Assembly (NCBI GenBank): GCA_026417415.1
Contig: JAOADG010000008.1
Span: forward strand, 248,001-312,000
Length of the DNA stretch: 64,000 nt
Origin: a bacterium
GTDB taxonomy: Bacteria > Electryoneota > JAOADG01
Direction: 5' to 3'
Shown here: positions 1-64,000 of the stretch, piece after piece
How positions within the stretch are numbered: position 1 is the stretch's first letter
Layout of the letters: each line of letters opens with the position of its first letter
Notes under the pieces: generated by a model
Database searches by the model: none
The model's input: the letters and a program-made list of their open reading frames with translations, nothing else
What the model was told of the DNA's origin: nothing
Program-made: the position numbers and the translations under genes

Positions 1-347
1 TCGGTACAATCTATGACATCATTCCTCATATTCGAGGCGTTAGTGGAAGGATTTTAGAAATAGAAATCCTTGGAAGTTTGAAAAATCTAAAAATCAAAAA
101 AGAGTTAGCCATTAGACGAGCACTTTCACCAACAGCATTACAATCCAGTTGTTTTTACGTTATCGTAGAAACGGATACTGCAGGTGTACCAACTGAATTT
201 ACTTTTAAAGGAGCAGGATTTGGTCACGGTGTAGGAATGTGTCAGACAGGTGCAGGTGTGATGGCATTACAAAACAAAAAGTATCAGGAAATATTGCAGC
301 AATATTATCCTGGTGTCGAAATCGAGCGATTACCAGATTGGAAATAA
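1..347 (+). CDS. SpoIID/LytB-domain protein, C-terminal part (5' end outside window)
   Basis: The reading frame is open from the first bases of the window, so only the last ~115 residues are seen. The end carries the hallmark of the SpoIID/LytB family: a GxGFGHGVGMCQ-type stretch, then an IL-x-x-YYPG motif close to the C-terminus. Family members are secreted or lipid-anchored proteins related to the SpoIID peptidoglycan lytic transglycosylase. Outside spore formers they are taken to act on the cell wall, but the role here is inference. The stop lies 5 bases before the prfB start, so the two may be co-transcribed. An internal TTG at 78 is in frame but is not the likely start. Confidence 0.85.
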   Translation, partial: GTIYDIIPHIRGVSGRILEIEILGSLKNLKIKKELAIRRALSPTALQSSCFYVIVETDTAGVPTEFTFKGAGFGHGVGMCQTGAGVMALQNKKYQEILQQYYPGVEIERLPDWK

Positions 348-352
348 ACTAT

Positions 353-1520
353 ATGATGGATAACCATTCAAAAGAAACTTCTATTTTAGAACTTATTACA
401 GATCTTGAAGAACAATTATCTTTATTCAATCAAAGGGTTACCAATCTTCGGGGGTATCTTTGAAATTGATGCTAAGATAAAGTTGATAGAAGATTTAGAA
501 AAAAAAACCCTTGATCCTGATTTTTGGAAATCTTCAGAAAAAGCAAAAGCTATACTTCAGGAATTAAATCAACAAAAAAAATGGGTGAATGATTACAATA
601 AACTAACTGCTCACCTTTCTGACTTACAAACCCTTTTTGATTTGGCAAAAGAAGAAGAAGATGTCCAATCGTTTCAAGAAATCCGACTTGAAATTCCTAC
701 TCTTATTCAGCAAGCAGAAGAGCTGGAATTGCGGAAAATGTTAGGTGGTCCTGATGATCGGAAAAATGCTATTATGACCATAAAACCCGGTGCTGGTGGA
801 ACGGAATCACAGGATTGGGCAGAGATGCTTTTAAGAATGTATCTACGTTGGTTAGAAAAGAAGGGTTTCAAAACCGAAATCATTGATTACCAACCGGGTG
901 AACAAGCAGGAATAAAGGAAGCAGCAATAGAAATTGTTGGGGACTATGCTTACGGGTATTGTAAAGCAGAAATAGGTGTACATCGTCTTGTTCGAATAAG
1001 TCCATTTGATGCGAATGCGAGAAGACACACCAGTTTTGCAGCGGTATCAGTAATCCCTGAAGTAGAAGAATCAAGTGAGATTCGAATCAATCCCAATGAA
1101 TTAAAAATTGATGTATTTCGAGCAAGTGGTGCTGGTGGACAGCATGTCAATAGAACAGAATCTGCTGTTCGGATTACTCATATTCCTACTGGGATTGTAG
1201 TAACTTGCCAAGCTGAACGTTCGCAAATAAAAAATCGCGCTACTGCGATGAAGTATCTACTTGCAAAACTTGCTGCTAAACAAAGAGAAGAAGAAGAAAA
1301 GAAAAATGCTGAGTTTGAAGCGCAGAAGTCCGATATTGCGTGGGGGAATCAAATTCGGAGTTATGTTTTCACGCCGTACACTATGGTAAAAGATTTAAGA
1401 ACAGGAGTGGAGACCAGCAATGTGCAGGCAGTGATGGATGGTGATTTAGATCAATTTGTTACTGCATTTTTACTCGGAAAGAAAAGAGTTAAAGGGCAAA
1501 AAGATGAGGATGATGAATAG
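353..1520 (+). CDS. prfB: Peptide chain release factor 2 (programmed +1 frameshift)
   Basis: RF2 reads UAA and UGA stop codons and triggers peptide release on the ribosome. The gene lies in two frames. The first 36 codons start at ATG 353 (or ATG 356) and end at an in-frame TGA at 461-463; a +1 shift continues from GAA at 462 to the stop at 1518-1520, giving about 388 residues. The second part carries the RF2 stop-recognition tripeptide SPF (RISPFDANARRH) and the catalytic GGQ loop (GAGGQHVNR). The shift site is the classic RF2 autoregulatory site, so low RF2 favours the shift and raises RF2. alr follows with a 1-base overlap. Confidence 0.96.
449..463 (+). promoter_or_regulatory. RF2 programmed frameshift site
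   Basis: The sequence reads CGG GGG TAT CTT TGA. The G-run at 450-454 acts as an internal Shine-Dalgarno-like element just upstream of the slippery CTT (458-460) and the in-frame TGA (461-463). This matches the well-known bacterial prfB site (AGG GGG TAT CTT TGA) except for the first base. Skipping T461 makes GAA (462-464) the next codon and joins the two halves of RF2. Confidence 0.95.
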
Positions 1521-2725
1521 TGAGCATGTTATTTTCTACCCATTTAGACAACAAAGATTTTATTGCTCTTCCTTTTGAACCATTACCGGGTATTCAACGA
1601 AGACCCACTTATGCAGAAATTTCTTTTGCTGCATTAAAAAACAATCTTCAAATCATACGGTCTTTTTGTCCTCAACTCCCGATTATGGCGTCAGTAAAAG
1701 CACAAGCATATGGACATGGTTTACTCAAAGTGGCAAAATTTTTATCTGAACAGGGTGTCCAATGGTTTGGAGTCGGTTTTTTGGAAGAGGGAATATGGTT
1801 AAGAAAAGGAGGAATTGACAACCCTATCTTGGCTATGGGTGGGATTGCTACCAATCAAATCAGTCATTATCTCGATTACCAAATTACGTTGACATGTTCG
1901 TCTTGGAAAACTGCACAAGATATCTCAGCAATTGCTACTCAAAACGGAAAAAAAGCAAAAGTACATATTAAGATAGATACCGGCATGCGAAGAATTGGTG
2001 TATGGCATGAAAATGCTATTGATTTTGTCGTAAAAGTAGCCAAATTACCCGGTATTGAAATTGAAGGTATATTTTCACATTTGGCACAATCGGAAATTCC
2101 TAATGATCCCTTTACTAAAAGACAAATTGAAGCATTTGCTGATGTTTTAACCCAATTGAAAAAAAATGGTTTAGAAATTCCCATTCAACATCTTGCCAAT
2201 TCTGCTGCTATTGTGAATTACCCAGAATCGCATTTTCAATTAGTCAGACCCGGTTTAATTCTCTATGGTTATACTCCCACTCCTAAACCGGATGAACGAT
2301 TAAAGGGTCTTCAACTGGTTATGAGTTTCAAAAGTGAAATTTTATTTGTAAAAGGGGTAAGGAAAGGTGAAGGGATTAGTTATGGATTAACTTATCGTCC
2401 TTCTTATGATGTTTGGATTGCTACCGTTCCGGTTGGTTATGGTGATGGTTACAACCGATTATTATCCAATCGTGCATCGGTTTTAATTCACGGAAAAAGA
2501 TATACTGTATGTGGAAAAATATGTATGGATCAAATGATGGTAAACACAATGAAAGATAGATATGAACCCGGTACAGAAGTTGTGTTATTTGGTAAACAAA
2601 AGTTGCCTGATGGAACAGAGGTACAACTTAATGGTTGGGAACTATGTAATTTGCTACACACCATTCCATATGAATTAACGTGTTGGGTTAGTGAAAGAGT
2701 TCCTCGTATTTATATTTATGAGTAA
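1520..2725 (+). CDS. alr: Alanine racemase
   Basis: A PLP enzyme converting L-alanine to D-alanine for peptidoglycan, acting in the cytoplasm. Near residue 60 the PLP-binding lysine lies in VKAQAYGHG (usual form VKA[DN]AYGHG). The second catalytic residue, tyrosine, is in the ISYGLTY motif near residue 290, and the usual CMDQ loop (GKICMDQMMVN) follows. At 401 residues it is slightly longer than typical, with a ~25-residue N-terminal extension. It starts with GTG at 1520, overlapping the prfB stop by one base; ATG 1526 is an alternative. The gene ends 4 bases before the convergent diguanylate cyclase gene. Confidence 0.95.
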   Translation: MSMLFSTHLDNKDFIALPFEPLPGIQRRPTYAEISFAALKNNLQIIRSFCPQLPIMASVKAQAYGHGLLKVAKFLSEQGVQWFGVGFLEEGIWLRKGGIDNPILAMGGIATNQISHYLDYQITLTCSSWKTAQDISAIATQNGKKAKVHIKIDTGMRRIGVWHENAIDFVVKVAKLPGIEIEGIFSHLAQSEIPNDPFTKRQIEAFADVLTQLKKNGLEIPIQHLANSAAIVNYPESHFQLVRPGLILYGYTPTPKPDERLKGLQLVMSFKSEILFVKGVRKGEGISYGLTYRPSYDVWIATVPVGYGDGYNRLLSNRASVLIHGKRYTVCGKICMDQMMVNTMKDRYEPGTEVVLFGKQKLPDGTEVQLNGWELCNLLHTIPYELTCWVSERVPRIYIYE

Positions 2726-2729
2726 TGAG

Positions 2730-3755
2730 TCAAGGAAGAATACTTGCTTTTACACAATTTCTACCTGCGTGTTTTGCTCGATACAATTCTTTATCTGCTG
2801 CTGAAATGATTTCTTCTATAGTTACTCCATCATCTCCAAAGGTACTTACCCCTAAAGAAATCGTTAAATCTCCATTTGGCTGGAACTCTTCATAAGGGAA
2901 TGGGTGTTGTTCTACTCGCTTACGTAACGCTTCAGCAACTAAAATCGCTTGTTCTTTTGTTGTGTTAGGTAGCAATATAACAAACTCTTCACCCCCATAA
3001 CGTGCCGGGATGTCGCTTACCCGTAAACGTTTACGAAACAGATCAGCAATGGTCTTAAGCACCTCATCGCCTGCCGGATGTCCAAAATGGTCGTTGTAAT
3101 GTTTGAAAAAATCTACATCACACATAATCACTGAAAAAGGGCGATGTTCTCGGTTGGATCGTGCCACTTCTCGAATCATCAAGCGATCAAATTCTCGACG
3201 ATTTGCAAGTTCAGTAAGCCCATCAAGAGAAGCTTGAGTCAACAGTTTGCGATTTTGTTGCGATAAACTAAAATTAATTTGTTGAAGACGTTCCCATTCC
3301 AATCGATCCTGAAAAAATTCCGGCGGACATTTTGCCAACATGGTCTTGTCTATTCTACAATCAAATAGAAAACGATCAAGCACAAAAGGAAAATCCCATT
3401 CTATTGGAATTAAATGATTGATTGTTCCATCAAGATAATAATGAACGACTTCGGGCCATTCTGATTGTTTGACAAATAAAACTCGTTCAATGGGTGCATG
3501 TTCTGTTTGCAGTAATTTTTCAAATGGGAGCAGGTGTTCAATCAATTTATCATAAGTCAAGGCAATATAAGTAACAGTTGAATTTTGAAAGGCATTTACT
3601 TCTTCTATATGTGAATCGAATGAAACAATATCAAAATGTTCAAGAACACCGTTGTTTTGAAAATACTCTTTTAATTTTTGTTCAAAAGGTTGTCGTAATG
3701 TTTGATCGTGAAGCATTAAAAGGATTGTGGCTTTAGTCATAAACAAACCTGTCAT
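2730..3755 (-). CDS. GGDEF diguanylate cyclase with receiver-like N-terminus
   Basis: This protein makes c-di-GMP from two GTP. The C-terminal ~165 residues form a GGDEF domain with the active-site signature RYGGEEF, the metal/substrate segment CDVDFFKHYND and a late SLGVS strand. An RxxD inhibitory site (RVSD) sits five residues before GGEEF, so product feedback is possible. The first ~140 residues resemble a receiver fold, but the acidic pocket and phospho-acceptor Asp are not evident, so the input signal is unknown. The ATG overlaps the hpt stop (ATGA, 3752-3755), indicating coupling; ATG 3740 is an alternative start. Its product may feed the MshEN-like ATPases of the pilus locus at 39-47 kb, which is inference. 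Confidence 0.9.
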   Translation of the reverse strand: MTGLFMTKATILLMLHDQTLRQPFEQKLKEYFQNNGVLEHFDIVSFDSHIEEVNAFQNSTVTYIALTYDKLIEHLLPFEKLLQTEHAPIERVLFVKQSEWPEVVHYYLDGTINHLIPIEWDFPFVLDRFLFDCRIDKTMLAKCPPEFFQDRLEWERLQQINFSLSQQNRKLLTQASLDGLTELANRREFDRLMIREVARSNREHRPFSVIMCDVDFFKHYNDHFGHPAGDEVLKTIADLFRKRLRVSDIPARYGGEEFVILLPNTTKEQAILVAEALRKRVEQHPFPYEEFQPNGDLTISLGVSTFGDDGVTIEEIISAADKELYRAKHAGRNCVKASILP

Positions 3756-4282
3756 TCTTGATAGATGGCAATATGTGGTAGAGAGCGATACTGTTCATTG
3801 TAATCTAATCCATAACCGACAACAAAATGGTTATCAATAACAAATCCGACATAATCTGCTGTAAATTCAACCTCTCGGCGGGAAGGTTTATCTAAAAATA
3901 CGACTGTTTTACAATCTGCCTGAGTGAGTGAAGAAAGGTACTCACGAACTGTTTTTAAGGTTAAACCAGTATCTAAAATATCATCAAGAAGCAGCACACG
4001 ATGAAAAGGAAAAGACCACGGTTTTAACAAAGAAATTGAAACTTTTCCACTTGAAATGGTGTTCGATCCATAACTTGAAACTGAAAGAAATTCAATGAGT
4101 GGATTACCACCGATTTTTGCTATTTCACGTGCAAGGTCTGCGCAAAAAATAAATGATCCCGTTAAAAGCGCTAACATTAAAAAAGGGTCATTACCAAAAT
4201 CATTCACAATTTCGTGAGCTAAAATTTGGTTTCGTTGTTGAATTTCTTCAGCAGAAATTAATATTGGGAGTTCGTTATTCAC
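3752..4282 (-). CDS. hpt: Hypoxanthine phosphoribosyltransferase
   Basis: A purine salvage enzyme that joins hypoxanthine or guanine to PRPP to form IMP or GMP. The PRPP-binding motif is LLLDDILDTGLT near residue 100, and an LLTGSFIF segment near residue 40 matches the family's LKGS loop. Its 176 residues are normal for the family. The start is GTG at 4282 with a GAGG Shine-Dalgarno upstream. The gene overlaps the diguanylate cyclase by 4 bases, an unusual pairing of purine salvage with c-di-GMP synthesis in one transcript. Confidence 0.92.
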   Translation of the reverse strand: MNNELPILISAEEIQQRNQILAHEIVNDFGNDPFLMLALLTGSFIFCADLAREIAKIGGNPLIEFLSVSSYGSNTISSGKVSISLLKPWSFPFHRVLLLDDILDTGLTLKTVREYLSSLTQADCKTVVFLDKPSRREVEFTADYVGFVIDNHFVVGYGLDYNEQYRSLPHIAIYQE

Positions 4283-4344
4283 GAGTATTCCTCAGATATT
4301 CTTTGAATAGAAAATAATCAAGAATGTATCATTGAAAGAAACGA

Positions 4345-4737
4345 TTAAGGCAAACTGCTCAATATATTCAAAAGTTGATCAATGCTGAAAGGTTTCTTGA
4401 GATTCATATTAAAACCGTATTGGTGATAATGAATCATTGCGTCTTCTAAAGGAGAGCCACTCATCAGAATAGTATAAATGGATGGTTGTAATTGTTTTAT
4501 TTGTTGATTGGTTTCAACCCCACCCATCCCATGAGTAATGTTCATATCAAGTAAAGCAACATCAAAAGGTTCATTTTGTAAAATTCCATTGCGAATTTCT
4601 TCAATTGCTAAAGTGCCATCACGGACAATGATACATTTCCATTGAATAAACTCGAAAACTTTTGTTAGTAACGTAATGATTAGATCTTCATCATCCAATA
4701 CAAGGATTTTTTTTGGTGGTATAGAAAGAGGATGCAT
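4345..4737 (-). CDS. Single-domain response regulator (CheY-like)
   Basis: This is a stand-alone receiver domain of 130 residues with no output domain. It shows the acidic pair DDE near residue 16, the phospho-acceptor Asp in ALLDMNI near 65, Ser in LMSGSP near 93 and the conserved Lys in LKKPF near 114. It would be phosphorylated by a histidine kinase and act by protein contact. No kinase is adjacent; the PAS kinase at 14793-16715 lacks a receiver and is a possible but unproven partner. Its ATG is preceded by a 293-base gap. Confidence 0.88.
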   Translation of the reverse strand: MHPLSIPPKKILVLDDEDLIITLLTKVFEFIQWKCIIVRDGTLAIEEIRNGILQNEPFDVALLDMNITHGMGGVETNQQIKQLQPSIYTILMSGSPLEDAMIHYHQYGFNMNLKKPFSIDQLLNILSSLP

Positions 4738-5030
4738 AAAAATCTCTTATTTCAATAAGAACGAAACAATATAATCATCAAACAAACAACTTCCTATCTT
4801 CTTTTCAATAAAATGAATTTTTAATTGAAATTTGTAAGAATAAAGTGGAATTACAAGATGTTCATTTTTATCTCATTGCTCTGGTAATGCAAGTGAAAAA
4901 TTGTAGAATCAATAATGGAAGAAAATTTACAATGATTTAGAAGTAATTGTTTATTTTCTTAGAAATGCGAAGAGTTTGCTTTAGGTTCGGTTTTCGCGTT
5001 TTTTAATCTATCGTACGTTTTATGATACTG
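4738..5030. other. Intergenic spacer between RND operon end and response regulator start
   Basis: This gap lies downstream of the RND gene and upstream of the response regulator gene, both on the minus strand. It is very AT-rich. It must hold the response regulator's promoter and possibly the efflux operon's terminator, but I could not pick a convincing -35/-10 pair or a strong hairpin. Confidence 0.4.
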
Positions 5031-8000
5031 TTAATAAGATTCAGTTTCACTGAACTGTTTTTCATCGTAAAACTGTTCCCGAAATCCAAGTTTACTTTTT
5101 ATTGTATCAAAAATCTGATAAGCAACTGGGACAATGACTAATGAAAGAAAAGTAGAGGATATCAATCCACCAATAACAATTACACCTAACGAAATACGAT
5201 AAGCAGCAGCGGATCCCCACCCCATCGCCGTCGGTAACATACCAAAGATCATTGCAAAGGTAGTCATTAAAATGGGGCGCAAACGAATTTTTCCAGCTTC
5301 AAGCAATGCATCTTGTGTGGACAATCCTTTTCGCTTTTGCTGATTGGCAAAATCAACCAACAGAATGGAATTTTTCGTAACCAAACCCATTAACATAATT
5401 AAACCAATAAAAGCCATCATATCAAAAGTACGGTTTGCAAAAAGCAATCCATAAAACCCACCTATGACTGCTAAAGGAAGTGCGAGCATGATGGTAAATG
5501 GATGCAAAAAGGAATTAAACTGCGCTGCAAGAATCATATAAACAAAAAGAATTGCTAAAAATAATGCAAGAAACAGACTGCTAAACGTTTCACGGGTTTG
5601 TTCAAACTGGCCTTCGTATTGAATGGTATAACCGGTTGGCAATTGATAATCTTTCAATGTAGTCCGAATGTCATTGTAAACATCACTTAAAGAACGCTTT
5701 TGAATGTTTGCTGCAATCACTACTTGCCGAGTACGATCTTGTCTATTGATTTGCGATGGACCAGTTTCACTCACGAGTGTGACGATTTCAGATAAGGGAA
5801 CTACTTGTTGATTGGGTAAAGGAAGTTGATAGTTTAGTAATTCAACAGGGTTAACTCGATCTTGCTTTTTTAAGCGTACATTAACTTCAACTTCATCATC
5901 ACCATCTAAATATTTAGTCGCGGTTTCGCCATAAACCATTTGTCTAAATAGGGTAGCAATTGAAAAACTGGATAAATTGTATCTTGCTAACTGATTTCTA
6001 TCAATGCGATAATGAAGTTCAAGCTGACCACTACGAAAAGAGTTGTCTAAATCTACTAATCCTGGAATGTTTTTAATTTTTGATTCAATATCACGAGTAA
6101 TACGTTGTAAAACAGAAATATCACTACCTTGTACATTGAGTTGAATGGGTCGTTGTGCAATGGTAGCCGTTTTGCTACGAATACCCGTTGCCTCTTCTAA
6201 AGAGATTCGTATTCCTGGAATTTCTTGTAACTTTGGACGAAGTTCGGACATAATTTTTTTGGTAATATTCAACTCACCAACATTCACCAATATGGATGCT
6301 TGATTTGCAGATCCATCCATGGTTCCTATGGTTGTGAAATAATCTTTTGTTTTTGGATGTTTACGTATTGCTTGTTCTACCATTGCTACACGACGACTCA
6401 TTTCTTGCAATGAAATCCCTTGAGGCGCTTCAATCACTACCGAATATTGCCCACGATCACCACGCGGTTCACCACCTATTCCCACAACGACTACTACTGC
6501 TATGGATGAAAACATCACCACAGTAGCAATCAGCAATACCAAAGCTTTATGATTTAAGGACCATATGAGTATCTGTTGGTAAGTATGATTTAATCCATCA
6601 TAAAAGCGTTCAAAGATGTTAATTTGACCTGTTGTATCTGTACGGATTTTTTTCTGTTTGAAAAAGTATGCAGATAACATTGGTGCTAAAGTGAACGCTT
6701 CAACCAAAGAAATGAACACAGCGATGGTAATGGTAAGTCCAAATTGACGGAAAAATTTTCCTGCGATCCCTGTGGTAAATGCGATTGGTAGAAATACGGC
6801 AATGATGGTTAAAGTAGTCGCAAGAACTGCAAGGGCAACCTCTGAGGTTGCTTGGCGTGCTGCTTGAAAAGGTGGGATCCCTTTTTCTAACCAACGAAAA
6901 ATATTTTCTCGAACGACAATGGCATCATCTACCAATAAACCTATAGAAAGCGACATTGCTAACAAAGTGAGTAAGTTGATGGAGTAATTTAGTAGATTTA
7001 GAAAAAACAATGTACCTACCAAACAAACTGGAAGTCCGATCACGGTGATAATTGTACTGCGAAAATCACGAAAAAAGAGGAGTACGATTAAAGTGGTTAA
7101 AAGAATTCCTTCAATAAGAGCAATTAACACATCATCGCGTGAATTTCGTATAAATTGAGATTCATCAATGGCTAAACGAATGTCTAAAAACGGGTACTGT
7201 GAATTGATTTTTGTAAGTTCTTGTTTGACACGATCTGATACTTCAATCGTATTGGTACCGGATTGTTTTCTAATATCAAGCGTAATTGATGGTATTCCGT
7301 TAGTCCTTGAAAGTTGAGTACTTTCTTTGTAAGTATCGTGAACTTGAGCAACATCTTCAAGGTAAATTGGGACGCCATCTTGAATACGTACAATCAATTT
7401 ATTGAAATCAATTGGACTACGAAGGGTAGCGCTGGTCTTTAGTAGTATTTCGTCTTGTTCTGTTCGTAATGTACCACTGGGAAGATCAATGTTTTCTAAT
7501 CTTAGTGTTTGAATAATTTCTTGAAAGGAAATTCGATAATATTCAATTAAATTTCTATCTACAGCAATTTCAATTTCGCGATCATTTCCACCTATTAAAC
7601 GAATAGACGCTACACCTTCAATGCGTTCAAGTTTCGGTAGAATTTCATTTTTAACAATGTTTCGTACTTGGTTTACATCTGCAGAAGATACTTTTGGTAA
7701 AATTGAGTAAGTTAAAATTGGTTGATCGGAGGGATCGAATTTTTCATAAGTTGGCTCACCAATATCTTTCGGTAAAATTTTACGAATTACAGAAACTTTT
7801 TCTCGAACATCTTGTGATGCTTCTTGAACGTCTCTTTCTAATTCAAATTCAATGATAACTACAGATATTCCTTCCGTAGAAATGGAACGTACCTTTTTAA
7901 CCCCTTTTAATACCGAAACTGCGTCTTCAATGGGTTTTGAAACTTGCGTTTCAACATCTTTAGGAGATGCACCTGGATAGGGTGTGGTTACCGAAATGGT

Positions 8001-8129
8001 GGGAAGAGAAATATCTGGAAAAAGTTCTACCGGTAATCGGAAATAACTCAAAAACCCTAACACCAACAGAGCAAACACTGACATGTAAATAAAAACAGGA
8101 TGACGTATGGAAATATCAGCAAGTTTCAT
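5031..8129 (-). CDS. RND multidrug efflux transporter (AcrB/HAE1 family)
   Basis: This is the inner-membrane, proton-driven pump of a tripartite efflux system, 1032 residues, normal for the family. It begins with the standard first helix (IRHPVFIYM). It keeps the proton-relay pair of aspartates in TM4 (GLLVDDAIVVRENIFRW) and the TM10 lysine (VTKNSILLVDFAN). Two large periplasmic loops and about 12 membrane segments are visible. The absence of metal-specific motifs favours the drug/hydrophobic-compound class over CusA-like pumps. It overlaps the adaptor gene by 4 bases and is last in the operon marR-tolC-adaptor-RND. Confidence 0.95.
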   Translation of the reverse strand: MKLADISIRHPVFIYMSVFALLVLGFLSYFRLPVELFPDISLPTISVTTPYPGASPKDVETQVSKPIEDAVSVLKGVKKVRSISTEGISVVIIEFELERDVQEASQDVREKVSVIRKILPKDIGEPTYEKFDPSDQPILTYSILPKVSSADVNQVRNIVKNEILPKLERIEGVASIRLIGGNDREIEIAVDRNLIEYYRISFQEIIQTLRLENIDLPSGTLRTEQDEILLKTSATLRSPIDFNKLIVRIQDGVPIYLEDVAQVHDTYKESTQLSRTNGIPSITLDIRKQSGTNTIEVSDRVKQELTKINSQYPFLDIRLAIDESQFIRNSRDDVLIALIEGILLTTLIVLLFFRDFRSTIITVIGLPVCLVGTLFFLNLLNYSINLLTLLAMSLSIGLLVDDAIVVRENIFRWLEKGIPPFQAARQATSEVALAVLATTLTIIAVFLPIAFTTGIAGKFFRQFGLTITIAVFISLVEAFTLAPMLSAYFFKQKKIRTDTTGQINIFERFYDGLNHTYQQILIWSLNHKALVLLIATVVMFSSIAVVVVVGIGGEPRGDRGQYSVVIEAPQGISLQEMSRRVAMVEQAIRKHPKTKDYFTTIGTMDGSANQASILVNVGELNITKKIMSELRPKLQEIPGIRISLEEATGIRSKTATIAQRPIQLNVQGSDISVLQRITRDIESKIKNIPGLVDLDNSFRSGQLELHYRIDRNQLARYNLSSFSIATLFRQMVYGETATKYLDGDDEVEVNVRLKKQDRVNPVELLNYQLPLPNQQVVPLSEIVTLVSETGPSQINRQDRTRQVVIAANIQKRSLSDVYNDIRTTLKDYQLPTGYTIQYEGQFEQTRETFSSLFLALFLAILFVYMILAAQFNSFLHPFTIMLALPLAVIGGFYGLLFANRTFDMMAFIGLIMLMGLVTKNSILLVDFANQQKRKGLSTQDALLEAGKIRLRPILMTTFAMIFGMLPTAMGWGSAAAYRISLGVIVIGGLISSTFLSLVIVPVAYQIFDTIKSKLGFREQFYDEKQFSETESY

Positions 8130-9025
8130 AAGGATCTTCCTATTACAACTACAGTGTCACCATCTGTTAGCCAATCAATTCCACTTGTTATCACAGTATC
8201 CTGCTTAGATATTCCTTCTACTAAGCGTTCGTTTCCTACTCGTTTTCCAGCACGAATAAATAAAATCTGAACTCGGTTATTTCTGACGACGCCAACTTTG
8301 GTTTCATTGGAACGCTCATAGATTGCTTGGACTGGTAGAAAAAGACCTTGAATACGTCCAATTACAATTTGAGCATCAACATACATTCCAGGTTTTAATT
8401 TCGTTGTATGAATTGATATCTCTATTTTTGCAGAATGAGAATTGGGATCAGCAGTGGGATAAATTTTTGATACTGTTCCCCAAAATTCTTCTCCTTCAAA
8501 AGCATTACAAGTAATTCTAACTTTTTGTTGTAATCTAATTTTATTTAACGATTGTTGATTCGTTTTACAGATCACTTTCAACTGGTTAATGGATTCTATT
8601 TGATAAATTGGTGTCTGTGGTGTAACTGTTGAACCAACGGATTGAAAACGTTGAGTGACGACACCGGAAAAAGGAGTTACAATAGCAGCTCTTTTATATT
8701 CTTGGGGTTGCAAATTTCTATCTAAAATAGCAACAGTATCGTTGACTTTGACAAAATCGCCAATTTGGACACGTTCCTCAAGAACAATTCCAGAAACTTT
8801 TGGATAAATTATAGTACTATTTTCTGAACTGACTATACCCCAAGTATCAATCCATTCATCCATTTCTTTGTTCATGGGAGTAGTGACTTCAACTCTCGGA
8901 TAAACGACTATGTTTTGTGTAGTTGCAAGTAAATGTTTTTGATGAATTGTCTTTTGCAATCGCCAAACTAATAAACCCAAAAACAACGCACCAAGAATGA
9001 AAAAAATGATTTTTCGTTTTTTCAT
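8126..9025 (-). CDS. RND efflux periplasmic adaptor (MFP) lacking the coiled-coil hairpin
   Basis: The membrane-fusion subunit that links the RND pump to TolC. After a signal-anchor helix (residues ~5-22) come a lipoyl-like half (IYPKVSGIV...ILDRN), its partner half (IVTPFSGVVTQRF), a beta-barrel domain and a C-terminal membrane-proximal domain. In most adaptors 60-100 residues of alpha-hairpin separate the two lipoyl halves; here only about a dozen residues do. That explains the short length of 299. It overlaps both neighbours by 4 bases (ATGA), so stoichiometric translation with TolC and the pump is likely. Confidence 0.9.
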   Translation of the reverse strand: MKKRKIIFFILGALFLGLLVWRLQKTIHQKHLLATTQNIVVYPRVEVTTPMNKEMDEWIDTWGIVSSENSTIIYPKVSGIVLEERVQIGDFVKVNDTVAILDRNLQPQEYKRAAIVTPFSGVVTQRFQSVGSTVTPQTPIYQIESINQLKVICKTNQQSLNKIRLQQKVRITCNAFEGEEFWGTVSKIYPTADPNSHSAKIEISIHTTKLKPGMYVDAQIVIGRIQGLFLPVQAIYERSNETKVGVVRNNRVQILFIRAGKRVGNERLVEGISKQDTVITSGIDWLTDGDTVVVIGRSL

Positions 9026-10329
9026 TGAGTAAACCTTTCAAGATACGTGAGCATATTCCCAGTAAGTTTGTAATAATCCAAAAGTGCAACTTGAAAATCA
9101 TAAAACAGTTGTACCTGATTAAGCTCAGTAGTGGCAAGTTGAGTGAGAGCTTCTTGAACCTCAAACGAAGATGCTTGACCACTTTCATACTTTGCAAGAA
9201 CTGTTGTCCATACATCACGTGCATGCTGAACTGCAGCATTTTGGAAACTTAGTATTTTATTGGAATTAGAGACTTTAACAAAATACAGATATACTTCTTT
9301 CTCAATTTGGTCTTCTATTTGTTCTAATTGAAACTGTTGTTGACGTTGAAAATGTTTAGAAGTTTCCATTTCCCATTTTGTACGAAACCCTTGAAATAAT
9401 GGATAGACCATTTGTAAACCGACGGTCCATTGATCACGAAATTTCATTGCATCAAATGGATCTACACCATTTGCAATACTGTAATTACCAAACAAAGTTA
9501 ATTGTGGAAATAAATTTGCTTGATGAATATGTATCTGAATTTCACTAAGACGGATCCGAAGTTTTTGAGATTTGATTTCTAATCGCTGACTCAATGCTTT
9601 TTCTAAAATGGTATCTGGTTTTACAACAAAGGTGGTATCGTACAATTCATTTTTAGGAACATCTTCATCAAATATTTTATACTTCGTAAGTGATTCAATG
9701 GCCATCGCTGCCATTTTTTTATTCATTCTTGCGTTGTCTAATGAAACTTGTTGTTGCTCATAATTCAACTTAGCTTGTGAAAGATCCAATTTGGAGGCTA
9801 AACCCATTTGGAACATAGAATCTACCAAAAAGAAATATTGACGGGCTAATTCAACTTTTTTGACTGCAATCTTTTCTGCTGAAAAAGCGAACACCCAAGA
9901 CCAATATGCTTTTGATACATCATATGCTAATTGATTTTCTGTAAAATGATATTGATTTTGTGTTAGGTCAGATTGCAATAATTGGGATTGAATAGAATAT
10001 TTTGTTCTCCTTCCGTTGTATAAAGAATAATTCGTTTGTATAGAACCACGATAAGTTTGGTCTGGTTGAAACTGCATAGTTCTGTTACCCAATTGTATTT
10101 GTGGTAAGTTTCCATTCTGTTGCATTAGTCCAGAAACTACAATCTCAGGATATAAATAACTTTTGGATGTAAGAACTTGATTTTCTGCTTGTTTAATGGT
10201 CTCGCGTAAAATATGAAGTTGAGTAGAGTTTGTTTGACAAGAATTCCACAAATCATTTAAGCCAATGGTTTTAGCAAATGCAAATTGAACGGAATAGATT
10301 AGTAAAAGTCCAAAAGTTAACCATTGCAT
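9022..10329 (-). CDS. TolC-family outer membrane efflux protein
   Basis: An outer-membrane channel of the efflux system, 435 residues. It has a signal peptide (hydrophobic run to about residue 19, AFA cleavage region). Two repeats of long amphipathic helices alternate with strand segments, as in the family; recurring helices of the type QAKLNYEQQQVSLDNARMN mark the repeats. It starts 2 bases after the marR stop. Since the adaptor lacks its hairpin, the contact with this channel may differ from the AcrA-TolC type. Confidence 0.92.
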   Translation of the reverse strand: MQWLTFGLLLIYSVQFAFAKTIGLNDLWNSCQTNSTQLHILRETIKQAENQVLTSKSYLYPEIVVSGLMQQNGNLPQIQLGNRTMQFQPDQTYRGSIQTNYSLYNGRRTKYSIQSQLLQSDLTQNQYHFTENQLAYDVSKAYWSWVFAFSAEKIAVKKVELARQYFFLVDSMFQMGLASKLDLSQAKLNYEQQQVSLDNARMNKKMAAMAIESLTKYKIFDEDVPKNELYDTTFVVKPDTILEKALSQRLEIKSQKLRIRLSEIQIHIHQANLFPQLTLFGNYSIANGVDPFDAMKFRDQWTVGLQMVYPLFQGFRTKWEMETSKHFQRQQQFQLEQIEDQIEKEVYLYFVKVSNSNKILSFQNAAVQHARDVWTTVLAKYESGQASSFEVQEALTQLATTELNQVQLFYDFQVALLDYYKLTGNMLTYLERFTQ

Positions 10330-10331
10330 AA

Positions 10332-10784
10332 TTACACCTTCTTTTGATAAGTAAGTGCTATGCGGTACAATTCACCAAATGCACGTTCTATGCGTTTTTG
10401 GTCTTGTAATGAAAGTTTAGTTAAAAGTCGTTCATACCCCGTCAATAAACGTTTACGTCGTCTTTGTAGAAATTGTTTTCCTTTTTTCGTTAAGCTAATC
10501 ATAGTTTTCCTTCTATCTAAAGGATTTTGTTTACGAGATAATAAATCTGCTTTGACTAAACGATCAACCAACTCGGATGTAGCAGGCAATTTGATCTGAA
10601 GATATTTTGATAAATCTGTCAAGTTCCATTCTTCTTGAAAACTAAAAGCGCTAAAAGTTTGAAATTGTGGTAGTGTTAATTCTGCTTCATTAAGAACCTT
10701 TGCGCTGAAATGATGAAAAAAACGCATGATGGTAGGAAGTTCATTAACAATCTTTTGAGATCTTCTTTGAATGTCATTCCTCAT
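10332..10784 (-). CDS. MarR-family transcriptional regulator
   Basis: A 150-residue winged-helix protein with the MarR layout: helix-turn-helix (WNLTDLSKYLQIKLPATSELVDRL), then the wing signature DRRKTMISLTKKG near residue 105. Such proteins usually repress their own operon and release DNA on binding a ligand or on oxidation. It is first in the efflux operon, and two inverted repeats upstream (10828-10842 and 10896-10916) are candidate operators. The likely role is substrate-induced control of the pump, inferred from context. Confidence 0.92.
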   Translation of the reverse strand: MRNDIQRRSQKIVNELPTIMRFFHHFSAKVLNEAELTLPQFQTFSAFSFQEEWNLTDLSKYLQIKLPATSELVDRLVKADLLSRKQNPLDRRKTMISLTKKGKQFLQRRRKRLLTGYERLLTKLSLQDQKRIERAFGELYRIALTYQKKV

Positions 10785-10827
10785 AGGTACACCTGTATTT
10801 TACATAAAATACTAAATATACCGAATA

Positions 10828-10842
10828 GTTCGCAACTCGAAC
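10828..10842. promoter_or_regulatory. Candidate MarR operator 1 (inverted repeat)
   Basis: A perfect 5-bp inverted repeat, GTTCG-N5-CGAAC, lies 44 bp upstream of the marR start codon. On the minus strand, -35-like TTGGTT precedes it and TATATT lies just downstream, so a repressor here would cover the likely promoter. The spacing and position fit autoregulation, but the short arms make this tentative. Confidence 0.35.
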
Positions 10843-10895
10843 CAAATCATACGAATAATATCTTTGTTCATTAGTATAATATTCATTAACTATTC

Positions 10896-10916
10896 TTTTA
10901 GAAGGTCGTTCTAAAA
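10896..10916. promoter_or_regulatory. Candidate MarR operator 2 (inverted repeat)
   Basis: A perfect 8-bp inverted repeat, TTTTAGAA-N5-TTCTAAAA, 21 bp in total, lies about 112 bp upstream of marR. The size matches typical MarR operators. It does not share sequence with the repeat at 10828, so at most one is expected to be the true site. Confidence 0.35.
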
Positions 10917-11149
10917 TTTACGAAAAAGTAACAAATTGCGGAGATTAATGATGGTTCCAATTAAATTGATTACAATAGCAGCGTATGCAGAAATCAAAAT
11001 AGCCCAAATGGTTTAACTCAATGTGGCAGGCTCATCCACAAAAAGCCAGCATTTGTCTTTTTACTTAATTTTTAAAACCGATCATGGTTCAAACGGCAGA
11101 TAGCCAATCAAAAAACGTGGTAAAAAGTCCAAAGAAAGTATGGATAGAA

Positions 11150-11755
11150 TTATTTTCCTTTCTTTTCAAAAAAACTAAAGGGGAATAACAAGGTTGGACG
11201 ATTATCATAAAATCTTTTTGGAAATGTGCCTTCATTGACTTCACGAACATCTTCAATAGTGTAAAATACATTTGGATGATAACGACGTATCAGTTCAATT
11301 ACAGACGGAAGATCTTGACGATCGAGTACCATAAAAATAATTTTTACTCTACCATTAATCCCTTCTGCATCAAAATGGGTTACACCGTAATTGCGCGCTC
11401 TTAAAATCATAACCAATTCATCTGCATTTTCTTTGGTGATGATGCGCAATATAACATTTCCCAATGCCAATTTATTTTCAAGCCACATTCCCACGTATGT
11501 ACCAATTGCAAAACCTGCTGCCCAAGCAAAATAAGACAATGGATTATTTAAATTTTTCATAATTTGAGTGATTGCGATAATCCAAACCAGTACTTCAATA
11601 AAACCGAGAATAGGTGCTAACTTTTTGTATCCACGTGAAATGAAAATAAGTTTGATGGTTCCTAAACTTACATCAATAATACGAGCTGAAAAAATTAATA
11701 ATGGTAGGATAACCCATTGAAAGATGACTGATTGAGTCGAGATAAAAGTTTCCAT
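11150..11755 (-). CDS. UPF0316/DUF2179 membrane protein
   Basis: A 201-residue protein with three hydrophobic helices in the first ~95 residues (DUF5698-like part), then a soluble DUF2179 domain of ~85 residues containing AEGINGRVKIIFMVLDR and a YTIEDVREV end. This is the UPF0316 family found in many bacteria; its function is not established. The ATG at 11755 is preferred over the TTG at 11764. It follows bshB1 closely on the same strand and may share its transcript. Confidence 0.85.
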   Translation of the reverse strand: METFISTQSVIFQWVILPLLIFSARIIDVSLGTIKLIFISRGYKKLAPILGFIEVLVWIIAITQIMKNLNNPLSYFAWAAGFAIGTYVGMWLENKLALGNVILRIITKENADELVMILRARNYGVTHFDAEGINGRVKIIFMVLDRQDLPSVIELIRRYHPNVFYTIEDVREVNEGTFPKRFYDNRPTLLFPFSFFEKKGK

Positions 11756-11772
11756 CGTAGCCAAATGCCTGC

Positions 11773-12495
11773 TTAAAGAATTCTTTTCGGTGCTTTAAAA
11801 AAGTAAGTTAAATCAAATAACGGAAGTGGACCGCGATGCCAAAAAGATTCACCATACTGAACACGTATTTTAAATCCATTTGTTCTAGCGCGTGCTTCAA
11901 TCCCTTCTAAGAAATTGGGTTGGGCAATCCAAGTTTCTGGTTCATTGGAATAAGGGTGATAGAATTGTGATTGAAAACATAAGATTGCTTTTTTCTTAAT
12001 TTCCCAAGTATCACTAATATCAACAATGAAACTAACTTTACCTTCCCACGCTTGGTGAAAAGCAAAGAAGAACTGTGGTCGATGGGGAGGAAAAGATGTT
12101 TCAAGCTTTTGTAAACCTGCTAAAAAAACCGCTTCTTCACAAAGTTTTCCAGTTGCGCCGTGGTCAGGATGTCTATCTTCCGGATAAGGATAGATTAAAA
12201 TTTGTGGACGATATTTTCTAATTGCATCAATGACCACCAATCTTTGTTGATGATCAGCAGCATTGATATGACCATCGGGAAGGTTGCCGTTTTCACGAAA
12301 AGAAACACCTAATACTTGTGCAGCAGCTTGTGCCTCGGACAAACGCATTGCTGCATTTCCACGAGAACCAAGTTCACCTTGCGTTAAATCAAATAAAGCA
12401 ACACGTCTTCCCAGTTGAACAAATTTTGCTACTGTACCCCCACAACCTAATTCTACATCGTCAGGATGTGGAGAAATAACCAAGACATCTACCAT
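11773..12495 (-). CDS. bshB1: Bacillithiol biosynthesis deacetylase (LmbE/PIG-L family)
   Basis: A zinc hydrolase that removes the acetyl group from GlcNAc-malate, the second step of bacillithiol synthesis. The metal and active-site motif HPDDVELGCGG is near residue 10, and the second histidine pair sits in YPEDRHPDHGATG near residue 108. The GSRGNAAMR segment and 240-residue length match BshB1 rather than generic LmbE proteins. GTGAGGG precedes the ATG. bshA and bshC are not in the window. Substrate is inferred from the subfamily; a mycothiol-type or other GlcNAc deacetylase is less likely. Confidence 0.88.
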   Translation of the reverse strand: MVDVLVISPHPDDVELGCGGTVAKFVQLGRRVALFDLTQGELGSRGNAAMRLSEAQAAAQVLGVSFRENGNLPDGHINAADHQQRLVVIDAIRKYRPQILIYPYPEDRHPDHGATGKLCEEAVFLAGLQKLETSFPPHRPQFFFAFHQAWEGKVSFIVDISDTWEIKKKAILCFQSQFYHPYSNEPETWIAQPNFLEGIEARARTNGFKIRVQYGESFWHRGPLPLFDLTYFFKAPKRIL

Positions 12496-12545
12496 AGATC
12501 CCTCACTAAAAAATACATAGAAAAATTAAAAAGAAGAAAAATAAA

Positions 12546-12570
12546 AAAAGGGTAGCATTGCTACCCTTTT
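12546..12570. terminator. Bidirectional intrinsic terminator after nrfA
   Basis: A hairpin with an 11-bp perfect stem (AAAAGGGTAGC / GCTACCCTTTT) and a 3-base loop. It lies 19 bases past the nrfA stop and separates nrfHA from bshB1. The A/T-rich stem base gives a T-run in both orientations. Confidence 0.85.
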
Positions 12571-12588
12571 GAAATTTAACGTAGAATA

Positions 12589-14013
12589 CTATTTCATGGA
12601 AATGGTTTTATATAAAGCAATTTCTCCTTGTCTGGCAAAATCAATTGCTTCCGCTAAAATTCGTGCAGCTTCCTGATCTGCATGAAATCCAGAACTATTT
12701 TCAGCAGAAACATAATCCAATCGCCATTGAGATTTGCGATGAAATTGACGTGGAAGTTCAAGATCTTTATCTGAAGCACCTTTTTCTTTAGCTTTTTGGA
12801 TCGCATGAACTAAATTTTGAACGGCTATTTCTGCTTCGTCCAAAAGTTTTTGCGTACGTGTTTGTATGGTTTCAGCACGCTCTAATAATTCCCTTTCAGG
12901 AACATTGTGGCATGTTTGGCAAGCTCGATTGATGTTTAGCAACGGACTGCGTACATGATGATCGCTAATTTTTACAGCGCCTACTCTTAAATATGGCATA
13001 TGGCAATCTGCACAAGCAACTCCTGCACGACTGTGAATTCCTTGGCTAAAAAGTTCAAACTCTGGATGTTGTGCTTTCAACGTTGATGCACCACTTATTG
13101 CATGTTCCCAATCTTTAAACTTAACATCATCATAATATTTCTCAAGTTGTTCCATTTTTAAACCATTGTGCCAAGGATAGACTAAACGTTTTTCATCTCC
13201 TTTGAAATAATATTCTACATGACACTGCGCGCATACAAAAGTTCTCATTTCTTGACGTGTAGCCAACTCATTGGGATCATACGGTTTATCTCGTTTTCCT
13301 TTACGCCAATTTTCAATGGATGGATATTGAGGCGCTGGATCGTTAGATGCAGCAAAGTGAGCAATACCCTCTAAAAATGCAGGACGAAAAGTTCGTAGTT
13401 TCATATTTTGTGGATCGTGACAATCAATACAAGTTATGGGATATTTTGCATGTTGAGTGGCTTCTTGATACGGCATCGGATTAAGCACTTCAAACCCTTT
13501 CCGTATGGTTTCTACGCGATCTTCCGGCTTAGAAGAACCACCAGCTTTTAATCCGGCTTCATAATAGGGAATAATCATAGAAGCATGACAATGCAAACAA
13601 GCACCAGGTTGTTTGCGTTTCAAAACACGTTCAGTTTCTCGTTGATCCGAAAGCATATACGCATGACCGCGCTCTTCACGATAATCTATTCCGAATGCAA
13701 AGCCAGCAAACAGTTCGCGCCATACAGGATCTGCATCCAATTTTTGAAATGCTTCGGATCCACCATATTTCGTACGAACTGTATCTACTGTGCGAAGATA
13801 TTGATCATATTGATAGGGAAAATTTTTCCCCCAAATAGCAGGATCTTGAGTAGTTTCATCAATATTTACTACACGAAAAGCCACTTGTTGTGCTTCACGT
13901 TTTCGTTCACTAATGTTTTCTAACAAGAATAATACACCTATTGTAACTAAGGAAAGGAAAAGTACAATCGCGATAAACTTCAATTGAAAAATTTTAAATG
14001 AGTTTGCACTCAT
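12589..14013 (-). CDS. nrfA: Cytochrome c nitrite reductase, catalytic pentaheme subunit (CxxCH at heme 1)
   Basis: A periplasmic enzyme reducing nitrite to ammonium with six electrons. From the ATG at 14013 (AGGAG 6 bases upstream) it has an N-terminal membrane/signal segment and five heme motifs: CLHCH (~139), CIDCH (~195), CAQCH (~261), CADCH (~334) and CQTCH (~365). Catalytic-pocket features are present: Arg in the GIDYREE region, Tyr after heme 3 and the QGIH histidine. The catalytic heme, normally CxxCK in enteric NrfA, is CxxCH here, a variant known in some lineages. The gene starts 20 bases after nrfH. A longer TTG-started reading overlapping nrfH is unlikely. Confidence 0.95.
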   Translation of the reverse strand: MSANSFKIFQLKFIAIVLFLSLVTIGVLFLLENISERKREAQQVAFRVVNIDETTQDPAIWGKNFPYQYDQYLRTVDTVRTKYGGSEAFQKLDADPVWRELFAGFAFGIDYREERGHAYMLSDQRETERVLKRKQPGACLHCHASMIIPYYEAGLKAGGSSKPEDRVETIRKGFEVLNPMPYQEATQHAKYPITCIDCHDPQNMKLRTFRPAFLEGIAHFAASNDPAPQYPSIENWRKGKRDKPYDPNELATRQEMRTFVCAQCHVEYYFKGDEKRLVYPWHNGLKMEQLEKYYDDVKFKDWEHAISGASTLKAQHPEFELFSQGIHSRAGVACADCHMPYLRVGAVKISDHHVRSPLLNINRACQTCHNVPERELLERAETIQTRTQKLLDEAEIAVQNLVHAIQKAKEKGASDKDLELPRQFHRKSQWRLDYVSAENSSGFHADQEAARILAEAIDFARQGEIALYKTISMK

Positions 14014-14033
14014 AATCACTCCTAGAATGAATG

Positions 14034-14504
14034 TTATTTTATAGGCCCATGACCGACTGAACGGTGACAATGAAGACAATCCAATTTTTCTTTCCTCGAT
14101 TGAAATTGAGGATGAATATCATTCACCATATCAAAATGGCAACGAATACAATTACGGAGCACAATTTGTTCACTAGAAATTTTCATTTGAATGGGCTCAT
14201 GAAAATTTTGTGTAGTAAATGCATACGAATGACGAAAACCATGCTCGGCTTTTGCATACATTTTCTTTATAGGCGAAATTGGTACATGACAATCGTTGCA
14301 AGTTGCAACGGTATGATGAACAGCTTTTTGCCATCCATCAAAATGTTCACGCATTATATGACAATTGGTACAAGTTTCTGGCTGATTAGATAAATAAGAA
14401 TAACCCTTTGCATAAAGGAAAGTATAAATAGAAGCACCTAAAAATATTCCTAATAAAATTGCAATACTTAGAATAAACCATCGAGGAATAGTGGAAACTT
14501 GCAA
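14034..14504 (-). CDS. nrfH: NrfH tetraheme quinol dehydrogenase
   Basis: A NapC/NirT-family membrane cytochrome that takes electrons from menaquinol to NrfA. One transmembrane helix (WFILSIAILLGIFLGASIY) is followed by four CxxCH motifs: CTNCH, CNDCH, CIRCH and CLHCH. I place the start at TTG 14504 because AAGGAG lies 6 bases before it; a TTG at 14534 is possible but has no ribosome binding site. It is first in the nrfHA operon, with an FNR-type box and a TATAAT upstream, so anaerobic or nitrite/NO-linked induction is likely. Confidence 0.93.
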   Translation of the reverse strand: MQVSTIPRWFILSIAILLGIFLGASIYTFLYAKGYSYLSNQPETCTNCHIMREHFDGWQKAVHHTVATCNDCHVPISPIKKMYAKAEHGFRHSYAFTTQNFHEPIQMKISSEQIVLRNCIRCHFDMVNDIHPQFQSRKEKLDCLHCHRSVGHGPIK

Positions 14505-14536
14505 GGCATTCTCCTTATACGAGTTGTTTACCAACG

Positions 14537-14542
14537 ATTATA
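14537..14542 (-). promoter_or_regulatory. -10 element of nrfHA
   Basis: Read on the minus strand this is a perfect TATAAT, about 33 bases upstream of the chosen nrfH TTG start and downstream of the FNR-type palindrome. The spacing is about 5 bp longer than the textbook class II arrangement; an overlapping TATTTT (14547-14542) would fit that spacing exactly. Confidence 0.55.
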
Positions 14543-14566
14543 AAATAATTCTAATCAATCAAAAAC

Positions 14567-14586
14567 TTTTTGATAAATATCAAAAA
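14567..14586 (-). promoter_or_regulatory. FNR/CRP-family binding site upstream of nrfHA
   Basis: An exact FNR consensus TTGAT-N4-ATCAA (14570-14583), extended by three T/A pairs on each side into a perfect 20-bp palindrome. Its centre is 34.5 bp from the upstream edge of a perfect -10 TATAAT on the minus strand (14542-14537), roughly the class II activator position. No -35 consensus is apparent, as expected for an activated promoter. No FNR/CRP regulator gene with a DNA-binding domain lies in the window. Confidence 0.75.
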
Positions 14587-14599
14587 TGTTCTTGAATAA

Positions 14600-14791
14600 T
14601 TATTGTTCTTTTTCAGTGTGATCAGGTTTTTTTGTATTCGTTTTGGGGGTATTGTGGTCGTCTAAAAGAATTCGTTTTGCAGGGGTGTCTAAGTCATCAA
14701 ATTGTTTGTTTTTACCTGCCCACAAAAAGGCAGCAACTCCAGCTAACGCTAAACCCAATGAGAGAGGCAAAAGGAGATACAAGATTTCCAT
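14600..14791 (-). CDS. ccoS: cbb3 cytochrome oxidase assembly protein CcoS
   Basis: A 63-residue protein with one N-terminal membrane helix followed by FLWAGKNKQFDDLDTPAKRIL, the defining CcoS signature (aFlWavksGQFDDLdtPa). CcoS is needed to insert heme and copper into cbb3-type oxidase. The oxidase genes ccoNOPQ and the other helpers (ccoG, ccoH, ccoI) are not in the window, so ccoS is separated from its usual partners. It begins one base after the kinase gene stop and is very likely co-transcribed with it. Confidence 0.9.
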   Translation of the reverse strand: MEILYLLLPLSLGLALAGVAAFLWAGKNKQFDDLDTPAKRILLDDHNTPKTNTKKPDHTEKEQ

Positions 14792-14792
14792 A

Positions 14793-16715
14793 TCAATCTA
14801 AAGCAGGAAATAAAATACGAAACGTACTGCCATAACCAGGTTGTGTTTTCACTTGTATTGCAGCACGATGACTGCGACAAATTCCAGCAACAGCAGATAA
14901 GCCCAAGCCACGTCCAGTGAACTTGGTAGTATAGAAGGGATCAAAAATTTTTAATAAGGTATCGCGATCCATTCCACAGCCACTGTCTTTTACAGAAAGT
15001 ATCACGACATTACCTTCAGATAGATACTCATGAAAATAGTTAAATTGTCTTTCAGATGCTGAATAGTACCCTTTTTCCACACGAATCTCTATTGTTCCTC
15101 CACCAAACGAAATGGCTTCGCTGGCATTGTTAACTAAATGTTCAAGCATTTGAACGAGTAGTAATTCATTTCCGTATATAAAGCAAGGATCTTCAGATAG
15201 TTGAAATTCTAAAACAACATTTTTACCTGTAAGGGTTAATAGATGATCTTTAGAATGTTTTACCATCTGGACTAGATCAAGTGGAGAAAATTCTGCACCA
15301 CTTTGTCCGGTATAGAGAAGCATTTGGTTACTTAAAAATGCAGCACGTTTACCTGCTTCTTGTATTTTTTGGAGATATTCGTAAATCGGTGAATTAACAT
15401 CCGTATAGAGTTCTGCTAATTCCGCGAATCCTAAAATACCTGCAAGAATATTGTTAAAATCGTGTGCTATGCCGCCTGCTAAAACACCTAAACTTTCCAT
15501 TTTGCTCAAATGTCTAATTCGTTCTAAGAAGAGTTCGTGTTCATTTCGGGTTTGAACGAATTCGGTGATATCATGAATTGACATCAGAATTAAAAAATCA
15601 TGTTTGATTTCTACAATTTCAATATTTAATGAAACGTTAAGAAGCGACAAATCCTTTTTTTGAATTTGTGTTTCAATTTGAATTGAGGAATCTTGTACCG
15701 ATGTATTTTGTATGAACCATTCAATTCTATGGATTTCCGGAAACAATTTTGTTTCAAACAGAGTTTTACCGATGATTTCAGTAGATGAGTAACCTGTAAG
15801 TTGGGTAAATTGCTCGTTTGTATCTATGCATTCGTAATCATTGGCAGTACAGATTAAAAGTCCATGGATGCATTGTTTTGTAGATGTATGTAAGGTGGCA
15901 AGAGATTTTTTTTGTTCTAATTCAAATTGATAAGAATCGGTGATATCTTTCGTTTGCAAAAGGATGCCAGCAACTTGTGGATGATTGAGAAGATTAATAC
16001 AAGAACATTGAACTAGACGAAGACCTCCATTTATTTTCACATAACGAAAATAAATTTCATGTTTATTCAACGTAGATTGAAGACAGTTTTGGATAGCATC
16101 TTTTAATTTCTGTTGATCTTTTGAGTAAACAAACTCATAAATTGAATGCTGGATAAAATCTTCAATCGAATAACCTAAATGCTTTTCAATTCCCTTAGTA
16201 GCAAATAAGATAATACCTTCCGGATTGATTATAGTTAGCAAATCATGACTATACTCAATATAAATTTGAAGAAGTCGCTCCAATTCCTCAAAACGTTTTT
16301 TAATGCCCATCTGATCCAGGGAATTCTTAAAAAAGAAAAGAAATAAACGTGGATTTAAATTCAAAGGAAATACAATCAATTGAACTTGTGTGGTCAAATG
16401 TCCGTTTTTAGTATTTAAAAAGGGAATGATGAGGTGTGATGGATTTCCGTTTGTTTCCTGAAACTTGAAAATCAAATCGGATATTTTTTTAAAATCTTCA
16501 GGATTTAAAAAATTGTGTAGGGGTTTTCGCTTCACAGAATGAAGTGATTTTCCGAAAATCGTTTCTATTGAATCAGAACCATCAAGGATGTAACCTTTAT
16601 CATCAATTACTAAAAAAATCTCTTGAATTTGCTTTAATAAAAGCAAAAGCATTTCAAGGAAAGTATCTTTTCCTTGAAAAGTGAACAAATTTGAAGATTT
16701 TGAAGCTTTATTCAT
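14793..16715 (-). CDS. Multi-PAS sensor histidine kinase
   Basis: A cytoplasmic kinase of ~640 residues without transmembrane segments. It shows at least three PAS-like repeats in the first ~400 residues (for example DLLTIINPEGIILFATKGIEKHLGY and ANDYECIDTNEQFTQLTGYS). Then come the phospho-acceptor helix GGIAHDFNNIL, the N box LVNNASEAI, the G1 box KDSGCGMD and the G2 box GRGLGLSAV. There is no receiver domain and no response regulator next to it. Adjacency to ccoS suggests respiratory or redox sensing, but no heme- or flavin-binding PAS residue is evident. ATG 16715 is preferred to TTG 16736. Confidence 0.9.
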   Translation of the reverse strand: MNKASKSSNLFTFQGKDTFLEMLLLLLKQIQEIFLVIDDKGYILDGSDSIETIFGKSLHSVKRKPLHNFLNPEDFKKISDLIFKFQETNGNPSHLIIPFLNTKNGHLTTQVQLIVFPLNLNPRLFLFFFKNSLDQMGIKKRFEELERLLQIYIEYSHDLLTIINPEGIILFATKGIEKHLGYSIEDFIQHSIYEFVYSKDQQKLKDAIQNCLQSTLNKHEIYFRYVKINGGLRLVQCSCINLLNHPQVAGILLQTKDITDSYQFELEQKKSLATLHTSTKQCIHGLLICTANDYECIDTNEQFTQLTGYSSTEIIGKTLFETKLFPEIHRIEWFIQNTSVQDSSIQIETQIQKKDLSLLNVSLNIEIVEIKHDFLILMSIHDITEFVQTRNEHELFLERIRHLSKMESLGVLAGGIAHDFNNILAGILGFAELAELYTDVNSPIYEYLQKIQEAGKRAAFLSNQMLLYTGQSGAEFSPLDLVQMVKHSKDHLLTLTGKNVVLEFQLSEDPCFIYGNELLLVQMLEHLVNNASEAISFGGGTIEIRVEKGYYSASERQFNYFHEYLSEGNVVILSVKDSGCGMDRDTLLKIFDPFYTTKFTGRGLGLSAVAGICRSHRAAIQVKTQPGYGSTFRILFPALD

Positions 16716-16804
16716 ACCATATGAATTGATAGACAAACACTTGAAAATTGATATAAAATTTAAATTTAGTTAGTATCCTTAAAAAGTTCAAATCATTTTA
16801 GCAA

Positions 16805-17449
16805 TCATTTCATAAAAGTTTTTGACCAAAATACATCTTCTACGTGTAAGCAAAAGTTTGAATATCGTGCTAATACAAACAATAAATCGCTAATCCGATT
16901 AATGTAAGGAATAACACTTTCATTAACTTCTTTTTGATTAGTGTTCAACAGGTTAACGGCGTTTACAATTTCGCGTTCAGCACGTCTCGATACTGCCCTT
17001 GCAATGTGCAATCTTGCTGCCAATTCACTTCCTCCGGGCAATATAAAAGCACTTAATGGGGGAAGTTGTTCATCAAACGCATCAATCCATTTTTCTAATC
17101 GCTTGACGTTTGATAAATCAATTCGTGGAAATGGTAAAGGCTTATTGCTACTTAAAGGAAGAGCAAGATCACTACCCAATTGAAACAATTCGTTTTGAAG
17201 ATTTACAATGACATTTTGAAGTTTTTTTAGCCCCTTGACTGTTTCATCTTCAAGGTTTTCATGGGAGAAATTTGATAGGGTACGATGAACTTCCACCAAT
17301 ACCCACCCTAAACAGGAATTCAGTTCATCAACAGTACCATAAGCACAGACACGTGCGTCGGTTTTTAGAACTTTACCACCGTGAAACAGTGCAGTATAAC
17401 CTTGGTCTCCATATTTTGTATAAATTTTTATGCGTTTCTTATTGGTCAT
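16805..17449 (-). CDS. Corrinoid adenosyltransferase, PduO type
   Basis: Transfers the adenosyl group of ATP to cob(I)alamin, giving coenzyme B12. The N-terminal ATP-binding motif KYGDQGYTALFHGGKV is intact, as are the VDELNSCLG segment near residue 40 and the late Arg-rich helix ARAVSRRAERE. At ~214 residues it is somewhat long because of an insertion after residue 60. ATG 17449 is chosen over TTG 17461. No B12-dependent enzyme, riboswitch or other cobalamin gene is seen next to it. It diverges from the NtrC-like regulator, with a 96-base shared upstream region. Confidence 0.92.
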   Translation of the reverse strand: MTNKKRIKIYTKYGDQGYTALFHGGKVLKTDARVCAYGTVDELNSCLGWVLVEVHRTLSNFSHENLEDETVKGLKKLQNVIVNLQNELFQLGSDLALPLSSNKPLPFPRIDLSNVKRLEKWIDAFDEQLPPLSAFILPGGSELAARLHIARAVSRRAEREIVNAVNLLNTNQKEVNESVIPYINRISDLLFVLARYSNFCLHVEDVFWSKTFMK

Positions 17450-17545
17450 AGTGAATTCCAAAAAAATAGGTTTATACTAAATTTACGTTTCTAATTTTTC
17501 GGTATCTAAGTTCTAAAGTAACCTATTCTTTTTTTATCTTTCAAT

Positions 17546-18772
17546 ATGGATCAAGATTTAATTTATGTTTCTGGTGAGATGGAAGGCATCTATAAAATGG
17601 TGCAAAAAATTGCGGTTACAAATGCGACTGTATTGATAACTGGTGAATCAGGAACAGGAAAAGAAAAACTAGCCCAATTGATACATTCCAATTCTCCACG
17701 TTCCAATAGACCTTTTGTGACAATAAATTGTGCTGCCTTGCCAGAAACCTTACTTGAAGCAGAATTGTTTGGCGTAACCAAAGGGGCTTACACTTCAGCC
17801 GATAAAGATAGAATTGGATTAATTGAATCTGCTAACTTGGGTACTCTTTTTATTGATGAGATTGGAGATTTACCTTATTCCGCTCAAGTGAAATTGTTGA
17901 GATTTTTACAAGATCATACTTTCACACCAATTGGAAGTATAAAACTAAAACAAGTTGATGTTCGTGTTATTTCTGCAACAAATAAAGATCCAGAAAAATT
18001 AGTTAAAGAAGGAACATTTCGAGAAGATCTACTATACCGCCTAAATGTTGTCCGAATACATATACCACCATTAAGGCACCGAAGAAGTGACATTCGGCCT
18101 TTGATAGAGTATTACCTTGAAATTTTTGCAACACAGTATAATAAAAAGATTAAAGGTGTTGACCCACTTGTTTGGAAAAAACTTTTAAGTTATGAGTGGT
18201 TTGGAAATGTTCGAGAACTCAAAAACAAAGTTGAACGTGCAGTAATTTTAGCCAATCAAGATGTACTACAGCTTTCAGATTTCCAATTTGATGGTCAATG
18301 GGTGATTGACGTAGAATCAACGCGTGGCAATAGAAAAATTCAAGAAAACCAAAATGAAGATGATTCAAAATATTCCGAAAATGCTTTCAGTCAAAGTTCC
18401 CAATCATCCTTTGTTCAATCTAAAAAAGAAATATCTGTTTCAAATAACTTACAATTTTATTCTTTCATCCAAAATCTATTACAAAAAAATTTTTCATATC
18501 TTGCTGAATCGGACATTCAACAAATTCAGCACTTCCGAAGAGAGTTTGAAAATAACTTCAATGATGATTTTTCTTTGTCACATCATTTTAGTAAGTATCA
18601 CATCATGACTTTGTTATATGAAATGGAACTCATTTTTAGAGCGTTAATCCAATCAAACGGAAATAAATCAAAAGCTGCAGCCATTTTAGGAATTTCAGAA
18701 AAAAACATACGCGATCGAATTAAAAAATGGCAAAGTGAATTTCAATGTGAAGTTAGTGAGGAGTGCCGCTGA
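17546..18772 (+). CDS. NtrC-like sigma-54 activator without a receiver domain
   Basis: An AAA+ enhancer-binding protein of 408 residues. Walker A is GESGTGKE (~32-39), Walker B LFIDEIGD (~95) and the Arg-finger region is FREDLLYRL. A C-terminal Fis-type helix-turn-helix (GNKSKAAAILGISEKNIRDRI) ends the protein. The sensory domain is missing: the AAA+ domain starts within ~15 residues. The sigma-54 contact loop, normally GAFTGA, reads GAYTSA. Between AAA+ and HTH lies a ~110-residue Ser/Gln/Asn-rich linker not typical of NtrC. Its end overlaps the convergent ABC exporter gene by 20 bases. rpoN is not in the window. Confidence 0.88.
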   Translation: MDQDLIYVSGEMEGIYKMVQKIAVTNATVLITGESGTGKEKLAQLIHSNSPRSNRPFVTINCAALPETLLEAELFGVTKGAYTSADKDRIGLIESANLGTLFIDEIGDLPYSAQVKLLRFLQDHTFTPIGSIKLKQVDVRVISATNKDPEKLVKEGTFREDLLYRLNVVRIHIPPLRHRRSDIRPLIEYYLEIFATQYNKKIKGVDPLVWKKLLSYEWFGNVRELKNKVERAVILANQDVLQLSDFQFDGQWVIDVESTRGNRKIQENQNEDDSKYSENAFSQSSQSSFVQSKKEISVSNNLQFYSFIQNLLQKNFSYLAESDIQQIQHFRREFENNFNDDFSLSHHFSKYHIMTLLYEMELIFRALIQSNGNKSKAAAILGISEKNIRDRIKKWQSEFQCEVSEECR

Positions 18773-20531
18773 ACTCAACTTTATTTTCTATTGTTTCTTC
18801 ATCTTTTTCATGTTCTACAAATTGTTTATATCGTTCATTGTTTAAATACAAATCTAAGTGGGTTCCACGAGCCACCATTTGTCCATTATCAATCATAATG
18901 ACTTCATCCGCTTGAATCGCGGTTGCTAAACGATGAGTGACAACGACAACGATAGTAGAGGGATATTCTTTACGGAATCGTTGCCAAAACATTTGTTCAG
19001 TTTCGGCATCTAAAGCGCTGGTCACATCATCTAAAATCAATAGGTCTGGTTTACGTGCTAAAGCTCGAGCAATAGATAAACGTTGTTTTTGACCACCAGA
19101 AAGTTCAATGCCTCGTTGACCGATGATGCTATTTTCTTGCAAAGGAAAATGTTGTAATTCATCCCATAAACAACTTGCTGTTAAAGAAGCATGTATGATA
19201 GAATCATTAAGGAGAGGATCACCAAGTTGAATGTTTTCGCGGATTGTCCCACTGAAAAGAAGTGATTCCTGAGGGACATAACCAATTCTTTTGAGACGGC
19301 TTTCTCGTTCAATTTCGTGAATCGGGATGCCATTAATTGATATAGTTCCTTGAAGAGGTTCAAGTTCACCCAATAATCCTTCAAGTACGGTTGTTTTTCC
19401 TGAACCGATGGGTCCTACTAAAGCAGTTATCTTACCTTTTTCCAATTGAAACGATAGATTTCGGACAATTGGGTTATTGCTGTACCCTAAAGAAAGATTT
19501 TCTACTTTAACCCAATCAATTTGATGAATAACACGTTTACCTTTATGAGAAAGTTCAGGATAATTTTCAATTTCTTTTAAGCGATTGATATAAGCTCCAT
19601 TAACTTTTGTCATCGCAAAAAAGTATCCAATGGTAAAAAACGGTTCAATTAAAAATTGAAAATAATTGACGAAAGCGAAAAAACTACCAACAGTCATTTC
19701 ACCACGAATGGTGTGAATTCCACCCACAAATAGAGCAAGAATAATTCCAAAATTATTAACCCATATCCCAACCGCTTCTAATTTAGAATTAACTCGTATA
19801 AAATCAATTTCTTTAATAATGCGTTGATTTAATATATTCTTGAATGATTCTACGAATTGCTTTTCTGCTACAAAACCTTTCACAATACGAATTCCACTAA
19901 TGCTACTTTCCAGTAGATCGTTGACTTGCGAAACTGCTTCTTGTCGTTCAACTGCTTTTAGTTCCATTGCTTTAAGCGTTTTAACCAATAAAAAAATAAA
20001 AAAGGGAAGGGGTACAAAAATAAAAATACTGAGCTTCCAATTCAGCGAAAACATTACGATTAAAGAAAACAAAATGACCAATGACATTTCAACAGGACGC
20101 ATTACGCCACTACAACTATACCAAGCCAGTTTCATATCGGATCCTTCAATGTCATCAGTAAGTCTAGTAATCACATCACCAGTACGAAATTTTAAAAAGA
20201 AATCAAATCCTTTTTGAAGAATTTTTTCAAACACTTGTTCGCGCATCAACTTACCAAAAATAAGATTGCCATACGCTCTTGTATTGGGTAGTACTGCGAA
20301 CATAATGGTTTGAAATGTTCCTACACCAATTAAAAACAAGATCCAAAAGCGTGTCACATTCGTGGGTGCTTGTGATGCAATGGTATCCAATACAAACTTG
20401 AACATCAACGGATAAGCTGTCCTTACTGCGATGGATAACACAGTTAGAGATAACACCAATAGCATCAAACCACGGCGTTGACGCCAAAATCGGGATAACC
20501 AATGAAAATCAATATCCAACAATTTTTTCAT
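18753..20531 (-). CDS. ABC exporter half-transporter, degenerate-ATP-site subunit
   Basis: About 592 residues: six transmembrane helices then an ATPase domain (type IV exporter fold, MsbA/BmrC-like). Walker A is GPIGSGKTT and the signature LSGGQKQR is canonical. Walker B ends LLILDDVTSALD, so the catalytic Glu is Asp. The switch His is present (VVTHRLAT). It overlaps the upstream partner gene by 23 bases. Together they look like a heterodimeric exporter with one degenerate site. ATG 20531 is chosen; upstream extension is unlikely. The substrate (lipid or drug) cannot be told from sequence. Confidence 0.92.
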   Translation of the reverse strand: MKKLLDIDFHWLSRFWRQRRGLMLLVLSLTVLSIAVRTAYPLMFKFVLDTIASQAPTNVTRFWILFLIGVGTFQTIMFAVLPNTRAYGNLIFGKLMREQVFEKILQKGFDFFLKFRTGDVITRLTDDIEGSDMKLAWYSCSGVMRPVEMSLVILFSLIVMFSLNWKLSIFIFVPLPFFIFLLVKTLKAMELKAVERQEAVSQVNDLLESSISGIRIVKGFVAEKQFVESFKNILNQRIIKEIDFIRVNSKLEAVGIWVNNFGIILALFVGGIHTIRGEMTVGSFFAFVNYFQFLIEPFFTIGYFFAMTKVNGAYINRLKEIENYPELSHKGKRVIHQIDWVKVENLSLGYSNNPIVRNLSFQLEKGKITALVGPIGSGKTTVLEGLLGELEPLQGTISINGIPIHEIERESRLKRIGYVPQESLLFSGTIRENIQLGDPLLNDSIIHASLTASCLWDELQHFPLQENSIIGQRGIELSGGQKQRLSIARALARKPDLLILDDVTSALDAETEQMFWQRFRKEYPSTIVVVVTHRLATAIQADEVIMIDNGQMVARGTHLDLYLNNERYKQFVEHEKDEETIENKVEFSGTPH

Positions 20532-22323
20532 CACGATGATTTGCCTCTGGAAATTGGATTCGATACAAATGAGCATAATACCCGTTTTTTCGGATTAATT
20601 CATCATGATTGCCTAATTCAACTAAACGTCCTTTTTGGATCACAGCGATTTTATCAGCATTACGAATTGTTGAAAGACGATGTGCAACAATAACTGCAGT
20701 TCGGTTATGAAGTAAAGTTTCTAAAGTTTTTTCTATTTTACGTTCTGTTTCTGGATCAACAGATGATGTAGCTTCATCTAAGATCAACAATTCTGGTTGA
20801 AAAACTAACGCACGTGTAAAGGCAACCAATTGTCGTTCGCCATAACTGATATTTGCACTTCGTTCACTAAATACAGTATCTAACCCTTTTGGAAAACGTT
20901 GAAAAATATCCCATAAACCCAACTGTTCAATCGCTTGTTCCACTTGATGAATTGGAACATCTGTTCGTAGAACAGACAAATTTTCTTGAACAGTTCCGGG
21001 GAACAAATATAAATCTTGTAAAACTAATCCAATTTTTTTTCTATACTCTTCTTGTTGAAAATTGCGAATATCTATACCATCCCATAAGATTCGTCCTTGA
21101 ACAGGATCATAAAATCGGCACAATAGATTGATTAAAGTAGTTTTTCCTCCACCAGTTGGTCCAACCAATGCAAGTTTGGTTCCCACTGGAATTTCCAGGT
21201 GAATATTAAATAAAATGGGTTTAGAAGGATGATAGTGAAAAAAAATATTTTCAAATTGGATGGCTTTGGATAAAATTGGAACAGGAACAGCAACAGTAGG
21301 ATTTTCTACTTTTGGTTTTCTATCTAACAGTTCATAAAGTCTATCTGCTGCTCCAAGTGCTCGTTGAATCTCACCGATTTGTTCTGTGAATTCAAACAGT
21401 GGGCGAAACAATTGAGTGATATACTGTGCAAACATCACAATAGTACCAATACTATAAGCACCTACATTTGATAAACCAGCACCAAACCATAAAACCCAGC
21501 CAACAAGACAAACTTGAATCATTCCAACGGGCGTAAAGAAAAAAGCAAAACGGAGAAAGATACGTATGGAATAGCGAACCTTATCATCATTTACCTCACG
21601 AAGACGTTTCTTTGCAAATTCTTCTCTTTGAAAAATTCTCAACAGTCGTGCACCTTGGGTAAATTCAGATACCACAGCAGTTACTGATGCGATTTTAGCA
21701 CGCTCTTCTTGAAACATCGGTCGCATTCTATGAAAAAATGTGATAGCACCAATAAAAATGATGAAGACGATGAAAGTCAGAAGGATTGCCAATTTCCAAT
21801 CAATGGTATAAAGAATTACCAATGTACCAAGTAAAAGTAGAATCGTACTGATGACTTGTAACCCCACACGCGTAAACAGTCCGACCAAACGCTCACAATC
21901 CGATTCTATTCTTGAGACCAAGCGCCCCACTGGATTTTGTTCAAAAAACGGTATTTCAAATTTAAGCATATGATCATAAACTTCGCGCTTGAAGTGATTT
22001 ACAATTGTTACACCTGCTGTTCCAAGTAAAAGATTTTTGAGATATTGAAAAACACTAGTCAATCCGATCAGTACAAAAAATAGAGTCGCTGATAAAATTA
22101 AACCGAATTCATCTTTTTGAACCAAATGGACATCAAATATTTGGCGAAATACTAAAGGTTGACCTAATGTCGTTATGATGCTAAGTAATAAAAGTAAACC
22201 TCCCCAAGAGAATCGTTTTGTTTCAGGTTTTGCAAATTGAAGCGTTCGTTTGAGAATGCTAAACCGTTGGGAAAAACCTTGGGGCGTATTGTGTTCTTCT
22301 GCAATAGGATTGGATGGAGACAT
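20509..22323 (-). CDS. ABC exporter half-transporter, catalytic-Glu subunit
   Basis: About 604 residues, six membrane helices and an ATPase domain. Walker A is GPTGGGKTT, and Walker B LLILDEATSSVD keeps the catalytic Glu. The signature motif is degenerate: ISYGERQ instead of LSGGQxQ. Since signature and Walker motifs pair across the dimer, this subunit's Walker B plus the partner's LSGGQ form one intact site, and the other site is doubly impaired. This is the arrangement known for TM287/288-, BmrCD- and TmrAB-type exporters. ATG 22323 is chosen; a TTG at 22362 overlapping rsmE has no ribosome binding site. Confidence 0.92.
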   Translation of the reverse strand: MSPSNPIAEEHNTPQGFSQRFSILKRTLQFAKPETKRFSWGGLLLLLSIITTLGQPLVFRQIFDVHLVQKDEFGLILSATLFFVLIGLTSVFQYLKNLLLGTAGVTIVNHFKREVYDHMLKFEIPFFEQNPVGRLVSRIESDCERLVGLFTRVGLQVISTILLLLGTLVILYTIDWKLAILLTFIVFIIFIGAITFFHRMRPMFQEERAKIASVTAVVSEFTQGARLLRIFQREEFAKKRLREVNDDKVRYSIRIFLRFAFFFTPVGMIQVCLVGWVLWFGAGLSNVGAYSIGTIVMFAQYITQLFRPLFEFTEQIGEIQRALGAADRLYELLDRKPKVENPTVAVPVPILSKAIQFENIFFHYHPSKPILFNIHLEIPVGTKLALVGPTGGGKTTLINLLCRFYDPVQGRILWDGIDIRNFQQEEYRKKIGLVLQDLYLFPGTVQENLSVLRTDVPIHQVEQAIEQLGLWDIFQRFPKGLDTVFSERSANISYGERQLVAFTRALVFQPELLILDEATSSVDPETERKIEKTLETLLHNRTAVIVAHRLSTIRNADKIAVIQKGRLVELGNHDELIRKNGYYAHLYRIQFPEANHRDEKIVGY

Positions 22324-22346
22324 AAATGATGAGTATCGTAGTGCTG

Positions 22347-23066
22347 CTATGGATAATGGCAAAATAAAGATAAAGCCGTAGCGACAGCAAGTTCAGAACG
22401 GAGAATATGTTTTCCTAACGAGATATTTTGAAATGAATTCATTTCAAATAACCGACACTCTTTATCTGAGAAACCACCTTCAGGACCTATAGCGATTACA
22501 ATGCCCCATTTCCCTTCAAATGATTGTATCAAGTGAAATGCATGGACACCATGGAAATTACAATATAGATAACTATCTAAAGCAGAATACTGCTGTTTGA
22601 CTGCTTGAATGGTTTCTTCTAAACTTGAGAAATAAAAAATTTCTGGAACGACGGAACGATGACACTGCTTCATTGCAGCCAAACCAATTCGTTTCATACG
22701 ATCAAAACGTACCTCTTTTGATTGTGAAAAATCACCTTGAAAGATCATCAATTGATGCATCCCTAAAGCAATTCCATTTGCATAAGCTGTCTCCAAAGCA
22801 TCATGGGAAATATTGGCCAATAGAAGGATTCGTTTGAAAATTGGCTCATTGGTTGCTACCGAATGAAGGATTTCAAGTTTTACTAATCTTTTTTCACTGT
22901 GTACAATTTTGGCTAATTTGGCAATCCCTTTTCCATTGACCAAACGGATGCAATCCCCTAATTTCAAACGGTGTGCACGGAAATGCTTGATTTCATCAAT
23001 CGAACCAAGATTTGTCGTAGAAGTGTTTTCATCAAGCGTTTCGTCATAGAAAGTAAGTAACTTCAT
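22347..23066 (-). CDS. rsmE: 16S rRNA m3U1498 methyltransferase
   Basis: A SPOUT-family methyltransferase that modifies U1498 of 16S rRNA using SAM. The C-terminal knot motifs are present: IGPEGGFSDKE near residue 195 and LGKHILRSELAVATAL near residue 215. The N-terminal PUA-like part contains HFRAHRLKLGD. About 239 residues from ATG 23066, normal length. It appears to be first of a three-gene unit with the two exporter genes. It diverges from the secreted protein gene at 23272. Confidence 0.92.
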   Translation of the reverse strand: MKLLTFYDETLDENTSTTNLGSIDEIKHFRAHRLKLGDCIRLVNGKGIAKLAKIVHSEKRLVKLEILHSVATNEPIFKRILLLANISHDALETAYANGIALGMHQLMIFQGDFSQSKEVRFDRMKRIGLAAMKQCHRSVVPEIFYFSSLEETIQAVKQQYSALDSYLYCNFHGVHAFHLIQSFEGKWGIVIAIGPEGGFSDKECRLFEMNSFQNISLGKHILRSELAVATALSLFCHYP

Positions 23067-23271
23067 ATACAATCACGTGTACAATGTTTCTTTATTTTGG
23101 ATAAAATAAAAAGAATAATTTGATTGAATTCACTGAATCCAACGTATTTGTATCTATTTTGTGAACCTTTGATTCAACTGCATCCGTAGATACATTTGTC
23201 CAATGATGACATTATGGATTAAATTAATTACAATACGAACATTCAAATTACAAAAGATTGATGAGGTTCAT

Positions 23272-24096
23272 ATGCACATAAAATTCTTCACATCTCTATT
23301 TTTTATCAGTGTATTCACTTCGTTAGGTATTTCTCAAACATTTCAACCGAGAATAGAATTTTTAATGTTAGAAAATCCATCAGTTTTTGCTGTTGCGGTC
23401 ACAATTCCAGAGACCAAACTATTTCAAATTGGTCCAAAAATCAAACATACTGAAGTACGACGATTTGATATCCGAATTCGTGGTGAAGCATTACATCCTT
23501 TTGATTATCATCCAAGAGGTTTTTTTACTGCTGATGTAGGTGTAGGGTTAAATTTTGGTTACGTTCTATCTCAACCTAACCAAATATCAAAGGGGACGTA
23601 CATTGGTTCGTGGGTTTTTGTACCAGGGATTGAATCCACTTTGGACACCAATAGAAAATATCATGCAAAAAACTATCGCTTTTCATTGGGATATGAACAA
23701 GAATTACCATTTACGGATTTTATGCGTGTAGTCAACAATACAGCTCAACCTGCTAAATTAAGTGCATATGTTTCTCAAGTTCGGATGATGCCACCAATCG
23801 ATTCATCTGCTATGCGTGCGGATGCTTATTTAAATTGGAGTGTACCTATTGTATTCGGAACTTCTTGGATTACGTATGGAGAAGCCCATTGGGCAAAAGA
23901 TGTACGCCCCCATGCACTTCTTTCTTCCGGTGCTGAATATCAATTGCCTATTCAAACTTCACAAATGCCTGGTGTAACGATTGCACCAAGAGCATTTGCA
24001 AGATTTGTTACTGGAAGAAGGCCACCGACTTATGAATTGATTAATTCTTGGGAATATGGAATCACAACTTCAATCAGTTTCTCAATACGACCATGA
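23272..24096 (+). CDS. Secreted protein of unknown function, possible outer-membrane barrel
   Basis: I do not recognise the family. The 274-residue product starts at ATG 23272 with GAGG 6 bases upstream and has a clear signal peptide (FFTSLFFISVFTSLGISQ). The rest is rich in alternating hydrophobic and aromatic strands (ADVGVGLNFGYVLSQ, NYRFSLGYEQE, ADAYLNWSVPIVFG, WEYGITTSISFSI), which suggests a beta-barrel. The last residues lack the classic terminal Phe. Its stop overlaps the cupin start (ATGA). A longer reading from 23203 is rejected because it buries the signal peptide. Confidence 0.7.
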   Translation: MHIKFFTSLFFISVFTSLGISQTFQPRIEFLMLENPSVFAVAVTIPETKLFQIGPKIKHTEVRRFDIRIRGEALHPFDYHPRGFFTADVGVGLNFGYVLSQPNQISKGTYIGSWVFVPGIESTLDTNRKYHAKNYRFSLGYEQELPFTDFMRVVNNTAQPAKLSAYVSQVRMMPPIDSSAMRADAYLNWSVPIVFGTSWITYGEAHWAKDVRPHALLSSGAEYQLPIQTSQMPGVTIAPRAFARFVTGRRPPTYELINSWEYGITTSISFSIRP

Positions 24097-24467
24097 TTAT
24101 ACGAAAATTGCAACCCGAACGATTTTTTCGAGCAAGTGACAATTCAGAACTGTTTGAATGGATTCATCCATACAAAGATGAAGAAATTTCAAACCTTAAA
24201 TATTCTGTGGCTTATGCAAGAATAAGGAGCGGTCAAAACACACATCCTCATCGTTTAAGTAAAGCTACCGAAACTTACATTTTTGTTAGTGGGAACGGAA
24301 TAATTCATCTCGAAAATGAATCAGCAGAAGTCACAGCGGGGACGGCAGTGGTAATCCCTGCAGGAAAATGGCAATGGCTAGAAAATACAGGAACCACTCC
24401 TTTAGTGTTTCTTTGTATAGTATCACCACCTTGGGATGCTGAGTTTGAAGAGTTAGGCACAATCTAA
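24093..24467 (+). CDS. Cupin-domain protein
   Basis: A 124-residue single-domain cupin. Motif 1 reads THPHRLSKATETYIFVSGNG with His, His and Glu metal ligands in place; motif 2 follows as GTAVVIPAGKWQWLENTG. The second motif has Trp where the fourth-ligand His commonly lies, so metal binding may rest on three ligands. Activity cannot be assigned: it may be an isomerase, a dioxygenase or a non-enzymatic sensor. Its ATG overlaps the TGA of the preceding secreted protein gene by 4 bases, and a strong terminator follows immediately. Confidence 0.82.
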   Translation: MIIRKLQPERFFRASDNSELFEWIHPYKDEEISNLKYSVAYARIRSGQNTHPHRLSKATETYIFVSGNGIIHLENESAEVTAGTAVVIPAGKWQWLENTGTTPLVFLCIVSPPWDAEFEELGTI

Positions 24468-24496
24468 AAAAAAAGCGCCTTTAAGGCGCTTTTTTT
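24468..24496. terminator. Bidirectional terminator between convergent genes
   Basis: An A-tract, GCGCC, a 5-base loop, GGCGC and a T-tract form a hairpin with 5 G/C pairs plus 7 A/T pairs. It begins right after the cupin stop and overlaps the stop codon of the convergent acyl-CoA dehydrogenase gene, so it can end both transcripts. Confidence 0.9.
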
Positions 24497-25664
24497 ATCC
24501 TAACAGTTTCACAGCATCCGCAGCTTGTTTGATCATGTGTTTTGCGATTACACCGCGTAAAATCTGATTGGTGCCTTCGTAAATTTGAGTAATTTTCGCA
24601 TCACGCATGAACTTTTCAATTGGATAATCGCGCATATAACCATAACCACCAAAAATTTGAACCGCATCAATCGCTGTCTGTACTGCTACGTCCGAAGCAA
24701 ACACTTTACACATAGCAGATTCTTTCGCTACATCTTGAATACCGGCATCTACCATTCGTGCAGTTTGGTACAACAACGCACGTGCCGCCTCAATCTTGAT
24801 TCCTAAATCTGCCAACATAAATTGGATGGCTTGAAAATTGATAATCGGTGTGCCAAATTGAATTCGTTCGCGTGCATATTCTAATGCTAAATCCAAAGCA
24901 CCTTGAGCAATGCCTAATGCTTGTGCAGCCACTCCTGGACGACTGCGATCCAAAGTTTTCATAGCAACGATAAAACCCGCACCTTCTGGACCTATTCGAT
25001 TCTCTTCTGGGACAATACAATCATCAAAATGTAACTGTCTTGTGGCAGAAGCACGTATTCCGACTTTGTCTTCTTCTTTCCCATAAGTAAAGCCGGGAGT
25101 ACCTTCTTCCACAATGAAAGCGGATGCTCCACGCGAACCTTTAGATGGATCGGTTGATGCGATAATCACATAAACCTTTGCAACACCACCATTGGTAATA
25201 AATACTTTTTGTCCATTTAAGATATAGCGATTTCCATCTTTTCTTGCAGTAGTTTTTATGCTTCCTGCATCGCTACCGGCGCTCGGTTCAGTTAGTCCAA
25301 ACGCTGCAAGGATTTCGCCACGTGCTAAACGTGGTAAGTATCGTTTCTTTTGTTCCTCATTGCCAGAAAGAATAATCGGAAACGTACCTAAAGCACTTGC
25401 TGCCAATGCCAAAGCAGAACCAGCATCTATTCTAGACAACTCTTCAGTGACCAAAGCCAACTCAAAAACCCCTAAACCTACTCCTTCGTATTCTTCAGGA
25501 ATATACAATCCATAGAAACCTGCATCGGCAAAAACTTTTACTAAATCCCATGGAAATTCACCATTGCGATCTAATTCTGCAACCCTTGGTTTGACACGTT
25601 CCAAAGCAATTTTACGTGCCAATTGTACCAATTCCTTTTGAGTATCATTGAGAAAATAATCCAT
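24495..25664 (-). CDS. Acyl-CoA dehydrogenase
   Basis: A flavoenzyme oxidising acyl-CoA to trans-2-enoyl-CoA and passing electrons to ETF. 389 residues with the short-chain (butyryl-CoA-type) signatures GLTEPSAGSDAGS near residue 130 and FGGYGYMRDYPIEKFMRD near 340. The catalytic Glu is in QIYEGTNQI near 365. It overlaps rnc by 20 bases, so it appears to be the last gene of the fatty acid synthesis operon. Placing a beta-oxidation-type enzyme there is unusual. It might serve butanoate or branched-chain metabolism or adjust acyl chains; the sequence does not decide. Confidence 0.92.
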   Translation of the reverse strand: MDYFLNDTQKELVQLARKIALERVKPRVAELDRNGEFPWDLVKVFADAGFYGLYIPEEYEGVGLGVFELALVTEELSRIDAGSALALAASALGTFPIILSGNEEQKKRYLPRLARGEILAAFGLTEPSAGSDAGSIKTTARKDGNRYILNGQKVFITNGGVAKVYVIIASTDPSKGSRGASAFIVEEGTPGFTYGKEEDKVGIRASATRQLHFDDCIVPEENRIGPEGAGFIVAMKTLDRSRPGVAAQALGIAQGALDLALEYARERIQFGTPIINFQAIQFMLADLGIKIEAARALLYQTARMVDAGIQDVAKESAMCKVFASDVAVQTAIDAVQIFGGYGYMRDYPIEKFMRDAKITQIYEGTNQILRGVIAKHMIKQAADAVKLLG

Positions 25665-26451
25665 TTTGTACTCCGTTCAATTGTTGATTCCGTTTTAGCT
25701 GGTCTATTGCAAAACGTGCAGCATTTTGTTCTGCTAATTTCTTTGAGGAACCTTTTCCCATCGCTAAGCGCTTATTGTTTAAATACACTGCTACATGAAA
25801 CACTTTTTTATGATCAGGACCTTCTTCACGTTCTACAATGTACTGAAGCGTTCCGAGTGCATATTTTTGAACAAACTCTAACAGTTCAGATTTTGAATTA
25901 TTCAAAGGGTGATGAATGATAATGGTATTGATTTTATCCAATAAAATCGGACGTAAAAAGCTGGTTGCTGCAATTAATCCACCGTCTAAATAAATTGCAC
26001 CTAAAAGTGCTTCAAATGTATCTTCTAAGATGGAAGGGCGTGAACGTCCACCTGAACGCTCTTCATTTTCACTCATGATAATAAAATCACCAAGACCAAG
26101 TTCGTAAGCAATTTTAGAGAGCATTTTGCCCGATACTAAATTGCATTTTTTCTTTGTTAAAGTTCCTTCACAAGCATTTGAATCAGTTTTGTAGATGACT
26201 TCAGAAATGATTAAATCAAGTACAGCATCCCCCAAAAATTCCAATCGTTCATTGGATTGAATGGAGTTTTGATTGGAATTTCCTAAGTAACTACGATGAA
26301 CGAGTGCTTGCTCTAATAAGGTGATATCTTTGAAATGGTAACGAATACGTTCTTGGACTACTTTAAGTTTTTCATGTGTTAAAATCGAACCACGTCGCTG
26401 TTGAAGTAGTGGACGAGAAATGAATTGTTTCAAGCGTTCAACAAAAGACAT
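25645..26451 (-). CDS. rnc: Ribonuclease III
   Basis: A double-strand-specific endonuclease for rRNA and mRNA processing. The signature ERLEFLGDAVLDLI is near residue 75, the second metal-binding segment EDTFEALLGAIYLDGG is near 145, and a C-terminal dsRNA-binding domain ends in GSSKKLAEQNAARFA. At 268 residues it is ~40 longer than E. coli RNase III, mainly at the N-terminus (~35 residues before the catalytic domain). fabF-rnc adjacency is common in bacteria and supports the call. Confidence 0.95.
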   Translation of the reverse strand: MSFVERLKQFISRPLLQQRRGSILTHEKLKVVQERIRYHFKDITLLEQALVHRSYLGNSNQNSIQSNERLEFLGDAVLDLIISEVIYKTDSNACEGTLTKKKCNLVSGKMLSKIAYELGLGDFIIMSENEERSGGRSRPSILEDTFEALLGAIYLDGGLIAATSFLRPILLDKINTIIIHHPLNNSKSELLEFVQKYALGTLQYIVEREEGPDHKKVFHVAVYLNNKRLAMGKGSSKKLAEQNAARFAIDQLKRNQQLNGVQNGLFSQ

Positions 26452-26497
26452 ATAAATTCATGGAAAAAAACAAAGAATGAATATCAAAAATGATAAG

Positions 26498-27745
26498 TTA
26501 ATTATTCCATCGCTTTACTGCGATTGTCGCATTATGGCCACCAAATCCAAAAGTATTTGATAACGCTGCATCCACTTGTTGAACACGTGATCGGTTTGGT
26601 ACATAATCTAAATCACACTCTTCATCAGGCGTTTCATAATTGATCGTAGGTGGAAGAATGCCATTCTTTACTGCCAAAACAGTCGCAATTAATTCTATAC
26701 CTCCAGCTGCACCCAATAAATGTCCAGTCATTGACTTGGTAGAAGATATGGCTAATTTCTTTGCATGATCACCAAATACAGCTTTAACTGCCATGGTTTC
26801 AAATTTGTCATTGTAAGGCGTAGAAGTTCCATGGGCATTGATATAACCGAATTCATCCACTGCTAAACCGCTTTCTTGGATTGCGAGACGCATTGAACGT
26901 TGGGCTCCTTCACCACCTTCAGCGGGAGCTGTAATATGATGTGCATCTCCAGTGAAACCAATTCCGATGATTTCTCCGTAGATCTTTGCATTTCGGCGTT
27001 CTGCCATTTCAAGCGTTTCTAACACAAGAACACCTGCACCTTCACCAATAACAAAACCATCTCGATGTTTATCAAAAGGTCTGGATGCTTTTTCAGGGGC
27101 TTCGTTCCGGGTCGATAATGCTTTCATCGCATTGAAGCCACCCACGCCAACTGAAGTCACCGCAGCTTCTGAACCTCCACAAAGAATGATATCCGCATCT
27201 CCAAATTGTAAATGACGGTAGGCAACCCCAATCGCATGACTTGCTGTTGCACAAGCACTGGTTACAGCATAATTCACACCTTTAATTCCATAACGAATAC
27301 TGATAATACCAGCTGCAATATCAGAGATCATCATAGGAATGAAAAAGGGACTTAAACGTTTCGGACCACGTTCAAATAAAATTTTGGTTTGTTCCTCAAA
27401 AACGTTAAGTCCACCAATTCCACTTCCTATGATAACACCTACCAGATCTTTATTAATTCCGTCCCAATCTTGTAAATTTGCATCTTGGATAGCCATTTCT
27501 GCTGCTGCTACTGCAAACTGACAATATCGGTCATAACGGCGCCCCTCACGAGGATCCATCCATTGTGCAAAATCAAAACCTTTGACCTCGCATGCAAATT
27601 TTGTTTCATGATTAGAAGCATCAAACAAGGTGATGGGAGCAGAACCGGATTTCCCTTCAACCAATCCATTCCAATAAGCATCTACGCCTACCCCGATCGG
27701 AGTAACAGCACCAAGTCCCGTTATTACTACACGGTGTTTAGCCAT
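26498..27745 (-). CDS. fabF: 3-oxoacyl-ACP synthase II
   Basis: A condensing enzyme that extends acyl-ACP with malonyl-ACP. The catalytic triad is intact: Cys in TSACATASHAIG near residue 165, His in NAHGTSTPYND near 305 and His in SMTGHLLGAAGG near 340. 415 residues is the usual FabF length. It lies between acpP and rnc in the classic FAS II order, 64 bases after acpP. Confidence 0.96.
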   Translation of the reverse strand: MAKHRVVITGLGAVTPIGVGVDAYWNGLVEGKSGSAPITLFDASNHETKFACEVKGFDFAQWMDPREGRRYDRYCQFAVAAAEMAIQDANLQDWDGINKDLVGVIIGSGIGGLNVFEEQTKILFERGPKRLSPFFIPMMISDIAAGIISIRYGIKGVNYAVTSACATASHAIGVAYRHLQFGDADIILCGGSEAAVTSVGVGGFNAMKALSTRNEAPEKASRPFDKHRDGFVIGEGAGVLVLETLEMAERRNAKIYGEIIGIGFTGDAHHITAPAEGGEGAQRSMRLAIQESGLAVDEFGYINAHGTSTPYNDKFETMAVKAVFGDHAKKLAISSTKSMTGHLLGAAGGIELIATVLAVKNGILPPTINYETPDEECDLDYVPNRSRVQQVDAALSNTFGFGGHNATIAVKRWNN

Positions 27746-27809
27746 AATGAATTCCTAAAATAAGTAAATGCAAATTACTCAAAGTATAATTGAAATAGAT
27801 ACAATTCCA

Positions 27810-28043
27810 TTACGTTCTGGATTCGATATACTTTACAGCATCACCTACGGTCTTGAGTTTTTCAGCATCTTCATCTAAAATTTCAATATGGAACTCATCT
27901 TCTAATGCCATCATTAATTCAGTAATAGTAAGAGAATCAGCTGCTAAATCTTCAATGAAACGAGCGTTATCAGTCAACTGTTCCATATTCACACCTAATT
28001 TTTCAGCAATAATTTCTTTAACTTTCGTTGCGGTTGTGGACAT
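27810..28043 (-). CDS. acpP: Acyl carrier protein
   Basis: A small acidic carrier of 77 residues that holds growing acyl chains on 4'-phosphopantetheine. The attachment serine is in [17 protein letters not shown] (canonical DSL). The start is ATG 28043 because a perfect AGGAGG lies 6 bases upstream; a 7-residue longer reading is rejected. The strong ribosome binding site fits the high demand for ACP. Confidence 0.96.
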
Positions 28044-28070
28044 ATTTCCTCCTAAGTTGAACAAAAGATA

Positions 28071-28823
28071 TTACATTACCATGCCGCCGTCAACGTGAAT
28101 GACCTGTCCAGTAATATATGCGGCATCTGGACTACATAAAAATGAAACGACACCCGCAACATCATTTGGTGTTCCGGCGCGTCGTAAGGGAATAGATTCT
28201 AAAAACTTGTTTCGCACCTCTTCTGATAAATGATGAGTCATTGCAGTTTCTATAAACCCCGGTGCAATTGCATTAACTGTAACTCCTCGTGAACCAAATT
28301 CCTTTGCTAAAGATTTCGTTAGTCCAATCATTCCGGCTTTACTACTAGAATAATTGGCTTGTCCTGCATTGCCCATTACTCCGACCACAGAACTGATATT
28401 AATTATTCTACCGTACTTTTGTGACAACATTTTGCGTGATGCATACTTTGAGCATAAGAAAGCACTGGTTAAATTTACTTTTAATACAAGTTCGAAATCT
28501 TGAACACTCATCCGCATCATTAAACCATCACGTGTGATCCCAGCATTGTTGACTAAGATATCCAAACGATTGTGTGCAGATAGAATCTTTTCAATCATTG
28601 GTTTCACAATTTCATCATTTGAAACATCGCCTTCAATTCCAAATAATCTATCTTCAAACTGATATTGCTCGTTTAGTTCTTGTATAGTTGATTCTATATC
28701 TTCTGCTTTCAAATCGTTGATATAAACTATAGCACCATCTTGCAATAAACGTTCTACGATAGAACGACCAATTCCACGTGCAGAACCAGTAACTAAAGCG
28801 ACTTGATTTTGTAACATATTCAT
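28071..28823 (-). CDS. fabG: 3-oxoacyl-ACP reductase
   Basis: A short-chain dehydrogenase that reduces 3-oxoacyl-ACP with NADPH. The cofactor motif TGSARGIGR is near residue 13 and NNAG near 92. The Ser-Tyr-Lys catalytic set lies in INISSVVG and ANYSSSKAG. 250 residues, normal. Its ATG overlaps the fabD stop (ATGA); ATG 28817 is also possible. Confidence 0.95.
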   Translation of the reverse strand: MNMLQNQVALVTGSARGIGRSIVERLLQDGAIVYINDLKAEDIESTIQELNEQYQFEDRLFGIEGDVSNDEIVKPMIEKILSAHNRLDILVNNAGITRDGLMMRMSVQDFELVLKVNLTSAFLCSKYASRKMLSQKYGRIINISSVVGVMGNAGQANYSSSKAGMIGLTKSLAKEFGSRGVTVNAIAPGFIETAMTHHLSEEVRNKFLESIPLRRAGTPNDVAGVVSFLCSPDAAYITGQVIHVDGGMVM

Positions 28824-29755
28824 AAAAAGTTTCCTATTTGCTTCATCAATGCTTCTATTTCTAAAACTGTACCAACGGTCTGAATAGGCAGATTTTTATC
28901 AATACTTTTTACTATTCCAGAAATAACATTTTTCGGACCTACTTCAAAAAATTGTTCAATCCCATTGGAACGCATAGCGAATATAGTGTCAGACCAGAGC
29001 ACAGGGGATGTCACTTGTTCTTTTAAGCATTTACGAATTGTTTCAGGATCACGAGTAACTTTTCCAGTTACGTTTGGGTAGATGTCACAGATCGGTTCTT
29101 GAATTGTCACTGAATCAATAGAAGAAGAAAGTTCTTTAGCTGCAGTGGCCATTAATGGCGAATGGAAGGCACCAGACACTTGCAATTCTTTTACAATTTT
29201 TGCACCACGACTCTTCGCTAAATCCATAGCACGTCTAACTGCATCGGTCTCACCCGAAATAACAATTTGTCCGGGACTGTTAAAATTAGCAGGGACTACT
29301 ATTCCACCTGCTTCTTGACAAACTTCGTTTAGGATTTCAACAGGCAAACCAACAACCGCAGCCATGGTAGAAGGTGTACGTTCACAGTCGGCTTGCATTA
29401 GTGCGCCACGTTTAGCAACCAACTGGATTCCTGTAGAAAAGTCAAATGCTTTTGCTGCGACCAAAGCAGAGTATTCACCCAAAGAATGACCTGCCGTCGC
29501 TGAAAAGCGAATTCCATTCATTTCAAGTAGTTCTGCTACGATTACAGAATGTGTAAAGATAGCAGGTTGAGTAATAAACGTTTGCTTTAAGGTTTCTTCT
29601 GGTCCTTCAAAACAGATCTTTGAAAGATTTACCCCAACCACTTCACTGGCTTCTTCAAATCGTAGCCGTGCAACCTCATAGGTATCAAACAGATCTTTAC
29701 CCATACCAACGAATTGTGAAGCTTGTCCCGGAAAAAGAAAAGCAAGTGATTTCAT
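28820..29755 (-). CDS. fabD: Malonyl-CoA:ACP transacylase
   Basis: Transfers malonyl from CoA to ACP. The N-terminal FPGQASQFVGMG, the nucleophile in GHSLGEYSALV near residue 91 and the His in SGAFHSPLM near 200 are all present. 311 residues. It sits between fabH and fabG with a 4-base overlap to fabG, the standard operon order. Confidence 0.95.
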   Translation of the reverse strand: MKSLAFLFPGQASQFVGMGKDLFDTYEVARLRFEEASEVVGVNLSKICFEGPEETLKQTFITQPAIFTHSVIVAELLEMNGIRFSATAGHSLGEYSALVAAKAFDFSTGIQLVAKRGALMQADCERTPSTMAAVVGLPVEILNEVCQEAGGIVVPANFNSPGQIVISGETDAVRRAMDLAKSRGAKIVKELQVSGAFHSPLMATAAKELSSSIDSVTIQEPICDIYPNVTGKVTRDPETIRKCLKEQVTSPVLWSDTIFAMRSNGIEQFFEVGPKNVISGIVKSIDKNLPIQTVGTVLEIEALMKQIGNFL

Positions 29756-29768
29756 AACCCCTCAACGA

Positions 29769-30755
29769 TTAGTAACGTAAACAGGCGGATCCCCACGTAA
29801 ATCCACCACCAAAAGCGACGAAAAGAGCAGTCATTCCTTTTTTCAATTTTCCTAATTCAATTGCTTCATCAAGAGCAATCGGAATGGATGCAGCAGAAGT
29901 ATTGCCATAACGATCCAAATTCACGTACACTTTTTCATTCGGCAACTTTAAGCGTTCTTGAGTTGCTTCAATGATACGGATATTGGCTTGATGAGGAATT
30001 AAGAGATCCAACTCTTCCATAGTTATTCCTGCACGTTCAAGACCAATCACTGCTGAATCACGCATCATTCGGACAGCGTGCTTAAAAACTTCATTACCTG
30101 ACATTTTAATATAATGATCTCGACGGGCGATACTTTGCACTGAAGGGGGGTTGATACTACCACAACCTGGGCAATAGAGCAAATGGGCTAAGGTACCGTC
30201 AGATTTAGAATAGGTAGAAAGGATACCCACTTTTTCCTCAGTTTCTTCTGCTACAAATACAGCAGCTCCAGCACCATCACCAAACAATACTGCCGTTGCA
30301 CGATCTTCCCAATCTAACATTGAAGTTAAAATTTCACCACCAATGACCAATACTTTCGTGGCTTTTCCGGTTCGAATAAAACTATCAGCTAAATCCATTC
30401 CATAGATGAAGCCTGTACATGCTGCTGCTATGTCAAATGCGGTTGCTTTTTTAGCACCGAGTTTTGATTGAACATAAACTGCAGTGGAAGGAAATTTCAT
30501 ATCGCCGGTTACTGTCCCTACAATAATAAAATCTAATTCATCAGCGGAAAGATTCGCGCGTTCAAGTGCTATTTTTCCCGCTTGTGCACAGAGATCACTG
30601 GTTGCGCTACCGGTCTTGGCTACAAATCGTGTACGAATCCCTGTACGGGTTACAATCCATTCATCTGAGGTATCTACGATTTTTTCTAAATCGTAATTAC
30701 TGATGATGGTTTCAGGTAAAGCACGACCGGTTCCTGCTAAAACACTTCGTATCAT
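29769..30755 (-). CDS. fabH: 3-oxoacyl-ACP synthase III
   Basis: Starts fatty acid synthesis by condensing acetyl-CoA (or a branched starter) with malonyl-ACP. The Cys-His-Asn triad is seen in AAACTGFIYG near residue 112, LIPHQANIRI near 250 and RYGNTSAASIP near 280. 328 residues. Starter preference cannot be read by eye. It lies 13 bases before fabD and 11 bases after plsX. Confidence 0.95.
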   Translation of the reverse strand: MIRSVLAGTGRALPETIISNYDLEKIVDTSDEWIVTRTGIRTRFVAKTGSATSDLCAQAGKIALERANLSADELDFIIVGTVTGDMKFPSTAVYVQSKLGAKKATAFDIAAACTGFIYGMDLADSFIRTGKATKVLVIGGEILTSMLDWEDRATAVLFGDGAGAAVFVAEETEEKVGILSTYSKSDGTLAHLLYCPGCGSINPPSVQSIARRDHYIKMSGNEVFKHAVRMMRDSAVIGLERAGITMEELDLLIPHQANIRIIEATQERLKLPNEKVYVNLDRYGNTSAASIPIALDEAIELGKLKKGMTALFVAFGGGFTWGSACLRY

Positions 30756-30766
30756 TTTACAATCCT

Positions 30767-31735
30767 TTAATCTCCTTCATTGCGATGTGGCATAAATCGT
30801 TGCCAGCGTAAACGTGCTGCGAGTTTTTCCATTCGTTTAGGTAAAGAGAGCTTTGATACTCGAACTGCTTCCAGGATAGCAGAAGTAAAAGCAGAGGCAT
30901 TGGATTTACCATGACAAACTACTGAGACACCTCGAACACCTAAGATAGGTACTCCACCATACTGAGTGGGCTCTAATGATTGCAACATAGACGAATCGCA
31001 CCCCTCGATAATTGAAGGGAGTGACTCGGCAAATTTTAAAAAAATATTTCCAGTAAAACCATCTGTAACAACCACATCTGCACGGTCGGTCAATATATCA
31101 TTCCCTTCAATACTTCCAACAAAATTCAGTTTTCCACTCCGTTGTAAAATATGGTAAGCACCTTTAACTGCATCGGTTCCCTTTTCGGCTTCTGTTCCGT
31201 TTGAAAGTAATGCTACACGCGGGTTATGTATTTGTAAAATCTGTTCTACGAAAACAGCGCCCATTGCTGCAAATTGAACCAAATGGATACTATGTACCGA
31301 CGGATTTGCTCCAACATCAAGTAAAAACCCCTTTTTTTCTTTTTTAGGTAAAATTGCTCCCAACGCTGGCTTTAATACCCACCGAAGTTTACCTAAAATT
31401 AAAACCGCTGCAGCTAATTGTGCACCAGTTGATCCAGCAGAAACCACTGCGTCAGCCCGACCATCTCGAACCAACTGATGGGCAACGGTAATGGTAGAAT
31501 TGGGTAAAGAACGAATCCCTCGAAGAGGCGAGATTGATTCGGGAACAAATGTCTCCGCTTCTACGAAAGATACTTTGTTTGGGAGATGTCCTTTGAAATA
31601 ATCAAAAAGAACAGAACGTTTACTTACGAGAATAATTTCACTGGGTGCTTCTGGATGGAGCAACGATTGCAAAGCACCTTCAATCGGTGCAATTGGTGCA
31701 AACTCGCCACCCGCGGTATCCACCGCAATCCGCAA
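30767..31735 (-). CDS. plsX: Phosphate acyltransferase PlsX
   Basis: Makes acyl-phosphate from acyl-ACP for phosphatidic acid synthesis. The N-terminal motif reads MRIAVDTAGGEFAP against the usual MRIAxDAMGGDxAP. SAGSTGA, DVGANPSV and DGFTGNI segments also match the family. Translation most likely starts at TTG 31735: GGAG lies 6 bases before it and this gives the family's N-terminus. TTG 31738 just before it is the alternative. The gene follows rpmF by 11 bases. Confidence 0.93.
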   Translation of the reverse strand: MRIAVDTAGGEFAPIAPIEGALQSLLHPEAPSEIILVSKRSVLFDYFKGHLPNKVSFVEAETFVPESISPLRGIRSLPNSTITVAHQLVRDGRADAVVSAGSTGAQLAAAVLILGKLRWVLKPALGAILPKKEKKGFLLDVGANPSVHSIHLVQFAAMGAVFVEQILQIHNPRVALLSNGTEAEKGTDAVKGAYHILQRSGKLNFVGSIEGNDILTDRADVVVTDGFTGNIFLKFAESLPSIIEGCDSSMLQSLEPTQYGGVPILGVRGVSVVCHGKSNASAFTSAILEAVRVSKLSLPKRMEKLAARLRWQRFMPHRNEGD

Positions 31736-31746
31736 CAATCACTCCA

Positions 31747-31929
31747 CTAATCTTTTTTAATAAAAAGTACCGATTTTTCACCGTAAGTGCCACAATTTGG
31801 ACAGACATGGTGAGGTCTATATTTCGCATTACATTTTTTACATTGAGTCAACACTACAGGGGTTAAAACCTGATGTGTTCGGCGTTTTAGTTTACGTTGT
31901 TTGGATGTACGTTTCTTTGGTACTGCCAT
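31747..31929 (-). CDS. rpmF: 50S ribosomal protein L32
   Basis: 60 residues starting MAVPKKRTSKQRK, typical of L32. Two Cys pairs, CKKC and CPNC, form the zinc ribbon, so this is the zinc-binding (C+) form. rpmF-plsX-fab order is conserved in many bacteria and couples ribosome and membrane production. A good promoter lies upstream (31997-32025), leaving a leader of ~60 bases. Confidence 0.95.
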   Translation of the reverse strand: MAVPKKRTSKQRKLKRRTHQVLTPVVLTQCKKCNAKYRPHHVCPNCGTYGEKSVLFIKKD

Positions 31930-32343
31930 TTTTTCTCTTCTTTCTAAGAATAAAAATCTACATTAAAAGAAAATAATACAAATTTAGAAAAAGACAATTA
32001 TAAGTACGAAATTCAAGATAGGCAAGTATTGACTATTCAATGCTTATTCCATTGATTAACAAACGGTTCATATGAAAACCCAACAATTTAATGGGTGACG
32101 GGAGAGAATACAGATATGAATATTGTAGAAAAACAATTTGCAATTGGAAAGAAATGATTTGGTTCATTCAAAGTGCTATGGGGATTTGGTCAAGCCAACC
32201 ATTAATTTGCATCAAATCAAACTCTTCCAAACTGTTTTTATTCAATAAAAATAGTAAGGTATATCAAAGTAAGAGAGAAAATCAAAGAACATAATAGTTT
32301 CGTTTTTCGACACTGAACATTGCAACATGTATCAAAAACAATA
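31930..32343. other. Intergenic region upstream of rpmF
   Basis: This is 414 bases between the end of the FAD oxidoreductase gene and the rpmF start, both on the minus strand. It holds the rpmF promoter described separately. A 67-codon plus-strand reading (32091-32294) has no recognisable features and is not called. I see no tRNA, riboswitch core or strong hairpin terminator. Confidence 0.5.
31997..32025 (-). promoter_or_regulatory. Promoter of the rpmF-plsX-fab operon
   Basis: On the minus strand, -35 TTGCCT (32025-32020), a 17-bp spacer and a perfect -10 TATAAT (32002-31997). This is a housekeeping-type promoter with transcription expected to begin near 31990. It is the only good candidate in the 414-base gap upstream of the operon. 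Confidence 0.65.
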
Positions 32344-33363
32344 TTATGAGTTGGACGGTTCTTCCATTCCGATCCATCGGTTAAATAAATTTTTACCCAG
32401 TAAATCTAAAAAATAAAAATCTTGGGTCGTAGGGATAAATATTTGATTTTTTCCAACTGCATTGCGTCCCGCAATTTCTCCTTGTTTTTCTGCACTTCGC
32501 CAACCAAAATTAGTTCTGTTGACATTGTTATGAAGATCAAATACTTGTGCACAATCACCGCATGCAAAAACGTTGGGTATATTTGTTCTAAGTTCTTCAT
32601 TCACCACAATTCCTTCATCAATGTGAATTCCACTTCCTTGCAGAAATGCCACATTCGGGACTTCTGCAGGCACAGCGATGATGGATTGAACATATTTTAC
32701 ACTTCCATCATTGAATACAACTGTGTAAGTTGTACCGTCTCGATCATAAACGTCAGTAATCCATACATCAAATTGTGGTGCAATATCAACTCCTTCAAGG
32801 AGACGAACTACATCTTCAACAGTTACACCGGGTAATTCTTTTGGCCAAAATAGATCCGGTCGCGCATAAAAATATACTTTGAGACCTCGAAGGTACAATT
32901 GGCGAATGATTTCTACAGCGATATAACCACCACCAGTAACGATGACTTCACGCGCATGAGTTAGTTCTTGTTTCAAACGACGTACATCTGAATAACTATG
33001 AATAGTGCGAACAAAACGTTCAAAACCTTTCAAATAAGAAATATCTGGAAAGGAACCAGATGCGATAACAAGAAAATCGTAAGAAATGCTTTTTTGATTA
33101 CTGAGTAAGACGCGATTGTTTTTTGGTTCAACAGAAGAAACTCGTGCACCTAATTCCCAGTGAACTATTTCAAGTGATTGCGGTACTTTGTAAATATTGT
33201 GTATAAAGTTTTCACGATGAAGTAATTCAACCAACATTGGTCTAAAATAGAAAGGTCCAAATTCTTCTGTGATTACAGTAATATCCGCTTGATTATCTTC
33301 TTTTAAGATTGTTTGAGTTGCGCTTAAACCAGCTGCACCAGCACCAATGATTACGTATCGCAT
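32344..33363 (-). CDS. FAD-dependent pyridine nucleotide oxidoreductase
   Basis: 339 residues with the two-dinucleotide-fold layout: N-terminal FAD motif VIIGAGAAGLSA, an internal NAD(P)H motif VTGGGYIAVE near residue 145 and the second FAD motif VFACGDCAQV near 270. The FYFRPML segment resembles the NADH-binding half of nitrite reductase NirB and rubredoxin/ferredoxin reductases. There is no redox CxxC disulfide, which argues against thioredoxin- or lipoamide-type enzymes. ATG 33363 has GGAAG upstream. It lies 66 bases after the pilus operon on the same strand; a functional link is not evident. Confidence 0.85.
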   Translation of the reverse strand: MRYVIIGAGAAGLSATQTILKEDNQADITVITEEFGPFYFRPMLVELLHRENFIHNIYKVPQSLEIVHWELGARVSSVEPKNNRVLLSNQKSISYDFLVIASGSFPDISYLKGFERFVRTIHSYSDVRRLKQELTHAREVIVTGGGYIAVEIIRQLYLRGLKVYFYARPDLFWPKELPGVTVEDVVRLLEGVDIAPQFDVWITDVYDRDGTTYTVVFNDGSVKYVQSIIAVPAEVPNVAFLQGSGIHIDEGIVVNEELRTNIPNVFACGDCAQVFDLHNNVNRTNFGWRSAEKQGEIAGRNAVGKNQIFIPTTQDFYFLDLLGKNLFNRWIGMEEPSNS

Positions 33364-33429
33364 AATTCTTCCATAGTTGATAGTAGAAAATAAAAAAAGC
33401 AATGTAAAGAAATTTTCTTGAAGAAAAAA

Positions 33430-34326
33430 TTAATTCATCCGCGACTTCGTTTTAGTTTGAACTTCGCGAACTAAATCTAATTCTCGAATTCTAATAAACC
33501 CCCCGTAGTTTAAAGTGAATTTTACTTTTGCTAAAACGGGATCGATAGTGGTTAGAAATCCTAAATAGACAGGGTCACCTTCTTCTAATACAGTTAGAAC
33601 ATTATTTTTATCTTGGATATATGCTTTATTTTTTAGAATAGCAATCAGTTTTGCTCCATCTACTTCAAGTAAACCCTCTTCATTTTTTGGAAGTTTTTCT
33701 ACCACTAAAGGACGAAACGGATTCCAAGGCGTTACATGATATTCTGGTAAATCATCAGGAATTTCATTTGACCCACTTGCTGCTGAATAAGCCACCATTT
33801 TTGCATGAACAGTAACTTTGTATTCATTGTAAGGTTCACCTTCGACGGGTGGTTTAAAATCCAATTGAAAATCTGGAATTACCAGAAGCCGTTTATGGCG
33901 TTCAATCGTAAAGATAAATTCATCTAAGGAAGCGTATGGAACATCGGCGCGAAAAGAGTATTTTCGCGAAGTTACCCCAAGTGTATCCTTTTCACCATTA
34001 AAATCAAAATCAAATGGGAATGGATTATCCAAAGTATCCACCATTCTATTAATAAAACTGTAAGTGATTCTACTATTTTCATCAATGGGAAGAATCTTTT
34101 TTCTTGTTAACCATCGTTTTTCCACTGTTTTTATCTCTTTTTCCATCAAAACGATATCGTTTGCTAAATTTGCATCAGCAATTAACTTTTGGGTTAGAAC
34201 GCTTAGTTGCGATTGGATTTTTATTTTTTCTTTTCTTGTCGGAATTACGATGAAAAACCATCCGATAGAATTTACCAATATCACGAGGACAGTTAATATA
34301 ATAGTATTTCTTAATGCATAACTCAT
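33430..34326 (-). CDS. PilO-PilP fusion-like pilus alignment protein
   Basis: 298 residues. An N-terminal transmembrane helix (~10-28) and a short coiled coil (~32-75) lead into a ferredoxin-like PilO domain (~90-195). After a Pro-rich linker, residues ~225-290 form a small beta domain (LEVDGAKLIAILKNKAYIQD...VLEEGDPVYLG...RIRELDL) that resembles the PilP periplasmic domain. In classic systems PilO and PilP are separate inner-membrane and lipoprotein subunits that bridge PilMN to the secretin. The gene follows the PilM-PilN fusion by 4 bases. PilO part likely; PilP part tentative. Confidence 0.7.
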   Translation of the reverse strand: MSYALRNTIILTVLVILVNSIGWFFIVIPTRKEKIKIQSQLSVLTQKLIADANLANDIVLMEKEIKTVEKRWLTRKKILPIDENSRITYSFINRMVDTLDNPFPFDFDFNGEKDTLGVTSRKYSFRADVPYASLDEFIFTIERHKRLLVIPDFQLDFKPPVEGEPYNEYKVTVHAKMVAYSAASGSNEIPDDLPEYHVTPWNPFRPLVVEKLPKNEEGLLEVDGAKLIAILKNKAYIQDKNNVLTVLEEGDPVYLGFLTTIDPVLAKVKFTLNYGGFIRIRELDLVREVQTKTKSRMN

Positions 34327-34330
34327 ACAA

Positions 34331-36010
34331 TCAACCTACTAAACCCTCTTTGGGAGTTGACGAAGGTGAAGTACGTGGACCCGTTTCTGAAGGTGTTGAA
34401 CCTGATTCCGTTTGAGTCGCTGGTAAATTCTCCGGTTTTTCAGATGGAACATCATCATTGGGATAAGGAACTTTAAATTCAAACTGATACAATATTCGAT
34501 TTTGAACCGTGACACGATTGATGCGTTGGATAACGGTATTTGGAAACAATTTTGATGCTTTAGAAACACTATTGCGATTTAAGGTTTTACCCATTATGGT
34601 GATGCCATCTTTTCCGCTTTGAATAGATTCGAACCAAATGCTCGGTATTTTTTTCCCTTCTGTATTAATCACTTGCAACAATTGACTCCAACGATGTGCA
34701 CCACGAGAAAGCGAATCGGAAAGTAAAAGAAGATTTTGCATCTCCGAAATCTTCAAAGTTAAACTGTCCAACTCGCGACGAAGCATTTGATTTTGCAAAT
34801 CTTGGCTTTGTTTGGTCAACAATTCAAGACGCAATCTGCGTAGTTCACTTTTATACTGACTTCCCAAAAATGTGATAAACAAAGAACTGATAAATAGGGT
34901 GATTAATAAAACATAACCGTGCCATGCAAGATTTAAGGTACGCTGACTACGCCGTATAGCGGTAGGGAGTAAATTTGATTTCCAAAACCCCTCTGGATTT
35001 AAAATTTTAACCGCTAAACCAATTGCAATAATTGCATCCGATTGAATAGCACGTTCTTCTTCTGAAAGAAAGCTATCATCACAATTGGCATTGGATAATT
35101 CTCTGATTTCTACATCAGGATAGCGACGTTCAAAGTATTCAATTGCACCTACAGCATAAATACAACCAGATAAAGCAATGCGATGTATTTCTGTGATATT
35201 GGCTTCATCTTGTTCAAGTAGAATTTTACTTACCAACGTTTGGAGTAAAGTCGGCGAATTTGCACCGGTTTGTATTAAAGGGGCAACGGTAATGACTTCA
35301 CGTCCACGTAAAAACAAAAGGTGTGTAAACTCTGGACCAATATGAATCTGAACCGTTACTTCATTGGGCTTGGCAGGCCATTCTCGATTGAGGACACCTA
35401 TCAAAATAACTTCAACAGGATCCACTAAACTATGTCGGATGCGAACATTTCCTAAAGCAGGTCGCATCTGTTCAAGGCGATTGATGATTTTAATTCCATT
35501 ACGATGGATAATACACCACGCCGGTGCTGTGCTTTGAACCTCTACATGGGAATTGTTAATGGTAACCACTTCACCAATTTTTTCTTCTGCTTCTTTACGA
35601 ATACGATCAACAATCGCATTGGTTTTTTCACTACCGCCATATTCACCAGCATTAAAAAAGCGGACATTAGCAGAAGGGATTGAATACCCTAAACGACATT
35701 TTTTAAGTGGCAATTGCTGTAAAGCAGACAACAGCAAATTGTTATCGTCTTCACTAATTTCTGTGGTTTCAACAATACCGGCTACTGCTGATTCTAAGTC
35801 GCCGCCAAAAACATCTTGACTGCTTTGAACAGTGAAAGCTCCGGTTTCTTTCTCGGATAATCCTTCAAAAGGTATAGACAAGGTTAATTTTTGAAGAGAA
35901 ACAATACGAAGTTGATCGCGAATCTTTGCAACATGTGCGATGGTAATTTCTTTACCATCAATATGAATACCTATTGCACCACCTAAAGATTGAGATAAAC
36001 TTGAGTTCAT
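34331..36010 (-). CDS. PilM-PilN fusion-like pilus assembly protein
   Basis: 559 residues. Residues 1-350 read like PilM, an actin-fold cytoplasmic protein (start GGAIGIHIDGKEITIAHV, middle RLGYSIPSANVRFF). A transmembrane helix (~367-387), a coiled coil (~390-435) and a domain resembling the PilN periplasmic end (HRWSQLLQVI, IPSIWFESIQ) follow. A Pro/Ser/Thr-rich tail ends the protein. PilM and PilN normally bind each other through the PilN N-terminal peptide; here they form one chain. It overlaps the PilT-like gene by 4 bases. Confidence 0.75.
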   Translation of the reverse strand: MNSSLSQSLGGAIGIHIDGKEITIAHVAKIRDQLRIVSLQKLTLSIPFEGLSEKETGAFTVQSSQDVFGGDLESAVAGIVETTEISEDDNNLLLSALQQLPLKKCRLGYSIPSANVRFFNAGEYGGSEKTNAIVDRIRKEAEEKIGEVVTINNSHVEVQSTAPAWCIIHRNGIKIINRLEQMRPALGNVRIRHSLVDPVEVILIGVLNREWPAKPNEVTVQIHIGPEFTHLLFLRGREVITVAPLIQTGANSPTLLQTLVSKILLEQDEANITEIHRIALSGCIYAVGAIEYFERRYPDVEIRELSNANCDDSFLSEEERAIQSDAIIAIGLAVKILNPEGFWKSNLLPTAIRRSQRTLNLAWHGYVLLITLFISSLFITFLGSQYKSELRRLRLELLTKQSQDLQNQMLRRELDSLTLKISEMQNLLLLSDSLSRGAHRWSQLLQVINTEGKKIPSIWFESIQSGKDGITIMGKTLNRNSVSKASKLFPNTVIQRINRVTVQNRILYQFEFKVPYPNDDVPSEKPENLPATQTESGSTPSETGPRTSPSSTPKEGLVG

Positions 36011-37245
36011 AGTCGTAAGAGCAATTCTTGCATTCGCTTTTTATTGTTGGCGAAATCAAGTGCTGTTTGTGGAGTAATTTTACGTAATCCTACCAAACGT
36101 GCTAAATCCTGTTCAACTGTAATCATCCCTTCAGCACTTGATTCATGAATCATTTGATATATTTCAGTAATGTTGTTATTGCGAATCGCTGCGCGTACAC
36201 TTGAATTCATTACCAGAACTTCCTTTGCAAGAACGCGAGTACCATCAGTGGATGGTACCAATTTTTGAGAAACGATACATTGTAGAACATCCGCTAACCT
36301 TAAACGGACGCGTGTTTGTTCAATTTCAGGTACTTCAGCGATAATGCGATCAATTGATTCTACGGCTGATGCTGTATGAAGTGTAGAAAAAACTTTATGG
36401 CCCGAATCAGTGATATCCAGAGCCGTCAATATGGTTTCTGGATCGCGCATCTCACCAATGACAATAATATCCGGATCTTGGCGAAGTGCTTGAATCGCGC
36501 CTTCCTTAAAACTTAAAACATCGCGACCTACTTCACGATGACGAACGATGCATTTATCCGATTGATGAATGGTCTCAATGGGCGAGGCAATGATAACGAT
36601 ATGAGCGTGAATGCTTTTATTATTTGCATCAATAATGCTGTCCAAAGTAGTACTTTTACCAGAACCAGTAATACCAGTGATAAGAATTAACCCCATTTTT
36701 ACGTGCGCCAAAGACATCACACGCGCTACATTGGGATGAAACTCGTAGGATCGAAATGGACGTATAATGTTGGGAATGTGGCGGAAATTCAGAGCAAGGT
36801 GTCCCATTTCGAAATAAGCATCAGCACGAAAACGGTGACGTACTGGTTCTTGAAGGTTCGTTCGACTAATTTCAGTCGTATAGGAAAAATCACAATTCCG
36901 TTTATTCCATAACATCTGTAATTGTGAATCATCAAGTAAATTCAAAATTACGACATCCATTTCATCAGCAGAAAATATGGGAAAACCATCTACGGGACGT
37001 TTGTATCCATGAATGCGATACCAAATTTTTCCACAAGAGGATTCGCCACCTATATCTAAATCTGAAGCTTCAATTTCAGGCATTTTTGCTGCTAAAAATT
37101 GAATGAAATTGTACAATACCGTTCGTTCTTTCCAATCCAATTTATTGAGAATGCTTGACATTTGGCGAAGTCGTTCAATACCAGCAGCAAAAGGATCAAT
37201 TTCATTGATAATGTAATCAGTTAAACTTTTAATTTCTTCATACAT
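36007..37245 (-). CDS. PilT-like ATPase with altered Asp box
   Basis: A hexameric secretion ATPase of the PilT/retraction class. Walker A GITGSGKST, Walker B IIVIGEMRDPET and the His box GHKVFSTLHT are intact. The Asp box, normally TIEDPIEF, reads IIASPIET, so the acidic pair is replaced by Ala-Ser. An N-terminal ~150-residue extension is longer than in PilT, and AIRAG-type end motifs are not recognisable. Possible roles are retraction, a regulatory or weak ATPase, or a structural partner of the two assembly ATPases. It overlaps the lipoprotein gene by one base. Confidence 0.85.
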   Translation of the reverse strand: MYEEIKSLTDYIINEIDPFAAGIERLRQMSSILNKLDWKERTVLYNFIQFLAAKMPEIEASDLDIGGESSCGKIWYRIHGYKRPVDGFPIFSADEMDVVILNLLDDSQLQMLWNKRNCDFSYTTEISRTNLQEPVRHRFRADAYFEMGHLALNFRHIPNIIRPFRSYEFHPNVARVMSLAHVKMGLILITGITGSGKSTTLDSIIDANNKSIHAHIVIIASPIETIHQSDKCIVRHREVGRDVLSFKEGAIQALRQDPDIIVIGEMRDPETILTALDITDSGHKVFSTLHTASAVESIDRIIAEVPEIEQTRVRLRLADVLQCIVSQKLVPSTDGTRVLAKEVLVMNSSVRAAIRNNNITEIYQMIHESSAEGMITVEQDLARLVGLRKITPQTALDFANNKKRMQELLLRL

Positions 37246-38624
37246 TAATCTACCGTACCTGAAGCGGTAATGATCGCATTTCCATTTAGGCCACGAGTTT
37301 CAATGGATATAATGCATGCTTTGGGTGGTTCAGCTTCATTAGGATCATCGTCCGAAAGTGTAAAATAAAACCTGGTCCATCCATCACTTTGAGTATCAGG
37401 AAACACCAAATCAACATCTCCTGTGAGAACACCAACTGTGGCTGAAACTTTAAACGTAGTACCGCGTGACAAGGGATGATTTAACCAATCTGCTAAGTAA
37501 ACTTCAAACGCTTGTGAACCGCGATTTGCAACTGTAAAACTCGTAGGGGTCACTTGAAAAAATCCAATTACACCAGACCACAACAACCGACCTGAAACAG
37601 AATAAGAATTTCCTGTCCAATCTACGGTTTGAACATGAGCATAAGACCAACCTGTTGGTGGATAAGGATTACCACTAAATAGTAAAACCCAAGCAATTCC
37701 ATTATCATTGGTGATACCCATTCCTTGAATAACACCATGATCCGAAGAGAAATAGGCGCGCGTACCTGCAGGGACCGGATTGCTATAGCGATCACCAATA
37801 AGCACCATCACTGTATCAATACGTGCAACCCAATCCAAGCCGGGGAAGTTGATGCGATCAAAACCAATGGTTGTGTGTAATGAATCAGGAGGACCTGAAT
37901 GAATCGTCACTCGCACAGGTCTTGCTACGATTGTATCATTGCAGCTCGCAACAACTTGAACAGTACCGGGGCGGATACCAGAAATGATAGAACAACTAAC
38001 ACGTCCGTTAATATCTGTTACTGCTGTATCATTCCCTAAATATTCTCCACCACCCGTGCTACCTTCTATTCGGAAACGAACCGTTGTACGGTTATTTAGA
38101 TCGACCGGAACGCCACGATTATCACGAACTTCATAGGTTAGTATCATGGCTTCAACGATACCAGTTTCGCGAACACCAATTGATGGTACATTTGATCCAA
38201 TAAAAAGAATAGAAGAGGGTGGACCTGAAGGTCCTGTATGAATGTTTGTATCGGGTGTATCAGCAATATTGCGTAGTTGAAAGGTTGGCAACTCAATCCG
38301 TCGCCCAGATCGTGCCATAATGGAAATTGTATCAGCAATATATTGAGCAGCAGAGGCAATAACATCAACTTCTGCCTGAAAACTATCGCCTGTAATAATC
38401 GTAAAAACATAATCGCCATTGGAATCGGTTCTACCTGTTTCTGGAAATTGTGCTGTACGAACGTTAGCATCTGGAATACCACGATTGGTACGTGCATCAA
38501 CCACACGTCCTGCTAAAGTTACGCTCGTTTCTGAAACAACATTATCATCTTGTTCACAGGATAGATAGAAGAGGGAAGTGAAAGTTAGAAAAATCAAAAA
38601 GCAAAAAAAATGTTCGCGATTCAT
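37245..38624 (-). CDS. Ig-like (invasin-type) lipoprotein in pilus operon
   Basis: 459 residues with a lipoprotein signal peptide (LFYLSC, Cys ~23). Next is a carboxypeptidase-regulatory-like beta-sandwich (VTLAGRVVDARTNRGIPDANV...TDSNGDYVF). Bacterial Ig-like (BIG_1) repeats follow, for example VRFRIEGSTGGGEYLGNDTA with VTDINGRVSCSI, and NPVPAGTRAYFSSDHGVI with TNDNGIAWVLL. Such proteins are adhesive or scaffolding. Being embedded in the pilus operon with one-base overlaps on both sides, it may be a pilotin-like or surface component; this is inference. Confidence 0.78.
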   Translation of the reverse strand: MNREHFFCFLIFLTFTSLFYLSCEQDDNVVSETSVTLAGRVVDARTNRGIPDANVRTAQFPETGRTDSNGDYVFTIITGDSFQAEVDVIASAAQYIADTISIMARSGRRIELPTFQLRNIADTPDTNIHTGPSGPPSSILFIGSNVPSIGVRETGIVEAMILTYEVRDNRGVPVDLNNRTTVRFRIEGSTGGGEYLGNDTAVTDINGRVSCSIISGIRPGTVQVVASCNDTIVARPVRVTIHSGPPDSLHTTIGFDRINFPGLDWVARIDTVMVLIGDRYSNPVPAGTRAYFSSDHGVIQGMGITNDNGIAWVLLFSGNPYPPTGWSYAHVQTVDWTGNSYSVSGRLLWSGVIGFFQVTPTSFTVANRGSQAFEVYLADWLNHPLSRGTTFKVSATVGVLTGDVDLVFPDTQSDGWTRFYFTLSDDDPNEAEPPKACIISIETRGLNGNAIITASGTVD

Positions 38625-39127
38625 TACCTACCCTCACGTAAGAGTAATTCTAATTCTCGGATTCTTTCATTGGCACCAATGAGTTTTGATATAATGATTC
38701 TTGTCAAATTAAACACGAAGAGTTTGAACAAACGTTCCTCTCTTCTACGAAACCAGTCAAGTACTTTATCTCGTTCAAATTGTAAAAGTTCGGTATAAGT
38801 TTCTGCTTCTGCAGTCGCTACGCGTGAGGGACCAAAAAATGATACTTCACCAAATACGGAACCTTTCGTAAGCACTTGATATTTCACTTTTAGGTCGTGA
38901 CTCCAAATGGCTACTTTACCAAAAAGGATTACATAAAAATGATTTGAAGGATACCCTTCACGAACTATTAAAGAGGAGATAGGGTAATCTATCACACGAC
39001 CCATTTGGAGAAAACTTTCTCGTTCATACACTGAAAAACCATGGAGAAGTTGTCCAAAATCAGTGTCCTGATAACCATATCCAGTTTTCCAAGCAGGTAT
39101 TGATTGTTTTGTGGGTTCAGTTTCCAT
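38624..39127 (-). CDS. Stand-alone cyclic-nucleotide-binding-domain protein
   Basis: 167 residues, essentially one CNB domain (~30-130) plus a helical tail. The phosphate-binding cassette is well kept: FGEVSFFGPSRVATAEAET has the Gly-Glu and the Arg that hold cAMP or cGMP in CRP and PKA-type domains. There is no helix-turn-helix, so it is not a transcription factor. It follows assembly ATPase 1 by 7 bases. Its tail (RREERLFKLFVFNLTR) resembles that of the receiver-CNB protein at 44358-45284, so the two are likely paralogues. Confidence 0.85.
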   Translation of the reverse strand: METEPTKQSIPAWKTGYGYQDTDFGQLLHGFSVYERESFLQMGRVIDYPISSLIVREGYPSNHFYVILFGKVAIWSHDLKVKYQVLTKGSVFGEVSFFGPSRVATAEAETYTELLQFERDKVLDWFRRREERLFKLFVFNLTRIIISKLIGANERIRELELLLREGR

Positions 39128-39134
39128 CGTTCAT

Positions 39135-40937
39135 TTACTCATCTGTAGTTGCACTTAATACTTCTTCAACCGTTGTTACACCGCTCTTTACGCGATGTAA
39201 ACCTGATTGACGTAAGGTTAACATACCGTGTTTAATCGCCAAATCACGTATTCCGGCTTCATTAACATCTTCTTTGGAAGCAAGTATAAATTCGCGTATA
39301 TCTTTATGAAAATACAACGCTTCATGAATAGCAGTCCGACCTTTCCAACCGCTGTTACATTTGGAACAACCTACTGGTGCGAAAAATTCGGTTTCTTCAA
39401 TTTCTTGTTCTGTAAAACCTGCACGAAGTAATGCTGCACGCTCCAACTGATTTTTTTCCATAGGTCGTTTGCAGTGAACGCACAGTGTGCGTATTAAGCG
39501 TTGAGCAACGATAATGTTAATTGCATAAGCAATTAAAAAAGGTTCAATTCCCATTTTATACAATCTTGAAACTGCTGAGGGTGCGTCATTGGTATGCAAC
39601 GTCGAAAATGTCAAGTGACCTGTATTGGCAAGTTTAATTCCTAACTCTGCAGTTTTTTTATCTCTCATTTCGCCAACCATCACAATATCCGGATCATGTC
39701 GTAAAATCGCACGAATGGCTGCATCAAAATCCAACTTATGACTAATTTTGATTTGCCGAGCACCTTTAATCAAGTATTCTACAGGTTCTTCAACAGTGAG
39801 GACACATTTTTCTGGAGTAATCACATAATAGAGAGCACCCATTAAAGTGGTAGATTTTCCACTCCCAGTCGGACCTGTCAGTATCACCATTCCTTGCGGG
39901 GCAGAGATAGCTTTCAAATAGTCAGCTTTTGCTTGCGGTTGTAAACCTAATTTTTCTAAATCAGTAATAACCTTACGATCATCAATAATACGAATGACAA
40001 TAGATTCCAATTTCCGATCAAATTCTTGGCCAACAATAGGAATGATAGATACACGAAAACGCATCATATGATCATCAATTTTCCGTTGAATAAAACCATC
40101 TTGTGCCATATCCCTTTCAAAACGGTCCACATTTTTTGAACGATCTTTCACCACAGCAGCAATCGCTTCTGGTTTAATTCCATCTTGGCGATGCCATAAT
40201 CGTAATTTTCCATCTAAACGAAAATAGAATTCTGTTACATTTCCAGCCAATGGAATGATATGAATATCACTAGCACCTTGACGGACCCCTTCTACTAAGC
40301 AACCTTCAATAAGATTGACCAGCAACGATTGATTGATTTCAGCATCCAAGGCCTCTTCATCAATTGCTGTGGGCTCTTCGCTGATTACTTCAATACTTTT
40401 CGTCGTTTCTTCTAATATCTGAAGAAACTCATTTTTAACAGGATACAGTTGTTGGATTACATTTTGCAGTGATTCTAATTTGCAATAAACGATTTCATAA
40501 CGTTTGATTCCTAAATCGGTGACGATATCAGATAAATCACGTTCAGTAGGATCGGGTGTTAGGATAATCGTTTGACGTTGGTTATTTCCTGGTAATACCA
40601 AGATCTTTCGATCCAAAAGGGTATCGCGATTTCGTTCGCTAATGTTGTCATAGAACGATTTAATACTATCCAATTGTTCTTGTGTAAAGGGGGTAAGTTC
40701 TAAATCTACTGTTTTAAAAGCATACAAAGTTGCAATAGTACTAAATACTTTATCGCGATTAATCCCTAAATCTGTAACTAAAATCTCTCCTAATTTTCTT
40801 TTTCCTTTGGTGGGTTCACGGTTTTGGATGTCAATTGCTTTGTTAAGTTGTTCAAGAGTAATCACCCCTTGTTCTACCAATAGATAACCTAAACGGTTAG
40901 GAGATTTTAAGGTAGAAAGAATTGGGTTGGAACTCAT
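39135..40937 (-). CDS. GspE/PilB-type assembly ATPase 1
   Basis: 600 residues. The N-terminal ~60 residues match the MshEN/T2SSE_N pattern (NRLGYLLVEQGVITLEQLNKAI...KLGEIL). The ATPase core has Walker A GPTGSGKST, Asp box VEEPVEY, Walker B VMVGEMRDKKTAE and His box GHLTFSTLHTNDA. A zinc-binding tetracysteine loop is formed by CVHC and CSKC. These features define PilB/GspE-type extension or secretion ATPases. It lies 2 bases after the platform protein gene and is a close paralogue of the ATPase at 45286-47112. Confidence 0.95.
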   Translation of the reverse strand: MSSNPILSTLKSPNRLGYLLVEQGVITLEQLNKAIDIQNREPTKGKRKLGEILVTDLGINRDKVFSTIATLYAFKTVDLELTPFTQEQLDSIKSFYDNISERNRDTLLDRKILVLPGNNQRQTIILTPDPTERDLSDIVTDLGIKRYEIVYCKLESLQNVIQQLYPVKNEFLQILEETTKSIEVISEEPTAIDEEALDAEINQSLLVNLIEGCLVEGVRQGASDIHIIPLAGNVTEFYFRLDGKLRLWHRQDGIKPEAIAAVVKDRSKNVDRFERDMAQDGFIQRKIDDHMMRFRVSIIPIVGQEFDRKLESIVIRIIDDRKVITDLEKLGLQPQAKADYLKAISAPQGMVILTGPTGSGKSTTLMGALYYVITPEKCVLTVEEPVEYLIKGARQIKISHKLDFDAAIRAILRHDPDIVMVGEMRDKKTAELGIKLANTGHLTFSTLHTNDAPSAVSRLYKMGIEPFLIAYAINIIVAQRLIRTLCVHCKRPMEKNQLERAALLRAGFTEQEIEETEFFAPVGCSKCNSGWKGRTAIHEALYFHKDIREFILASKEDVNEAGIRDLAIKHGMLTLRQSGLHRVKSGVTTVEEVLSATTDE

Positions 40938-40939
40938 GA

Positions 40940-42283
40940 TTAGGTTCCCGGCATTTTAGGTTTAATTACTGCTGTCTCAGAAGAGACAATCGTGATAGCA
41001 GTCATAACAAACATGATAATCATTGCAATGGCGACTTGAATTAAATCAATGATGGTGCGAAGTTTATAGGTAGTTTCCTTTTCGTAATAATTCGCTACTT
41101 GAAGCGCGGTATATCTTATCGTACCTGTTTCTGCACCACTGCGCAAGCGGGATAAGGCATTTTCTGTAAAGACACCAGTGGCTTCTAACGATTCCACCAA
41201 ACCTTTTCCTTCTTTTAACATCATTGGAATAGCAATTTCGGTAATCTGTTTTTCCATATAACGGTTGTTACATGCTTCTGCTGCTACGCGTATCGCTTCA
41301 ATGTTTTCACCTGATCCACCATACAAAGAATAAAACACTCGACAAAAAATTTCAATAGAAGTTTTATGCATTAAGGAACCCACAACGGGTATTCGGATAA
41401 GATATTTGTTAATGATAAATTTCCCTTTTTCTGAAGTTACAAAGAAATATCCACCAATCACAGGAATCAAAGTCAAGATTGTCAAAATTAACCAATTTCT
41501 TTGAAGAAAATAAGATAAATCCAATGTTGCTTTCGTCATTGGAGGGAGAGGGATATTAAACCGAACAAACAATTCTGCTGTTTTAGGAAATATGTACCCT
41601 ACATAGAAAGCAACTGCAATTGCTAAAACAATCATCACAATGGTTGGCATAATAAGAGCAGATTTAAGATTTTTTTTAAATTCGGCAGTACGCTCTAAAA
41701 ATTTTGCAGTCGATTCATAAATTTCCACCATATTTCCTGATTTAGAAGCAACCCCTAACATATAAGCGGCAAATTTTCCCAAACCGCGTTCATGTTTACC
41801 GAATACTTCTTTTCCATCTTTTCCTTCACGTAGATCTTTACTAATTTCTCTTAAAATCTCACGCAGTGCTTTGTTTTGAATATCGTTGGATAATAACGTT
41901 AAAATTTCATCATAAGGCATTTTTTCGCGTAAGAGATCTGCGGACAAACGTATAAACATAACCACTTCATTTCGGGGTGGTTTAACATTAAAATCGAAAA
42001 GTTTTGGTTGGATAGAGAGTACCTTATATCCTAACCTTTCTAGTGCATTGCGAACTTCTTCTATAGAATATGCTTTTTGCTCACCTTTGATGGGTGCATC
42101 GGTTCCTTTTTGAACTTTATAGATGAAAGTTCGTTTTTTTTGAACAGCAGTTAATTTGAAATGATGTTTGAGTGCAAGTTCTTGAGCACGTTTGAGGGCT
42201 TCTGATTTACTTGTAGAAGGGATTATTCCTTGTACTAATTTTCCCGTCGGTGTAAGCCCAACATAACGAAAATCAATAGACAC
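40940..42283 (-). CDS. PilC/GspF inner-membrane platform protein with extra N-domain
   Basis: 447 residues. Two GspF repeats are seen at ~105-230 and ~305-430, each ending in hydrophobic helices (ALIMPTIVMIVLAIAVAFYVG and QVAIAMIIMFVMTAI). The standard FRYVGLTPTGKLVQGII start is followed by a second similar small domain (YSIEEVRNALERLGYKVLSIQPK), giving ~100 residues before the first repeat, more than usual. The protein sits under the pilus and couples ATPase movement to pilin insertion. It lies between the pilin terminator and ATPase 1. Confidence 0.92.
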   Translation of the reverse strand: MSIDFRYVGLTPTGKLVQGIIPSTSKSEALKRAQELALKHHFKLTAVQKKRTFIYKVQKGTDAPIKGEQKAYSIEEVRNALERLGYKVLSIQPKLFDFNVKPPRNEVVMFIRLSADLLREKMPYDEILTLLSNDIQNKALREILREISKDLREGKDGKEVFGKHERGLGKFAAYMLGVASKSGNMVEIYESTAKFLERTAEFKKNLKSALIMPTIVMIVLAIAVAFYVGYIFPKTAELFVRFNIPLPPMTKATLDLSYFLQRNWLILTILTLIPVIGGYFFVTSEKGKFIINKYLIRIPVVGSLMHKTSIEIFCRVFYSLYGGSGENIEAIRVAAEACNNRYMEKQITEIAIPMMLKEGKGLVESLEATGVFTENALSRLRSGAETGTIRYTALQVANYYEKETTYKLRTIIDLIQVAIAMIIMFVMTAITIVSSETAVIKPKMPGT

Positions 42284-42372
42284 GAATACCCCTACAATCT
42301 CCTATTTCTAATATACAAATTTTATTTTACGAAAACCTGAAAACGAAATCCATTTTTACGAATGGATACAAA

Positions 42373-42398
42373 AATGGGCTTGCAAAAGCAAGCCCATT
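42373..42398 (-). terminator. Hairpin terminator/attenuator after the pilin gene
   Basis: An 11-bp perfect stem (AATGGGCTTGC / GCAAGCCCATT) with a 4-base loop, followed by TTTTT in the minus-strand transcript. It lies ~20 bases after the pilin stop and before the platform gene, so it should let pilin mRNA accumulate above the downstream machinery genes. Confidence 0.8.
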
Positions 42399-42418
42399 AT
42401 CCATCATCTTATAATCAA

Positions 42419-42826
42419 TTAACGTGTTATAGTTGGTGTTGGAACCGTTGTGGCAGTGATTCCAGCATAAACCACAGTAACGCCTTCACGTCCTACACCA
42501 GTTAATGTCATCGTGTTCACGCCGCGAGCAGAAATCGTAAATTGATCACCATTTGCATTGGTCCAAACAGTAGTTCCTGGACCAACCGGTTTTCCGATAA
42601 TAGAAAAATCAAAGTTGGTGTAGTCGTTTTGGACAGCTGGACCACCAAGTGCTGCTGGTTTACGAACCCATTGTTGTGCTGCGCTTATGATGCCTAAGCA
42701 TTCTTGAACCACTTGGTCTTCATTTGCTTGCTTGGCACTGGTTCCAAATAAATTGATACCGATCACTACAGCGATACCTACAATGATAACGCCAAGGACG
42801 ATCAAGAGAAGTTGTTGTTGACCCAT
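42419..42826 (-). CDS. Pilin-like protein with atypical N-terminus
   Basis: 135 residues from ATG 42826, fixed by GGAGGAAATT just upstream. It begins MGQQQ and has one long hydrophobic helix (LLLIVLGVIIVGIAVVIGI), then an amphipathic stretch (AKQANEDQVVQECLGIISAAQQWVRKP) and a Gly/Thr-rich beta half. This is pilin architecture, but the G/FTLIE prepilin site is missing: no charged leader and no Glu at +5. If processing occurs, cleavage after Gly2 is conceivable. Strong ribosome binding site, long leader and own terminator all point to high expression as the major subunit. Function inferred from architecture and locus. Confidence 0.72.
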   Translation of the reverse strand: MGQQQLLLIVLGVIIVGIAVVIGINLFGTSAKQANEDQVVQECLGIISAAQQWVRKPAALGGPAVQNDYTNFDFSIIGKPVGPGTTVWTNANGDQFTISARGVNTMTLTGVGREGVTVVYAGITATTVPTPTITR

Positions 42827-43133
42827 AATTTCCTCCGAATGAATTGAATGATTAGGATAAAGTGCGATATCAGATCGAATCCCCATTGCTTTCGCAATAA
42901 CAGTCAAGATAGTGTAAACTATTCCTACTGCTTTCTCACTGATATCTGTTTTCCAACAGGTGGCTGAAAATCGCAAAGAACAACATCAACCACTACGTAA
43001 AGAATAAAATAAAAAAAAGTAAAGAACAAGTAAAAAAGAGAATTTGTAAATTTAATATGTGATAGATAACCACCTAAAAAATAATTATAATTACCAATAA
43101 ATGTGATATAAGTCAACTCAAATATTCTATTAC
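42827..43133 (-). other. Long structured 5' leader/upstream region of the pilin gene
   Basis: This is 307 bases between the secretin stop and the pilin ATG. On the minus strand it contains three short perfect hairpins: CTGTT-GGAA-AACAG (42959-42946), ATAGT-TTAC-ACTAT (42922-42909) and ATTGC-GAAA-GCAAT (42898-42885). Two have GNRA loops. A TTGACT and a downstream TATAAT occur near 43110-43080 but are 21 bp apart, too far for a standard promoter. The known c-di-GMP riboswitch cores were not recognised. Confidence 0.45.
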
Positions 43134-44321
43134 TTATTCTTCCACTTGCTTTTCTAAATTCCGTAAACGTTGTTCTCGTTTAGCTTTTTCTGTATCTAAA
43201 CGCTGCTCCATTAAACGCTGCTCCATTCGTGTACGCAGATCTGGCTCTAAATCCACTTTAAGCATGATGACCAACTCTTTTTGATTAACCAATTCACGTT
43301 CATACCCTGCTATATATCGTATCCCCAAAACCCACCAGGGTAAATCTTTCAAGAAAGGAATCCCTTTGCGTGTCGTACGTTTTTCAGTGGTATATAAACC
43401 ACCAATCGCTGCTTCTTCACCGGGCAACATCAATAAAGAAGTACTTGCTTGTGATTTATTAATCGTTGTTGTGAGTTGGCTAACATCACCTGTAGAACGT
43501 TCAACATTAATTTTGAGGAGTATAAAGGTAACTCCTTTATCAACAATTACTGTTGGTTGAACGCGTAAAATAGTACCAGCAGATACAAAAGATTCAATCG
43601 TGTTTCCTGCAAAATCACGGGTCTTTATAGAAAAATCTTGACCTACTTGTACATATCCTTCTTGCTTATCGCGCACTCGGATCTGTGGATTCGACAGCAC
43701 ATGCCCTAATCCTTTGTTCTCGAATGTCTTTACTAATCCAGAAACCGATAATGAACGATCAATTTGTCTTTGAATAGATAAAGTAAAAATATTGTTATCA
43801 GATACATTTTCTGCTGTTTGTTGTACTGCAGAAGTATTTACGACTCCAGATGAAATGGTACTCCAGTTTATCCCTAATTCACGTAAAGCCGATCGATCCG
43901 CTTCAAAAAAAATGGCTTCTATAATCACTTCCCGCGTATCTACACCAATTAAATCAACTTTTTCCAAACCTTCCGTTTTTTTTGTCAAAGGGTTGTACAC
44001 ACGAATGAAATTTGGTCCCTCTTCAAATTCTAATTCATTCTTTTTACATATCATTTCCAAAGCTTTTCGCCAGTGTGTATTGATAATCTCTATTCCAATC
44101 GCATTGGTTTTTTCTGAATGATCAACAATCACTTTCCCAATGGTTTTGAACGATACTTCATTGATCAATTGAAGGGCTTTACCAATTTCAACGGTTTCTG
44201 AAATAGAAACATTGAAATCAGGTTGATTCCCTTTAGTCCACTCAGGACGCGGTTGAGTTTGTGAGAAACTATAAAAAGGAAAAAAAATAACAATGAAAAA
44301 AATTAAAATTTGTTGTTTCAT
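43134..44321 (-). CDS. Short secretin (PilQ/GspD family)
   Basis: 395 residues with a signal peptide (MKQQILIFFIVIFFPFYSFSQ). One small N-domain of STN/N0 type (VIVDHSEKTNAIGIEI...WRKALEMICKKNELEF) comes first, then a secretin core (VIIEAIFFEADRSALRELGINW, LSNPQIRVRDKQEGYVQVGQ, LLMLPGEEAAIGGLYTTEKR...GIPFLKDLP). It forms the outer-membrane gate. It is shorter than typical PilQ/GspD because most N-domains are missing, and it ends in a charged coiled coil (MEQRLMEQRLDTEKAKREQRL). ATG 44321 is preferred to TTG 44330. Confidence 0.9.
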   Translation of the reverse strand: MKQQILIFFIVIFFPFYSFSQTQPRPEWTKGNQPDFNVSISETVEIGKALQLINEVSFKTIGKVIVDHSEKTNAIGIEIINTHWRKALEMICKKNELEFEEGPNFIRVYNPLTKKTEGLEKVDLIGVDTREVIIEAIFFEADRSALRELGINWSTISSGVVNTSAVQQTAENVSDNNIFTLSIQRQIDRSLSVSGLVKTFENKGLGHVLSNPQIRVRDKQEGYVQVGQDFSIKTRDFAGNTIESFVSAGTILRVQPTVIVDKGVTFILLKINVERSTGDVSQLTTTINKSQASTSLLMLPGEEAAIGGLYTTEKRTTRKGIPFLKDLPWWVLGIRYIAGYERELVNQKELVIMLKVDLEPDLRTRMEQRLMEQRLDTEKAKREQRLRNLEKQVEE

Positions 44322-44357
44322 AGCATACAACCGATTAAAAAATAGATTTTGTCAAAC

Positions 44358-45284
44358 TCAATTGTAAGATGAATGACTTTTTATACGATTTGTCAGAGAC
44401 AATTCTTGAAATACAATATCCATCCATTCTGTCTGCTGACGAATCAAATTCAGTATCCACAATTTAAACAATCGCTCTTCGTGAACTTTAAAAAACGAAA
44501 TTGCTTCTTTAGGAGTGATGCGAAAGATATGCGATTCTTCTTCAGCAATAAGGGTAACGGGCGCAAAAGAAATTTGCAAAAGCGAAAAAGCACCCCATGC
44601 ATCACCCGTACGTAAAATTAGTATAGAGCTATGATTGCGCTCTATACGTATCCTACCAGATAGAACAACAATGATACTACTCTGATTTTCCCATTCAACA
44701 CGACTGCCTTCATTTAAGGTAATTTCTTTACCAATCGTTCTAAATTGGAGATACTCTTCATACTTCCAACCCTTGAACAATTTTGGTAATAAGGTGTCTT
44801 CATATTTTCTTTCATCGTATTGAACTAACAAAGAACGCATTTTTTCAATTTGGGTTTCAGCTTGTCGGATTGCTCGCCTTTGATGAATTAACTCAACGGC
44901 ATTGCGTATGGTAACTTCTAATTCAGTTAATAATATTGGCTTAGAAAGAAAATCAAAAGCGCCGCGTTTCATCGCTTCACGCATGGTCTCTTTAGTATCT
45001 AAAATCGTAAATACTATAAGTACTACATCTGGGTTTTTTGTATGTAATTTTTCCATTAGTTCAAAACCATGCATTCCCGGCATAGCGAGGTCAGTAATCA
45101 CTAAGTCGATAGGATACGTATTAAATAATTCTAATGCTTCTTCGCCACTATTGGCTGTTAAGGTTTGATAGCCATAAGATTCAATCGCTGCCTTCATAAA
45201 ATCTGTGATACTGGATTCATCATCTACGACTAGAACGTGTATAACTTCACTGGGTTTGCCGAAAATATTTTCTATTTGGGTCAT
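44358..45284 (-). CDS. Response regulator with C-terminal cyclic-nucleotide-like domain
   Basis: 308 residues. A complete receiver domain comes first (acidic VVDDE, phospho-Asp in VITDLAMPG, Thr in VFTILD, Lys in SKPILL). A coiled linker follows, then a CNB-fold domain from ~185. The phosphate-binding cassette is degenerate: WGAFSLLQISFAPV lacks the Glu and Arg. The tail (HEERLFKLWILNLIR) matches that of the CNB protein at 38624. ATG 45284 lies one base after the ATPase 2 stop, with GGAAG upstream. It likely relays a phospho-signal to the pilus ATPase rather than to DNA, as there is no DNA-binding domain. Confidence 0.85.
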   Translation of the reverse strand: MTQIENIFGKPSEVIHVLVVDDESSITDFMKAAIESYGYQTLTANSGEEALELFNTYPIDLVITDLAMPGMHGFELMEKLHTKNPDVVLIVFTILDTKETMREAMKRGAFDFLSKPILLTELEVTIRNAVELIHQRRAIRQAETQIEKMRSLLVQYDERKYEDTLLPKLFKGWKYEEYLQFRTIGKEITLNEGSRVEWENQSSIIVVLSGRIRIERNHSSILILRTGDAWGAFSLLQISFAPVTLIAEEESHIFRITPKEAISFFKVHEERLFKLWILNLIRQQTEWMDIVFQELSLTNRIKSHSSYN

Positions 45285-45285
45285 A

Positions 45286-47112
45286 TCAATCTTCCATTGT
45301 TGTGGCAACAACTTCTTCTATGGTTGTTATACCTTCTTTAATTCTTTCTCGTCCACTAGCACGAAGGGTCAACATTCCTTCACTAACTGCTAAATCGCGG
45401 AGTTCATCTTCATTTATATCGGTTTTGCTATTGATAATAAATTTGCGGATAGTACGAGAAAAATACAACGCTTCATGAATCGCTGCACGACCCTTGTAAC
45501 CTTGATTGCAAAGTTCGCATCCAACGGCTTCATAAAAAATGGTATTTTTTATTTCCTGATCGTTAAATCCAAGCGCACGTGCTACCTGATCATCAATTAA
45601 TTTAGACGGTCGTTTACAATGTGGACAAAGTGTACGTAACAATCGTTGTGCAACTACAATATTCATTGCAGTGGCAATCAAAAAAGGTTCAACCCCCATT
45701 TTGTAAAGTCGTGATACTGCAGAAGGCGCATCGTTGGTATGTAATGTGGAAAAGGTTAAATGGCCTGTGTTTGCAAGTTTTATAGCAATTTCTGCGGTAA
45801 TTTTATCTCGCATTTCTCCTACCATCACAATATCAGGGTCATGTCTTAAAATTCCACGTATAGCGCCTTCAAAATCTAAAGTATGAGATAAACGAATCTG
45901 ACGTGCATCGCGAATCATGTATTCTACAGGATCTTCAATGGTAAGTACATTTTTTTCTGGTGTCAATACTTGATAAAGTGCAGCAAGAAGTGTAGTTGAT
46001 TTTCCGCTACCTGTCGGACCTGTGAGGATTACCATCCCTTGAGGTCGTGTTATGGCTTTCACAAACGCTTCTTTTGCCTGTTTATGAAATCCTAATTTTG
46101 ACAAATCAGTGATTACTTTACGATCATCTAAGACACGAATGACAATTGACTCAAATTTCCTGCGAAAATCTTGCGCCACAATCGGCATAATGCTTACACG
46201 AAAACGAATCACTGCACCATCAATTTGACGTTGTATAAATCCATCTTGAGAAGCATCCCAAACAAATCGATCAACATTCCGAGTGCGATCTTTAATCACT
46301 GCCGAAATCGTTTCTGGTTTAAATCCTTCTTGAGTGTGCCATAATCTAAGTTTTCCATCAATTCTAAAAAGAAAGTCCGTCCGATTTTGACCACGAGGAA
46401 GAATGTGGATATCACTGGCTCCTTTTCTAACTGCTTCAACTAAGCAACCTTCAACCAAATTAATTAAAAGTGAACTGTTAGTATCTAAATCAAGTTCAAT
46501 TTCATCAGGTCCAGTTTCTTCTTCTTGAGGAATGGATGCAACTTCACTGGTATATTCTTCAATTAAAGCCAAAAATTCATTTTGTGGTTTTTCAACTTCA
46601 TCTAAAATTTGAGTAATTTCTTGTAGCGAAGCATAAGCCAATTCGTATCTAGAAAGTTTTAATTGAAACAGGAGCAAATTCAGTGAAGGATCAGTTACAT
46701 CTTCAGTGATAAAGGTAATAATATCATTCGAGTTATTAGGAAATTTGTAAGGGATAATATGATTGATTAAAAATTTTTGTTTCGTCTCTTCTGAAACTTT
46801 TTCAAAAAAATCACGTATGTAAGTATATAAATCATCTTTTTTAATTTGTGATAGATCAACCTCAGGAAACCCGTAAATTCTGGCAATTGTACGAAAGACT
46901 GCATCGCGATTACAACCTAAATCGGTTGATAAAATTTCACCAAACCGACGTTTTGCAGGTCCTTCGCGTCGTTGAATTTCCAAAGCTTTTTGAACTTGTT
47001 GAGGGGTTGCAATACCTAACTCTATCAATTGATCACCCAGACGAGTCATGGTCTGTTCTGAACCTGAACGATTAGGTGTAGTTTTTCCTGGAGTCGGTAG
47101 AATTGGAGACAT
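45286..47112 (-). CDS. GspE/PilB-type assembly ATPase 2
   Basis: 608 residues, colinear with ATPase 1 at 39135-40937. MshEN-like N-terminus (TRLGDQLIELGIATPQQVQKAL...RFGEIL), Walker A GPTGSGKST, canonical Asp box IEDPVEYM, Walker B VMVGEMRDKITAE, His box and CPHC/CELC zinc loop are all present. The N-terminal 20 residues are Pro/Ser-rich. It is first in the pilus operon. Two near-equal extension-type ATPases in one locus suggest either two functional states of one machine or two substrates. Confidence 0.95.
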   Translation of the reverse strand: MSPILPTPGKTTPNRSGSEQTMTRLGDQLIELGIATPQQVQKALEIQRREGPAKRRFGEILSTDLGCNRDAVFRTIARIYGFPEVDLSQIKKDDLYTYIRDFFEKVSEETKQKFLINHIIPYKFPNNSNDIITFITEDVTDPSLNLLLFQLKLSRYELAYASLQEITQILDEVEKPQNEFLALIEEYTSEVASIPQEEETGPDEIELDLDTNSSLLINLVEGCLVEAVRKGASDIHILPRGQNRTDFLFRIDGKLRLWHTQEGFKPETISAVIKDRTRNVDRFVWDASQDGFIQRQIDGAVIRFRVSIMPIVAQDFRRKFESIVIRVLDDRKVITDLSKLGFHKQAKEAFVKAITRPQGMVILTGPTGSGKSTTLLAALYQVLTPEKNVLTIEDPVEYMIRDARQIRLSHTLDFEGAIRGILRHDPDIVMVGEMRDKITAEIAIKLANTGHLTFSTLHTNDAPSAVSRLYKMGVEPFLIATAMNIVVAQRLLRTLCPHCKRPSKLIDDQVARALGFNDQEIKNTIFYEAVGCELCNQGYKGRAAIHEALYFSRTIRKFIINSKTDINEDELRDLAVSEGMLTLRASGRERIKEGITTIEEVVATTMED

Positions 47113-47216
47113 AGCGTATAGGTTCGTACAGTATGAATACTTCCAGATAAACTAAAGAAAATCAAAGAAAGAAGCAACGAATTGAAAGTATTTCTACATT
47201 TTTCCCAAACTATGGG

Positions 47217-47245
47217 ATTTCAAGTATATTAAGAATATTTGAAAT
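47217..47245. promoter_or_regulatory. Dyad element between the pilus operon and the MgtC-like gene
   Basis: Imperfect 29-bp inverted repeat: outer arms ATTTCAA and TTGAAAT with a further TAT/ATA pairing inside. It lies in the 163-base divergent spacer, 31 bases before the MgtC-like start and ~105 bases from the pilus operon start. It could be an operator for either side. Confidence 0.3.
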
Positions 47246-47275
47246 GTACTAAATCTTATAGCAAAGTAACGAAAA

Positions 47276-48523
47276 ATGATTCCACAGGAATATATTTCAT
47301 TTGGTATGGCAATCCTTTTAGGTGCACTGATTGGTACCGAAAGACAGTTTGCTTCTAATCAGGTTGATAAGTATATCGGTGGAATACGAACGTTTGTATT
47401 TCTTGCGCTTGGTGGTTCAATTGCTGCATATATTGAAGATAGATACATCCCCAACTTTTTTTTGCTTGCATTTATCGCGACGTTTTTATTGGTTTTAGCC
47501 AATTACATCTTCGTCACATCAAAAAGTGGCGAACCCGGAACCACTACTGAATTTGTGTCGCCTATTGTTTTTTCTTTGGGTGGGTTAAGTTGGTGGCAAG
47601 AATATGGTTTAACCATCGCTCTTACCATCATTGTACTTTTCTTTTTATCATCAAAAAGAATGTTCCAACAACTCACTACCCATTTTACTTACGAAGATAT
47701 TCGTGCATCAACGGTTTTGTTGGTTTTATCTGGAATAGTACTACCAATAGTACCCAATCAATGGTATGGACCCTATTTAGCATTCAATCCTTATCGGATA
47801 TGGTTATTCATTATTTTGGTTAGTTCGTTATCTTTTGCAGCATACATTGTATTAAAAATTTTTAGGCAATCCTTAGGAATTGTAGTCACTGGCATTTTAG
47901 GTGGATTGATTTCATCTACAGCAGCAACCATTGCATTAGCCAAACGATCAAAAGAATCACCAGCATATTCACAAATTTTTTCAGAAGCTGCAGTCGTTGC
48001 TTCTGCTATTATGCCATTTCGTGCGGTTATATTTGCGATTATTGTATTACCACAAAACTGGATAACAATTTTCCCTATCGCTTTACCAGGTTTATTGATT
48101 GGAGCGTGGTTATCCAATAAACTTATCAAAGAAAAAGAGCAAAATATCGGACAACTACAAATTTCCAACCCTTTCCGTTTGAAAGAAGCCACACAGTTTG
48201 GTATCATTTTTGCCGCAGCGACTTTACTGTCAAAGGCTGCAAAAGAATGGTTAGGAGAAAATGCTATTGTAATGATTACCGGTTTATCCGGTGTACTATC
48301 AGTAGATGCTGCAGTGCTATCATTAGGGGAACATATGGGGAATGTAGCTGACCATGCATTCATTCCCATGAGTATTGCTGCTGCAATTTTTACCAATTGT
48401 ATTGCGAAGATTGGAATTGCTTACTATTTCGGAACAGAAATTTACAGAAAAAATACAATGAAATGGTTTTTAATCATCGGCATCACTTCTTTTATCCCAC
48501 TTCTCATCCATGTATTAAGATAG
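47276..48523 (+). CDS. MgtC/SapB-like DUF4010 membrane protein
   Basis: 415 residues with about a dozen hydrophobic helices. The first ~130 residues match the MgtC/SapB domain (AILLGALIGTERQF, GGIRTFVFLALGGSIAAY). The rest matches DUF4010 (VTGILGGLISSTAATIALAKRS, LSGVLSVDAAVLSLGEH). Known members are predicted transporters or membrane-stress proteins with unsettled function. ATG 47276 has no strong Shine-Dalgarno. The EamA gene follows after 13 bases. Confidence 0.88.
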   Translation: MIPQEYISFGMAILLGALIGTERQFASNQVDKYIGGIRTFVFLALGGSIAAYIEDRYIPNFFLLAFIATFLLVLANYIFVTSKSGEPGTTTEFVSPIVFSLGGLSWWQEYGLTIALTIIVLFFLSSKRMFQQLTTHFTYEDIRASTVLLVLSGIVLPIVPNQWYGPYLAFNPYRIWLFIILVSSLSFAAYIVLKIFRQSLGIVVTGILGGLISSTAATIALAKRSKESPAYSQIFSEAAVVASAIMPFRAVIFAIIVLPQNWITIFPIALPGLLIGAWLSNKLIKEKEQNIGQLQISNPFRLKEATQFGIIFAAATLLSKAAKEWLGENAIVMITGLSGVLSVDAAVLSLGEHMGNVADHAFIPMSIAAAIFTNCIAKIGIAYYFGTEIYRKNTMKWFLIIGITSFIPLLIHVLR

Positions 48524-48536
48524 TGAAATCAAAACT

Positions 48537-49418
48537 ATGAAAGTATCAAGCAAGCACAAAGAATACTTGGCAATATTCTTTGTAACAGTGATATGGGGGT
48601 CCGCTTTTTCTTTTGTTGAGCGTGCTTTGCAAACGTTTAACCCTTTTCAACTAATCATCGCTCGCTTTATTCCTGTTCTACCCATTTTTTTAATCATCAT
48701 TTTCAAACATCGCAAAGAGTTAAAATCTATTTCTACAAAGGACTGGATCTTACTTTCACTATCTGGCTTTTCAGCTGTTTTTTTGTACAATTTTGCTTTA
48801 TTTACTGGACAAAAGTTTGTCAATGCTAGTATAGCCAGTTTAGTAATTTCTTTGAATCCACCCACTATTATCGCAGGAGCAATTCTTCTTAGAGGAGAGA
48901 AAGTTTCTAGGAATTTTTTATTCGGTGTTGTAGTCGCATTGTTGGGGATGATCATTTTATCACTTTCAAAGGACCAGTTAACATTTGATTGGACGGTCTT
49001 GTTTGGGATTCTAATTTTACTTGGATGTCCAATCAGTTGGGCAGCTTATACTTTGTTATTGACCAATACGGTGAAAAGAAACAATCCTTTGCTCATTACA
49101 GCATTATCCGTTGCAATTGGATCAATCACGTTAATTCCAATGATTCCAATTGGTTTCCCCCAAGGGGATTTTCAATTCGGTTTCGGTTGGTTGTATGCAC
49201 TCTATTTAGGAATTTTTTCTACTCTTGTTGGATTCATTTTATGGAATTGGTTATTATTACAAAGAGGTGCAGCAAGAACTGGTATCGTTGTCTATTTGAA
49301 TACCTTGTGGGGCGTTTTGCTGGCAGTACTATGGTTAGGAGAACCAATTACATTACAGATACTCATCGGTGCAGGATGTATTTTAATCGGAGTAACAATC
49401 GCCAAAAAGTTTGGGTAA
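48537..49418 (+). CDS. EamA/DMT-family transporter
   Basis: 293 residues with ten membrane helices arranged as two EamA repeats of five. The first begins IFFVTVIWGSAFSFVERALQ and the second WTVLFGILILLGCPISWAAYTLLL. Family members export metabolites or amino acids; the substrate is unknown. The stop overlaps the next gene's start by one base (TAATG), so the lipoprotein gene is probably translated by coupling. Confidence 0.9.
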   Translation: MKVSSKHKEYLAIFFVTVIWGSAFSFVERALQTFNPFQLIIARFIPVLPIFLIIIFKHRKELKSISTKDWILLSLSGFSAVFLYNFALFTGQKFVNASIASLVISLNPPTIIAGAILLRGEKVSRNFLFGVVVALLGMIILSLSKDQLTFDWTVLFGILILLGCPISWAAYTLLLTNTVKRNNPLLITALSVAIGSITLIPMIPIGFPQGDFQFGFGWLYALYLGIFSTLVGFILWNWLLLQRGAARTGIVVYLNTLWGVLLAVLWLGEPITLQILIGAGCILIGVTIAKKFG

Positions 49419-50407
49419 TGATTTTTACATCCCTTTTTATTTTTTTTTCACTAAATAACTGTAAAAAAATAATAAACAATCCACACGATAATAACATCCC
49501 AACTCTTGATACCCTTATCGTAAGTATTTTGAATCCTCCAGAAGGAACCAGTCGTCACTTAAATGCACTAAAATACATCAATAATGTCCTTTATATCGTA
49601 GGTGAGGATGGATTCATTGCAAAAGAGATTGAAGGAAACAATTATACCATTCATTATCATCCGCAGGGTATAACCTTTTGGGATATTACCAATACGGGAA
49701 CTGCAATATTGGTTTTTGGTGATTTTGGGGTGATTTATCGTTCTACCGATGGAGAACATTGGATCACTGTAACCGAGGATTCTATTGCTGCAGGATTAAG
49801 ATACCGTAAAGCTGCAATAGACGGTGCGAACCGAATTTGGGCAATTGGTGAAAATACTTTTCTCCATTATTCAACGGATGATGGGATTACTTGGTATCGT
49901 GCGAATCATCAAAATTTACTTCGCTATCGTGAATTTTCAGCGATTGCATTTTATCAAGGTGGTTATGGTTATCTAACTACCAGCACCGTCGGATTTTGGA
50001 CTACCAATAATGGTATAGAATGGTTAGGAACAAGATCCATCAATTATTCAACCAATCATATTCTCTTTGTATCGCATAACGAAATGTACTTGGCTTGTAA
50101 TGGAGGAATAATTTTAAGAAGTTTTGATCTTGGTTCTACATTTCAGCCTATGAATTTATTCAACCCGGAAAATGAAGTGATTTTTAAAGTTGTCCAATTG
50201 CATGACCGAACATTTCTTGCTGTATCCGCGATGATCGATTCAATAGGGCAACACAAGGGAAAAGTATGGAGAAGTAAGAATGGAATGGATTGGTGGACCA
50301 TATTTACTTACAATCAAGAAATTCGTGATATCGCTATTGGAGATTATGGATCAATCATGATATGTGGTACCAATGGATTTTTAGCAAGTATTTCAAGGAG
50401 TCATTAA
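49418..50407 (+). CDS. Beta-propeller (BNR/Ycf48-like) lipoprotein
   Basis: 329 residues from ATG 49418. The N-terminus is a short lipoprotein-like signal (LFIFFSLNNC, Cys ~15). The body has repeated Asp-box type strands typical of sialidase/Ycf48 propellers: YRSTDGEHWITV, YSTDDGITWYRA, WTTNNGIEWLGT, RSFDLGSTFQ and RSKNGMDWWTIF. Such proteins are surface or periplasmic; a function is not assigned. No sorting tail is seen. A longer in-frame reading from 48989 lies inside the EamA gene and is not credible. Confidence 0.82.
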   Translation: MIFTSLFIFFSLNNCKKIINNPHDNNIPTLDTLIVSILNPPEGTSRHLNALKYINNVLYIVGEDGFIAKEIEGNNYTIHYHPQGITFWDITNTGTAILVFGDFGVIYRSTDGEHWITVTEDSIAAGLRYRKAAIDGANRIWAIGENTFLHYSTDDGITWYRANHQNLLRYREFSAIAFYQGGYGYLTTSTVGFWTTNNGIEWLGTRSINYSTNHILFVSHNEMYLACNGGIILRSFDLGSTFQPMNLFNPENEVIFKVVQLHDRTFLAVSAMIDSIGQHKGKVWRSKNGMDWWTIFTYNQEIRDIAIGDYGSIMICGTNGFLASISRSH

Positions 50408-50409
50408 GA

Positions 50410-50931
50410 ATGGATTTTTCTCATCTATCTCAATCGGGCTTTCATCCTCTTGTTGTACATTTTCCGATAGCATTATTCTTTGTGGCAACGATTTGTGATG
50501 CGATAAGCATTCTTTTGAGAAGGCCTCAAAAACTACAATTTACAGCGTTTTTTTTAAGTGTTTTAGGCACCATTGGAGCAATCACTGCTGTGATTACTGG
50601 TAAACAAGCGGAAGAACTTGTTTCCCACACACAAATAGTTTCCAATCTTCTTGAACAGCATGAGATGTATGCAAATTGGACATTGTGGACAGGAATAGGT
50701 TTAACCATTTTGAGAACAATTTTCTTTTTCGTAGAAAAATTGCAACGTGTCCACTTTTTAATTCTTATTCCATCCGTTTTATTAGTGTATTGGGTCGGTC
50801 AAACCGGTCATCTTGGTGGAAAAATGGTTTATGGATATGGAGTAGGAGTAAACAAGCAAACGATATTCCAAAATACAAATGAGATGCAGTATAAAGACAA
50901 AAAAATGCATGAAGAAGATGAAAACGATTAG
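50410..50931 (+). CDS. DUF2231 membrane protein
   Basis: 173 residues with four transmembrane helices and the DUF2231 opening FHPLVVHFPIALFF. Conserved His residues (HPLVVHFP, EQHEMY, GHLGGKMVYG) could bind heme or metal, as proposed for this family, but this is not established. ATG 50410 is preceded by AAGGAG about 11 bases upstream. The last ~25 residues are charged. Confidence 0.82.
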   Translation: MDFSHLSQSGFHPLVVHFPIALFFVATICDAISILLRRPQKLQFTAFFLSVLGTIGAITAVITGKQAEELVSHTQIVSNLLEQHEMYANWTLWTGIGLTILRTIFFFVEKLQRVHFLILIPSVLLVYWVGQTGHLGGKMVYGYGVGVNKQTIFQNTNEMQYKDKKMHEEDEND

Positions 50932-50934
50932 CAA

Positions 50935-52212
50935 GTGAAAAAAGAAATTCTGAAAGCAATTGTAACCGCAACAGATTTGAATTCAAAAGGACAAGCGGTA
51001 TTTCGGTATGATGGAAGAGTCGGGTTTGTAGATGGTTTGCTACCCGGAGAAACTGCAGAAGTAAATTTAACCCGAAAACAAGATCTTTGGTTAGGAATTT
51101 TACAGAAACGGATTACCCATTCTCCATTAAGATGTCAACATCCCTGTTCACATTCAAATCTATGTTTTGCTTCACCTTTGGGATGGTTGAAACCGTATGC
51201 ACAAAAAGAGTATAAGCAAAATTCTGCATATCAAGTGTTAAAAAGGATTGCAAATCTTGAGTGGGAAAAATTTCACTACATAGAATCCAATCAATATTGG
51301 AATTATCGTAATAAAGTAGAATTCAGTGTTAAAGTTGTAAATGAAAATAAAGTCGTATGTGGGTATCATTCTACTCAGCAGCCCCATCAAATTATTCCTA
51401 TTCGCAACTGTTTACTTGCAGACGAAACAATCAATCAATTTTGGTCAGAATTTAATGAAAGAAAGGATGTTCAACAGTTTCTAAAAAAGTGTCATCGCAT
51501 ACTTATACGTGCCGGTAATGGTATCCACTTCCATTTTTTTCTAAATGAACCATTAGATTTCAAAGATAACGCATTCCTAACAAATTTTTTCAATAATTCC
51601 ATAGGATTAAACGGGATTACCACTTCAATTCAAAATGAAAATCGTGTAAAGATATTTAAAGGGGAATTGCGACTACAAGGTTATGATGGTATTCGTATCC
51701 ATCCTTTTACCTTTCGTCAGGTAAATGATTCTATTGCTAAAGCTTTACAGCAAAGAGTTAAAAATGAATGCATCTCTGTTCAAGGCGAAATTTGGGATCT
51801 CTATGGGGGTTTCGGTTTCTTAAGTTACCCCTTAGCAAATGAAAACAGAATCATAAAAGTTTTTGAACACAACCGATTTGCAATTGAAGATGGGAAAAAA
51901 ATCAAATCCAATCACTCCATAGAATTCGTCACAATGGATATTTCAAAGCAATGGAATACCTTTCCTTCTAAGTCAAAACCCATTGTTGTAATTATGGATC
52001 CACCGTACGCAGGTGCTGGTTTAGAGGTTTGTAAAAAAATAGTGAGCTTACGACCGCAAAAAATCATTTACATTTCATGTCACGGTGCAGCTTTGGCAAG
52101 AGATATAAAAATCTTTATGAATGGAAATTATCATATCAAAGATATTACCCTATTGGATATGTTTCCGCAAACGATGGACATTGAGTGGTTTGTGGTGTTA
52201 GAAAAGTATTAA
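50935..52212 (+). CDS. TrmA/RlmD-family RNA (uracil-5-)-methyltransferase
   Basis: 425 residues. A TRAM-like N-domain (~5-55) is followed by a Cys-rich region and a SAM-binding methyltransferase domain (WDLYGGFGFLSYPLA near 285, MDPPYAGAG near 350). The catalytic Cys is in ISCHGAALARD near 378 and the base Glu in DMFPQTMDIEW near 415. The [4Fe-4S] ligand set is atypical: C-x5-C is present but the usual following GGC is FAS. GTG 50935 is the start. Target base (U747, U1939 or tRNA U54) is undecided. Confidence 0.88.
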   Translation: MKKEILKAIVTATDLNSKGQAVFRYDGRVGFVDGLLPGETAEVNLTRKQDLWLGILQKRITHSPLRCQHPCSHSNLCFASPLGWLKPYAQKEYKQNSAYQVLKRIANLEWEKFHYIESNQYWNYRNKVEFSVKVVNENKVVCGYHSTQQPHQIIPIRNCLLADETINQFWSEFNERKDVQQFLKKCHRILIRAGNGIHFHFFLNEPLDFKDNAFLTNFFNNSIGLNGITTSIQNENRVKIFKGELRLQGYDGIRIHPFTFRQVNDSIAKALQQRVKNECISVQGEIWDLYGGFGFLSYPLANENRIIKVFEHNRFAIEDGKKIKSNHSIEFVTMDISKQWNTFPSKSKPIVVIMDPPYAGAGLEVCKKIVSLRPQKIIYISCHGAALARDIKIFMNGNYHIKDITLLDMFPQTMDIEWFVVLEKY

Positions 52213-52215
52213 GAA

Positions 52216-52244
52216 TTGGAATGAGTTAATCCATTTTGTACAAT
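52216..52244 (+). promoter_or_regulatory. Candidate pstB promoter
   Basis: -35 TTGGAA (52216-52221), 17-bp spacer, -10 TACAAT (52239-52244), ending 26 bases before the pstB ATG. The spacing is ideal and the hexamers are 4/6 and 5/6 matches. No Pho-box-like direct repeat was recognised. Confidence 0.5.
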
Positions 52245-52270
52245 AAGTAAACTTAGATTGAGTTCAAAAG

Positions 52271-53029
52271 ATGCTAAACACAATGATTGAAGTATCAAAT
52301 CTAAATTTGTTCTACGGAGAAAAACAAGCATTATTTAATGTTTCTTTAAGTATTCCAGAAAAAAAAGTGACTGCTCTTATTGGACCTTCCGGTTGTGGAA
52401 AATCTACCTTCTTAAGAACACTAAATCGAATGAACGATTTAATCCCAGGTGTAAAGATTACAGGTACCGTAAAACTGGGAGGCATAGACATTTACAAATC
52501 AAATGCAGATATTTATGCATTGAGAAAAAAAGTTGGAATGGTTTTCCAAAAATCTAATCCATTTCCTAAATCAGTTTTTGATAATGTTGCTTATGGACCA
52601 AGTATTCATGGTGTCAGAAATAAAAAAGAGTTGGAGTACATCGTTGAAAATAGTTTGAAAAAAGCTGCCCTATGGGAAGAGGTACACGACCGTCTTCATT
52701 CAAGTGCTTTGGATTTATCAGGTGGTCAACAACAACGGTTATGTATTGCACGTGCGTTGGCAGTAGAACCCGATGTATTACTGATGGATGAACCTGCTTC
52801 TGCTTTAGACCCTAGATCAACCAAAAGAATTGAAGAATTGATCAACGAACTTTCACAACAATATACCATTGTCATTGTAACCCACAATATGCAACAAGCA
52901 TCCCGTGTTTCTGATTATACTGCCTTTTTTTATGAAGGGGAATTGGTGGAGTTTGCCGAAACTTCTGAAATGTTTCAAAATCCTAAAGAAAAACAGACAG
53001 AAGATTACATTCAAGGCCGTTTCGGTTAG
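52271..53029 (+). CDS. pstB: Phosphate ABC transporter ATP-binding protein
   Basis: 252 residues with PstB-specific features: [20 protein letters not shown] (Walker A), [19 protein letters not shown] (Q-loop), [14 protein letters not shown] (signature), [12 protein letters not shown] (Walker B) and [19 protein letters not shown] (switch His and PstB tail). It energises high-affinity phosphate import. The other components pstS, pstC, pstA and phoU are not adjacent on either side, which is unusual. ATG 52271 or ATG 52283 may start translation. Confidence 0.94.
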
Positions 53030-53116
53030 ATTTCTAAATCAAACGCTAAATTTTATTGTAGAATTTCTAAGTAAGAATTAAATTGATAACCTAAGATTGG
53101 GATACTGAGGTTGTTC

Positions 53117-56100
53117 ATGTATTGTTGCATCAAAATCGGTGAACCTCACCATTTTTTCAAATTTCTTTTTTCTATTTTTTTCCTTCTATTGACATTTCAA
53201 CCAAGTTGGTCCTCTACACCTTTTGATCAATCCTTTATTGGAATTCCAAATCAAGACAATGTAAAGATCTCCCATCAACGATATCCAAATGGCACAATTG
53301 TCTTACAAGTTTCCATCAATCATTATGAAATTCGGCAGGTATATGAAAACAACCGACTTTGGAATTGGATTGATCTATCAGGTGAAACAAGAAAATGGGA
53401 AGTCGGTGCTCCACAGGTTCCAGTTATTGCAAGAGCAATCCGTTTACCTAATACTGGAAAAGTGTCTTGGAATATTCTATCACAACAATATGAATGGTTA
53501 AATGATATCCTATTGTATCCACAACAGGAAATGTCCATTGAAACAGAAAAAGGAATTGAACAACCCAATTCATTTATTGTTAACGAACAAATATATCAAA
53601 CGGATCAATTTTATCCTTTAGAAACTATTCTTTTGGGGCAACCAGCCATTTTAAGAGATGCAAGAATTGCTTTACTTGGAATCCAGCCGTTACAGTATAA
53701 CCCAGTTACCAAAGTAGCGAAATTATTGACATATCTCGAACTAGAAATTGTACCGGTCGGAGGTACAGGGGAAAATGAAATCCATCATCCACCTAAACCT
53801 GTTCCCAGTTTTGCTGCTTTATATCGTGATGTTATTGGTGCGGAGGATTTGGTACTTGATAATGCTTCAGCACCACCTGGACAAATTTTGATTATTAGTA
53901 AAAATTATACCACCAATAGGAATGCAATCCAACCCCTTTTGGACTGGAAAAATAGGACGGGTTACCCAATTCAATTGCAAACACCTACAGGATCTTCCAT
54001 CACGGTGCAAACCATACAAAACATCATCAACAATGCTTTCACTACTTTCAATCCACCTCTTGAATTTGTCATTTTAGTAGGCGATGGAGGTCCACAAGGT
54101 CAAACCTTTATGCCTACTTACTTTGTAAATCAGGTGGCTACTGATCATCCATATGGACAATTGGTCGGAAATGATATCTTAGCGGACGTAAGTATTGGAA
54201 GATTCAGTATTGCAAATGTGAATCAACTGCAGCTTATGGTCAATAGAACCATCATGTATGAAAAAGCCAACGAAACAGATACCACTTGGTATAAAAAGGG
54301 GTGGGGATATGCAGGAATTTCACACGGTGTACTTTCTAATCGTGCTGCGATTCAATTTTGCAATGAAATGATGCGAAATCGTGGGATTACTACTACCTAT
54401 TATGATGAACACAATGGATTAATTAGTACTACCCTACTTACCCAACGATTAACCCCTGGAGCATTATTTTGGGCGCACCGTGCTGCTTGGGTTGGAGAAA
54501 TTAGTGTAAATGATATTTCTACGATAAATAACATCAACAAACCTTTTGTTGCGGTCAACATCACTTGTGGAAGTGGAAATTGGTATGATACAGATACAGG
54601 AATTCACGAAGCACTGACCCGTTTAGGTACTCCTACTGCGCCTGCTGGCGCGTTGGCTGGATTATCTACTGCAACGCCAAATACTCATCCTGCATTCAAT
54701 AACGTCGTTACAACAGGTGTGTTTTATGGGTTAGGGGTATTAAAAGCAAGACAGTTCGGAACTATGGTGTTATCCGGAAAGTTCCAATTATGGAGAAACT
54801 TCAATCTTTCATTGCCGGATCAAGTGAACAATTTTTCCTATTGGAACAATACAATGGGCGATATTTCCGCTAACTTATGGACAAATGTTCCAAAGATCAT
54901 CACGATGAATGCACCGGATACTATTACGACATACACCAATTCGCTTTCGCTTACTGTAAACCATCAAAACCAACCTATTCCGAATGTTTTGGTAACCGTG
55001 TACAAAAAAAATTCAACTGGTGCTACTGAAATCTATCAGCGTCAAATTACAAATGAATCAGGACAAGTTACATTCACGTTTTCAAATCCAACGATAGGAA
55101 CAATGTATATTTCAGCAGTTGGAATCCATCCCAATGACAATTGGAAACCTTATGTAGATTCAATGATAGTTTATCAACCACAATTGGGTCTTGCGCTAAA
55201 TTCAATTTTGATAGATGATGACAATCAAAACGGTACTGTAGGAAATGGCAACCAATCTCCAAATCCTAACGAAACGATAGATATAAACTTCAATTTAATT
55301 AACAATGGAAATGTACCAATCAATGCTTTTACTGCAACCCTTTCCACACTCAACGCTTCAATCACGGTTCTTAATCCAACTCAAAATTATCCTTCTATTG
55401 CAGTGGGCGCCAATGCATCTGCCCAAGCGCCATTTCGAGTGATTATACCCCCTTATCTCCCTGAAAATCACCTCAATCTTCTAACTTTGACATTTCAGTC
55501 CAATCCAATGATGGATCCGATTACTATCCCTTTGATAATCCGTTCAATTAAAACCGCATTTGATTCTTTGCAAATCTTTCCTTCAACAAATTGGGATGTA
55601 GGTAGTACAGTTCAATTTGCAGCAAATTTTAGAAATATCGGCGGTTTATCATTAAACTCAAGTATTACAGGGACACTATCTACTTCATCACGTTATGTGA
55701 CGGTAGTGCAACCAGTTGCCACTTTTCAAACCTTTCCGAATTCTGGTACCATAACCAATTCAGTTACTCAAAGATGGCAAGTTCACTCATCACTTGCTAC
55801 TCCAAGGGGTGCTGTAATTCCATTTCAAGTACTGTTTTCAAATGGTTCTGTATCGGATACCTTGCGTTTTACTGCAACTGTCGGTACCCCGACCATGTAT
55901 GATGTTGTCGGGCCTGATGCTTATGGATATTATGCCTACGAGAATATGGATACTGCCTATTCTGCACATCCCAATTTTAACTGGATTGAGATCATTCCTG
56001 CTTATGGCGGGCAAGGAACGCGGTTGACCATTTTCGACTATGCTTACAATCAAGATAGTAGTGTGGTGATGCGACTTCCGTTTCCAGTTCGATTTTATGG

Positions 56101-58360
56101 GAATACTTATGATTCGATCACCATTTCTTCCAATGGGTGGGCTGCTTTAGGTGCGCAAAGGAGTTACAACAATTTTCGGAATTGGAGATTACCTGCTCCT
56201 GAGGGACCACGTTCAATCATCGCTCCATTTTGGTGTGATTTATTTTTTAATGGTACGGAACAAGGAGTATTTACCTATTTTGATGCTGTTAATCATCAAT
56301 TGATCATTACTTGGAATGTGACCACACTTCACGGTGGTCAAGCTCTAAACCAATTTCAACTAATTTTATTTGATTACAATTATTGGCGAACACCAACAAA
56401 CGATACTCAAATTCTATTTCAATACAAGAATTTTAACAATGTACATGGAGATGATAATGATGTGGACTTCGCTACTATTGGAATTTCGGATGAAACTCGA
56501 ACACGAGCGTTAGAACTAAGTTTTATGAATCAGTATGCGACAGGTATGGCGGCGATTCAAAATGGGTACAACGTGAACCGAGCAATTTTGTTTACTACTC
56601 AAATCCCAGATTCTTTACTGAGATGGATTGCTCCTAATGATAGAGATACTTTAGCCATCGGTTTTCCTGAAACCTTAGTATGGACAGGACGACCATCTTT
56701 GCAAACAGTAAACATTGATATCAACCGAAATTATCCTTCACCATTTTGGCAACGCATAGTTACCAATATAGCCAATACTGGATCAATTCAATGGAACGTA
56801 TCAGGTCCTGCAACATATCGTGCAAGATTAAGAATCATTTCAAATGACGGATTAGATGGAGATACCACCAAAACCAATTTAATCATTCAAATACCCCAAC
56901 CTACCTTAGAGCTTTTTTACCCAATTGGAAATGAAAGATTGCCTTACAATGTTCCGACAATGATTAGTTGGGGAACTTCACAACTTCCCGGTGGTGTAGC
57001 AATAGAGTTGAATCGAAATTATCCTAACGAAGAGTGGCAAGTATTGTATCCCAATTTACCTGCTCAAAATGGATCAGTAGTGTGGACACCCACGAGTCCG
57101 ATTTCTTCTCGCGCAAGAATTCGTATTCGTTCGTTGTTGTTTCCCAATGTAGCAGATACTTCCAATCAAGAGTTTTCAATTGTTGCACCGGCTTACTTAG
57201 TCATCACTCCAAATCCAATAACCGCCACTGTTCCACCCAACGATTCGTTAATCACTAATTTAACTATTGCTAACTTTGGTGATGCTCCATTTGAAGGGGA
57301 TTTAATCCCATTTACTGGATTAGAGGGGTACAATTATATGACTTCTTTGCAACCCTATGGTCCTGCTTTTTCATGGGCTAATTCTACCCTTGGAGTCAAT
57401 GGACCAACGGGAGATGGTGTAAATGCTGGCCCATTCCTTATGCCTTTTTCATTTCCTTTATACGATCAAACCTTTGACACCATTTATATGAACACCAACG
57501 GATGGTTTACTTTTAATAATCCTTCCGGGATAACTTCCGGTGCTAATCAACAATTACCTTATTCTATTATGAGAACCTTTTTTGCGGTTTATTGGGACGA
57601 TCTTATCACTACGCAAGGACAAACCAAGGTATTCCTTGATTCAATCAATCAAAAAGTCGTGTTATCTTGGAATAATGTACGTAAAGCCAATGAAAACCAA
57701 TCTTCTTTAACTTTTCAAGCAATTCTTACACCGGATGGTGTTATTCAATACAATTATTTGAATCTTAATTGTATTGATACGACCGTCACGGTAGGGTTGC
57801 AAAACTATAATCATAGTGCGTTCTTTAATGTTTTCTATCGTGTAAGAGTTCCTGATTCAACCTCAGTGCGTTTCGACACCTATCATAGATGGGCTACACC
57901 CAATCGAACCATATTTTCAATTCCTGCAGGTGCTACTGAACACATTCAAGTTGCTTGGAATGCAACCAATAGAGTGCTCAATCAAGTCATTCAGGGAACT
58001 TTTCGATTTACTGGAAATGCAGAAAACACTCCGTTAGATGTACCAGTTTGGCTGAATGTTGGTTACAACCTAAACGATTCTTCAGTAGAACTTCCTCAAT
58101 CCATCATTTTACAACAAAATTATCCAAATCCTTTTAATGTTTCCACCAATATTCGGTTCGTGGTTTCTAAAGAAACTAATGTGCACCTTTCCGTATTCAA
58201 TATCTTTGGAGAAGAAGTAGCTACTCTAATCAACCAAAAAATGTCTGCAGGAATTTATGTGGTTCATTTTAATGCGAAAGATTTTGCATCAGGGATTTAC
58301 ATTTTACAACTACATGATGGAACTCAAGCATACACCAGAAAAATGGTATTGGTGAAGTAA
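53117..58360 (+). CDS. Giant C25 (gingipain-type) protease with type IX secretion tail
   Basis: 1747 residues from ATG 53117 (GAGG upstream). After a signal peptide (~13-32) and a ~200-residue propeptide-like region comes a C25 catalytic domain (~250-600). The likely dyad is His454 in LFWAHRAAW and Cys484 in NITCGSGNW. The usual GHG reads AHR. Ig-like domains follow, then two copies of a domain with SNGWAALG/TNGWFTFN cores and WCDLFF/YWDDLI, and two tandem repeats starting NRNYP. The last ~80 residues are a type A sorting domain (QQNYPNPFNVSTNIRF...GIYILQL). It is probably exported by Sec, then across the outer membrane by T9SS. Confidence 0.9.
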   Translation: MYCCIKIGEPHHFFKFLFSIFFLLLTFQPSWSSTPFDQSFIGIPNQDNVKISHQRYPNGTIVLQVSINHYEIRQVYENNRLWNWIDLSGETRKWEVGAPQVPVIARAIRLPNTGKVSWNILSQQYEWLNDILLYPQQEMSIETEKGIEQPNSFIVNEQIYQTDQFYPLETILLGQPAILRDARIALLGIQPLQYNPVTKVAKLLTYLELEIVPVGGTGENEIHHPPKPVPSFAALYRDVIGAEDLVLDNASAPPGQILIISKNYTTNRNAIQPLLDWKNRTGYPIQLQTPTGSSITVQTIQNIINNAFTTFNPPLEFVILVGDGGPQGQTFMPTYFVNQVATDHPYGQLVGNDILADVSIGRFSIANVNQLQLMVNRTIMYEKANETDTTWYKKGWGYAGISHGVLSNRAAIQFCNEMMRNRGITTTYYDEHNGLISTTLLTQRLTPGALFWAHRAAWVGEISVNDISTINNINKPFVAVNITCGSGNWYDTDTGIHEALTRLGTPTAPAGALAGLSTATPNTHPAFNNVVTTGVFYGLGVLKARQFGTMVLSGKFQLWRNFNLSLPDQVNNFSYWNNTMGDISANLWTNVPKIITMNAPDTITTYTNSLSLTVNHQNQPIPNVLVTVYKKNSTGATEIYQRQITNESGQVTFTFSNPTIGTMYISAVGIHPNDNWKPYVDSMIVYQPQLGLALNSILIDDDNQNGTVGNGNQSPNPNETIDINFNLINNGNVPINAFTATLSTLNASITVLNPTQNYPSIAVGANASAQAPFRVIIPPYLPENHLNLLTLTFQSNPMMDPITIPLIIRSIKTAFDSLQIFPSTNWDVGSTVQFAANFRNIGGLSLNSSITGTLSTSSRYVTVVQPVATFQTFPNSGTITNSVTQRWQVHSSLATPRGAVIPFQVLFSNGSVSDTLRFTATVGTPTMYDVVGPDAYGYYAYENMDTAYSAHPNFNWIEIIPAYGGQGTRLTIFDYAYNQDSSVVMRLPFPVRFYGNTYDSITISSNGWAALGAQRSYNNFRNWRLPAPEGPRSIIAPFWCDLFFNGTEQGVFTYFDAVNHQLIITWNVTTLHGGQALNQFQLILFDYNYWRTPTNDTQILFQYKNFNNVHGDDNDVDFATIGISDETRTRALELSFMNQYATGMAAIQNGYNVNRAILFTTQIPDSLLRWIAPNDRDTLAIGFPETLVWTGRPSLQTVNIDINRNYPSPFWQRIVTNIANTGSIQWNVSGPATYRARLRIISNDGLDGDTTKTNLIIQIPQPTLELFYPIGNERLPYNVPTMISWGTSQLPGGVAIELNRNYPNEEWQVLYPNLPAQNGSVVWTPTSPISSRARIRIRSLLFPNVADTSNQEFSIVAPAYLVITPNPITATVPPNDSLITNLTIANFGDAPFEGDLIPFTGLEGYNYMTSLQPYGPAFSWANSTLGVNGPTGDGVNAGPFLMPFSFPLYDQTFDTIYMNTNGWFTFNNPSGITSGANQQLPYSIMRTFFAVYWDDLITTQGQTKVFLDSINQKVVLSWNNVRKANENQSSLTFQAILTPDGVIQYNYLNLNCIDTTVTVGLQNYNHSAFFNVFYRVRVPDSTSVRFDTYHRWATPNRTIFSIPAGATEHIQVAWNATNRVLNQVIQGTFRFTGNAENTPLDVPVWLNVGYNLNDSSVELPQSIILQQNYPNPFNVSTNIRFVVSKETNVHLSVFNIFGEEVATLINQKMSAGIYVVHFNAKDFASGIYILQLHDGTQAYTRKMVLVK

Positions 58361-58361
58361 A

Positions 58362-59225
58362 TCAAAAGCGGTACTGTTGAATTTTTCTAAATCCCATTGT
58401 ACTAAAGAAACTTAGAAAAAATCCTAACAACATTCCGACAACAGGCAAAGGAAATAATTCAATTGGAAATGGAAGGTAATAACCAATACCAATTTTGTTG
58501 CTTAAGAAATGAATGATCCACCAACAACCCATAGCAAAAGTAAAGGAAAGAAAACCGAGAAAAGTAGAGAGTAAAAGATAAGGGTTTCTAAAATAGGAAG
58601 ATTTTGCACCCAATAAACTGAAAATCCGCACTACATCACTCGAATCAGTGACTGTAGAACGAATCGCTAAAAAACTCAAAGATAAAAGAATAAACAGGAC
58701 AATCACTCCAGCAACAAGAAAATACTTTTGAATTTGTTTGTACCGAACTTCGAAGATACTGGCTAACTCACCTTCATAAACTGCTTCATCTACACCACTC
58801 AGTTGATTAGAAAACTGTTGAAGATTGCGCATATAGGTTGGATTTGCAATTTCACTTGGTAAAGTAAGAACTACAGAAGGAGGTAAAGGATTCATACCCA
58901 AAAGTTGCACCAAATCATCTCCGAACTCATTGGAAAAAATTTTTAATGCCTCTTCTTGTGAGATATATCTGAATTTTGTGCCAGGTGGAACTTTTTGTTT
59001 TAATTTTTGTACGATTGATTCTAAATCTGCTTGTGAAATAGTCGGTGAAAGAAAAATTTCTAATTCAAATTGACGTAATACGTCATTGCGAATTTGGATA
59101 CCAAAATGGAGTGAATAGATCACCATTACAAAGATCAATCCTACCATCAATAGAGAAACAAAATAAAGAAAAAATCTCAATCGGTGACGAGCCAAACTAA
59201 ATTTCATTTCTTTCCACAAACTCAT
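58362..59225 (-). CDS. ftsX: Cell division protein FtsX
   Basis: 287 residues. A cytoplasmic N-end (SLARHRLRFFLYF) and TM1 lead into a periplasmic loop of the FtsX type (FELEIFLSPTISQADLESI...RYISQEEALKIFSNEFGDDL). Three more membrane helices follow. With FtsE it controls peptidoglycan hydrolases at division. It starts one base after the ftsE stop. Its stop lies next to that of the convergent protease gene, with one base between. Confidence 0.92.
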   Translation of the reverse strand: MSLWKEMKFSLARHRLRFFLYFVSLLMVGLIFVMVIYSLHFGIQIRNDVLRQFELEIFLSPTISQADLESIVQKLKQKVPPGTKFRYISQEEALKIFSNEFGDDLVQLLGMNPLPPSVVLTLPSEIANPTYMRNLQQFSNQLSGVDEAVYEGELASIFEVRYKQIQKYFLVAGVIVLFILLSLSFLAIRSTVTDSSDVVRIFSLLGAKSSYFRNPYLLLSTFLGFLSFTFAMGCWWIIHFLSNKIGIGYYLPFPIELFPLPVVGMLLGFFLSFFSTMGFRKIQQYRF

Positions 59226-59226
59226 T

Positions 59227-59934
59227 TCAGTTTCCTTCCAATGGAAGTAGTATAGAACCGCTACCAGATTCTGTCTCGGAAATCAACCGACCTTGTTCTA
59301 AATGAACGATACGAGGATTTAAAGGAAAATATAGATGTGCATTGGTGGTAGAAATTAGTATCGTACAATGGTGCGAATGTTCTTCAATCAGTTTTTCAAT
59401 TAAATCTTGTTGTGTTTGAGTATCCACATTGGCAAATGGTTCATCTAATAACAACAGAGCAGGTTCTATTACAACAGCACGTGCAAACAAAGCGCGTACC
59501 AACTCGCCCGTAGAAAAAGTATCACAAAAATCATCGGCTCGGTCAACTAGTCCGTAGTGTTCTATAACTTGTGAAACTCTCTTTTTAGCTTCGTGTGTTG
59601 GAACCTTTGATATTTGTAAAGGAAGCATCAAGTTATCCAATAAACTTCTATCAGGAAGTAAACTAACGCTTGGATGAACCAATCCGATCTGCTGACGGAT
59701 GAATAAAATGTGTTTAGTTTTCAGTTTCTTAATGGATGTTTGATCAAAGATAAGATCGCCAAAATCAGGTTTTTCAACGATATAGATTAACCTCAAAATA
59801 GTGGTTTTGCCACTACCAATTGGTCCAGTGAAGACAACTACTTCGCCTTGGTAGATAGTAAATGTGAAATCACGAATACCACCACCGGTTGGATAAGTTT
59901 TAGTGACATTTTGAAATTCAATTAAAGGTTTCAA
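59227..59934 (-). CDS. ftsE: FtsE-like ATP-binding protein with degenerate motifs
   Basis: 235 residues. Walker A GPIGSGKTT and Walker B LLLLDEPFANVD are intact. The signature reads FSTGELVRA instead of LSGGEQQR, and the switch region reads LISTTNAHLY with no His at the usual position (canonical ATHD). Pairing with ftsX supports the FtsE call. ATP hydrolysis may be slow, and ATP-driven clamping may be the main activity. It overlaps deoC by 17 bases, suggesting coupling. Confidence 0.88.
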   Translation of the reverse strand: MKPLIEFQNVTKTYPTGGGIRDFTFTIYQGEVVVFTGPIGSGKTTILRLIYIVEKPDFGDLIFDQTSIKKLKTKHILFIRQQIGLVHPSVSLLPDRSLLDNLMLPLQISKVPTHEAKKRVSQVIEHYGLVDRADDFCDTFSTGELVRALFARAVVIEPALLLLDEPFANVDTQTQQDLIEKLIEEHSHHCTILISTTNAHLYFPLNPRIVHLEQGRLISETESGSGSILLPLEGN

Positions 59935-60682
59935 GAATACTCACTCCATTGGAAGTACCTATTCTATTTGCACCGGCTCGAATCATTCTAAGAGCAGTTC
60001 GTAAATCTCGAATTCCACCGGATGCTTTAACCCCACAACGTGAACCAACAGATTGTCTCATTAAAGAAACCGCATGCTCAGTAGCACCACCACTGGGATG
60101 GAATCCAGTGGAGGTTTTCACGAAAGAAATTCCAATTTGAGCACAGATTTCACATCCTTGTCGTATTTGTTGATCGCTTAACGTTGCTGTTTCAAAAATC
60201 ACTTTAAGTACATGGTTACCGCTTACCTCCAACAACTGTTTTAGTTCATTTTCTATATAGATCCAATCACCTGTATGAACAGCACCCAAATTCCAGACCA
60301 CATCAATTTCATCTACACCATGTTCTAGAGACCATTGAATTTCATTTTGTTTAAGTTTTGTAGCGATCATTCCACTTGGAAATCCAACCACACAACATCG
60401 TTTTATTGGATGATTTCCTAACCATTCTTGAATACTTGGTAACCAATAGGAATGTACACAAATACTAGCAAAACGATAATTTTTAGATTGTTCACAAAAA
60501 AGTAAAACATCAGCAGCGGATGCTTCTGGTTTAAGTAACGTTTGATCAATCAAAGGGGCTAAAAGTTCTATTGCATCTGAACGAGCGCGGTAGAGTGTAC
60601 CTCCACTCCAATCTTCGGATGATAGTAAAAGATCGGATAATTCAATCAATGTTTGAGGAGGTAAGTGTTTCTGTTCATTCAT
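59918..60682 (-). CDS. deoC: Deoxyribose-phosphate aldolase
   Basis: A class I aldolase that splits 2-deoxyribose-5-phosphate into acetaldehyde and glyceraldehyde-3-phosphate. The Schiff-base Lys is in SFVKTSTGF near residue 185 and the second active-site Lys in GVKASGGIRD near 215. The HGVDEIDVVWNLGAV segment carries the conserved Asp. 254 residues, with a ~40-residue N-terminal extension. Grouping with ftsEX is probably a shared transcript, not a shared pathway. Confidence 0.93.
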   Translation of the reverse strand: MNEQKHLPPQTLIELSDLLLSSEDWSGGTLYRARSDAIELLAPLIDQTLLKPEASAADVLLFCEQSKNYRFASICVHSYWLPSIQEWLGNHPIKRCCVVGFPSGMIATKLKQNEIQWSLEHGVDEIDVVWNLGAVHTGDWIYIENELKQLLEVSGNHVLKVIFETATLSDQQIRQGCEICAQIGISFVKTSTGFHPSGGATEHAVSLMRQSVGSRCGVKASGGIRDLRTALRMIRAGANRIGTSNGVSILETFN

Positions 60683-60697
60683 ACCTTGAATAATACC

Positions 60698-61660
60698 TTA
60701 CTGATAGGAAAATTCATAAAGTGTAGTACCATCTGAAAAACCTAAATTGAGTCCATATTTCAAATGGATGGCACCAATCGTTTTTACAAATTGGTCAGGA
60801 AATTCTTTCAACAGTTCTGTCCACACCGTAAAGGCAGCTGCTTCACCTAACGTTTTACCGGATTGTGCAGGGACTTCTGGGTCAACTCGCGTGCGACTAA
60901 TTAAAATGTATTTTCCATCCTTCGTTCTTTCTGGAGATAGATAGAACGAATGTAAAGGCAATTGATAATGGGAAACAATGGTATTGGATTGATTTACAAG
61001 TCGAACGAGTTCTACGTTTTTCCGATAAAACAGATGGGATACGGCTAAAAGCAATATACTGTACACCAAAAAACTGGATAAGATAAACAATTGATATTTT
61101 CTAAGTTGAAATTGAAAAAAAATCGGGACCTGATTTTCATTTTTTACAAGTGACTTTTTTTCAATGGTGTTGGATTGTACCAACAGATCAGCAAAAGATT
61201 GTTGTGGAGTACGAAACAGGATAAACAGAGGAGAAAGGAATCCAAACAAAAGAAACAAAGTCATACTGATTAGAGTGAATGCAAATTGCAAGTTCGGAAA
61301 AAACATTGAAAGAACGTTTTTGGATTCGAATACAACTAAAGCAATTGCGAACGGTAGTCCACGGATAAATGAATCCAATATGGACAAATAATCTCCATTG
61401 CTTTTCACTACCACCAATCGGAATAAGCGTTTTCCTACACTTTGTCCTTTACCGATTCGGCTATGTAGAATTCCTTCATAAAACCATACAATAAGGAATC
61501 CAAGAATTAATCCCCAGTCACCGAGTGCTGACAAAGGAGAAAAAGAAATCAGTAGTGCGCCCACAATTGCAAGGATAACAATATCTACAACTCTTGCACC
61601 GATTCGACGGAGAAAGAAATTAAAATGCTCTTTATTGAGCCAAGTTGGATAATACTTCAC
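60698..61660 (-). CDS. RDD-family membrane protein
   Basis: 320 residues. The first ~160 residues form an RDD domain: [20 protein letters not shown] near the start and [16 protein letters not shown] near 75, with four hydrophobic helices. Another helix (~190-212) anchors a soluble C-terminal part of ~105 residues that I do not recognise. RDD proteins are poorly characterised; some are Na+/H+ antiporters. It overlaps the YbjQ-like gene by 4 bases. Confidence 0.8.
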
Positions 61661-61983
61661 TGGAGTAGCTTTACAGCGGTTCCTGATGCTGAAACCATTA
61701 ACATACCATCTCGTATTACTTCATAATCTAAGTCAACACCGATTACGGCATTCGCACCTTTTTCACGTGCACGACTCACCATTTCGGAAATTGCAATATC
61801 TCGCGCTTGTTGAAGTTTTTGTTCGTATGCTCCGCTACGACCACCTACAATATCTGTGATGGAAGCAAACAAATCCCGAACAATGTTTGCACCTAATATG
61901 GCTTCACCTGTGACGATTCCTAAGTACTCTGATATTGTTTTACCTTCAATGGTGTTTGTAGTTGTGATAATAAAGTTGTACAT
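61657..61983 (-). CDS. YbjQ/UPF0145 family protein
   Basis: 108 residues with the whole family pattern: [26 protein letters not shown] at the start, [11 protein letters not shown] in the middle and [14 protein letters not shown] near residue 80. The family is widespread and its function is not established; it forms oligomeric rings in known structures. It is coupled to the RDD gene by ATGA. Confidence 0.9.
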
Positions 61984-62001
61984 AAATCTCCTTTCAAGTT
62001 T

Positions 62002-63381
62002 TTAAGAAATAAACCTACCTATTCTATGAAATAAATCATCGCAATAACTTTCTGCCAAATCTTTCGTTGTCGCTTCTGCAAAAACCCGTATTATAGGTTC
62101 AGTATTGCTTCCACGAATTTGGACCCAACCATGTTCGCGAAACTGTTTTAATCCATCCAATCTATCCCATAGTTCATAAGGTCTTTCATTTGCGAATGCT
62201 TCTAAAAATTGATGAATGCCGCCGTATTTTTCCAAAATATTTGAATCCAAATGAATGGAGCGTTTTATCAGTTCATATCTTGGGATTTCTTTTAGGATTT
62301 GGCTCAGAGGACCTCGTTGAGCAATCGCGGATAAAATAAGTGCTATTCCAACCAAACTATCTCTACCCGGATGGCAAGATGGAACCATTACACCACCATT
62401 GCCTTCACCACCACATACAGCATTCACTTCAAGCATTTTTTCTGCTACATTTGCTTCACCCACTTTTGTGCGGTATACCGGTACTTGGTAACGTTTCGCA
62501 ATCTCTTCCACTGCCATTGTAGTGGAGATATTCACCACCACAGGTCCTTTCATAACTCGTAAAACCTGATCAATAGCTATAACCAAGGTAGTTTCTTCAC
62601 CTAAAGGTGTACCGTCAGACCCTACAATAGCAAGCCGATCACCATCCGGATCAAAAGCAAAACCGATGTCTGAATGTGAACGAATTACCTCTTCGCCTAA
62701 GGCAATGAGTACATCTGGTGTAGGTTCTAATTTTCGTTGAAAGTTTCCGTCAGCATCCATCCCTAAAGAATTATCACTCATTTGAACATTCAGTTTTTCT
62801 AATAGACGTGGAATGCATTTACCTGCAACGCCATTTCCACCATCGCAGGAAACTTTCAATCTAGCATGACGAATAGCATCTACATCAACCCCCGGGGTTT
62901 TTAGCACACGTTCAATATGGGCATCAACTATATCAAGCGGTGATGGTATTGTAGTTCCCAATTGACGCCATTCAGAATAATGAAAGGTACGATTGGAAAC
63001 GATTTGGTGTAGCATACGTCCTTCGCTCTCTAAAAGAAATCTTCCATCTTTGCGGAAAAATTTTAAGGCGTTCCATTCGGCTGGGTTATGTGATGCTGTG
63101 ATGGCAATACCACCATCCGCATGCAGTTCCTCAATTCCAATAGCAATCGTTGGAGTAGCAGCAATACCTAAATCGTAAACTTGACAACCGCAAGATTCCA
63201 AAGTACCGAACACCACTTTTCTGATTGCTTCTCTTGTAGGACGGGGATCACCACCTACAACCACTTTTGCGCCTTTTGGAAGCTGAGATGCAAAAGCACT
63301 GACCCAATGAACAATCACTTCAGGAGTTAGGTCAATTCCCACAATACCGCGAACACCAGACACGGATACCATTAACGGCAT
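62002..63381 (-). CDS. Phosphohexomutase (phosphoglucosamine mutase-like)
   Basis: 459 residues of the alpha-D-phosphohexomutase family. The phospho-serine loop is ITASHNPAEWN near residue 97, the metal loop DPDGDRLAIV near 243, the sugar loop GGEGNGGVM near 325 and the phosphate-binding loop RGSNTEPIIRV near 425. It starts VSGVRGIVGIDLTPE, closer to GlmM than to PgcA. The probable role is GlcN-6-P to GlcN-1-P for cell-wall precursors; a phosphomannomutase or phosphoglucomutase role cannot be excluded. Confidence 0.9.
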   Translation of the reverse strand: MPLMVSVSGVRGIVGIDLTPEVIVHWVSAFASQLPKGAKVVVGGDPRPTREAIRKVVFGTLESCGCQVYDLGIAATPTIAIGIEELHADGGIAITASHNPAEWNALKFFRKDGRFLLESEGRMLHQIVSNRTFHYSEWRQLGTTIPSPLDIVDAHIERVLKTPGVDVDAIRHARLKVSCDGGNGVAGKCIPRLLEKLNVQMSDNSLGMDADGNFQRKLEPTPDVLIALGEEVIRSHSDIGFAFDPDGDRLAIVGSDGTPLGEETTLVIAIDQVLRVMKGPVVVNISTTMAVEEIAKRYQVPVYRTKVGEANVAEKMLEVNAVCGGEGNGGVMVPSCHPGRDSLVGIALILSAIAQRGPLSQILKEIPRYELIKRSIHLDSNILEKYGGIHQFLEAFANERPYELWDRLDGLKQFREHGWVQIRGSNTEPIIRVFAEATTKDLAESYCDDLFHRIGRFIS

Positions 63382-63442
63382 AAATACTCTCCAAAGGAAT
63401 TAAAAAAATAAAGAGATTGATAATCTCTGACAAGATAACAGT

Positions 63443-64000
63443 TTATTGCCTTTTTCTAAAAAAGTTTGAGCGTATATCTATGAATAGTCCATAAAGTAGT
63501 AGAATAAGCAAAAATGCACCAAAAAAATGATGGAGGTAAGAATATTCGTCTGCGGATGATGTGTAGGTAGGTAAAGAGATTTCAAACCGATGAAAAAATA
63601 CATCTACCAATAATCCAAATAGTAGAGAAACAAACATGATAGATAAAACTTGAATTAGCATGCCTTTAGTCCCTAAAATGGATTTGAGTGCAGCAATATT
63701 TACGATATTGGTAGCAGGTCCTACAAGAAGAAACAGTAAAACTGCGCCGGGCGAAATCCCGGAAACTAATAAGGATGCTGCAAGAGGAGTACTGGACGTG
63801 GAACAAACATAAAGTGGAACTCCTATAGTTAAAGCAAATAGATATTGAAAGAATTGACTGGTAACATTTTGTAAAGAGGAAGGTGGAAAATAATAGGAAA
63901 TTAGTGCTGCAATGATCATTCCAGGGATTAAATATCGCGAAAGATCAACAGGTAGTGTATGAAAAGCATAACGAAATCCTGATTTCCAATCTCTTTTTTT
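63443..64000 (-). CDS. DUF318 (YraQ/ArsP-like) permease, 5' end outside window
   Basis: The frame stays open to the last base, so the N-terminal part is missing and ~185 residues are seen. The family core GVPLYVCSTSSTPLAASLL, then SGISPGAVLLFLLVGPATN, is intact, with the Cys found in ArsP-type organoarsenical permeases. Several membrane helices follow. Substrate unknown. An internal ATG at 63919 is not the true start because homology-like sequence continues upstream of it. Confidence 0.85.
   Translation of the reverse strand, partial: KKRDWKSGFRYAFHTLPVDLSRYLIPGMIIAALISYYFPPSSLQNVTSQFFQYLFALTIGVPLYVCSTSSTPLAASLLVSGISPGAVLLFLLVGPATNIVNIAALKSILGTKGMLIQVLSIMFVSLLFGLLVDVFFHRFEISLPTYTSSADEYSYLHHFFGAFLLILLLYGLFIDIRSNFFRKRQ

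Follow-up and report, generated by a model that had tools for sequence, protein, structure and literature searches.

A 64,000-nucleotide stretch of an Electryoneota genome (hereafter the window) carries on its minus strand, from 32344 to 47112, a pilus- or secretion-like gene cluster that lacks a prepilin peptidase gene of its own, and this raises the question of what machine it encodes and how the subunits of such a machine could be made. The original prediction was of a lineage-specific type IV filament (T4F) or secretion machine outside the classic layouts.

Gene content of the locus

All twelve predicted genes were confirmed, as were the domains assigned to them, i.e., two PilB-type ATPases, a PilT-type ATPase, a GspF/PilC protein, a secretin, a REC-CNB and a CNB protein, an Ig (Big_1) lipoprotein and a Pyr_redox_2 FAD protein (Table 1). 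The secretin is indeed short, with 398 aa compared with 475 aa for its counterpart at the genome's other such locus. The expectation of fused subunits covering PilM/N/O/P functions held in part: PilM and PilN form one protein, supported by PDB profile matches to PilN (1.8e-11) and to PilM:PilN 5eou (4e-5) and by a best Foldseek match to PilM:PilN, and PilO resides in the next protein (hhalign 94% to PilO of the classic T4aP of the same genome), but a PilP domain, sought in the C-terminal part of the latter, could not be confirmed.

Table 1. Features of the locus and of its surroundings in the window.
Feature	Position	Strand	Evidence
PilB1, extension-type ATPase, 608 aa	45286..47112	-	T2SSE 1.9e-98; PilB TIGR02538 405 bits; within the leaderless-system PilB clade
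PilB1 N-terminus			MshEN-like c-di-GMP motif, slightly under cut-off
Receiver + CNB protein, 317 aa	44358..45311	-	Response_reg 2.8e-28; weak cNMP_binding 3.9e-4, under curated cut-off
Short secretin, PilQ-like, 398 aa	43134..44330	-	Secretin 1.9e-24; PilQ TIGR02515 90.7 bits
Leaderless major pilin, 135 aa, MGQQQLLLIVLGVIIVGIAVVIGINLF...	42419..42826	-	Start and Shine-Dalgarno read directly; ~60 homologues
Intrinsic terminator, 11 pairs + T tail, immediately 3' of the pilin gene	42373..42398	-	
PilC/GspF-type platform protein, 447 aa	40940..42283	-	T2SSF 7.7e-31; leaderless clade of the PilC tree
PilB2, extension-type ATPase, 600 aa	39135..40937	-	T2SSE 4e-96; leaderless PilB clade
Stand-alone cyclic-nucleotide-binding domain protein, 167 aa	38624..39127	-	cNMP_binding 1.8e-15; FGE...R cassette seen in the sequence
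Ig (Big_1/CarboxypepD_reg) lipoprotein, 459 aa	37245..38624	-	Domain matches
PilT-type retraction ATPase, 412 aa	36007..37245	-	pilT_fam 9.8e-92, slightly under curated cut-off
PilM-PilN fusion, 559 aa	34331..36010	-	PDB PilN 1.8e-11; AF2 + Foldseek PilM:PilN 1.2e-14
PilO protein extended at its C-terminus (by a possible PilP domain), 298 aa	33430..34326	-	PDB PilO 5.2e-8
FAD-dependent pyridine-nucleotide oxidoreductase	32344..33402	-	Pyr_redox_2 8.3e-39; co-directional
C25 peptidase with Por_Secre_tail (T9SS substrate)	53111..58360		Domain matches

Several accessory genes recur in related loci. Homologues of the REC-CNB protein, in which no DNA-binding domain was seen, are present in the corresponding operons of L024 and L028, a CNB gene occupies the equivalent position in Latescibacterota L043, and homologues of the Ig lipoprotein lie ahead of pilT in L024-L028 and L099 and at other operon positions in L037, L043 and L044. 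The FAD oxidoreductase has no homologue on the gene maps of related loci; it is therefore treated as a neighbour and probably stands outside the machine. The terminator behind the pilin gene has the longest stem listed, and the number of such sites in the region does not exceed that in shuffles. The T9SS substrate announced for the same window was likewise found, its link to the locus being one of co-occurrence only.

Clades, gene order and known relatives

On another contig (C3), the same genome has a complete T4aP operon of the ordinary kind that includes a prepilin peptidase; the predicted absence of this enzyme is thus true of the locus and untrue of the genome. The locus is the second, divergent T4F system of this genome. 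It contains parts of the T4F superfamily (a PilB/GspE-type ATPase, a PilC/GspF-type platform and a secretin) together with T4aP parts, namely the PilT retraction ATPase and the PilM/N/O alignment proteins. Nevertheless, 56 PilC and 62 PilB sequences of the window type each form their own clade, apart from the T4aP of this phylum and from E. coli GspF/HofC and GspE/HofB, respectively, on separating branches of 3.78 (PilC) and 2.31 (PilB) substitutions per site. Neither core subunit branches among T4aP (SH-aLRT 100), within a limited reference sampling that comprised only T4aP of this phylum, the carrier genomes and E. coli. Nor does the locus qualify as a T2SS, given the separation from E. coli GspE/GspF and the presence of PilT. 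The gene order pilA-pilC-pilB ... pilT-pilMN-pilOP-secretin is kept across FCB-type phyla and two Gemmatimonadota genomes. Clades and gene order together support the proposal of a lineage-specific filament, and the outcome that would have refuted it, all subunits falling into ordinary T4aP or T2SS clades, did not materialise for PilC and PilB, the two subunits treed. Cultivated bacteria (Salinivenus) lie within the range of the lineage.

Compared with T4aP, including the C3 operon, the locus shares PilB, PilC, PilT, the PilM/N/O functions, a secretin and a PilX-like large minor pilin, and both it and the T4aP on C3 are linked to an Ig lipoprotein; in contrast, it lacks the prepilin leader, Glu5 and a locus-borne prepilin peptidase, and has PilM fused to PilN, a PilO with an extra C-terminal domain, and PilB and PilC in clades of their own. 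The Bacteroidetes 'T2SS' (Cytophaga hutchinsonii CHU_3191-3201), proposed as a possible novel T4aP derivative, comes from the same superphylum and is likewise a divergent T4F, its PilM/N/O/P being hard to recognise (PMC5553014, PMC6668835), but the Cytophaga cluster has a Peptidase_A24 prepilin peptidase (CHU_3197) and PilT is not listed for it (PMC5553014). The MSH pilus resembles the locus in having no prepilin peptidase of its own (Denise et al. 2019, PMC6668835). Its assembly ATPase carries an MshEN-type domain; the corresponding c-di-GMP motif (NF053729) scores 36.5 (PilB2) and 30.7 bits on the ATPases of the locus, both slightly under the cut-off of 38. However, MSH genomes always possess a peptidase from another system (PMC6668835), as opposed to none in most window-type carriers.

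Three minor pilins and a short secretin would also suit a secretion machine, in which a T2SS-like short pseudopilus drives substrates through the secretin in place of a pilus, and T4F relatives have turned into secretion systems independently (Bacteroidetes 'T2SS', PMC6668835, PMC5553014). The E. coli T2SS (gspC-O) similarly has, behind the major subunit, three or four minor ones (one of them large and K/X-like), a secretin and E/F proteins; unlike the window locus, it has classic leaders on G, H, I and J, the peptidase gspO in the operon, no PilT, and a placement in different clades. We regard a secretion machine as unlikely, with a PilT-type ATPase, its Walker A, Walker B and His boxes all preserved (motif table), in the conserved operon, often two or three copies of the major pilin, alignment proteins of the PilM/N/O and not the GspC/L/M type, and PilC and PilB not placed in T2SS-like clades. 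The Asp box of this PilT reads IASPIE in place of IEDPIE. In PilB, the Mg-coordinating Glu is E357, 38 residues ahead of E395 (PMC5424180); by its spacing from the Walker B Glu, the equivalent residue in PilT is the second Glu of the box, which is retained, so that loss of catalysis was dropped as an explanation and a dead PilT is not claimed.

Pilin N-termini and prepilin peptidase

The main and most unusual feature of the locus, missed in the earlier sequence-only reading, is its leaderless pilins. The major pilin starts at 42826, just downstream of a GGAGG Shine-Dalgarno, with the N-terminus MGQQQLLLIVLG, which has neither leader nor Glu5. Around 60 homologues across FCB-type phyla start MG[QTSN][QT]Q; among 56 pilins, M1, G2 and Q5 are invariant, D, E, K and R are absent from residues 1-24, and the pattern is identical whether or not the genome has a prepilin peptidase. 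Leaders are also missing from the three minor pilins; that these had been lost from the window genome was rejected, its own copies being found on a further contig, C5. Minor pilin 3 and the PilX-like protein of the classic operon of this genome, which bears a leader, are homologous (4e-20; 3e-19), M1-G2 of the former aligning over the two final residues of that leader. In some species no Gly or Ala occurs near the start of minor pilins 1 and 2 (e.g. MTQTLYG, MHVLLDH), and in minor pilin 2 the position matching Glu5 is still acidic. As read from the genes, the major and all three minor pilins begin at, or a few residues from, the mature pilin start. Subunits with a class III signal peptide are stated to be invariable for T4F (PMC10191384), and such a peptide is missing from all ~60 major pilins and from the minor pilins examined. 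A literature search on pilins without a leader or independent of the peptidase, and on the MGQQQ motif, returned nothing relevant, most subscription journals being outside its reach.

Peptidase_A24 matched in 14 of 50 carrier genomes and A24_N exceeded its cut-off in 13, leaving 36 with no match to Peptidase_A24 or to A24_N above cut-off. PilD of the window genome, used as query, retrieved nothing at E<=1 in 23 peptidase-negative carriers, and gave a match in both peptidase-positive genomes tested as controls. Single absences are soft, as most carriers are draft MAGs; the 36 include one complete chromosome and two isolates, and no prepilin peptidase was found in Salinivenus lutea DBO and S. 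iranica CB7. The window-type PilC is the only platform in 33 of these 36; in the other three a classic PilC shares a contig with N_methyl, and N_methyl-type pilins are nearly absent from peptidase-negative genomes (matches only in G050, G051, G066 and G072). Most carriers are thus without a recognisable prepilin peptidase or other PilC-type platform as far as sequence searches reach, and we rejected the view that the missing peptidase is a mere gap in the locus.

The subunits could still be ordinary prepilins with a leader shrunk to Met-Gly and cut by a prepilin peptidase in trans, as for MSH pili: Gly2 is invariant, Gly is the usual -1 residue, Gly2 aligns to the -1 of classic PilX, and the window genome has PilD on C3. 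This is quite unlikely in view of the peptidase-negative majority, complete chromosome and isolates included, in which Gly2 is just as invariant, and of the minor pilins 1 and 2 without Gly or Ala. Nonetheless, a two-residue leader could still be cut in genomes with PilD, the invariant Gly2 might be a relic of the -1 residue, and a non-homologous protease in place of prepilin peptidase cannot be excluded.

The AF2 model of the leaderless major pilin is confident (pLDDT 94) and predicts a helix (3-55) and a four-stranded sheet. Foldseek against the PDB gave no pilin match for it, and the protein has only weak sequence links with classic pilins (hhalign probability 59; PDB matches at E 0.1-3); the assignment as a pilin therefore rests on synteny, architecture and the homologous minor pilins. 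The missing Foldseek match, and the head-domain homologues that occur outside the system as orphan membrane- or lipid-anchored proteins, would be compatible with a membrane-anchored accessory protein, the true pilin lying elsewhere with an ordinary leader. We consider this very unlikely, as the gene lies directly ahead of pilC-pilB in at least 41 loci, peptidase-negative genomes are almost without N_methyl-type pilins, the predicted long helix and antiparallel sheet resemble a pilin, and the same system has three further leaderless pilin-like genes. Mis-annotation, with true upstream start codons adding a leader, is already refuted: the in-frame TTG upstream of the window's Met-Gly (185 aa ORF) was rejected on the Shine-Dalgarno at Met-Gly and the starts of the homologues, in 57 of 59 of which no start codon intervenes between the in-frame stop and this Met (median distance ~6 codons), with a Shine-Dalgarno match in 44.

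Proposed assembly and implications

We think it likely that the machine encoded here represents a separate lineage within the T4F superfamily, probably a retractable pilus, with subunits made without a prepilin leader; filament formation, N-terminal chemistry and a signalling role are inferred. The N-terminal hydrophobic helix would insert the pilin N-in/C-out, and methionine aminopeptidase, for which Gly2 is a good substrate, would remove Met1 and leave a free N-terminal amine, probably as the sole trimming. Held by PilMN and PilOP, PilB1/PilB2 and PilC would next build the subunits into a polymer that passes through the secretin, with PilT taking it apart again, while in the major pilin the uncharged QQQ tail may stand in for the salt bridge between Glu5 and the N-terminus. 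Through the CNB and REC-CNB proteins, and through the MshEN-like domains of the ATPases, extension may respond to nucleotide and two-component signals.

More broadly, we lean towards a T4F clade, found across FCB-type phyla and in two Gemmatimonadota genomes, that has dispensed with prepilin processing, its mature N-termini being translated as such and methionine aminopeptidase replacing prepilin peptidase, which would therefore not be a universal T4F component. Both the definition of type IV pilins and the searches for them rely on the leader peptide. Prepilin peptidase is counted among the five core components ascribed to the ancestral machine (PMC10191384). If true, the leaderless lineage breaks both rules, that of the leader as pilin hallmark and that of the peptidase as core part: leader-based gene finders would overlook it, and the peptidase would be dispensable, not essential. 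It would be a natural test of the purpose of the leader, N-methylation and Glu5, a question that is directly testable because the lineage includes the cultivated Salinivenus.

Gene content of the window locus and of the ordinary operon

All twelve genes of the pilus/secretion-like locus in the original prediction are present on the minus strand. Pfam and NCBIfam assign to them two PilB-type ATPases, a PilT-family ATPase, a GspF/PilC platform protein and a secretin (ahead of the pilin), together with REC-CNB and CNB proteins, a Big_1 lipoprotein and an FAD oxidoreductase. The PilM, PilN and PilO functions also foreseen were recovered by profiles, Foldseek and hhalign: a 559-aa protein that Pfam does not recognize combines PilM and PilN as a fusion (profile search of PDB: PilN, 1.8e-11, PilM:PilN, 4e-5; Foldseek with its AlphaFold model: PilM:PilN, 1.2e-14), and PilO lies within a 298-aa protein (5.2e-8; hhalign 94% to the genome's own PilO), whose putative PilP half remained unconfirmed. 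The terminator of the pilin gene is in keeping with strong expression of a major subunit from within an operon. The 2.2-Mb genome (completeness score 100%) also carries a complete ordinary T4aP operon on contig C3, with pilA (GFTLIEV), pilT, minor pilins, pilM, N, O, P, Q, an Ig lipoprotein, pilB, pilC and pilD, and the window locus is thus a second, paralogous system.

Coordinates of the features discussed
Sequence	Positions	Feature	Remark
Window	32344-47112	Twelve-gene locus	
Window	36007-37245	PilT	Asp box IEDPIE changed to I[AGS]xP[IV]E, homologues included; first Glu and Asp lost in sampled copies; consequence unknown
Window	42373-42398	Strong hairpin terminator	Immediately 3' of pilin gene
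Window	42826	Pilin start	GGAGG upstream
Window	47276-48523	MgtC/DUF4010 membrane protein	Divergent from PilB1
Window	53111-58360	C25/Por_Secre_tail protein	Similar to C25 peptidase on contig C5
C3 (loci L006, L007)	L006:7580-16808; L007:4945-9030	Ordinary T4aP operon	1098-aa Big_1 lipoprotein and SLBB protein inserted upstream of pilB
C5 (locus L141)	69-2453; 2658-7877	Minor pilins and C25 peptidase	Three leaderless minor pilins directly downstream of 1739-aa C25 peptidase with T9SS sorting domain
C26 (locus L200)	1518-1904	Orphan pilin-head homologue	Lipoprotein-like anchor
Locus L037	2969 onward	Tandem major pilins	Second, divergent PilB

Distribution and phylogeny of the window-type locus

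Relatives, gathered by a scan with PilB1, occur in records labelled Calditrichaeota, LCP-89, KSB1, Latescibacterota, Ignavibacteria, Rhodothermota/Salinibacteraceae, Cloacimonadota and Gemmatimonadota, and a syntenic locus is found in a genome of the same family; from identical locus scores, genomes labelled candidate division LCP-89 appear to belong to the window's GTDB phylum. Of the loci, 41 show the order pilA-pilC-pilB and 19 the order pilT-pilMN-pilOP-secretin; contig ends cut many of the remaining ones. In some loci (L037, L065, L100) the leaderless major pilin is present as two or three tandem copies, which, with the second PilB of L037, suggests subunit switching.

The phylogeny of PilC strongly separates 56 window-type sequences from 22 classic PilC, HofC of E. 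coli included, and from E. coli GspF; the 56 make up one clade, on a branch of 3.78 substitutions per site with SH-aLRT 100. The PilB tree agrees (62 rows of window type, branch 2.31, SH-aLRT 100), with both window PilBs inside the clade. Because the branches are long, depth and neighbours are unsure, and sampling is biased towards the window-type clade, since loci were found by similarity to PilB1.

Leaderless pilins and lack of a detected prepilin peptidase in most carriers

The full-length major pilins found (about 60) all start with MG[QTSN][QT]Q and continue into a hydrophobic helix, with M1, G2 and Q5 invariant and residues 1-24 free of charge; they were collected with the window pilin as query, and more divergent pilins could escape. 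No start codon lies between this Met and the upstream in-frame stop in 57 of 59, and 44 of the 59 have a Shine-Dalgarno match. The operon minor pilins are leaderless too (minor pilin 1, MNTGQM...; minor pilin 2, M..xLD.., with an acidic residue at codon 6; minor pilin 3, MGR/MGQ...), the three of the genome under study lying together on C5. Head-domain similarity (4e-20 and 3e-19) shows that minor pilin 3 is genuinely homologous to a PilX-like protein of the classic operon, which bears a leader; the M1-G2 of minor pilin 3 align with the last two leader residues of that protein, the exact register of the helix being uncertain (in the major-pilin alignments it seems displaced by about one residue). 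Orphan pilin-head homologues with other anchors also occur; those of L185, L186, L190 and L192 have a short N-terminus of RDR type. In several genomes an sppA-like gene apparently lies close to the orphan.

Peptidase_A24 was detected in 14 of the 50 genomes carrying a window-type locus and A24_N above cut-off in 13, while controls with known peptidases gave matches. With the PilD of the genome under study as query (E<=1), none of 23 negatives matched, and both included positives did. The 36 negatives include the complete chromosome AP024675.1 (KatS3mg041) and the isolates Salinivenus lutea DBO and S. iranica CB7; 33 have window-type PilC alone, and in the other three a single contig carries both an N_methyl pilin and classic PilC, N_methyl pilins being nearly absent from the remaining negatives (one isolated match, in genome G051). 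A peculiar Bacteroidetes system has been remarked on (PMC6668835) but, unlike the window locus, has its own peptidase (PMC5553014). We found leaderless type IV pilins described nowhere in the open-access literature, subscription literature being outside the search.

Proposed assembly, retraction and control

The pilin model (pLDDT 94.4) comprises a 53-residue helix and a four-stranded sheet. Foldseek with this model found no solved pilin, so that the protein is assigned as major pilin on the strength of synteny, its architecture, the homologous minor pilins and profile matches that are weak; whether the system builds a pilus or a pseudopilus remains open. We infer that the pilin would insert N-in/C-out and that methionine aminopeptidase would take off the Met preceding Gly, leaving an N-terminus that lacks N-methylation but otherwise resembles that of a processed pilin. 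Between major subunits, the Glu5 salt bridge known from ordinary filaments (PMC10191384) is inferred to be impossible; should its Met be removed, minor pilin 2 would keep position 5 acidic.

The CNB protein keeps its FGE...R cassette and the REC domain of the REC-CNB protein its phosphoacceptor Asp, both seen in sequence. REC-CNB or CNB genes also recur at the same place in relatives' loci, so that signalling control of the machine is plausible on sequence evidence alone. Retraction by the window-type PilT is likely, as predicted from its conserved Walker A, Walker B and His boxes.

Follow-up and report, generated by a model that had tools for sequence, protein, structure and literature searches.

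A probable major pilin without a prepilin leader in a type IV pilus-like operon of FCB-group bacteria

Cleavage of prepilins by a peptidase of their own is regarded as a step that helps to define all type IV filaments. Type IV pilins are made with a class III signal peptide that is cut by this enzyme, with leaders of 6 to 26 residues (PMC4471445). Where an MSH locus lacks a peptidase gene, another system in the same genome always provides one (PMC6668835), and the T2SS cluster of Cytophaga hutchinsonii encodes its own, the Peptidase_A24 gene CHU_3197 (PMC5553014). The leaderless system described here departs from the rule of a class III signal peptide and a genome-encoded peptidase.

We analyzed a 64,000-nt stretch of contig JAOADG010000008.1 (the window), which encodes a 135-aa protein on the minus strand (42826-42419) with the N-terminus MGQQQLLLIVLGVIIVGIAVVIGINLF; coordinates, strand, and sequence were all verified. 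The initial annotation described a protein of pilin architecture that lacks a recognizable prepilin peptidase site and lies inside a pilus operon, and this description was upheld by the gene order, the AlphaFold2 model, and the peptidase-less genomes of other carriers. The features of the locus are as follows.

33430-34326, minus strand: PilN/O/P-like protein, assigned from its conserved position and a weak match to the canonical PilO of the same genome (E 5e-5)
34331-36010, minus strand: putative PilM-like protein, its C-terminal part transmembrane and PilN-like, assigned from its conserved position; no Pfam match
36007-37245, minus strand: PilT-type (probable retraction) ATPase (TIGR01420, 308 bits against a cut-off of 319)
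37245-38624, minus strand: lipoprotein-like protein (domain matches: carboxypeptidase-regulatory and Big_1)
38624-39127, minus strand: putative CRP-like (cyclic-nucleotide-binding-like) protein, domain assigned by eye
39135-40937, minus strand: PilB-type assembly ATPase, copy 2 (PF00437, 4e-96; syntenic)
40940-42283, minus strand: PilC/GspF-type platform protein (PF00482, 7.7e-31)
42373-42398, minus strand: intrinsic terminator just behind the pilin gene, an 11-pair stem and T-run (42398-42373)
42419-42826, minus strand: probable leaderless major pilin (MGQQQ protein, 135 aa), from homologues, closed upstream frames, and the AlphaFold2 model
43134-44330, minus strand: secretin (PilQ-like), here upstream of the pilin gene (PF00263, 1.9e-24; TIGR02515, 1e-25, below cut-off)
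44358-45311, minus strand: response regulator with a cNMP-binding-like domain (PF00072, 2.8e-28)
45286-47112, minus strand: PilB-type assembly ATPase, copy 1 (PF00437, 1.9e-98)

The conserved operon reads MGQQQ-PilC-PilB-(CRP-like)-PilT-PilM-PilN-secretin, with the pilin gene first, and its parts are the pilin, PilC, PilB, PilT, PilM/N, PilN/O/P, and the secretin, with no prepilin peptidase gene. Loci with this T4P core and without a peptidase gene were found in Balneolota, Ignavibacteria, Kryptonia, KSB1, Calditrichota, Rhodothermia, and Cloacimonadota, and the machine is widespread among relatives of the Bacteroidota. With a PilB-type ATPase, a PilC platform, and a secretin encoded alongside the pilin, the operon specifies a machine of the type IV filament kind, the subunits of which fail the defining leader test. 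The PilC of the window showed a median identity of 54% to pilin-linked PilCs elsewhere, as opposed to 24% to its canonical counterpart in the same genome, and the PilT-type ATPase showed 39% identity to the canonical PilT of that genome. CRP-like genes occupy the same operon position in many Balneolota operons. The lipoprotein-like gene at 37245-38624 fills the slot that is taken at other loci by the probable minor pilins described below; genes related to it sit divergently upstream of the pilin gene in many Balneolota loci.

In the window protein, MGQQQ immediately precedes the hydrophobic helix, and the ribosome binding site that had been noted earlier was located as a GGAGG ~7 nt 5' of the ATG. 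The frame remains open upstream as far as a TTG at 42976, a candidate start that was ruled out by the closed frames of relatives. In the nearest relative (L003, 84% identity), the upstream frame is closed after 10 codons, and in two others (L007 and L013) within 0 to 3 codons. In FCB-group phyla, 109 copies gave a median upstream opening of 4 codons, and none had an in-frame ATG there. Because the upstream frames of the relatives close early without an ATG, MGQQQ represents the true N-terminus, with no leader. All copies examined start with MGQQQ or a close variant, rather than with a leader of 6 to 26 residues ending in Gly before the hydrophobic helix, and there is no Glu near position 5. 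Furthermore, 107 of the 109 copies have no charged residue within the first 27, and just 2 have one. The initial annotation was thus correct in placing the start directly before the helix and in reporting neither a Gly-ending leader nor Glu5. No Pfam, NCBIfam, or PHROG family matched the window protein above cut-off, and neither PF07963 (N_methyl) nor any other pilin model did so.

G2, Q4, and Q5 were invariant and position 3 was Q or T in 99 distinct copies, an invariance that is partly by construction for copies from the genome_contigs scan, since that scan was seeded with MGQQQLLL and L[GS]VIIVG[IV]A. The same motif was found in an unseeded search of the phylum and in tandem copies found with phmmer, along with rarer variants of the MGTQQ, MGSQQ, and MGSTQ types. 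The unseeded search gave matches in 20 of 39 genomes of the window's phylum; 14 of them carried true MGQQQ-type proteins, as judged by reading the matches, and the others were divergent with different N-termini. At least 472 loci were confirmed in a one-genome-per-species collection, and the record titles among the matches listed included Balneolota, Ignavibacteria, Kryptonia, KSB1, Calditrichota, Marinimicrobia, Rhodothermia, and Cloacimonadota. A phage gene was also considered and ruled out, with a single viral-contig match. The pilin gene often occurs in 1 to 3 tandem copies, the C-terminal halves of which diverge; together with the terminator, this fits an abundant surface-exposed subunit.

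In divergent relatives of the pilin (L016, L017, and L023 to L025), the N-terminus is charged and the membrane anchor is plain; several of them share a genome with the MGQQQ form. The window's own genome encodes a distant relative of the pilin C-terminal domain (L002, 1492-1878; G000 contig C26, ~62026-62394). This protein starts with MVNKNFLFLFLAFLIGVSFYSCK, and a lipoprotein-type signal with a lipobox replaces the pilin helix.

The hairpin with its T-run starts just past the pilin stop codon. A lone terminator match in the window is at chance level taken by itself; across homologous pilin genes, a terminator followed 28 of 105, compared to 1.2% of shuffles and none of 55 PilC genes, and this recurrence supports the earlier claim that the gene has its own terminator. 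The gap between the 5' end of the pilin gene and the secretin gene is ~307 nt. No promoter was recognized in this gap, the FCB-type motif TTTG-N-TANNTTTG was absent near the gene, and no Rfam family was found in the gap. The "long leader" proposed earlier therefore stands as a long upstream gap and not as a mapped transcript.

AlphaFold2, run with 87 aligned sequences, predicted a single helix at residues 2 to 55 (54 residues) and a small sheet of short strands, with a mean pLDDT of 91.9. The model thus has the order expected of a pilin, an N-terminal hydrophobic helix of ~53 residues and then a beta sheet, whereas a Foldseek search of the PDB with this model returned insignificant, low-TM matches alone. 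The best matches of a profile search against the PDB included geopilin and Thermus PilA5, both weak (E of 0.015 and 0.25, respectively), with G17 and F27 aligned to the canonical G14 and residue 24. An hhalign comparison with canonical pilins gave the same register at 30% probability. Given the lack of a significant Foldseek match, the pilin fold rests on the architecture and on weak profile matches, mainly in the helix. The comparison with pilins proposed in the initial annotation was thereby answered by the helix-plus-sheet architecture but not by a significant superposition in the PDB.

Peptidase_A24 was absent from 29 of the 40 genomes carrying the MGQQQ pilin, most of the carriers being draft assemblies; those without it include one complete Balneolaceae chromosome and four isolates. 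The search was positive in 12 of 14 control genomes and in 19 of 21 relatives of the window. The A24 N-terminal domain showed the same pattern and was likewise rare in carriers. Canonical N_methyl pilins were absent from 27 of 39 carrier genomes. Ten genomes had both PilD and a canonical pilin, none had PilD only, two had the pilin only (both draft genomes), and 27 had neither. A single PilC, that of the MGQQQ operon, was present in 24 of the 27 peptidase-less genomes, a count that includes G060 with its third weak match below cut-off; the complete chromosome CP051242.1 (L101/G046) is among them. No conserved peptidase gene was found in the operons. PilD is encoded in the window's genome, next to a canonical T4P cluster that is complete, lies apart from the MGQQQ locus, and has a GFTLIE pilin. 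A canonical major pilin encoded elsewhere, which had been named as evidence against the pilin reading, is thus present in this genome together with PilD; however, it belongs to a separate cluster, and most carriers lack both.

Three more conserved leaderless families (MNTGQ..., MSSxLDI..., and MGRxxLI...) have a hydrophobic helix right at the start and resemble PilV/GspI, PilW/GspJ, and PilX/GspK in order and sizes. They adjoin machine genes in 15 to 20 loci, mostly between PilB and PilT, and are probably minor pilins, a leaderless set that the initial annotation had overlooked. When 27 genomes were searched for two of the three families, 26 had them. The first family occurred in 12 of the 14 genomes of the window's phylum that have an MGQQQ-type pilin and in none of that phylum's 25 others. 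The profile of the third, PilX-like family matched a leader-bearing PilX-like minor pilin of the window's own genome (1.8e-4) and some MGQQQ proteins (E of 2.7e-5), two values that hydrophobic-helix composition may inflate. The model of the GspJ/PilW-like protein (pLDDT of 74) showed one long helix (3 to 57) and a beta domain. A Foldseek search of the PDB with it gave no significant match, profile searches of the PDB and Pfam that started from these families yielded no useful match, and no Gly-cut motif was common to the families. In the window's genome, the three genes are clustered on another contig (L146), and in a complete Balneolaceae chromosome (L147) they likewise lie away from the main operon.

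In L147 (7259-11076), the minor-pilin operon is succeeded by a few small exported proteins and by a gene that resembles a chaperone, possibly of the chaperone-usher type. Two large gingipain-like proteins (window 53111-58360 and L146 2658-7877) have C-terminal YPNPFN-type sorting domains, which suggests type IX secretion; the gene of one of them adjoins the leaderless minor-pilin genes in L146.

The true start, the operon, the fold architecture, the absence of the peptidase from most carriers, and the co-occurring leaderless families are established here. On these grounds, the protein is very probably the major pilin of a distinct T4P branch in which major and minor pilins alike are leaderless and bypass processing by a prepilin peptidase. 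We infer that cleavage does not occur because the peptidase is missing in most carriers. The initial annotation had left open a new pilin class with either a two-residue leader or no processing. Of the two, no processing is better supported, as 29 of 40 carriers have no A24 peptidase whatever, and the same absence weighs against MG being a leader that PilD, or some unrelated peptidase, would cut off behind Gly2. We consider such a cut quite unlikely: G2 is invariant, Gly at -1 is a prepilin hallmark (PMC4471445), and the window's own genome does have PilD, but known leaders are 6 to 26 residues long (PMC4471445), the minor pilins share no Gly-cut motif, and the operons hold no conserved peptidase gene.

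The filament might also be a T2SS-like secretion pseudopilus instead of a surface pilus, its subunits still being leaderless. The GspI/J/K-like partner set and the secretin agree with this, whereas the PilT-type ATPase conserved in the operon and the PilM-like proteins, typical of T4aP, make it rather improbable. It is very hard to credit that the protein is a small adaptor for the PilC/PilB machine in the inner membrane with the true pilins elsewhere, since a canonical pilin is missing altogether from 27 of 39 carrier genomes, the gene has its own terminator and occurs in 1 to 3 tandem copies that vary C-terminally, and the model is a long helix with a sheet. An adaptor would accord with the lack of a significant Foldseek match and with a weak similarity to MacB_PCD in 36 of 87 members; for the window protein, this similarity falls below cut-off.

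As an unprocessed pilin, the protein would insert with its N-terminus in the cytoplasm and the hydrophobic helix (~residues 6 to 27) as membrane anchor. PilB with PilC would then pull it out of the membrane into the filament, PilM/N/O/P and the secretin would take the filament across the envelope, and PilT would retract it. The invariant Gln4 and Gln5, usually with Gln3, presumably replace the packing role of the N-terminal amine and Glu5 through hydrogen bonding. The anatomy is compatible with a type IV pilus that can retract and in which the subunits are already mature on entering the membrane.

It is also likely that these pili form an ancient FCB-wide T4P class, with filament and tip built only of never-cleaved leaderless pilins, and that the prepilin peptidase is not essential for assembling type IV filaments. 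Our search of an open-access literature library found no description of the N-terminal motif, of leaderless or unprocessed pilins, or of peptidase-less pili. If the proposal is true, the contributions of leader removal, N-methylation, and Glu5 could be told apart, and it would explain why the pili of these phyla escape annotation models keyed on prepilins and PilD. The cultivable genera Gracilimonas and Fodinibius would be suited to testing it.

Compared with archaeal type IV pilins, in which Glu5 is also often missing (PMC4471445), the leaderless pilin differs in that the archaeal proteins keep a class III signal peptide, on which a prepilin peptidase acts. The Cytophaga hutchinsonii T2SS belongs to a related bacterial group and likewise has a secretin, an ATPase, a platform, and a pseudopilin, but CHU_3197 lies in its cluster and the MGQQQ operon has no such gene. 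MSH (MSHA) pili resemble the new system in having loci without a prepilin peptidase gene; however, most MGQQQ carriers have no peptidase anywhere in the genome. MSH prepilins retain the cleavage site. The type IVa pili (PilA, PilB, PilC, PilT, PilM-Q, and PilD) share the same motor, platform, alignment proteins, and secretin, the long N-terminal helix with a small beta sheet, and PilV/W/X-like minor subunits. Unlike them, the leaderless system has no class III signal peptide, no Glu5, and, in most carriers, no prepilin peptidase, and the window PilC shares only 24% identity with its canonical counterpart in the genome.
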